From a virus, in the IMG/VR virus record IMGVR_UViG_3300032053_000480, positions 1 to 25,056 of that record: DNA of 25,056 bases. One strand, 5' to 3'. This document shows positions 1 through 25,056 of the stretch, one piece after another. The position numbers and the translations under genes were made by a program. The notes below the pieces were generated by a model. That model had not been told where the DNA came from and searched no databases. It saw only the letters and a list, made by a program, of their open reading frames with translations. Position 1 is the stretch's first letter, and the number at the start of each line of letters is the position of its first letter.

Positions 1-1
1 C

Positions 2-553
2 TATCGGTCGTCGAGACACAGAGTCTTCATGCCCTGGCGGTACTTTTTCGTGAAGGTGCCGTCCCGGGGCGTCATCCGCGGCGCGGAGAACCTCTATGTC
101 TTCTTCGCCGACGAGCGCGCCGAGACATTCGACAGTCCCGTTCTGCGGCACAGCTACCTGCCCAACATCTACAATTCCGGCGGCATCTGCATGGGCAACA
201 GCGTGAGCTATGCCTCGGGGAGCCCGCTTCGGAGCATCATCCGTTTTCTCCGGGAGTTCTACAGGATGCGGGGCAATTACTGGTTGACGTACGCGATACC
301 GAAACCGTTCACCGGGTACTCTAAGGCCTGCCCGTCATGCCCCGGTTCCGACTCCGACGTGTCTCCCATATGCGCCTGGAGCCAGCAGTCTCCGGACAAC
401 CTGAAGGGCATCTGGTTCTCATGCAACTATCCGTCCATCAATGCAGCCCTGGATAATCTCGGGTTCAACTACGCCCAGAGAACCGTCTGGAACGACAACA
501 CGGTGGACAGGCGGTTGCAGATATTAGGAGTCCAAGATGCCTCCAATCGCTGA
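2..553 (+). CDS. E2-like (PRTRC protein B / Prok-E2_D-like) protein, copy a, partial at left edge
   Basis: The frame is open to the window edge. Residues just before the first in-window Met (at 29) match the equivalent part of the next gene (HRVFMPWRYFF against YRLFFPWHYFF), so the true start lies outside the window. The key motif is LPNIYNSGGICM, with Cys54 counted from the Met at 29. Spacing is the same as the eukaryotic ubiquitin-conjugating-enzyme HPN...C signature, with His replaced by Leu. It is homologous to the products of 537-1169 and 2481-3335. Prokaryotic E2-like proteins of this kind occur in PRTRC cassettes next to ThiF/E1, JAB and ubiquitin-like genes, as here. Inferred role: carrying the ubiquitin-like protein as a thioester on Cys54. 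Its C-terminal half, with CPSCPGSD, has no clear match in the next copy. The end overlaps the next gene by 17 nt. Confidence 0.7.
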   Translation, partial: YRSSRHRVFMPWRYFFVKVPSRGVIRGAENLYVFFADERAETFDSPVLRHSYLPNIYNSGGICMGNSVSYASGSPLRSIIRFLREFYRMRGNYWLTYAIPKPFTGYSKACPSCPGSDSDVSPICAWSQQSPDNLKGIWFSCNYPSINAALDNLGFNYAQRTVWNDNTVDRRLQILGVQDASNR

Positions 554-1169
554 CCTGAGAGTGAAAAAGAGGAGATTTCCAGACCCTGTCTGGGACGGGC
601 CGGGGAAGAGGATACGGCACGTCGTGATCCACGAAAAAGAACGATATGCCGTCTATGCCGTCGAGATGCCCGAAGGGCCGAGAACGATCTCGTACGCCCA
701 TACGCCCTACAGGCTCTTCTTTCCTTGGCATTACTTCTTCATCAAGGTCCGCTGGCTCGAGGCTCCGGTCGTCCCGAGCGACGCGGGCGCCTACGTGTTC
801 TTCGCCAAGAGGCAAGCCGCGTCGATCGACGACAAGGTGCTCCGCCGTCCGTTCCTCCCGAACCTCTTTGCCGAGACGGGCATCTGCCTCGACCACATGC
901 GACTCTTTTCCCGGAGGACCGCAAAGGAGACGCTCGGGGATTTCGTCCGCTGGTTCTATCGATCGAACGGAAGCTCCTTCTTCGAGAAATACGAGCCCAA
1001 AGGACATGAGCAGAATTTTTCCTTCAATCGATGGGCCGCCATGTCCGAGAAGGAGGCAAAGGCCTTGCAATGGCCGAAGGCGACATACCCTTCGATCCGG
1101 GAAGCGGCGGAGAACCTGAACTTCAAGTACTGGGAGAGGAGCAAGCCCTGGCAACGAGTCGATTTTTAG
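537..1169 (+). CDS. E2-like (PRTRC protein B / Prok-E2_D-like) protein, copy b
   Basis: 210 aa. The ATG at 537 follows an AGGAG at 525-529 and overlaps the end of the previous gene, suggesting translational coupling. The E2-like core runs from about residue 58 (YRLFFPWHYFFIKV) to LPNLFAETGICLDH at 108-120. The candidate catalytic Cys is C117, seven residues after the Asn of the LPN motif, as in classical E2 enzymes. The His of HPN is Leu. After the Cys comes a helical stretch (TLGDFVRWFYRSNG) that aligns with LRSIIRFLREFYRMRG of copy a. Seen: clear paralogy and Cys conservation. Known: this motif marks E2 folds. Inferred: Ubl transfer activity. An inactive structural role is possible because the flanking residues diverge from copy a. 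Confidence 0.72.
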   Translation: MPPIADLRVKKRRFPDPVWDGPGKRIRHVVIHEKERYAVYAVEMPEGPRTISYAHTPYRLFFPWHYFFIKVRWLEAPVVPSDAGAYVFFAKRQAASIDDKVLRRPFLPNLFAETGICLDHMRLFSRRTAKETLGDFVRWFYRSNGSSFFEKYEPKGHEQNFSFNRWAAMSEKEAKALQWPKATYPSIREAAENLNFKYWERSKPWQRVDF

Positions 1170-1172
1170 ATC

Positions 1173-1177
1173 GGAGG
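1173..1177 (+). promoter_or_regulatory. Shine-Dalgarno deciding the TTG start of the reverse transcriptase
   Basis: GGAGG five bases before the TTG at 1183. No ATG is available nearby in frame, so this site supports the TTG start. Only 13 nt separate the end of the E2-like gene from the RT start, which leaves no room for a retron RNA upstream of the RT. Confidence 0.6.
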
Positions 1178-1182
1178 ACGTC

Positions 1183-2115
1183 TTGGAACTTTCGCTCTAC
1201 AGGGTAATACGGATACCCAAAGGAGATGGGCGTCTTCGGATCATCCACGCCCCGAATGACGCTCTCAAGGAGAAACAGAGGACTTACCTCGAAAACGAGA
1301 GGAGGACGGGCATACGCTTCCCGAGAAGGATCACCGCGTTCCTCAGGAAACGGGGGATCCGGGAGGCGGCGGCGCCGCACGTCGGCAAGTCCTTCGTGGT
1401 GGGGATCGACATCAAGGATTTCTTCCATCACGTGACCCCGGGACATGTCCTGCGGGCCATGCAGTTCGACAGGCTTCTCCCGGGGGAGATCGAGACCCGT
1501 ACAGAATCCCTGAAGGAGCGCGACTGGAAGCGCGCCGTCCCCCCGATCGGGCTCATGGACCTTGCGTTCATTCCTTCTCCGCGGGAGCCTGGAGAGTATT
1601 GTCTTCCCCAAGGAAGCCCGCTCTCCCCGTTCCTGGCGGCATGGGTCTCGAAGGCGATCGACTTCAAGATCGCCAAGATGATCCGGAACCAGAAGATCGA
1701 CGCGGTCCATACGATCTACGCCGACGGGATCTTCGTCTCTTCGGACGACCGGCGAGTCATCCCCATGGCGATCCACGGCGTCGAGCGGATCCTGGCCTCG
1801 GAAGGGTTCCAGGTGAACCGGAAGAAACTCAAGGTCATGAGGAGGAGCGTGTCCCAGCGGGTCTGTGGAGTTGTAGTGAACGAGCATCTCACGGTGCCGA
1901 AGGCGAAACGGCATGAGATCCGCGGACGGCTCCACAACCTCTACATGGATGCCAAGGCCGACAAGGGAGTCGACATCAAGGAGTTCAACTACGTCCAGGG
2001 CTACATGGCCTTCGCCGGCCATCTGGATCCGCCCTGGGCGGAACGTCTGGAACCGCAGCTCAGATACGTCCGACTGTATCTCTTTCAACACACATCCCTC
2101 CCGAAGGAGGAATGA
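1183..2115 (+). CDS. Retron-type reverse transcriptase with altered hallmark motifs
   Basis: 310 aa, TTG start. Order of motifs: RT1 around residues 6-30 (YRVIRIPKGDGRLRII), the retron X-region position as AAAPHVGK, motif A as GIDIKDFF, motif B as LPQGSPLSP, motif C as YADG, and the retron C-terminal signature as RVCGVVVN followed by a basic helical region. By recalled comparison with the Ec86 retron RT the order and spacing match throughout, but about 50 N-terminal residues are missing. Three hallmarks are changed: NAxxH is AAAPH, YADD is YADG, and VTG is VCG. Loss of the second Asp of YxDD normally impairs reverse transcriptases, so activity is uncertain. It lies between two E2-like genes and is followed by a structured non-coding stretch. 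The SP (not SQ) motif and the lack of a repeat pair argue against a diversity-generating element. Confidence 0.88.
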   Translation: MELSLYRVIRIPKGDGRLRIIHAPNDALKEKQRTYLENERRTGIRFPRRITAFLRKRGIREAAAPHVGKSFVVGIDIKDFFHHVTPGHVLRAMQFDRLLPGEIETRTESLKERDWKRAVPPIGLMDLAFIPSPREPGEYCLPQGSPLSPFLAAWVSKAIDFKIAKMIRNQKIDAVHTIYADGIFVSSDDRRVIPMAIHGVERILASEGFQVNRKKLKVMRRSVSQRVCGVVVNEHLTVPKAKRHEIRGRLHNLYMDAKADKGVDIKEFNYVQGYMAFAGHLDPPWAERLEPQLRYVRLYLFQHTSLPKEE

Positions 2116-2119
2116 AGAA

Positions 2120-2231
2120 CGCTCTCCCCTACGGGTTTTACCCGGACGGGAATTCGTCCGGAACCAGGTAACCTTGTTGTCAGAGAGCGAGTAAATTGTA
2201 CCACTCGTCTGTTGGAAATCAAAGTGGTACA
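2120..2231 (+). other. Structured 3' leader after the RT gene (hairpins)
   Basis: No gene is supported from 2116 to 2480. The first part holds a 7-bp long-range pair (2120-2126 with 2183-2189) enclosing a 7-bp hairpin (2142-2148 with 2155-2161), then a perfect 9-bp hairpin (2197-2205 with 2223-2231, 17-nt loop). No U-tract follows either hairpin, so they are not ordinary intrinsic terminators. They may belong to the RNA element that follows or protect the RT mRNA 3' end. Confidence 0.45.
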
Positions 2232-2260
2232 CATTCCGAACGAGGATTTAGAGAGTGGTC

Positions 2261-2452
2261 GGGATGGCTGGGTGCGTGTTCCTAGGAATGACAACCTTAG
2301 GAGAAAGGCGGGCGGAACGTTCGCCAGAACAATAAGTACCCCCGGGTGATGATACGGCCTACCGGACCTTGGAGTCCGATGACCTCACTCGGATGTCGCT
2401 GGGCCATCGGACTCCAGGGTCCTATCGGCCTTGCTCGGGCACCCAGCCTCCC
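2261..2452 (+). ncRNA. Retron-like msr-msd RNA candidate, downstream of the RT
   Basis: The outer ends pair: 2261-2275 with 2439-2452, 14 bp with one bulged T at 2265, ten of them continuous (GGCTGGGTGC with GCACCCAGCC). This resembles the a1/a2 stem of retron RNAs. Inside, near the 5' end, are two small hairpins (2280-2284 with 2298-2302, and 2311-2316 with 2320-2325), as in an msr. Then comes one long hairpin, 2356-2381 with 2405-2430: 22 Watson-Crick pairs, one G-T and three mismatches in 26 positions, with a 23-nt loop, as in an msd. Retron RNAs normally lie before the RT gene, so the downstream position is unusual. Alternatives are a leader or attenuator for the next E2-like gene. No covariation or expression data are available here. 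Confidence 0.45.
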
Positions 2453-2455
2453 AAC

Positions 2456-2480
2456 CCTCTTTTTATCAGAGGAGAATTTT
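2456..2480 (+). promoter_or_regulatory. Hairpin overlapping the RBS of the third E2-like gene
   Basis: CCTCT at 2456-2460 can pair with AGAGG at 2468-2472, which forms the start of the AGAGGAG ribosome binding site for the ATG at 2481. The stem is only 5 bp with a U-rich 7-nt loop, so any masking of the RBS would be weak. It lies right after the retron-like element. Confidence 0.3.
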
Positions 2481-3335
2481 ATGGAAGACAAGGCGATCGT
2501 GTTTTACCAGGGACGCGCCTACAACGTGCGCATCTCGATCGAGGCTTCGACCCCGGTCGAAGAGGCCGTCAAGATCTTCGACGAGATGTCGGAGACGCGG
2601 CTCACGATCATTCCGCACGGCGAGGTCTTCTGCGCCGGGTTCGCGAAGTTCGAGGACAGGAAGTTCTTCCTCATGTACTTCCCGCCCAAGCGGCGGCGGC
2701 TGCTCTGGAAGAACAAGCTCACCCAGGAGAAGAAGGAGTTCATCGTCTTCTGGCCGCACTTCTACATCGGGATCTTCTTCCGTGGAGGCGCCATCGAGAA
2801 CGGATACGGCATGGTCTCCAGGAAGAGGCTCGAGAAGCCCAGCGACAAACTGGGGCGGCTTCCCATGCCCAACCTCTCGAAGAAGTTCGGGCACATTTGT
2901 GAGGGCCGCGAAGGGAAGTGGGATATCCGGTCCCGCGCCGAAGACACGGCCGTGAAGTATGCGGAGTACTTCATGAACTCCGAGTTCATCTCGGACATCA
3001 ACGACCACTTCCCTTCCGTGCCGAAGCAGTTCTGGCCGCCCAGCTGGGACCTCAAGCGTCCCATCGGCGAGAGTTCCATCGAGGACGTCAACCAGTCCGT
3101 CATCGCGCTCTGGCAGGCCCTTTCGGAGAAGGATCCCAAGGCGATCGAAGAGACGGTCGAATGGCCTGAGACGTTCACGATCGGCGACCTCGTGCTCAAC
3201 GAATGGAAGGGCAAGGTGTCGGTCGGCGGCAACCCGATCTCGAATGCCGACCTCGGGGACGTGGTCATGAACCAGATCCTCGCCCCGATCCAGCCGCAGG
3301 TCGTCCAGTTCAATCCTGCTCACCTACACCAATAG
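2481..3335 (+). CDS. E2-like (PRTRC protein B / Prok-E2_D-like) protein, copy c
   Basis: 284 aa. The ATG at 2481 is preceded by AGAGGAG, while the longer in-frame extension would start inside the structured RNA. The core (FWPHFYIGIFF, then LPMPNLSKKFGHICEG) gives candidate Cys140. The His of HPN is Met, and there is one more residue between PN and Cys than in copies a and b. The following AEYFMNSEFISDIN resembles the PRTRC protein B pattern of an aromatic helix then S-x-F. Of the three copies this one looks most like stand-alone PRTRC B proteins, and it lies directly upstream of the JAB, E1 and Ubl genes. Residues after about 200 form an acidic C-terminal extension of unknown role. E2 fold assignment is by motif recognition; activity is inferred. 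Confidence 0.7.
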   Translation: MEDKAIVFYQGRAYNVRISIEASTPVEEAVKIFDEMSETRLTIIPHGEVFCAGFAKFEDRKFFLMYFPPKRRRLLWKNKLTQEKKEFIVFWPHFYIGIFFRGGAIENGYGMVSRKRLEKPSDKLGRLPMPNLSKKFGHICEGREGKWDIRSRAEDTAVKYAEYFMNSEFISDINDHFPSVPKQFWPPSWDLKRPIGESSIEDVNQSVIALWQALSEKDPKAIEETVEWPETFTIGDLVLNEWKGKVSVGGNPISNADLGDVVMNQILAPIQPQVVQFNPAHLHQ

Positions 3336-3344
3336 GAGGTGCCC

Positions 3345-3647
3345 ATGGACACCACGCACCCGCCATACATCGTGGAGAAACCTGACGCCTCCGCGACGAA
3401 TCAGCAGATCTTTTCGAGCCTCTGGAGCGGCATCCGGGCGAAGACGGGAACGGCCAAAAGCCCCATCGTTGCCGGCATCCTCCAGAACCCGGAGATCGTG
3501 ACGAACAGCGGTCTCCGGCAGGAGGTGATGAGCCTCGTCTTCCGCTCGCTCGTGAAACTCGGATTCGCGGGGACCGGTAAGGGGGCAAGAATGGAGAGCC
3601 TCTTCGCGAGGTTGCTCAAGGAAAAACAGGAAGGAGGAGACATCTGA
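3345..3647 (+). CDS. Small protein of unknown function between E2-like and JAB genes
   Basis: 100 aa. The ATG at 3345 is chosen over the GTG at 3339 because AGGAGG (3334-3339) then has normal spacing. I do not recognise the family. The N-terminal 30 residues are polar and Pro-rich; the rest looks helical (QEVMSLVFRSLVKLGF, then ARMESLFARLLKEK), with a short Gly/Lys-rich break. There is no Cys, signal peptide or membrane segment. The stop overlaps the next start (TGATG), so it is probably made together with the JAB protein. It could be an accessory subunit of the conjugation complex, by position only. Confidence 0.75.
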   Translation: MDTTHPPYIVEKPDASATNQQIFSSLWSGIRAKTGTAKSPIVAGILQNPEIVTNSGLRQEVMSLVFRSLVKLGFAGTGKGARMESLFARLLKEKQEGGDI

Positions 3648-5335
3648 TGGCTAGATTCATCGTCGCGCCGAACGGCATCTTCGAGTACCACAAGAGCGAC
3701 CTCTTCGAAGGTCTTCTCAAGATCGAGTTCCCTTTTCCCATCCAGAAGGAGATCGATACTTTCGATCCGCCGAGCGAAAAAGAGCTCGATCAGGAGTTGG
3801 GCCTGATCTTCAACAGGATGCCGCTCTCGGTCTTCCAGCAGGCGCTCACTTTCATGGAGGCGGTCTGGAAGAAGGACAAGGTGGAAGTGGTCGTCCTTTT
3901 CCGCTACATCGACGGGAAATGGGAGAACTTCGTCCCCCTCCAGTGGAATGGGATGGCCAGCACCTGCTACCATCCCGAGCTCTCCCCCAAGGAGGCGACC
4001 CGGGTCGCCGGAGACATGCATCTCCACCCCATCAAGGACGACGGCAAAAAGAGCGGGAGCTTCCACTCCTCCACAGATCACCACGACGAGAAGAAGAACG
4101 AAGGGATCTTCGTGGTAGTGTCGGGCTTCACCCCTTTCACGTGCTACCCGGACGTCATCGGCGTCGTCCGCGGCAAGCGCTTCCCGCTCAAGTTCGAGAG
4201 TCTTGTCGATGCGACGAAGTACGATCCGAAGCCGACCTTCCCTCCCGAGTGGATGGAGCGGGTCAAGTTCCTTCCCTGCGACGGCTGTCGTCCGAAGGTC
4301 ATCACCACCACGACCACCTATGCGGGCGGATCCGCTTCGAAGAGCGAGAATGGCTCTCGGCTCGTTCCCGTGAAGGACATCGCCGAGTGGCGTTCGAAGC
4401 TGCCTAAAGACAAGACGCCGAACAGCCAGCGCTTCAAGGACTTCTACACCCTGTGGAAGGACAAGACCCACCAGGGCACCCTCTTCAAGTGCGACAACAA
4501 TGGGTGCCTTGCGCACTTCGAAATGCCCGAGTGCCCGAAGTGCCACAAGGTCATTCTCCAGACGGTCATCGTCGAATCGATCGCGCTCATGATCGACGAG
4601 ATCGACTGCTGGAGGAGCATGGAAAGGGAGAAGGTCCAGAAGCAGGACGAGACGGCAACGGCGCCCATGGCGGCAATTCCAGGGCCCGTGGAGGCCGCTT
4701 CCAGTACGACGCCCGAGGCGAACGCCTCCGACAAGGAGGGCGACTTCCTCCTCGTGTACACAGGAGGAGGCACCTGCAATGAGGACTGCCCCTACAAGGC
4801 GTTCGTCCACAACCATGTGGGCGGGACGGAGGCCCTCGAAAAGATCCTCAAGGATTTCTCCGGTCCCAGGCCCCAGATCCTGTGCAAGATGAAGGAGGGC
4901 TGCCTCTGCCCTGGATCAGAGAAGTGCAAGAACAAGTGCGCTCTCGAGGGTCTCAAGGCCGAAGAGATCCCCATCTGTCCCAGCGGCTCGTGCGCGGCAG
5001 GCGGGCACAAGTGGATGAACTGCAAGGTCAGGGAGCTCCGCGAGAAGGTCTTCTTTCCTCCATCCACGGGAAGCGACTTGATCAGGAGCTCGCTTCCCGA
5101 AGGCGTGAAGTCCGTCCTGTACTGCGGCGACGCCGAATGCGAGAAGGCGAATCACGATCCGTTGACCTGCCCGATCAAGGGACTCGGGATGAAGAACCTC
5201 CCGATCGTCATCTCGGCCATCCACAGCACCTGCTACGAGACGTGCGTCTTCAAGGGAAGGCCCCACGAACACTGCGAGTTCCACGAGTCTCTGGTTCCGC
5301 TCATCGAAGGCATGAAAGACGCCCATGTGGGCTGA
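3647..5335 (+). CDS. JAB/JAMM metalloprotease fused to a C-terminal zinc-knuckle array
   Basis: 562 aa, start overlapping the previous stop. The N-terminal JAB domain has MHLHP (His125, His127) and SSTD (Ser141 to Asp144), the JAMM zinc signature. Six more residues than usual separate His127 from Asp144, and Glu80 is a possible catalytic Glu. JAB proteins of this kind cleave ubiquitin-like proteins from targets or trim their C-termini. Then come C211-x2-C214 and a zinc ribbon (C282, C287, C296, C299). A linker rich in Ala/Pro/Thr (334-362) leads to a C-terminal array: CX3CX6HXH at 377-390, a Cys-rich piece at 413-431, CX4CX4HX4C at 444-459 and again at 493-508, and CX3CX6HXHC at 529-543. I know no named family with this array. 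It could bind substrate or act like a RING-type adaptor; both ideas are inference. Confidence 0.82.
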   Translation: MARFIVAPNGIFEYHKSDLFEGLLKIEFPFPIQKEIDTFDPPSEKELDQELGLIFNRMPLSVFQQALTFMEAVWKKDKVEVVVLFRYIDGKWENFVPLQWNGMASTCYHPELSPKEATRVAGDMHLHPIKDDGKKSGSFHSSTDHHDEKKNEGIFVVVSGFTPFTCYPDVIGVVRGKRFPLKFESLVDATKYDPKPTFPPEWMERVKFLPCDGCRPKVITTTTTYAGGSASKSENGSRLVPVKDIAEWRSKLPKDKTPNSQRFKDFYTLWKDKTHQGTLFKCDNNGCLAHFEMPECPKCHKVILQTVIVESIALMIDEIDCWRSMEREKVQKQDETATAPMAAIPGPVEAASSTTPEANASDKEGDFLLVYTGGGTCNEDCPYKAFVHNHVGGTEALEKILKDFSGPRPQILCKMKEGCLCPGSEKCKNKCALEGLKAEEIPICPSGSCAAGGHKWMNCKVRELREKVFFPPSTGSDLIRSSLPEGVKSVLYCGDAECEKANHDPLTCPIKGLGMKNLPIVISAIHSTCYETCVFKGRPHEHCEFHESLVPLIEGMKDAHVG

Positions 5336-5349
5336 AAGGAGGCGCTTTA

Positions 5350-6081
5350 ATGGAAGGACGTCTTCCCTTCGAGCAGACGGTGATCGTCGGGCTCGGGGGG
5401 ATCACGGCCCATCTCTATGTTCCCATCGGGGAGCTTCTCGTCCATTCGGGGGTTCTTCCGAAGAGCGTCGTGCTCATCGACGGGGACGACTTCTCGGAGC
5501 GGAACCTGGGCCGGCAGGGGATAAGCCGTCAGGACCTGGGCAAGAAGAAAGCCGAGGTCTATGCCCAGAGGATGGGAAAACGCTTCCCGGATCTCTCCGT
5601 GAGAAGCTATCCCGAGTTCCTCGTTCCGAAGAACGTGGAGGAGTTCATTCCACCGGGGTCGATCGTCATCTCGGCCGTCGACAACCACGCGACGCGCCTC
5701 CTCATCTCGAAGAGGATCCAGACGTTCAAGGACACCCTCCTCGTTTCTGGAGGCAATGAGATCTGGGACGGGAATGCCCAGATCTATGTGAAGGCGGATG
5801 GACGCCCCAGGACGAAGCCCATCGAAGCCGTCCATTCCGAGATCGCCGAGCCCAAGGACAAGAATCCCGGCGAGATGAGCTGCGAGGAGCGGCTCGCGAT
5901 GCCGGGGGGCGAGCAGGTTCTCGCCACGAACATGATGGTGGCCGCCTACATGGTGGCCCTGTTCCAGGACGTGGTCGGGGCCTGGCCCGACTGGTCAAAC
6001 GGAAAGGAGGTGAGGAAAGTCGGGGAAGTGATGTTCGACACCCGTGAGTATATCGCGGCCGGCTATGTCCGTTCCGTGTGA
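5350..6081 (+). CDS. ThiF/E1-like ubiquitin-activating protein (PRTRC ThiF-like)
   Basis: 243 aa, ATG at 5350 after GGAGG. The Rossmann nucleotide-binding loop is VGLGGITA (13-20). Asp44 ends the second strand (VLIDGDDF), and ERNLGRQG (50-57) matches the E1/ThiF/MoeB pattern SNLxRQ. SAVDNHATR (108-116) supplies the conserved Asp. A single candidate catalytic Cys is C178 in EMSCEERLA, and the following QVLATNMMVAAYMV is typical of PRTRC-type ThiF proteins. The zinc-binding CxxC pairs of MoeB/ThiF are absent. Known chemistry: adenylation of a beta-grasp protein C-terminus, then transfer to a Cys. Likely partner: the 77-aa protein encoded next. Cytoplasmic; no targeting signal. Confidence 0.88.
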   Translation: MEGRLPFEQTVIVGLGGITAHLYVPIGELLVHSGVLPKSVVLIDGDDFSERNLGRQGISRQDLGKKKAEVYAQRMGKRFPDLSVRSYPEFLVPKNVEEFIPPGSIVISAVDNHATRLLISKRIQTFKDTLLVSGGNEIWDGNAQIYVKADGRPRTKPIEAVHSEIAEPKDKNPGEMSCEERLAMPGGEQVLATNMMVAAYMVALFQDVVGAWPDWSNGKEVRKVGEVMFDTREYIAAGYVRSV

Positions 6082-6098
6082 CTCTCGGGCGCAGTTTT

Positions 6099-6118
6099 CC
6101 TGAGAAACGTTTCTTAGG
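6099..6118 (+). terminator. Hairpin between E1-like and Ubl genes, possible weak terminator
   Basis: A 20-nt near-perfect inverted repeat (CCTGAGAAACGTTTCTTAGG) can form an 8-bp stem with one G-T pair and an ACGT loop. A T6 run follows at 6125-6130, six bases after the stem, so termination would be partial at best. It could also be a palindromic operator. It separates the Ubl gene from the E1 gene by 60 nt, whereas the gaps among the genes from 2481 to 6081 are at most 14 nt. Confidence 0.4.
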
Positions 6119-6141
6119 TCCCTATTTTTTGTGGAGGCACC

Positions 6142-6375
6142 ATGGAAGCGCAGGTTCGTTGCGGTCCGCGCGCCGTCGCCGCCGGCCCTCAGTGGGTCGG
6201 CAAGACCGTGAGTGAGCTGCGGAAGCTCCTCGCCCGGGATCTCCAGATCCCGGCGGGGACGGCGGCCGTCATCTCGCGGTTCGGGGCCCCGGGCGACCCG
6301 GTGAGCGATGACTATCGTCTCACCGACGGGGACCTGCTGGAGTTCACCCGCCCCGCGGGGGCCAAGGGCTTCTAG
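6142..6375 (+). CDS. Ubiquitin-like beta-grasp protein (PRTRC protein C-like)
   Basis: 77 aa, ATG at 6142 after GGAGG. The layout fits a minimal beta-grasp fold: an N-terminal strand, WVGKTVSELRKLLARDLQI as the turn and main helix, a central strand (AAVISRFG), then DDYRLTDGDLLEFTRPAG, in which the L-x-D-G-D turn and last strand resemble ThiS/MoaD/Prok_Ub proteins. It ends in AGAKGF, not GG. Known: E1-like enzymes adenylate the C-terminus of such proteins. Inferred: it is the modifier handled by the adjacent E1, E2-like and JAB proteins, and loss of the final Phe would expose a Gly. Hairpins on both sides may set its expression apart from the rest of the operon. Confidence 0.75.
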   Translation: MEAQVRCGPRAVAAGPQWVGKTVSELRKLLARDLQIPAGTAAVISRFGAPGDPVSDDYRLTDGDLLEFTRPAGAKGF

Positions 6376-6404
6376 TCTCGTAGAAGTCCGCAACGAATGA
6401 TGGG

Positions 6405-6462
6405 GAAGGGGGGCCGGAATGATCCCGTAGATCTTCCGGCCCCCTCTTCACCTAAGAGGGGG
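6405..6462 (+). promoter_or_regulatory. Two mutually exclusive stem-loops after the Ubl gene
   Basis: Hairpin A pairs 6409-6419 with 6434-6444 (11 bp, GGGGGCCGGAA with its complement). Hairpin B pairs 6440-6448 with 6454-6462 (9 bp, CCCCCTCTT with AAGAGGGGG, 5-nt loop). They share 6440-6444 and cannot both form fully. There is no T-run after hairpin B, so a classical attenuator is not shown. A transcript-end processing signal or translational switch for the gene at 6497 is possible. Confidence 0.45.
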
Positions 6463-6496
6463 CGAAAAATTTAACTTTGAAAACGAGGAGGTTCCC

Positions 6497-7360
6497 ATGA
6501 GCGAGGAAATGACCGCGAAAGAAACGAAGGAAGCGATGCTGAACGATCTGAAGGTGGTTGAAGAGCGGGTAAAGGTGAACGAGGAAAAGCCGGTTGAAGA
6601 GCCGAAGGTGGAGAAGCCGCCCGAGAAGGGTTTCAACGAGCTCGTCGTCGGCAAGCACGTCGGGCTCGCCTGCTTGTGCGAGGGGTTCGTCTCCCATGTC
6701 CAGATGACGGAAAACGAGGAGGATCGCTGGTTCGCCATGGTCTTCACCACGGGGGGCTGTGGGAAGAAGAACTACCGCCACTTCTACGGGGAGAGGTTCC
6801 CGCTCCAGAAGAGCATATTCCGGGCGGACGTCTTCTATCGCACCTTCCCGTTCAAGGAGACCCCGGCGCCCGAGTGGTTCCGTAACCTCGAAGAGGGACC
6901 CGTGAATGCCGATGACCGGCGCTATATCGCGGTCTCGGTCAAGAGCGCGGCAGCAGTGATGGAGATGAACTTCGTCATCCCGGGCCGAGGCCTGGAGCCC
7001 AACGTCTATGCCGTGGCGACGGAGCTCCGCGAGGAGTTCGGACCCGAGCGTATCACCGTCCAGGTCTTCGATCGTTCAAGCTTCGAGGAGGCGATCCAGC
7101 ACGCCAGGGCTTGCCGGAGTGCGGGCTCCTTATTGTCGAAAAGGCTATCCATTGAGGAGCGGAACTCGGAGGCGCTTGCGGACTGGATCATCGCCATGTT
7201 TCTCCAGCTTCCGCCGGCATGCTCGATATCCCCGCAGGGGAAAAGCCCGCTTTCGGCCGATGCGCTTACCCTCGTCCTCAAGAGGGTTCAGACCCACCCG
7301 GCCTACAGGGGCCACACCGTCAAAGTCACCTCGTGCGATGGGAAAACCATTACGCTGTGA
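6497..7360 (+). CDS. Protein of unknown function in the Ubl cluster
   Basis: 287 aa, ATG at 6497 after GAGGAGG. Not recognised. Residues 1-45 are very acidic and Lys/Pro-rich (MSEEMTAKETKEAML, then repeated EEP/VEKPP), probably a disordered tail. A compact region follows with LACLCEG, TTGGCGKKNYRHFYGERFP and an aromatic-rich strand/loop part. The C-terminal half (residues about 140-287) looks alpha/beta, with PERITVQVFD and a helical bundle ending in GHTVKVTSCDGKTITL. Several Cys are present but no CxxC zinc pair pattern. It lies between the Ubl gene and the tandem RadC/JAB gene, so a part in the same pathway is likely by position. No function is assigned. Confidence 0.8.
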   Translation: MSEEMTAKETKEAMLNDLKVVEERVKVNEEKPVEEPKVEKPPEKGFNELVVGKHVGLACLCEGFVSHVQMTENEEDRWFAMVFTTGGCGKKNYRHFYGERFPLQKSIFRADVFYRTFPFKETPAPEWFRNLEEGPVNADDRRYIAVSVKSAAAVMEMNFVIPGRGLEPNVYAVATELREEFGPERITVQVFDRSSFEEAIQHARACRSAGSLLSKRLSIEERNSEALADWIIAMFLQLPPACSISPQGKSPLSADALTLVLKRVQTHPAYRGHTVKVTSCDGKTITL

Positions 7361-7376
7361 ATGGGGAGATACGTTG

Positions 7377-8381
7377 ATGGAATACAGGATCGGAACCCAG
7401 AAGTTCAAGAAGCCCGTTCCGCTCAAGGGCCCGAAAGACGCGATCGAGCTGGTCAAAGGACTCGGCCAGGCGGAGATCGAGGTCATGACGGTCCTTCATG
7501 TCACGCCCGATCTCAAGGCGATCGAAGCGGAAACCGTCGGGCTTGGATCGATGATGTCCGTCGCCGTGGAGTCGAGAAGCATCTTTCGCAGCGCCGTCCT
7601 GAGCGACCAGGAGAGATGCCTGATCGAGGTCCATAATCACGCCTTTCAGAGGAAGGCGGAGCCGTCCATAGAAGACCGCGAACATATGAGCCTTCTGCGC
7701 TCGGCCGGGCTCCTCCTCGGGATACCCGTCCTGGACTCGATCATCCTCGGGACGAAAGAGCACTTTTCTTCGCTCGAGCAGGGGTTTGTCTATCCCAAGT
7801 GTGACGCCTACCCCGGAGGGACAAAGCTCGCGTTTGCCAAGGCGCATAAGTTCCCGAGCGCCAAACCGGAGATCATCACTCCGGGCGACCTGGGGCCGAT
7901 TTCGGCGCCCAAGATGGCGGTTCCGCATCTCGAGTTTCTTCGCAAGATGAAATTCGAGGCGACGGCCGTGATCCGTCTTACCCCTGATCTTGAGCCCACC
8001 GCCATCGAAGTCTTCCGGTCGAGTTTCGAAGACAACCAACGGGAGGAAACGCGCGACATCCTCAGGCGTGTCATTGCATCCCCATCGACCAAGTACATCA
8101 TCCTGGCAAACAACCATCGGTGCTTCCCGGGACGAATGTACTCCGTGGATGCTCTTAGTCAGCACCTGTATCAGCTCCGCTTCGGAGGAATCAGCCTTTG
8201 TACCCCGGTCATTGACATGCTCGAGATCGAGCCAAAAGGCTACTACTCTTGGACGGAGCACGGTCAGGTCTTCAACAGGTCCAAGTTCTACTCGTTCGCC
8301 GAGGCGGAAAGCATCAAGGTCAAGGGGCCTTCCAAGACGAACCGCCCGGACATCCCGCCCTATGCCTGGATCATTCGCTGA
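7377..8381 (+). CDS. Tandem RadC-like JAB domain protein, second domain degenerate
   Basis: 334 aa, ATG at 7377 after GGGGAG. Domain 1 (about 33-130) matches the RadC/JAB pattern: E35, VHNHAFQRKAEPSIED with His87, His89, Ser97 and Asp100 (H-x-H-x10-D spacing exact), then AGLLLGIPVLDSIILG as in RadC proteins. Domain 2 (about 190-285) repeats the layout (VIRLTPDLEPTAIEVF, then ANNHRCFPGRMYSVD). There the first His is Asn245 and the Ser position is Tyr255, so it has probably lost metal binding. RadC-family domains belong to the JAMM superfamily; their substrates are poorly known. With the JAB at 3647 this gives the cluster a second potential isopeptidase. Domain 2 may bind the modifier instead of cutting it. 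Confidence 0.8.
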   Translation: MEYRIGTQKFKKPVPLKGPKDAIELVKGLGQAEIEVMTVLHVTPDLKAIEAETVGLGSMMSVAVESRSIFRSAVLSDQERCLIEVHNHAFQRKAEPSIEDREHMSLLRSAGLLLGIPVLDSIILGTKEHFSSLEQGFVYPKCDAYPGGTKLAFAKAHKFPSAKPEIITPGDLGPISAPKMAVPHLEFLRKMKFEATAVIRLTPDLEPTAIEVFRSSFEDNQREETRDILRRVIASPSTKYIILANNHRCFPGRMYSVDALSQHLYQLRFGGISLCTPVIDMLEIEPKGYYSWTEHGQVFNRSKFYSFAEAESIKVKGPSKTNRPDIPPYAWIIR

Positions 8382-8391
8382 GGAGAAAAAG

Positions 8392-8919
8392 ATGGACAAA
8401 CCCGAGAAGAAGAAAGCGGAACCGGAACCGGAAGAGGAGAAGTACTGGATCTACGAAGGAGAGCGGCGCCCTGTCGTCGTGCAGGCCAAGAACGCGCGCC
8501 ATGCCGTCCACAAGGTCTCCCAGAGCTCCGAGTACGACGGCTTCCCCATCTACGTCACCTCCGTCGAAGACTTCGCCCGAAGGTGCCAGGGAGCGAAGCC
8601 GAAGGAGGGGCGCAATGAAGCGCCTCCGCTGGCGGAATCGATCTTTCTCATAGCATCCATGAAGAAGGACAAACCGGAACTTCGTCTCGAGATCGCGCGA
8701 AACATGGAAGAGGGCCTCTCGTCCATGAAGGTCATGATCGAGGTTTTCAGGCTCCAGCTGGTCGCCCTGTTCGAGATCCATCCCGGCTTGAAGAAACCCA
8801 TATGCCATAGGATGCATATGGACGGCGAGCCCGTCGCCATCAAGACCATGAACGCCAAGACCATGAAGGATCGCGATCCCTTGGAAGGGACGGAGTTTTT
8901 CGATGGTGACGAAAGTTGA
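8392..8919 (+). CDS. Conserved-looking phage protein of unknown function
   Basis: 175 aa, ATG at 8392 after GAGGAG. The start is an acidic/basic repeat (KPEKKKAEPEPEEEK). WIYEGERRPVVVQAKNARHAVHKV then suggests a small beta-alpha domain. The C-terminal half (residues about 75-145) looks helical and ends in a polar tail. No catalytic motif, Cys pair or membrane segment was found. It follows the RadC-like gene by 10 nt and so probably shares its transcript. Confidence 0.75.
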   Translation: MDKPEKKKAEPEPEEEKYWIYEGERRPVVVQAKNARHAVHKVSQSSEYDGFPIYVTSVEDFARRCQGAKPKEGRNEAPPLAESIFLIASMKKDKPELRLEIARNMEEGLSSMKVMIEVFRLQLVALFEIHPGLKKPICHRMHMDGEPVAIKTMNAKTMKDRDPLEGTEFFDGDES

Positions 8920-8930
8920 GAGGAACGAAG

Positions 8931-9245
8931 ATGCGTAATTTCAATGCCAAGTCGGCCGTCCTCACGGTCCTGGCCCTTCACGGGATCGCCGGGGCGCTCT
9001 ATGGTCTCGGCCTCTTCTGGAAGTGGCAGACGCTGCTCATCACGCATTCCATCCTCGATAAGATCGACGGAAAGACGTGTCAACATGCCTTGGCCGAACA
9101 CATCGCGAAGGTAGTCCTGACTACGACGGCGGAGATCGCCACCTTGTTCCTGCTTCTCTTGTTCGGATTCGTTATCTGGAAAGGTATCAATTCACTCTAC
9201 GCGAATATCGACGACTGGCTCAAGTCCAGAAAGGAGGCTCGATGA
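8931..9245 (+). CDS. Small membrane protein with two transmembrane helices
   Basis: 104 aa, ATG at 8931. Two hydrophobic segments are visible: residues about 10-30 (SAVLTVLALHGIAGALYGLG) and about 66-86 (AEIATLFLLLLFGFVIWKGI). Between them is a 30-residue polar loop with one Cys, and the C-terminus is basic. By the positive-inside rule both ends (N-terminal R/K, C-terminal KSRKEAR) would face the cytoplasm. The stop overlaps the next ATG (ATGA). The function is unknown; holin-like topology is not supported by any lysis gene nearby. Confidence 0.75.
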   Translation: MRNFNAKSAVLTVLALHGIAGALYGLGLFWKWQTLLITHSILDKIDGKTCQHALAEHIAKVVLTTTAEIATLFLLLLFGFVIWKGINSLYANIDDWLKSRKEAR

Positions 9246-9844
9246 AAGCCGAAGACTTCCTCCTCGAAGAGACCGAAGAGGAAAAGAGGATCAAGGTCCT
9301 CAGGGCGGGAATGGACGCCGTGCGGGCCGCCTGCAACCGCTTCCTCAAAATGGCCATCGACACGTACCGCCGGGTCAAGGAGGCCGATCCGAGCCCCACG
9401 CTCGTGGGGAAGGCGATCGCGTACGTCACCTGCTTCAGGGTGCTGAGCAAGGCGGCGGGGATCGATACCCGGCTCCACGACAAGGGGATCGAGGCTTTCC
9501 TGGGAAAGCTCGGGGAGGCCGCCCTCAAGATCGAGGAGGAGCGCCACAAGATCGTGATCGAGCATAAGAAGGATCCCGAGGGGTTGGTCATCGAGAAGGA
9601 GAAGCTCGTGATCCGCAAGGCCGAGGAAGATCGACGCGAGGAGGAGATCAAGATCAGGGAGACCCCGCCTCCGCCCCCGACGCCCCAGGCGGTATCGGCC
9701 CATCGCATGATCGAGGACGTCGCCTGCGCCCTCAGATCTCTCGGGCACAAGCGGGACGAAGCCCAACGCCTGGCCACCCAGGTCTACAGGGACGGGGTTG
9801 AGATCGGGGAACTCGTCGTGGAAGCCTGCAGACTTTCAAACTGA
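9242..9844 (+). CDS. Coiled-coil protein with C-terminal RuvA-C/UBA-like domain
   Basis: 200 aa, start overlapping the previous stop by 4 nt. Residues 1-95 look helical, and residues about 95-140 are strongly charged with heptad-like character (EEERHKIVIEHKK, then KAEEDRREEEIKIRE). After a Pro run (142-148) comes IEDVACALRSLGHKRDEAQRL (from 157), which has the three-helix ALxxLG-x-xxEA pattern of the RuvA C-terminal domain, a UBA-like fold. Known: RuvA-C contacts RuvB, and related UBA folds can bind ubiquitin. Inferred: a protein-contact domain, either for branch migration or for the neighbouring Ubl system. The match is short, so the fold call is tentative. Confidence 0.65.
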   Translation: MKAEDFLLEETEEEKRIKVLRAGMDAVRAACNRFLKMAIDTYRRVKEADPSPTLVGKAIAYVTCFRVLSKAAGIDTRLHDKGIEAFLGKLGEAALKIEEERHKIVIEHKKDPEGLVIEKEKLVIRKAEEDRREEEIKIRETPPPPPTPQAVSAHRMIEDVACALRSLGHKRDEAQRLATQVYRDGVEIGELVVEACRLSN

Positions 9845-9857
9845 TCTTGGAGGATCT

Positions 9858-10091
9858 ATGAAAAACTACGTCGTGATCAGTTTCAACGAGGACGGCGACC
9901 CGCCCTCGATCGAGCAGATGGACGGGGACACGCTGAAGGATCGGCTCAAGGAGAAGTACTGGGGCGATCGCCCCCGGTTCGCGGAACCTGGAAAGGAGAT
10001 CGAAACCGCCTCCTTCACCGGGATCGTGGTGATCGAGGGAAAGATCATCGAGCCCAAGGCCGTCCAGGTGGCGGTCGAATACGACTTGTAA
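9858..10091 (+). CDS. Small protein of unknown function
   Basis: 77 aa, ATG at 9858 after GGAGG. The sequence alternates strands (YVVISFN, then TGIVVIEG and AVQVAVEYDL) with one charged helix (DTLKDRLKEKYWG). It is acidic and cytoplasmic, with no recognised motif. Its stop codon (10089-10091) lies inside the left copy of the 23-bp direct repeat that bounds the methyltransferase cassette. Confidence 0.7.
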   Translation: MKNYVVISFNEDGDPPSIEQMDGDTLKDRLKEKYWGDRPRFAEPGKEIETASFTGIVVIEGKIIEPKAVQVAVEYDL

Positions 10092-10108
10092 TTTACTTGC
10101 CTCTGGGG
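10086..10108 (+). repeat. Left 23-bp direct repeat bounding the methyltransferase cassette
   Basis: Identical to 12576-12598. Begins TTGTAATTTACTTGCC and ends in GGGG. In both copies the first six bases encode the last Leu and the TAA stop of the upstream gene. The two copies are 2490 bp apart. The G-rich end may act as ribosome binding site for the ATG at 10115. Confidence 0.85.
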
Positions 10109-10114
10109 GACAGT

Positions 10115-11746
10115 ATGAGGTTCATGACCAATCCGGTTGATCGTTTTCTCAAGTCGATTCCGAAGGTCCTCAAGGAAGAAGAAGCCATCAAGGTTTATCA
10201 GGGCTTGGTCGGCGCAAAGGACGAATGGGAGCGGCCATTCAACACGGATGGCGTCTTCTTGGAAACGCTGTATGAATCCAAAGAAGTACTTAGGCCAAAC
10301 GATTCAGCGGCCGTCTTGGCGCAGATCTGCTATTACTTGCGGCTTTTCAAGCTGATCGGCGTCTACAAGGACCGTCTCCATCCCATGCCACTTCGGGTCG
10401 CGGGCATCGCCAAGAACGCTGCCTTCGTGACGGAGGTCTGCTCGCTTGACCGCCACTTCAGTTCCAATGAGTACGACTGGACACGTCCCCCATCAAGTCC
10501 GGATCCCAAGCTCGTCAAGGCGCTGGCCTCTGAGCGCGTTTTCATCCACGACATGTCAAAAGCGGAAGGCGTACAAGCCTTCCTTGAAGCGCTCAAGGCG
10601 GCTGCAAGCCCGGTCAAGCAGTTCATCACGCGGAACAACTTCGACCGGATCTTTATAGTCTGGAAGAAGAACTTCGGCCAGGATCTTGACCCGCAGGATT
10701 CCGCTCATGCTTTTCTCTACGACCTTCAGAACAAGAAATACGTGAACGAGGCCAACGGAAGCATCGTCTTCGGGCCTCCTAAAGGCCCCATGATCGAGGC
10801 CAGGTGTCCTGTGGAATTCTATAAGCTATTCTGGAAGACCTATAGCCTTCCGCCAGAGAATAAAGAGCTTATGGCCATTATCGCGGCCAAGGACCGTCTC
10901 GTGGCCATGCAGATGCGCCGCGAGACGGGCGAGTTCTTCACGCCGGTCGACATCGCCGTTAGGTGGTCCTATCACATGATCGTCCATGCCCCTCCGGACG
11001 ACCCGGAGAAAAGCGCGGATTGGAGTCTATGGGATCCTGCCTGTGGCACTGGCAATCTCACGCTTGGGTGTTCGCCTATGCCCGGGCGGCTTTTCATGTC
11101 CACGCTCAATCCGCAAGACGTGGCGGCCGTCAAACAGTCGGGGCAGAACCCGGAAGCGCTCGTCTTTGCGTACGACTTTCTGAATCAGACGGATGAGGAG
11201 TTGCCTGCCGAGATCAGAAAGAAGCTCGTGCCCGGCAACAAGTGGATCTTCTTCTTCAATCCGCCGTTTGCGGCCGGGGTCGGCGGGAATCTCTTGGGCG
11301 GTGAAGACGAAGTGCGCCGGGAGATGTCCGACACGCGGATCGGCGACGAGATGGAAAGCGAGAAGCTGGGACACGCCTGTCAGAACCTTTATGCGCAGTT
11401 CATGTACCGTGTCATGAAGATGGCCGAAAGGTATGGATTACAGGTCTATGTTGGCTTTTATTCGATGGCGACGTATGCAACGGGTCCCGGATACGACAAG
11501 TTCCGGGAGATGTTGGAAAGCGCTTTTGCTCCGGTCAACGCTTTTGTTTGCCATTGCTTGGAGTTCGAGTCTGCCAAGGGGGCATGGCCAGTACTCTTCT
11601 CTCTCTGGAAGCGAAAGGAAGGTGCGGATGTTCGAGATCAAGGCAAAGGTGCTCGTGCGGGACAAGACCGGCGAGATGGTATGCATAGGAACGAAAATCT
11701 TCAGGCCCGCCCAAAAGCCGCTGTCCGAGTGGGTCGAAAGGCCTAA
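10115..11746 (+). CDS. N6-adenine DNA methyltransferase, catalytic part (frame-split)
   Basis: 543 aa from the ATG at 10115 (GGGGGA upstream); the TTG at 10097 is an alternative. Residues 1-250 are an uncharacterised N-terminal region. RRETGEFFTP (269-277) and DPACGTGN (307-314, motif I, SAM binding) with NPPF (382-385, catalytic motif IV) identify an N6-adenine methylase of the type I/IIG class. The last credible residues are WPVLFSLWKRKEG (about 491-503). The remaining 40 residues overlap the next frame and look like out-of-frame sequence. The natural C-terminal continuation appears to be the overlapping product from 11628. It sits in a cassette bounded by 23-bp repeats and looks less GC-rich than its neighbours, which suggests acquisition. 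It may protect phage DNA from host restriction. Confidence 0.82.
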   Translation: MRFMTNPVDRFLKSIPKVLKEEEAIKVYQGLVGAKDEWERPFNTDGVFLETLYESKEVLRPNDSAAVLAQICYYLRLFKLIGVYKDRLHPMPLRVAGIAKNAAFVTEVCSLDRHFSSNEYDWTRPPSSPDPKLVKALASERVFIHDMSKAEGVQAFLEALKAAASPVKQFITRNNFDRIFIVWKKNFGQDLDPQDSAHAFLYDLQNKKYVNEANGSIVFGPPKGPMIEARCPVEFYKLFWKTYSLPPENKELMAIIAAKDRLVAMQMRRETGEFFTPVDIAVRWSYHMIVHAPPDDPEKSADWSLWDPACGTGNLTLGCSPMPGRLFMSTLNPQDVAAVKQSGQNPEALVFAYDFLNQTDEELPAEIRKKLVPGNKWIFFFNPPFAAGVGGNLLGGEDEVRREMSDTRIGDEMESEKLGHACQNLYAQFMYRVMKMAERYGLQVYVGFYSMATYATGPGYDKFREMLESAFAPVNAFVCHCLEFESAKGAWPVLFSLWKRKEGADVRDQGKGARAGQDRRDGMHRNENLQARPKAAVRVGRKA

Positions 11747-12581
11747 GGCGACCATCGTCCGGCCGCCGATGAATGGCGCGCTTGGATTTGTGTTCAACCG
11801 CAAAGTGCGCTTGGAACGCATGAGTCCGGACGCGATTGGACATATGCGGAGTACATCAAACGATGTGCAAAACTCTGTTGGGGCCGTTTACATCTTGAGT
11901 GGCCCTGATAGTCATGGCGATGGCTGGTCCATCACGCCCAAGAACTTCGAACGGTCGATGATCTGTTTCGCCGCCCGCAAGCTCGTCCGGCCGACTTGGC
12001 TGAACCACCAAGACCAGTTTGATCAGCCCGACGAGGCGCATCTGACCTACAAGCAGTTCGCCCTTGACGCCGTCGTCTGGAGTCTTTTCAACGGAAAAAA
12101 CCAGACGTCCTCCGTCCATGGCGTGAAGTACAAGGACGTGGTCTACGACATCGACAACCACTTTTTCTGGATCAAGCCGGAGACCATGTCGAAATTCAGG
12201 GGACTACCACATCCGATCTTCAATCAATGCGGTCGTGCCAAGCCGAGATTCGTGTCCGAGTGGCTTGATGGGAAGAAGTTCAGCCCCGATGTGGAGGAGC
12301 TGCTCGGGCTCGGTACGAAGCTGGTCGAACTCTCCGCCGACCGTCGGCCGCATGCCGATCCCAGGTATCAGCTTGACCGTTGGGACGCGGGTTGGTACCA
12401 GATCCGGAATGGGCTTTACGGTAAAGACGTGAAGTTCAAGGTGCCACAGGCGATGACGGACGTTTGGGTGGAGTTCGAAGCGAGACGTGAAGCGGTGACG
12501 GAGCGGCTACGGCCATTGATCTATGAGCTCGCATTTCTGCCAAAAGAGGATCTCTTGCCCAATGAAGAGGGACGGTTGTAA
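11628..12581 (+). CDS. C-terminal part of the split methyltransferase (probable target-recognition region)
   Basis: 317 aa from the ATG at 11628, with AAGGAAGG five bases before it, so independent translation is plausible. It overlaps the methylase frame by 119 nt. The start (FEIKAKVLVRDKTGEMVCIGTKIFRP, then LSEWVERP) resembles the region that in intact N6-methylases directly follows the FPVxFLxW segment. This suggests one ancestral gene broken by a frameshift near 11625. The rest (WSITPKNFERSM, then LDRWDAGWYQIRNGLYG) has no motif I or IV and could hold DNA-recognition and helical parts. No nuclease motif was found. The TAA stop lies in the right 23-bp repeat. Confidence 0.7.
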   Translation: MFEIKAKVLVRDKTGEMVCIGTKIFRPAQKPLSEWVERPKATIVRPPMNGALGFVFNRKVRLERMSPDAIGHMRSTSNDVQNSVGAVYILSGPDSHGDGWSITPKNFERSMICFAARKLVRPTWLNHQDQFDQPDEAHLTYKQFALDAVVWSLFNGKNQTSSVHGVKYKDVVYDIDNHFFWIKPETMSKFRGLPHPIFNQCGRAKPRFVSEWLDGKKFSPDVEELLGLGTKLVELSADRRPHADPRYQLDRWDAGWYQIRNGLYGKDVKFKVPQAMTDVWVEFEARREAVTERLRPLIYELAFLPKEDLLPNEEGRL

Positions 12582-12598
12582 TTTACTTGCCTCTGGGG
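12576..12598 (+). repeat. Right 23-bp direct repeat bounding the methyltransferase cassette
   Basis: Identical to 10086-10108. Contains the TTGCCT hexamer (12587-12592) that serves as -35 box of the predicted promoter for the next gene. In the left copy the same hexamer has no -10 box at the right distance. Confidence 0.85.
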
Positions 12599-12615
12599 AT
12601 GGCATGGGGTATACT
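12587..12615 (+). promoter_or_regulatory. Sigma70-type promoter
   Basis: TTGCCT (12587-12592), exactly 17 bases, then TATACT (12610-12615). It lies about 30 bases upstream of the ATG at 12644, with AAGGAG at 12632-12637. The -35 box is inside the direct repeat, so the promoter is complete only at the right end of the cassette. This is the best consensus promoter I found in the window. Confidence 0.5.
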
Positions 12616-12643
12616 CTCTTCCGCGTTGAGGAAGGAGTTGCCC

Positions 12644-13021
12644 ATGCCACCCCCGAAGGGGTGCCATTACGGTTTCGAACCCGAGGACATCAGGCAGGAA
12701 GCCGCCGTCGGCGCCCTCCTGGCCGAAAGATGTCACCCCGGCAACAAGCTCACCAAGTACCTGAGATCCAAAGTCCGTGTCGCCCGGCATCGCCATAAGG
12801 AAGGCGAGTGGAAGCGGATGCGGGTGACCATCGTGGGGAACGAGCCCTTGGATCCCGGGATCGACTTCGACAGGATCCTCCTCCATGAGATCCTGGATCT
12901 GCTTCCCTACGTCACCAAGGAAGAAGTCCTGACGGCCCTCATCGACGGGGACGGGAACAGGCTCATCAAGATGGGCCGGATCATCCGCGAGACCCTTCCG
13001 GGGATCGAGAAACTAGCCTAA
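12644..13021 (+). CDS. Small DNA-binding-type protein, weakly sigma-factor-like
   Basis: 125 aa from the ATG at 12644 (AAGGAG upstream). Earlier in-frame TTG and ATG codons fall inside the promoter. FEPEDIRQEAAVGALLAE resembles the start of sigma-70 region 2 (ExEDLxQEAxLALL), followed by a basic helical stretch (YLRSKVRVARHRHKEGEWKRMR). The C-terminal part (LLHEILDLLPYVTKEEVLTALIDGDG) resembles region 4-like helix packing but lacks a clear helix-turn-helix. At 125 aa it would be a minimal sigma-like regulator. The match is weak and a plain helical DNA-binding protein fits as well. Its 3' end overlaps the convergent RuvC-like gene by 41 bp. Confidence 0.7.
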   Translation: MPPPKGCHYGFEPEDIRQEAAVGALLAERCHPGNKLTKYLRSKVRVARHRHKEGEWKRMRVTIVGNEPLDPGIDFDRILLHEILDLLPYVTKEEVLTALIDGDGNRLIKMGRIIRETLPGIEKLA

Positions 13022-13520
13022 GCCCGAACATTCCGATCAAGGCCGCGTCGACGAACCCCTCATCCGCCTTCTTGGCCAGATCGCTCTTCCGCCAATTCGC
13101 AGTCGGCCAAAGCCGCTGGGCGGCAATAAGGGCCGCCTGCTTCGTATCGGATGACGCGATGCCCGCAAGCATCACCTTCTGCCAGGCCTGGGGCGTCACG
13201 ACCTGGTAGGGGATCCCAAGTCCGACCATGAGCCCCTGCCAGAGCCCGAAGCTGAACCCGCGCTGGTAGTTGGCCGCCGATCCTCCCATCGACGACGGAA
13301 AGGCCTGGGTCTTCTCGACCGTGATCAGGATGCTGTCGGGCCGGTCCTGGCTGAGGATGGACTTCATCCCGACGATGTCGTATTCGTCGCGGCCTTGCTT
13401 CTTCCCCCCTCTGGTCGAGGCCTTTAGGATCGGGGTCTTGATCTTATCCACGATCTGGCCGTCCACGTCCAGGAAGACGACGGCCCCGTCCTTCCCTGGG
13501 TCGATGCCCGCGTAGATCAC
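12981..13520 (-). CDS. RuvC-like Holliday junction resolvase
   Basis: 179 aa. GIDPGKDGAVVF (5-16) with Asp7 is the RuvC/RNase H-fold first strand; Glu69 (TVEKTQAFP) is the second acidic residue; Asp153 and Asp158 (ADEGFVDAALIG) complete the metal site. YQRGFSFGLWQGLMVGLGIP and VVTPQAWQKVM are typical of phage RuvC-like proteins. Expected role: cutting branched recombination intermediates before packaging. Start overlaps the stop of the upstream gene (ATGA). It is the last gene of the minus-strand recombination operon and its end overlaps the + strand gene from 12644. Confidence 0.88.
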   Translation of the reverse strand: MIYAGIDPGKDGAVVFLDVDGQIVDKIKTPILKASTRGGKKQGRDEYDIVGMKSILSQDRPDSILITVEKTQAFPSSMGGSAANYQRGFSFGLWQGLMVGLGIPYQVVTPQAWQKVMLAGIASSDTKQAALIAAQRLWPTANWRKSDLAKKADEGFVDAALIGMFGLRLVSRSPEGSRG

Positions 13521-14185
13521 TTGGCCCTCCCTGCAATGTCCTCCTCGGAATAGGCCTCGATGCCCGGGATCTCGATCTTGCCTTCGGTGGCCCGGACGAC
13601 CTTGCCGATCTTGGCCTCATCGGGGACGAGGTATTCACGGGGGATCTTCGTGAGGTCCGTGATCCTGTATTTCCACACTTCCCGGGCGACGAAGCCACCG
13701 ACCTTGGGAAGGGCCTTGTGGGCCACGATCATAGGGGCTTCGTGAGTTCCTTCGAGCAGGGCCAGCACGTCCTCTGGGCGGCCGGCGGCCAGGAGTTCTT
13801 CCGCCCGGCGGAGACGTTCGTCATCGTCGGCCTTGCGGGCCTCCTCGCGGAGACGGGCTTCCTCCTCCCTGTTGCGCTTCTCGGCCTCGATCCGGTAGAC
13901 CTTGATCTTCGCCTTGACGATCCCCTCGGCCTCCTTGACCGGCCCCAGGTGCTGGGCCTTGAGGGCGAGAGCTCCCTGCCAGGCGTCGTAGTTGTTCTTG
14001 ACGAAGGGATCGAGGACGCTGTCGATGGACTTCTCGCGGCCCTTGAGCGCCCCGAGAAAGGCCCCCGCCGCCGTGTAGCTGGGATCGTCCTTGATGACGA
14101 TGTCGTGGGCGGCCTTGAGGGTCGCCTCGGCAAGCGTGCGGATCTCCTTGGTGTCGGGGACGGCGATGGTTCTCACTTCGGACAT
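13517..14185 (-). CDS. Phage coiled-coil protein of unknown function
   Basis: 222 aa, RBS GGAGG upstream. Residues 1-85 are helical. Residues 88-135 form a charged coiled coil (KRNREEEARLREEARKADDD). The C-terminal domain WKYRITDLTKIPREYLVPDE...EIPGIEAYSE is a pattern I recall from many phage proteins next to recombination genes. The biochemical role is unknown to me. Position between the zinc protein and RuvC-like resolvase suggests recombination or replication. Confidence 0.78.
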   Translation of the reverse strand: MSEVRTIAVPDTKEIRTLAEATLKAAHDIVIKDDPSYTAAGAFLGALKGREKSIDSVLDPFVKNNYDAWQGALALKAQHLGPVKEAEGIVKAKIKVYRIEAEKRNREEEARLREEARKADDDERLRRAEELLAAGRPEDVLALLEGTHEAPMIVAHKALPKVGGFVAREVWKYRITDLTKIPREYLVPDEAKIGKVVRATEGKIEIPGIEAYSEEDIAGRAK

Positions 14186-14207
14186 TGGAGGTCTCCTTGT
14201 CGATAGC

Positions 14208-14585
14208 CTATCTCGGGAGTATCTTGACCCCAGGAGCGGCTTTCTTCAGGCACTCGAGGTGGAACGCCGCTTCGGCGTACCCCGATGGACCGCTGCCCAT
14301 GAGCCCCACCCACTGCGGATCCCATCCCGGATCTCTGTAAGTGTCGGAGCCACACAGGACCCACCCGACACTTCCGACGTCCAGGTCGACGGAATGGTAG
14401 ATGCCGTACTGCGGATACATCTTCGGCTTCCCGCCGCAGACCGCGCAACTCTTGACCGTCTTTCGGTCATGGGCGATCGCCTTGACGGCGTCATTGGCGG
14501 TCGGAACCGCGCGGCAATGGCGGCACGGCTTCAACTCGACCTTGACTTCGCCGCCTTCATACGGAAGCGTAATGATATCGACCAT
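14208..14585 (-). CDS. Small putative zinc-binding protein
   Basis: 125 aa. Two CxxC pairs, C21-x2-C24 (KPCRHCRA) and C47-x2-C50 (KSCAVCGGKP), would bind one zinc ion as a ribbon or treble-clef. The rest (VGWVLCGSDTYRDPGWDP) is aromatic and Gly-rich, with HLEC near the end. No catalytic motif seen. It starts one nt after the stop of the upstream membrane-protein gene. Confidence 0.7.
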   Translation of the reverse strand: MVDIITLPYEGGEVKVELKPCRHCRAVPTANDAVKAIAHDRKTVKSCAVCGGKPKMYPQYGIYHSVDLDVGSVGWVLCGSDTYRDPGWDPQWVGLMGSGPSGYAEAAFHLECLKKAAPGVKILPR

Positions 14586-14586
14586 C

Positions 14587-14811
14587 TTATTCTCCTTGTC
14601 TCTTCTGGAACTCCCTCACCTTCTTGGTCTTCCTCCACTTCACCCAGTCGGCAAAACCCCCGTCCGAGCAAAGCGATACGGGCATGGCCATCCTGATGCG
14701 TCTGACCAGCTTGACGATGAGCCACGCGATGAAGACCAAGATGAGGAAGCCGGTGATCGCGATCGAGCCGATCATCAGGATCGACAGGAGGACGTTGTTG
14801 AGGTGACTCAT
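14587..14811 (-). CDS. Small single-pass membrane protein
   Basis: 74 aa from the ATG at 14811, preceded by GGAGG. An upstream in-frame Met at 14859 would overlap the HNH gene and lacks this RBS. One long hydrophobic stretch, about residues 8-32 (LLSILMIGSIAITGFLILVF), is followed by KLVRRIR, so the C-terminus should be cytoplasmic. The basic tail (VKWRKTKKVREFQKRQ) could contact nucleic acid or membrane. Function unknown. Its ATG overlaps the HNH stop (ATGA). Confidence 0.7.
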   Translation of the reverse strand: MSHLNNVLLSILMIGSIAITGFLILVFIAWLIVKLVRRIRMAMPVSLCSDGGFADWVKWRKTKKVREFQKRQGE

Positions 14812-15335
14812 ATTCCTTTCCTCCGCTGCCGATATTCTCTTTGCCAAGAGGCCGAACATGGCTTACACCAAGACGAGGGATACAGGCCCCCGCGAGTACG
14901 GGAGAACTCTTTCTTAAACTTGACTATCCCACACATCGAGCAACGGCGCTCCTTGTCTGGATCAATACCCAACAGTCGAAGCCTTTCCTTGGCATGATTC
15001 GAAGCATGCAGAGACTGGGTCTCGATCTCAAGATTTGAGGAATCGTTGTTCCTCGGATTTCCGTCCTTATGATGAACAATCTCCCCCTTCATCAGCGGTC
15101 GACCAAGCATCCTTTCCGCAACAAGAACGTGTTCGTAAACGAAGCCGTACTTATTCGACTTGGGATGATCCAGCATCTTGATCATCACATATCCATTGGT
15201 GTGAAAGGTCACGGCCTTACGATGAGACGCTGACCCGCATTCCCTCGAACAGAATCTGCCAAAGCCCTTCCTGACGCGGCATGACCACGTCATGAAAGAC
15301 CTTCCGCAAAGCTCACAAGTGGCGGAAATTCTCAT
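14808..15335 (-). CDS. HNH endonuclease with two zinc knuckles
   Basis: 175 aa from the ATG at 15335, which overlaps the stop of the nuclease gene upstream (ATGA). N-terminal zinc pairs: C7-x2-C10 and C29-x3-C33. The HNH core is GEIVHHKDGNPRNNDSSNLEI (84-104), with His88/His89 and Asn residues at 93, 97 and 101, preceded by YEHVLVAERMLGRPL as in phage HNH_3-type homing endonucleases. A second zinc site, C132-x2-C135 with C157-x2-C160, lies near the C-terminus. Base composition is more AT-rich than neighbouring genes, which fits a mobile origin. No intron boundary is seen in the neighbours, so it would be a free-standing homing endonuclease. Confidence 0.88.
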   Translation of the reverse strand: MRISATCELCGRSFMTWSCRVRKGFGRFCSRECGSASHRKAVTFHTNGYVMIKMLDHPKSNKYGFVYEHVLVAERMLGRPLMKGEIVHHKDGNPRNNDSSNLEIETQSLHASNHAKERLRLLGIDPDKERRCSMCGIVKFKKEFSRTRGGLYPSSWCKPCSASWQREYRQRRKGI

Positions 15336-15907
15336 TTGAGAAGTCCGTGCTTCCTTTTCCAATTCACGATAGCCAGGGCTGCCCTGAAGACATCCCAATC
15401 GTCGTAGTCCTTGTGCTCTTCCAAACGGTAAGTCCCTTCCCCGTTGATGTAGAGCGCGAAGCGGAGCATGGGCCTATTGAAGCATTTCGCATAGGCGGAA
15501 GTCTGACATGCGTGCCAGGGAGCGGTCATGCCGCTCTTGATGTCGATCACGGCCTCCTTCTTCTTCCACAAGATCCGGCGATCGAGCATCCCTGCGTACT
15601 TGTAGACCGAGTGGTACACGGGCTCTTCGGTCGATAGGACCTCGATCTTGGTGTCGTCCCTGAACTTCTTCCAGGCGTCGAGGTAAGGCAGGAGCGGGTT
15701 CTCGATCTTGTCCTCGATAAGAGCCCCCTTGTCGGAGAGCTCCGTGATCGTGTGGACGGCCGTGCCGCGATCCATGTACATCCCGTGGAAGCTCGAGTAG
15801 TCGAAGAGCTTCGCTTCCCGGAGGACGGTCGTCACGGAGATGAGCTTCTCCCCGTCGAGCCAGTAGCTGTGAGTCTCGGGGTCGAAGCGGATCTTCTCAC
15901 TGGGCAT
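15332..15907 (-). CDS. PD-(D/E)XK nuclease, Cas4/RecB-like
   Basis: 191 aa. His52 in GTAVHTI, Asp109 in YAGMLDRR, and Asp122-x-Lys124 in AVIDIKSG give the H...D...DxK core of the RecB/Cas4-type nucleases. QTSAYA (135-140) is the QxxxY motif. The strand order matches phage exonucleases of the PD-(D/E)XK class. No Fe-S cysteine cluster of the classical Cas4 type is present. Expected role: processing DNA ends for recombination with the adjacent RecA/UvsX-like protein. Its start overlaps the end of the RecA-like gene by 11 nt. Confidence 0.85.
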   Translation of the reverse strand: MPSEKIRFDPETHSYWLDGEKLISVTTVLREAKLFDYSSFHGMYMDRGTAVHTITELSDKGALIEDKIENPLLPYLDAWKKFRDDTKIEVLSTEEPVYHSVYKYAGMLDRRILWKKKEAVIDIKSGMTAPWHACQTSAYAKCFNRPMLRFALYINGEGTYRLEEHKDYDDWDVFRAALAIVNWKRKHGLLK

Positions 15908-16937
15908 CAGCCGTCTCCTCCTCCGCCGCCTTCGTGTCGGTCTTGGCCTTGGGCAGATCGCCCGATCCGAGATCCAGCCTGGACGGATGATCGAGAACGC
16001 CGTCGAGCGGCAGGATGAGGTCGGGCATCTCGGCGATGACCCTCTCGATGTCGCCCGTGTGGAAGGTCCTGTCCTTGAAGCAGAGCCATCCGGCCTTTTG
16101 TTCGAGCCTCCCGTGCCTGAGAAGAAGCTCGTCGAGGCCCGAGTACGGGGCGAAGCCCGTGTCGAAATTGAAGCGCACCTGGCACTTGCGGAAGGGCGGG
16201 GCCACCTGGTTCTTGATGGCTTCGACCTCCACGAGCATGCCGGTGATGACGTCGCGTTCCTTGTGCTTGATCTTCCCGCGCATGCGGGTCATGAGTCGGA
16301 GCGCCGCCGCGAACTTCGGGGCCTTGCCGCCCGGGGTCACCAGCGACGTCGACCCCATGAAGTTGAACTGGGTGCGGAGCTGGTTGAGGGCGACGACCGT
16401 CACCTTCTTGCGGGTAAGCTCGCCGAGGACGCCGCGGAGGGCTTCCGAGAGATAGCGGGCCCGGACTCCGGGAACCACCTTCTTCTCTTCGTCTCCCGCG
16501 GTCTCGAACTCCCCGGCCAGGGGGGTCGCCGCCACGGAGTCCCAGCCTATGAGGATCAGGTCGTTCACCGTCGCCATCTTGGCGACGTTCCTGAGGATGT
16601 CGATACAGGCCCCCATGGTCTCCCCGGGATGGTAGTGGAGCCTCTCGAAGTCCACCCCGAGGAGTTCCATGAAGACGCGGTCGGCCTTGCCTTCCGAGTC
16701 GATGAGCACGCACTCGCCCCCGGACCTCTGGAAGGCGGCGATGATCACATAGAGGAGCGCGCTCTTGGCGGTGGACGGCTCCCCGCCGACCTCGATGAAA
16801 CGGCCCCGGGGGATGCCGGCGCCGACCACGAGGTCGAAGGCCGGCATCCCCGTGCGGATCCACTCGATGGGCTGGTATCCGTGGAGCGTCGCCAGGTACG
16901 CCTTGAGACTGCTATGGGGTTTTCTTGAGGATGGCAC
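15897..16937 (-). CDS. RecA/UvsX-like recombinase
   Basis: 346 aa if started at the GTG at 16937. The start is uncertain: no ATG is available near the SSB stop, and the next Met (MPAFD) would remove likely core sequence. The Walker A loop GGEPSTAKSA (51-60) keeps Lys58 but has Ala in place of the usual Gly. ECVLIDSEGKADR and DLILIGWDSVAATP (Walker B) follow, then LNQLRTQFNF and TPGGKAPKFAAALRLMTR as in RecA L2 and after. Expected role: ATP-dependent strand exchange with the SSB encoded upstream. The C-terminal 40 residues are acidic and Ala-rich. The start overlaps the SSB gene by 26 nt. Confidence 0.85.
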   Translation of the reverse strand: MPSSRKPHSSLKAYLATLHGYQPIEWIRTGMPAFDLVVGAGIPRGRFIEVGGEPSTAKSALLYVIIAAFQRSGGECVLIDSEGKADRVFMELLGVDFERLHYHPGETMGACIDILRNVAKMATVNDLILIGWDSVAATPLAGEFETAGDEEKKVVPGVRARYLSEALRGVLGELTRKKVTVVALNQLRTQFNFMGSTSLVTPGGKAPKFAAALRLMTRMRGKIKHKERDVITGMLVEVEAIKNQVAPPFRKCQVRFNFDTGFAPYSGLDELLLRHGRLEQKAGWLCFKDRTFHTGDIERVIAEMPDLILPLDGVLDHPSRLDLGSGDLPKAKTDTKAAEEETADAQ

Positions 16938-17802
16938 GGGCTCGCTTGACGAGCTCTTCCTGGGTCGCCCGAGGGGCTTTCGCACTTTCGGCGGCTTGGG
17001 CATTGGACTCATCCTCCACGGCTTCCACGATCTCTTCTCCCTCGGCCGTCGCGGTCTCCGGGGGCGTCTCTTCCATCTCCTCGGTCTTGGGAGGAACGGG
17101 AGGCGGCGAAGCATTCGCGGGCGGGGCCCCGGGCCCGAGCAGGATCGAACGGATCTCGTCGAACGGCTTGATCTGGCCTTGGATGATCTCCACGAAATTG
17201 TGAAGCTTCCCGAGCACGCTCTTGTCGGGGAGGGCACTCGTCCTGATCTCCCAGGGCGTGACCGAATACTCGGGGAAGTTCCGGTCTTCGGTCCTGTTGA
17301 TCTGGACGGTCACCTTGATGTTGACTCCGTTCACCGGATCGTCGATGGGAGTGACATCGCCGTCGGATCCCACGCTCATCTCGTTCAGGGGACGCCAGAC
17401 CTTGTCGCCGTAGTCCCACAGGCGCACGTCGGTGGGGGTCTTGGAGCTGAGAACGAGGATGTTCGAGGCGTACCGGCGACGGGCACCGATGGTCTTGGCG
17501 ATCTGCTTGTCGGCGTCGCTGCCTCTCCAGAGCTTCCGGGTGAACTCGCAGATGGGGCATCTCTGGGAGATGGTGAGGCGCGGGCAGATGATCTTCTGGA
17601 ACCCCGCGTCATCGGATCCGATGTTGTAGTGGGTCCCGAACTCCATGCACCAGGAGTCGAACCCGTCCGGCGGCGGAAGGATGCGGACCTTGTGAGTCCC
17701 GGGATCCTTGTCCGGCCTCCACCACCGGTCGTCGAGATCGCCCTTCAGCTGGCGATCCTGGAACTTCTTCCGGAGCTTGCTGTAGTCGGTTTTGCCGGCC
17801 AT
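16912..17802 (-). CDS. gp32-like single-stranded DNA-binding protein
   Basis: 296 aa, ATG at 17802 preceded by AGGAG. The N-terminal basic segment (SKLRKKFQ) is followed by an OB-type core. In it, WCMEFGTHYNI, ICPRLTISQRCPICEFTRKLW carries the His plus three Cys zinc site typical of T4 gp32 (H...C...CPxC). YASNILVLSSK and RLWDYGDKVW match gp32-like strands. The C-terminus is long, Pro/Glu-rich and acidic, as expected for the protein-interaction tail, but ends in a basic helix (EELVKRARAILKKTP). Works with the adjacent RecA-like and UvsY-like genes. Confidence 0.82.
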   Translation of the reverse strand: MAGKTDYSKLRKKFQDRQLKGDLDDRWWRPDKDPGTHKVRILPPPDGFDSWCMEFGTHYNIGSDDAGFQKIICPRLTISQRCPICEFTRKLWRGSDADKQIAKTIGARRRYASNILVLSSKTPTDVRLWDYGDKVWRPLNEMSVGSDGDVTPIDDPVNGVNIKVTVQINRTEDRNFPEYSVTPWEIRTSALPDKSVLGKLHNFVEIIQGQIKPFDEIRSILLGPGAPPANASPPPVPPKTEEMEETPPETATAEGEEIVEAVEDESNAQAAESAKAPRATQEELVKRARAILKKTP

Positions 17803-17819
17803 GTCGCTTCTCCTAAAAA

Positions 17820-18083
17820 CTAAATTCTGACCCAGACCTTGTCCTCATTGACCACGATGCTGCGGAAATAGACCCCGGTGATGCTTTTCGCGTAGCCCTT
17901 ATCGTCGGGGTAATAGGCGGCGCATTTATCGATGATGGGATTCTTAGCGGCCTCAGCCGCCACCAGCGCGTCGGCCTCCACCGGAACGGCAACGATAACC
18001 TTCTGCTCAACCCCCCTGTGCACCTCTTCGCCCTCCTTCCGTTCTGGCGATCCAATCACCACGAACTGCTTCATCCACGCCAT
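17820..18083 (-). CDS. Small protein of unknown function
   Basis: 87 aa, ATG at 18083 after AGGAG. A probable small alpha/beta protein: MKQFVVIG, KVIVAVPVEA, an Ala-rich helix, then SITGVYFRSIVVNEDKVWVRI. No motif recognised. Lies between the SSB and the UvsY-like gene. Confidence 0.7.
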   Translation of the reverse strand: MAWMKQFVVIGSPERKEGEEVHRGVEQKVIVAVPVEADALVAAEAAKNPIIDKCAAYYPDDKGYAKSITGVYFRSIVVNEDKVWVRI

Positions 18084-18108
18084 TGTCGGTTCTCCTTAAA
18101 AAACGCGG

Positions 18109-18594
18109 CTATCGGCCGCAGACGTTCCTCTTCGCACGCTCCACCTCGTCGGCCGACATGGACGACATCTCCAGGTATCGCGAGCGGGAGATCTCCTTGA
18201 GGCAGTCCTTGCGCTGGGCCAGGGCCTTCTCGAGGACGAGGAGCATCCTCTCGTCCGACTCCGCCCGGCGGCAGGACCTGGACAGCAGCTTGTAGCGGGC
18301 ATCGGAACGGATCTTCGCCTTGACCGCCGTTTCCGTGTATCCCTTGGGAAGCGTGGGGCGAATCGTGTCGTCGAGCTCGTAGGTGAGGTCTTCAAGCTGG
18401 GCCTCGAGCTCGATCTTCTCGGCACGGGCGCGCTCGAAGAGGATGTAGTACCAGGCATAGAGGGCCGACTGACGGGCCAGTTCGTTGTCGAGATCGTTGC
18501 GGTCGATCCTGAGCACCACTTCCGTGTCGATCGTGCGGACCTGGTTTCCAACGGTGACTTTGATCTCGTTGACCTTGACCTCGTTGACCGTCAT
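18109..18594 (-). CDS. Helical phage protein, possible recombination mediator (UvsY-like)
   Basis: 161 aa, RBS GAGGAAAG before the ATG at 18594. After a short beta N-terminus (VNEIKVTVGNQVRTID) it is predicted almost entirely helical: DNELARQSALYAWYYILFERARAEK, then ALAQRKDCLKEISRSRYLEM. The size, helical content and position next to a gp32-like SSB and RecA/UvsX resemble recombination mediators of T4 UvsY type. I see no decisive motif, so the functional label is inference from context. Confidence 0.65.
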   Translation of the reverse strand: MTVNEVKVNEIKVTVGNQVRTIDTEVVLRIDRNDLDNELARQSALYAWYYILFERARAEKIELEAQLEDLTYELDDTIRPTLPKGYTETAVKAKIRSDARYKLLSRSCRRAESDERMLLVLEKALAQRKDCLKEISRSRYLEMSSMSADEVERAKRNVCGR

Positions 18595-18667
18595 ATCACT
18601 TTCCTCGTATTTATGTATTCTCCCGACTTCTGAGAAGAATCCATATTTTCTGGTAATAGGAACAAAA
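18595..18667 (-). promoter_or_regulatory. Intergenic spacer with GAGAATAC motif, candidate promoter
   Basis: 73-nt AT-rich gap in an otherwise packed operon. On the minus strand it contains GAGAATAC (18615-18622) and then ATAAATAC just before the ribosome binding site of the gene starting at 18594. The same octamer lies upstream of the genes starting at 22928 and 23057. A promoter or activator site is possible; no consensus -35 is clear. Confidence 0.3.
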
Positions 18668-21600
18668 TTACTTCAGGAGCTGTCTTGCGTATTCGCGGAT
18701 GGAGAGGGGATCGGGCACCCGCCGCACGACGGGCTTCCCGTCGGAAGGAACGAGCGCCCGGTAAAGGCCCGCGAACTTCTCGATCGCCTGATCCATGTCG
18801 GGTTCCAGGCTGGAGTTCCTGAGGACATACGCCGGGTGGAGGCACGCCACGACCTTGACCCCCTTGAGGTTCTTGACGGTGGCGTTCGCCTTCGTGATCG
18901 TCCCCTGCCCGCCGAGCTTCTGCCAGGCCCGTCGGCCGAGCGCCAGGATGAGGGGCGGCTGGATGATCTCCAGCTCCTTCGCGAGCCAGGGGCACTCTTT
19001 GGAGAGCTTCTCGATCTCGAGCACGGTCATGACCCCCTCTTCCCCCTTCGGGGTGAAGGGAGGCGCGCACTTGGATCCGTTGCTATACGTGAACTCCTTG
19101 CCCGAGAGCCCGAAGCGCGCCAGGGCCTGGTCGAGCTTCCTTCCGGATTTTCCAATGAATGGCCTACCTCCCTTGTCCTCTTCCCAGCCGGGCGCCTCGC
19201 CGATGATCATGACATTGGTGCGGCCGAGCTCGGGCGGGACGGGATGCTTGCAATATTCGCGGAAGTCGCACCCCCCGCAGTTCTTGATCTCGTCGATGAG
19301 ATCCGTCATGGACTTCTTCACGAAGGTCCGGTCGACGAGGACGGGGAAGTTGAAGGTGAACCCCGGCATCCTTCCCGAGAAGAGCGCCTCGGGAAGCCCG
19401 GGCGGTACGATCCTCTTCTTCATCCGCTTGGCGAAGTCCTGGGCATCTACAAGGGGTGCCTTCTCGCGGAGATCGAAGACGGCCTTGGCCAGACGGAGAT
19501 CGATGCCGTCGACCATCGTGAGCGGCATTCGGATCCCGTCCGGCCCCTTCTCCCACCGGAGCGTGGAACGGTTCGGGTCGGGCGGGAGAACCTTGATCCC
19601 GAACTTCGGGATCTCCGAGAGGATCGGCTCGAAGTTCTCCTCGGCATTGAGCATCGCGGTAAAGGCCTCGACCGGATGATGCCGCTTGGCCCAGGCGATG
19701 TAGTAACCGTTTGCACTGTAAGCAGTTGCGTGGGCTTTATTGAAACTATACCGTCCGAAGCTAGAGAGCGTATCCCAAAGAACTGCAGCATCCTCGGCCG
19801 GCCAGCCCGAAGTACGGACGCAGCCTTCGATGAACTTGGGGGCATACTTCTCGAGTTCCTTGGGACCTTTCGACTTCGAGATGATCTTACGGATCTGGTC
19901 GGCCTCGGTCCAAGAGAACCCGGCCAGGTCGGCACAGACGTGCATCACCTCTTCCTGATAGACGATGATGGCCCCGGGGTCTTCGTGGTACTTCTTGGCC
20001 AGACCCGCAGGGTCCATTTGCCCAAGGCCGCCGGGGCGGAAGGCGGCGTTCGCCCAGACCAGGTCTTCGAACTTCGTAGGCTTGAGCATTCGGATGAACG
20101 ACCTCATTCCGGGAGACAGGAACTGCGGCACGCCGGCCGTGAGCCCGTCGGAGAAGTCCTTGAAGACCGCCGCATCGTCGAGCGGGATGGACGCGAGATC
20201 CAGGTTGAGATCGTTCCTGATCGTCTTGATGACCGACAGGGTGTCGAGCCCGAGGAAGTCGATCTTGATGAAGCCGAGCTCCTCGGCGACTTCCATGTCC
20301 CAGCAGAGGGCCTTGCCCTTCCCCCGGCTGACGATCGCCGAGCGTCCTCCCAGGAGGGTATCCGCAGCGATCACGAAGCCCCCGGCGTGCGCCCCGTACT
20401 GGCGTACCTTGCCGACAAGGCGGCGGGCGAACTCGGCGGCGTCGGGACTCTTCCTGGCTAACTCCTTCCCGGGAGGGATGTCCGTGATGTCGTACTCGCT
20501 CTTCTCCTTGCCCTTGAGGAAGTCCTTGTCGTCCTCGAACCTGGAGACGTCCTCGAGCTGGACGCCATAGGCGCGGGCGGCGTCGTGGATCGCAAGACGG
20601 AGCCCGAAGTCGATGTAGTTGGAGATCTGGGCGACCCGGTCGTCTCCGAACTCCTTGCGGAGGACGACGGGGACGCGCTCGCGGAACGCTTCGTCAACGT
20701 CCAGGTCAATATCTGGCCAATTTTTCCTGCCCGGCGCGTAGAACCTCTCGTAGGAGAGTCCGTGCCTGATCGGGTCGATGGGGGTGATCCCCATGCAGTA
20801 GGCCACGAGGGATCCCCCGACCGACCCGCGCGGGCCCATTTCGGCCCCTTCCTTGTGAAACAGATCCACGCAGTGCTTCACGAGAAGCAGGTACCTGTCG
20901 ATCTTGGCCTCCTTGAAAGTGGCCAATTCCTTATTGAGTCTGTCTTCATAGTCTGGGCGGCCACTAAGTCCCTTGTCCTCAAGACCTTGCCGCGAAATAA
21001 GCTCCATATCCCCCTGGACCGTGGGGATCTCCGGAGATGGTAGATCATTCCAACCCCAGGCCGTAATGCGATCGCTGACGCGTCCAGTAGCCTCCAGGGC
21101 GCGTTGGGCGGCCTCGGGAGGTATGCCGGCCCGTTCCAAGTCTTCCACGGCCGTCCTGGGGCTTCCTACGAAGGTTCTCTTGGTGGAGAAGCGCCGGACG
21201 TTGGGGTCGTGGATCGACTTGCGATCCGCGACGGCCAGAAGGGCCTCATGGAACCGCTGGTCTTCAGGGGCCGCGAAGTGGCAGTCAGTGGTCACGACCA
21301 TCTCGACTCCCATGGACTGGGAGATCTCGCAGATCGTCCTGTTGAGGTTGTGCTGGGCCTCCATGTCATGGAGAGGCATGACCTCCAGGAAGAAGTCGTC
21401 CTTGAAGCGGTCGACGAAGGCCGCCAGGTCATCGGGCGCGGCGTCCGTCCCGCGCCAGAAGGCGCCGCCGGCACATCCCGACATGACGACACACTCTTCC
21501 AACTCCTCGAGCACCAAGCGGATAGGAAGGACGGCCTTCTGCCGCCGAGCATCGTAGCAGTCGCGGTGGGCGATCGAGAGGAGCCTGAGGATCGAGGAGA

Positions 21601-21895
21601 AGCCCTTTCCGTTCTTGGCCAGGGCCGTCAGGTGACGGATCTTCTCGCCCTTCTTGTAGACCCCCCAGGTGTAGGTGTCGGGGCAGCCCACATAAAGCTC
21701 GATCCCCGCTATCCCCTTGATGCCCAGCTTCTTGGCGGCCTTGAGGAACTTGGGCACGCCTTCGATGCCGCCGTGGTCGGTGATCGCGACGGCGCCCCAG
21801 CCATAGTCGGCCGCGATCTTGGGAAGCTCGTCCGCCCGCAGAAGAGAGTCACGGACGGAGTATTCGCTATGACAGTGCAAAAGACTGGGCGTCAT
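18668..21895 (-). CDS. DnaE-type (C-family) DNA polymerase fused to family-4 uracil-DNA glycosylase
   Basis: 1075 aa. PHP domain 1-270 (LHCHSEYS, AITDHGG, AGIELYVG intact). Polymerase palm with catalytic Asp395 and Asp397 (PDIDLDVDEAF) and Asp546 (KIDFLGLDTL), then EEVMHVCADLAGF and FNKAHATAY as in bacterial DnaE. There is no recognisable OB or tau-binding region. Residues 870-1050 instead form a uracil-DNA glycosylase: CGGC (873-876), GEAPGWEED (899-907), GRPFIGKSGRKLD, C943, C968 (the four Fe-S cysteines of family 4), ALGRRAW and HPAYVLRN (1020-1027). The fusion probably couples replication with uracil removal or uracil detection. Being one uninterrupted frame, it is not an assembly artefact of two genes unless a stop was lost. 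It follows the ParB/MT-A70 gene by 4 nt. Confidence 0.92.
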   Translation of the reverse strand: MTPSLLHCHSEYSVRDSLLRADELPKIAADYGWGAVAITDHGGIEGVPKFLKAAKKLGIKGIAGIELYVGCPDTYTWGVYKKGEKIRHLTALAKNGKGFSSILRLLSIAHRDCYDARRQKAVLPIRLVLEELEECVVMSGCAGGAFWRGTDAAPDDLAAFVDRFKDDFFLEVMPLHDMEAQHNLNRTICEISQSMGVEMVVTTDCHFAAPEDQRFHEALLAVADRKSIHDPNVRRFSTKRTFVGSPRTAVEDLERAGIPPEAAQRALEATGRVSDRITAWGWNDLPSPEIPTVQGDMELISRQGLEDKGLSGRPDYEDRLNKELATFKEAKIDRYLLLVKHCVDLFHKEGAEMGPRGSVGGSLVAYCMGITPIDPIRHGLSYERFYAPGRKNWPDIDLDVDEAFRERVPVVLRKEFGDDRVAQISNYIDFGLRLAIHDAARAYGVQLEDVSRFEDDKDFLKGKEKSEYDITDIPPGKELARKSPDAAEFARRLVGKVRQYGAHAGGFVIAADTLLGGRSAIVSRGKGKALCWDMEVAEELGFIKIDFLGLDTLSVIKTIRNDLNLDLASIPLDDAAVFKDFSDGLTAGVPQFLSPGMRSFIRMLKPTKFEDLVWANAAFRPGGLGQMDPAGLAKKYHEDPGAIIVYQEEVMHVCADLAGFSWTEADQIRKIISKSKGPKELEKYAPKFIEGCVRTSGWPAEDAAVLWDTLSSFGRYSFNKAHATAYSANGYYIAWAKRHHPVEAFTAMLNAEENFEPILSEIPKFGIKVLPPDPNRSTLRWEKGPDGIRMPLTMVDGIDLRLAKAVFDLREKAPLVDAQDFAKRMKKRIVPPGLPEALFSGRMPGFTFNFPVLVDRTFVKKSMTDLIDEIKNCGGCDFREYCKHPVPPELGRTNVMIIGEAPGWEEDKGGRPFIGKSGRKLDQALARFGLSGKEFTYSNGSKCAPPFTPKGEEGVMTVLEIEKLSKECPWLAKELEIIQPPLILALGRRAWQKLGGQGTITKANATVKNLKGVKVVACLHPAYVLRNSSLEPDMDQAIEKFAGLYRALVPSDGKPVVRRVPDPLSIREYARQLLK

Positions 21896-21899
21896 AGAC

Positions 21900-22928
21900 T
21901 TACGCCTTCACCGCCGTCTTGTTGTACACCCACCCTTCCCGGGCCTCCTTCGCAAGCACATCGATATAGGGCCCCGGGGACGCCTTCTCCACGATCTTGT
22001 AGAGCTCCTCGGGCTTGCGGCCCGGCGTCTCGGGCGCCTCGAAGTGGGTCGGGAGATCGTGAACCCGCGTCCCCTCCTTGCCGCGGGTGGCGAAGAGGAC
22101 CTGCTCGGTCGAGTTGCGGAAGTACTCTCCGAAGTTCATCCTGGGCTTCACCCAGGTGAGGATCGTCTTGTATTCGAACTCCCAGTCCTTGAGAAGCTCG
22201 AGCGCCTTGGGGATATACTCGTTGGGCGTCACGAGATACAAGTGGCATTCGCGGTCGGCCATCTCCCAGACCGGGATCTGGACCAGCTTGCGGCGCTCGG
22301 CGGCACTCTCCCAGTCGGGGGTGATCACGATAGCACCGTACTTCGGGGCGGCCTTGGCCGCTTCGGCCCGCTCCGCCTCCTTGAGCTTCTTGTGGGCGGG
22401 ATCGACTTTCCCGGTCTTGTCCATCTCCTCGACCAGCTTCTGCTTCTTGGGATCGGCCTTGGCGGCCTTCACGACCTCCTCGGCCTTCTTGAGGGTAAAG
22501 CGGCTCGTGCCGACCGCCTTGGCGACCTTGTCCGCCGCCCGGGCCTTTTCGTGTTCGGATAATTTCTCCGAACGCTCCTCCCCCGGACGGCCCTGCCGCT
22601 CCTTGGCCTCTTCCTCCTCGCGGCCCTCGATCGCGTGCTTGATCGCGACCATCTCGCTGGGGGAGAAGTCCTTGCGCGTGACGTTCTCCTCGTACTCGCC
22701 CTCCAGGATGTTCTCGAGGTCGAGCACGGTCGCCGGGATCTCGTTGCGCTTCAACATCTTGTACGCCTTGACCCGGCGGAGTCCCGAGATGAGCTGGTTG
22801 TCCTTGTCGACCACGATCGGGTGCATCAGCCCGACCTTCTCGATCGACTGGGCCAGCTCGTGGACGTTGCCCATCTCCTTGCGGAACCGCTTGCCCACCT
22901 TGATGTCGCCGAGGGAAATGGTCTTCAT
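21900..22928 (-). CDS. ParB-like domain fused to degenerate MT-A70-type methyltransferase domain
   Basis: 342 aa from the ATG at 22928, 9 nt after GGAGG; the longer TTG start would overlap that RBS. The N-terminal ParB/sulfiredoxin-like domain (1-100) has QLISGLRRVKAYKML (45-59), the GxRRxxA motif. A charged coiled/HTH-like linker follows (105-195). The C-terminal part (197-342) resembles MT-A70 adenine methylases: EYFRNSTEQVLFATRGK (268-284) and ASPGPYIDVLAKEAREGW. The catalytic DPPW is replaced by TPDW (203-206), so catalysis may be lost. ParB-methylase fusions are known in phages. ParB-related proteins also belong to PRTRC cassettes, though this gene is distant from the Ubl cluster here. 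Confidence 0.8.
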   Translation of the reverse strand: MKTISLGDIKVGKRFRKEMGNVHELAQSIEKVGLMHPIVVDKDNQLISGLRRVKAYKMLKRNEIPATVLDLENILEGEYEENVTRKDFSPSEMVAIKHAIEGREEEEAKERQGRPGEERSEKLSEHEKARAADKVAKAVGTSRFTLKKAEEVVKAAKADPKKQKLVEEMDKTGKVDPAHKKLKEAERAEAAKAAPKYGAIVITPDWESAAERRKLVQIPVWEMADRECHLYLVTPNEYIPKALELLKDWEFEYKTILTWVKPRMNFGEYFRNSTEQVLFATRGKEGTRVHDLPTHFEAPETPGRKPEELYKIVEKASPGPYIDVLAKEAREGWVYNKTAVKA

Positions 22929-22961
22929 TCGGTCTTCCTCCTTCAACGTGGCCTCCGATCA

Positions 22962-23043
22962 TTAGTATTCTCGGCCATTCAGAAATCTTCACGATTTTTT
23001 TGAAAATCCTTATAAGTTTCAAAGAATGGAGAGAATACTAATG
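22962..23043. promoter_or_regulatory. Divergent promoter/operator region with inverted 13-mers
   Basis: Between divergent genes. GAGAATACTAATG lies on the + strand at 23031-23043, and the same 13-mer lies on the - strand at 22962-22974, each close to a start codon. A sigma70-like pair, TTCACG (22988-22993), 17 bases, TATAAG (23011-23016), faces the helicase gene. The centre is AT-rich with a T7 run. The paired 13-mers could be promoter elements or a shared regulator site. Confidence 0.4.
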
Positions 23044-23056
23044 GGTGGAGGCAAGA

Positions 23057-24457
23057 ATGGCCGCCACCATCAGGCTCGGGAACGCTTTCAGCAGGGTCGA
23101 GGCCGACACGACCGTCCTCAGGTTCCTGGACGACAAGCTCGCCGTCGAGGTCGAGGGGGCTTTCTTCGCTCGCAAGGCGCGGCCCGGCTGGGACGGCTAC
23201 TGGCATCCCATCTCGCCCGTCAACGGCGTCTTTCCGACGGGGCTCGTCTCCAGGATCAAGCAGCTCATCCCACTGGCCCATGTGGTGGACGAACGGGTAC
23301 GGCCCCCGAGCATCCCCTTCAACCCCAACATCCTCCACGGCGTGACCCTGGCCGATCACCAGTGCGAGTCGGTACAGGCGATCCTGAAGAACGTCAATGG
23401 GGTCATCGCAACCAGCGTGAGTAGTGGGAAAACCGAGGTCGGCATCGCCATCGCCACCCATGTCCCCGGACTCTGCGTCTGGGTCACCCCCCGCCGGGAC
23501 ATCTTTCACCAGACTGCCGAGAGGATCAAGTGGAGGACGGGCGAGAAGGCGGCCATGATCGGGGACGGCTGCTGGGAGGAGATCGGGAAGAAAAAGTTCG
23601 CCGTCGTCATGCCCCAGACGGCCATCAAGGCCATCGACAGTTTCTCGGACGAGATCGAGAAGGCCACGGTGCTCATCACGGACGAGGCACACACGACCTC
23701 GAGCGCCAATACCTGGTACCTGTTCTCCCAGACCATTCCCGCCTATTTCAGGTGCGGCTTAACGGGTACCCCGATCACTGGCGACCCCGTCCGCGATCTC
23801 CGCCTCGAGGCGGCCACCGGCCCCATCCTCATCCGGATGACGGCCAAGCAGACGGCCGACCTGGGGTGGGCCGTGCCGGCCGAGGTCAACTACCACAAGA
23901 TCTCCAACGAGGCGCTCCATGGGGCCGACTACGCCTTGGCCCGTCGCCTCCTGATCGAGGAGAACCCCGTCCGTAACGCCAAGATCTGCCAGTTGGCCAT
24001 TGACTCCGCCCATGAGGGGAAGAAGTGCCTGGTGATCTGCGACACGATCAGGCATGTCAAGATCATCGGGGAAGTCCTTAGGGGAGAAGATGTTAGAGCG
24101 AGAGTGCTCACCGGGAAGTATTCCTCCACGGCCAGGATGGAGGCGAAGAAGGATCTCCAGACGGGGGTGACCAACATCATTGTCCTCTCGCCACTCTGGG
24201 ATATGGGCGTGGATATCCCGGAGGTCGATGTTGTCATTTTGGCAGCCGGAGGCAAGTCTGCCGTAAGAGTGGTGCAGAGAATTGGTCGCTCCCTTCGGAA
24301 GCATTCCGGCAAGACCAAGGCGATAGTCCACGACTTCCTGGACTTGGGGAACAGCTACCTTCTCAGGCACTCCATGGCCAGGATCCGAGCCTGCAAGGCC
24401 GAAGGGTTCGAACTCAAGGGTGCCGTCCCGGGCAGCCGTCCAAAGGTTGACCCATAG
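23057..24457 (+). CDS. SF2 DNA helicase, UvsW-like
   Basis: 466 aa from the ATG at 23057 (GGTGGAGG upstream); the earlier in-frame start at 23045 overlaps that RBS. Motifs in order: Q-like DHQCESVQAIL, Walker A SVSSGKTEV, Ia VTPRRDIFHQT, II DEAH, III LTGTP, IV/V VLSPLWDMGVDIPEVDVVI, VI QRIGRSLRKH. The 100 residues before motif I match the small N-terminal domain of UvsW/RadD-type phage helicases. Expected role: unwinding or remodelling branched DNA during recombination-dependent replication. It is transcribed away from the recombination operon from a shared divergent region. Confidence 0.88.
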   Translation: MAATIRLGNAFSRVEADTTVLRFLDDKLAVEVEGAFFARKARPGWDGYWHPISPVNGVFPTGLVSRIKQLIPLAHVVDERVRPPSIPFNPNILHGVTLADHQCESVQAILKNVNGVIATSVSSGKTEVGIAIATHVPGLCVWVTPRRDIFHQTAERIKWRTGEKAAMIGDGCWEEIGKKKFAVVMPQTAIKAIDSFSDEIEKATVLITDEAHTTSSANTWYLFSQTIPAYFRCGLTGTPITGDPVRDLRLEAATGPILIRMTAKQTADLGWAVPAEVNYHKISNEALHGADYALARRLLIEENPVRNAKICQLAIDSAHEGKKCLVICDTIRHVKIIGEVLRGEDVRARVLTGKYSSTARMEAKKDLQTGVTNIIVLSPLWDMGVDIPEVDVVILAAGGKSAVRVVQRIGRSLRKHSGKTKAIVHDFLDLGNSYLLRHSMARIRACKAEGFELKGAVPGSRPKVDP

Positions 24458-24471
24458 GGTTGACCCACGCC

Positions 24472-24611
24472 AATTAGCTAAATGTCTGGCGATTATAAGG
24501 GAGTATCCCTCCTTAAATAGGAATTAGTAATCTAGTAATCATGAATATATCCCCCCCTAACCCCCCGTTAGGAGGGATACTCCCTTATAATCGCCAGACA
24601 GTTAGCTAGTT
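24472..24611. repeat. Large inverted repeat in an intergenic region
   Basis: Left arm 24472-24513, right arm 24570-24611. Of 42 positions about 40 are Watson-Crick, one is G-T, and one is mismatched (24482/24601). The 56-nt centre is AT-rich then C-rich and includes a tandem octamer. The arms contain TGTCTGGCGATTATAAGGG, and each arm end holds a GGGATACTCCC-type mini-palindrome. It lies 15 bp after the helicase stop. Possible roles: bidirectional terminator, replication origin structure or a miniature mobile element. No transposase or terminal duplication is visible. Confidence 0.9.
24525..24540 (+). repeat. Tandem TAGTAATC octamer
   Basis: Two adjacent copies of TAGTAATC in the AT-rich centre of the large inverted repeat. 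Such short repeats may be protein sites, for instance an initiator or repressor, but two copies could also occur by chance. Confidence 0.5.
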
Positions 24612-24675
24612 CATCCCCTTGTCTACGTGAAAACCCCTCCCATTGCGCGGCCCCTCCCCTTTGGACGGGGGCTTG

Positions 24676-24691
24676 AAAAAACGCGTTTTTT
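24676..24691. promoter_or_regulatory. Perfect 16-bp palindrome before the last gene
   Basis: AAAAAACGCGTTTTTT, immediately followed by GGAG and the ATG at 24702. In RNA it forms at most a 6-bp A-U stem with a CGCG loop. It is better seen as an operator-like site or bent DNA next to the RBS, or as the tail of a weak terminator (a T6 run after a C/G-rich segment). Confidence 0.4.
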
Positions 24692-24701
24692 GGAGATGGC
24701 C

Positions 24702-25056
24702 ATGAAGAAGAGAGTTGCGACCCCTAAGGAAGTCTCCAAGATCAAGGTCAGGGCCAAGGCGGCCTATTGGTTGGGCGATCCCAGCCTCGTGCCGGTCAAC
24801 CAGACCGCCAAGGAAGCCAAGCGGGCGATCGAGAACCCGGAGTTCGTCAATGTCAAGGTCAAGGAGACGTGGACGGAGTGGCGGAACAGGGATGTGACTC
24901 GAGGCAACAACGGTGGGTTTACCGTCAGCTGGGAGGCCAAGGACGTCGGCTTCGGGGAGATCGTCTTCATCCTGGACAAGAAGAACAAGCTCCACATCCA
25001 TAGCGAGTGTATGAGCCGTCGCTTTGTGAAGAAGGTCCTCGCGGTCCTGGTCGAGA
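24702..25056 (+). CDS. Unknown protein, partial at right edge
   Basis: 118 residues are visible with no stop before the window end. The ATG at 24702 has GGAG at 24692-24695; the in-frame ATG at 24696 is too close to it. It starts MKKRVATPKEVSKIKVRAKAAY, basic and helical. A beta-rich part follows: FVNVKVKETWTEWRNRDVTRG, GGFTVSWEAKDVGFGEIVFI, then KLHIHSECMSRRFVKKVLAV. I do not recognise it. Confidence 0.75.
   Translation, partial: MKKRVATPKEVSKIKVRAKAAYWLGDPSLVPVNQTAKEAKRAIENPEFVNVKVKETWTEWRNRDVTRGNNGGFTVSWEAKDVGFGEIVFILDKKNKLHIHSECMSRRFVKKVLAVLVE

Follow-up and report, generated by a model that had tools for sequence, protein, structure and literature searches.

CBASS type II systems, with their Cap2 and Cap3 proteins, and the Bil-type systems of bacterial ubiquitin-like (Ubl) conjugation follow an E1-E2-JAB logic. 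The same logic is found in the locus described here, which lies in a window of 25,056 bases that makes up an entire IMG/VR record. In contrast to CBASS and Bil, the window encodes separate E1 and E2 proteins and an explicit Ubl gene and has no cGAS-like enzyme; neither hallmark of CBASS type II, the cGAS-like nucleotidyltransferase or the fused E1-E2 Cap2, appears among the window proteins scanned.

A second comparison is offered by the PRTRC cassettes of plasmids and ICEs. The E1 and E2 proteins of the window are homologous to PRTRC_ThiF and PRTRC_B, its JAB is probably homologous to PRTRC_A, and its Ubl occupies a role equivalent to that of PRTRC_C. However, its scores fall far under the curated cut-offs, and it has extra E2s, a RadC protein, a reverse transcriptase (RT) and a non-coding RNA (ncRNA). 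The window ThiF reaches 48.9 bits against TIGR03736, for which the cut-off is 144.75, while the JAB gives no direct match to the PRTRC_A model TIGR03735, against which its relatives score 33-52 bits (cut-off 101.8). An E2 of the Prok-E2_D/PRTRC_B kind, with the conserved Cys, was recognised by way of a profile from other loci, and some of the source loci pass or approach PF14460. The PRTRC resemblance pointed out in the first-pass annotation holds only in part: every PRTRC cut-off lies above what the window attains.

Retrons (Ec86, Ec78/St85 and type XIII in PADLOC) have in common with the window the sequence family of the RT and, as its predicted fold suggests, an RNA with closing inverted repeats and a long hairpin. 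While the standard retron order places the RNA before the RT (PMC6868368), the candidate RNA of the window lies 3' of the RT and not 5', the RT carries YADG, and the neighbours are Ubl-conjugation genes, with no known effector. Phage-encoded Ubl and JAB proteins also occur as TAPI and TAPK of lambda-type tails (PMC1779556), but E1 and E2 are missing there, whereas the window has a full cascade beside replication genes. In the openly accessible literature we found no description of a link between retrons and Ubl cassettes.

We consider it probable that the cassette forms one operon and functional unit, in which a complete Ubl conjugation pathway (E1, Ubl, three E2s, JAB and RadC-JAB) is combined with a retron-like RT and its RNA. 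This reading builds on observed gene families, conserved catalytic motifs, an RNA fold and a recurrent linkage.

Gene content of the tagging cassette

The cassette occupies the left part of the window, positions 2-8381, where ten genes, all on the + strand, are accompanied by a 365-nt gap. Every gene named in the first-pass annotation is an open frame on this strand within these limits. The right part carries a phage-like replication module, with DNA polymerase III alpha, RecA, a gp32-like SSB, a helicase, HNH and methylase-like genes, which agrees with the phage replication genome proposed earlier. A full tagging and untagging gene set in a phage-like contig is supported. Two composite genes were noted on the - strand: 18668-21895 encodes, in a single frame, a DNA polymerase III alpha subunit whose C-terminal domain is a uracil-DNA glycosylase (PF03167, 1e-22), and 21900-22946 encodes a ParB N-terminal domain fused with an MT-A70-type methyltransferase domain. 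When viral contigs were scanned with single proteins (E1, RT and polymerase) and with an alignment of the two sequences A and B, no relatives were returned, so that this collection yielded no close kin of the window. The conjugation genes and their neighbours are as follows; L163 is a bacterial locus discussed below.

2-553, + strand: E2-like protein A, with LPNIYNSGGIC; leave-out E2 HMM 1.8e-10; 5' end truncated by the contig start
537-1169, + strand: E2-like protein B, with LPNLFAETGIC; leave-out E2 HMM 2.5e-14
2481-3335, + strand: E2-like protein C, with MPNLSKKFGHIC; leave-out E2 HMM 9.9e-17; top VIA-align rows are E2 enzymes
3345-3647, + strand: small protein D, 100 aa; matches the small gene of L163 by position, not by sequence
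3647-5335, + strand: PRTRC_A-like JAB/JAMM peptidase with a Cys-rich C-terminal half; leave-out JAB HMM 2.3e-25
5350-6081, + strand: E1/ThiF-like activating enzyme with conserved Cys178; PF00899 2e-24 and alignment; sister to the L163 E1 (99/95)
6142-6375, + strand: ubiquitin-like protein ending in AGAKGF; leave-out Ubl HMM 1.4e-13, alignment and ubiquitin-like fold
6497-7360, + strand: protein F, between Ubl and RadC; no family detected
7377-8381, + strand: double RadC-like JAB protein; PF04002 1.5e-19; L163 has a homologue in the corresponding position

Pfam recognises only the E1, the RT and RadC in the cassette and by itself misses the E2s, the Ubl and the JAB; leave-out profiles for these three families were therefore built from other loci only, with zero window sequences. 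The E2 profile, with E-values computed at Z=10000 over the 218 ORFs of the window, matches exactly three of them, A, B and C. Protein A is a paralogue of B (34% identical) and reaches E 0.083 against Prok-E2_D directly, under the Pfam cut-off; a Pfam search of the window record finds no Prok-E2_D, and the E2s surfaced only through profiles from relatives. They are Prok-E2_D-like, and in an alignment of 26 E2 homologues neither the Cys nor the PN-motif Asn varies. In the AlphaFold model of C, the nearest structural neighbours by VIA-align are E2/UBC enzymes, at middling Z (up to 5.7), while Foldseek gives no significant match of this model to the PDB. The leave-out profile, the invariant residues and the middling structural match of C together bear out the three E2-like proteins.

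The remaining conjugation proteins retain their motifs. The JAB has a complete, aligned HxH...S..D..D motif with a six-residue insertion, and Cys178 of the E1 is invariant among the aligned E1 relatives. The AlphaFold model of the Ubl resembles ubiquitin-like domains (Foldseek probability 1.00, E 1.2e-3), and its tail is of the AGxKG type. In the RadC-JAB, the HNHx..PS.ED motif is present in the first half (as HNH...PSIED) and the second half is degenerate. Protein D shows no sequence similarity to the small protein of L163. The profile scores listed above, with the motifs and the ubiquitin-like model, uphold what had been read from the letters of the DNA, namely a ThiF/E1 with Cys178, a 77-aa beta-grasp Ubl, a JAB protease and a RadC-like JAB; the structure predictions recommended at that stage came out on the same side for the Ubl and, at middling Z, for C.

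E1, Ubl, E2 and JAB are thus all present with catalytic motifs, as a Ubl conjugation cascade requires. In such a cascade the JAB would trim the Ubl to its ...AGAKG end, and the E1 would adenylate the Ubl and hold it at Cys178. From there at least one of the E2s would hand the Ubl over to proteins of the phage, the host or a competitor, and JAB/RadC could take it off again.

A defence-type module borne by the phage, PRTRC-, CBASS- or Bil-like, would use this tagging to inactivate the proteins of competing phages. Retrons are defence systems (PMC12548924), and one published account ties bacterial Ubl-like conjugation to anti-phage defence (PMC10097602). However, the window contains no known effector or cGAS gene, and the cassette proteins match nothing in PADLOC except retron RT and E1-E2 models; we therefore entertain a defence module with some doubt. 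Our preferred reading, a single operon of conjugation genes with RT and RNA, leads to the two elements treated next.

The reverse transcriptase and the RNA beside it

The RT was treated as an oddity in the first-pass annotation, but it is a key feature of the locus. The YADG motif of the RT and a structured ncRNA at 2251-2465 go beyond what was described there. The features of this part are as follows.

1183-2115, + strand: retron-type reverse transcriptase, motif 5 YADG (usual YADD); RVT_1 (PF00078) 2.2e-17
2251-2275, + strand: candidate a1 arm, closing stem, from the fold; pairs with 2439-2460
2279-2325, + strand: two short hairpins (2279-2303 and 2307-2325), candidate msr, from the fold
2356-2430, + strand: long hairpin, candidate msd, from the fold; z -3.6 for 2345-2440
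2439-2465, + strand: candidate a2 arm (2439-2460), then a T run; from fold and sequence

The retron character of the RT is borne out by several comparisons. It matches retron_St85 at 3.4e-38, under the cut-off, its best PADLOC retron model is RT_XIII (8.8e-47), and its matches among solved structures in the PDB are retron or retron-family RTs. It belongs to the retron lineage, yet for each named retron type its score stays under the cut-off. We rejected the RT as that of a group II intron or a DRT, as retron models and structures score far better.

The RNA element, of about 230 nt, is non-coding and lies 3' of the RT, in the gap before the gene for protein C, with a retron-like anatomy. The region 2236-2480 folds at z -7.2 relative to shuffles, while 30 segments sampled over positions 1-9000 reach no lower than -2.9, and its long-range closing duplex was equalled by none of 500 shuffles. 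According to single-sequence folding, the structure of the candidate fits an msr-msd RNA with a1/a2 repeats. Neither the window nor five cassette loci gave any match to Rfam, retron families included, a search for tRNAs found none, and no close homologues of the window ncRNA were found. An ncRNA between RT and E2 was seen only in the window and in L163, where the gap folds at z -4.5 and has an a1/a2-type closing stem (4/500 shuffles as good). In L048, L076, L022 and the L049 family, a clear a1/a2 RNA beside the RT was not definable. Other strongly structured stretches, which we do not claim as retron RNAs, are a 232-nt stretch directly 5' of the RT in L299 (z -6.6) and two long, extremely structured non-coding stretches 3' of the Ubl, in L290 (15150-15880, z -8.3) and in L315 (15340-16650, z -10.5, with a repeated GC-rich hairpin); none of the three has an Rfam or tRNA match.

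The second Asp of YADD is missing from the window RT, and with it an intact catalytic YxDD, so that DNA synthesis may be lost. The RT could then be a non-catalytic RNA-binding scaffold, and the RNA, with no DNA made from it, a regulator or terminator inside the operon. The YCDN motif of the L299 RT is of the same tendency, and the a2 arm followed by a T run is like an intrinsic terminator. However, YADD is kept in L163, L290, L319, L274, L048 and the L061 family, with YSDD in L315, and an element of 230 nt with msr/msd-like hairpins exceeds the needs of a terminator. We therefore regard a scaffold as unlikely.

Under the single-operon reading, the RT would bind the RNA encoded beside it and possibly reverse-transcribe it. 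The resulting complex would regulate or steer the conjugation enzymes and act most directly on the E2 next to it; it might, for instance, sense a competing phage or the defence of the host.

Recurrence of the core and of its link to reverse transcriptases

Two scans by E1 alignment identified the E2-JAB-E1-Ubl core in about 150 other viral loci. The E2 adjoins the JAB and E1 in nearly all of them, and in many the Ubl follows directly after the E1 and has an AGxKG end. Several loci carry multiple E2 genes, four in L014 and three in L130, L015, L156 and L150/151. Because of these loci, neither the core nor E2 triplication is unique: large phages carry the tagging core widely, and triplication is not exceptional. 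The co-occurrence in other phage genomes that had been proposed as a check is thus found, while the earlier remark that three E2 copies are unusual is weak, given cassette loci with two to four. In another locus, L008, a tandem protein (10704-11663) consists of two SAP/Rho_N-like plus Ubl units and is a possible polyubiquitin-like precursor.

The link to an RT is rarer. Among 100 cassette-bearing virus records, RVT_1 gave 14 matches in 13 records; in 8 of these 13 (one lineage counted several times) it lies within about 6 kb of the E1, and in two it is directly adjacent. No match fell in the batch of 50 close-relative records, and 37 of the 50 records in the other batch are without an RT.

Searches with the RT alone approached the question from the other side. 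In bacterial genomes, the best of 80 retained loci was L163, from a Candidatus Omnitrophota assembly, and it was the only one of the 80 with E2, JAB and Ubl. Its order (RT, structured gap, E2, small gene, JAB, E1, Ubl, RadC) is the same as that of the window. The L163 contig also carries TrwB-like, Replic_Relax and integrase genes and so looks like a mobile element; among 285 Omnitrophota genomes, no further copies were found beyond the known one. The same mobile element has a second E1-like gene adjoining a 705-aa protein of no known kind (L248, 15608-18000).

In viral contigs, cassette-type genes were found within 10 kb of the RT in 21 of 80 loci and in 10 of 34 RT clusters, although for five of the 21 loci these profiles match only an E1-like gene, or E1 and JAB. 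Of the 50 other RT records, by contrast, only 8 contain an E1-like gene at any position, mostly short ThiF-like frames. Four loci, L290, L299, L315 and L319, show the order RT, E2, JAB, E1, Ubl with overlapping RT and E2 frames, the Ubl of L290 being assigned only from its place and its sequence. One phage family has about 4-7 kb, with reversed genes, between the RT and the E1, and in some records with both, such as L063, RT and cassette are far apart. Among the genes next to the RT, the E2 is the most constant. L280, L308 and L332, from a different phage group, have in a row a JAB-like gene recognised by eye, an E1 that belongs to another subfamily and a retron-like RT. The search for the gene order in other genomes, also suggested at first pass, thus shows that other phages and one mobile element of bacteria also pair an RT with a Ubl cassette, and that most Ubl cassettes are without an RT.

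Phylogenetic trees agree with a changing association. The cassette RTs cluster on the RT tree (0/500 shuffles as low). The window RT, on a long branch, groups with those of L290, L299, L315 and L319 at moderate support (94/73), whereas an earlier tree with fewer viral RTs had joined it to the L049 family (96/77), so that its exact place is unsure. On the E1 tree the window and L163 are sisters, with the support given above, and L290, L299, L315 and L319 form a separate group. At least four gains or losses of the RT label are needed on this tree, and the link therefore seems to have been gained or lost several times.

That the Ubl cassette is a phage pathway sufficient in itself, with the retron as unrelated cargo settled in the same accessory region, would suit the many cassette records lacking an RT (50/50 close relatives, 37/50 others) and the distant pairs such as L063, but we hold it to be quite improbable in view of the RT preceding E2-JAB-E1-Ubl in the window, L163, L290, L299, L315 and L319, of the overlapping frames in four of these, and of the cassettes reached from the RT alone in 10 of 34 clusters.

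Possible coupling of a retron to protein tagging

The favoured single operon, with RT and conjugation genes as one functional unit, suggests a pairing, previously unlinked, of two machineries that are familiar mostly for their part in phage defence. From it we infer the activities of the encoded proteins, a coupling between RT and E2, and a role in phage competition or counter-defence. More tentatively, the locus could represent a new class of system, present in large phages and in an element of conjugative type, whose Ubl conjugation cascade would be licensed or directed by a retron-type RT together with its RNA (or RT-DNA).

Work on retrons has so far been separate from work on bacterial Ubl-like conjugation. 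An operon that recurs and joins both, in phages and not in their hosts, would raise the question of whether reverse-transcribed DNA, or its RNA, controls protein tagging. It would make the neighbouring E2 a candidate retron partner, and it would point to phages using, on their own side, machinery that is best known as part of bacterial defence.
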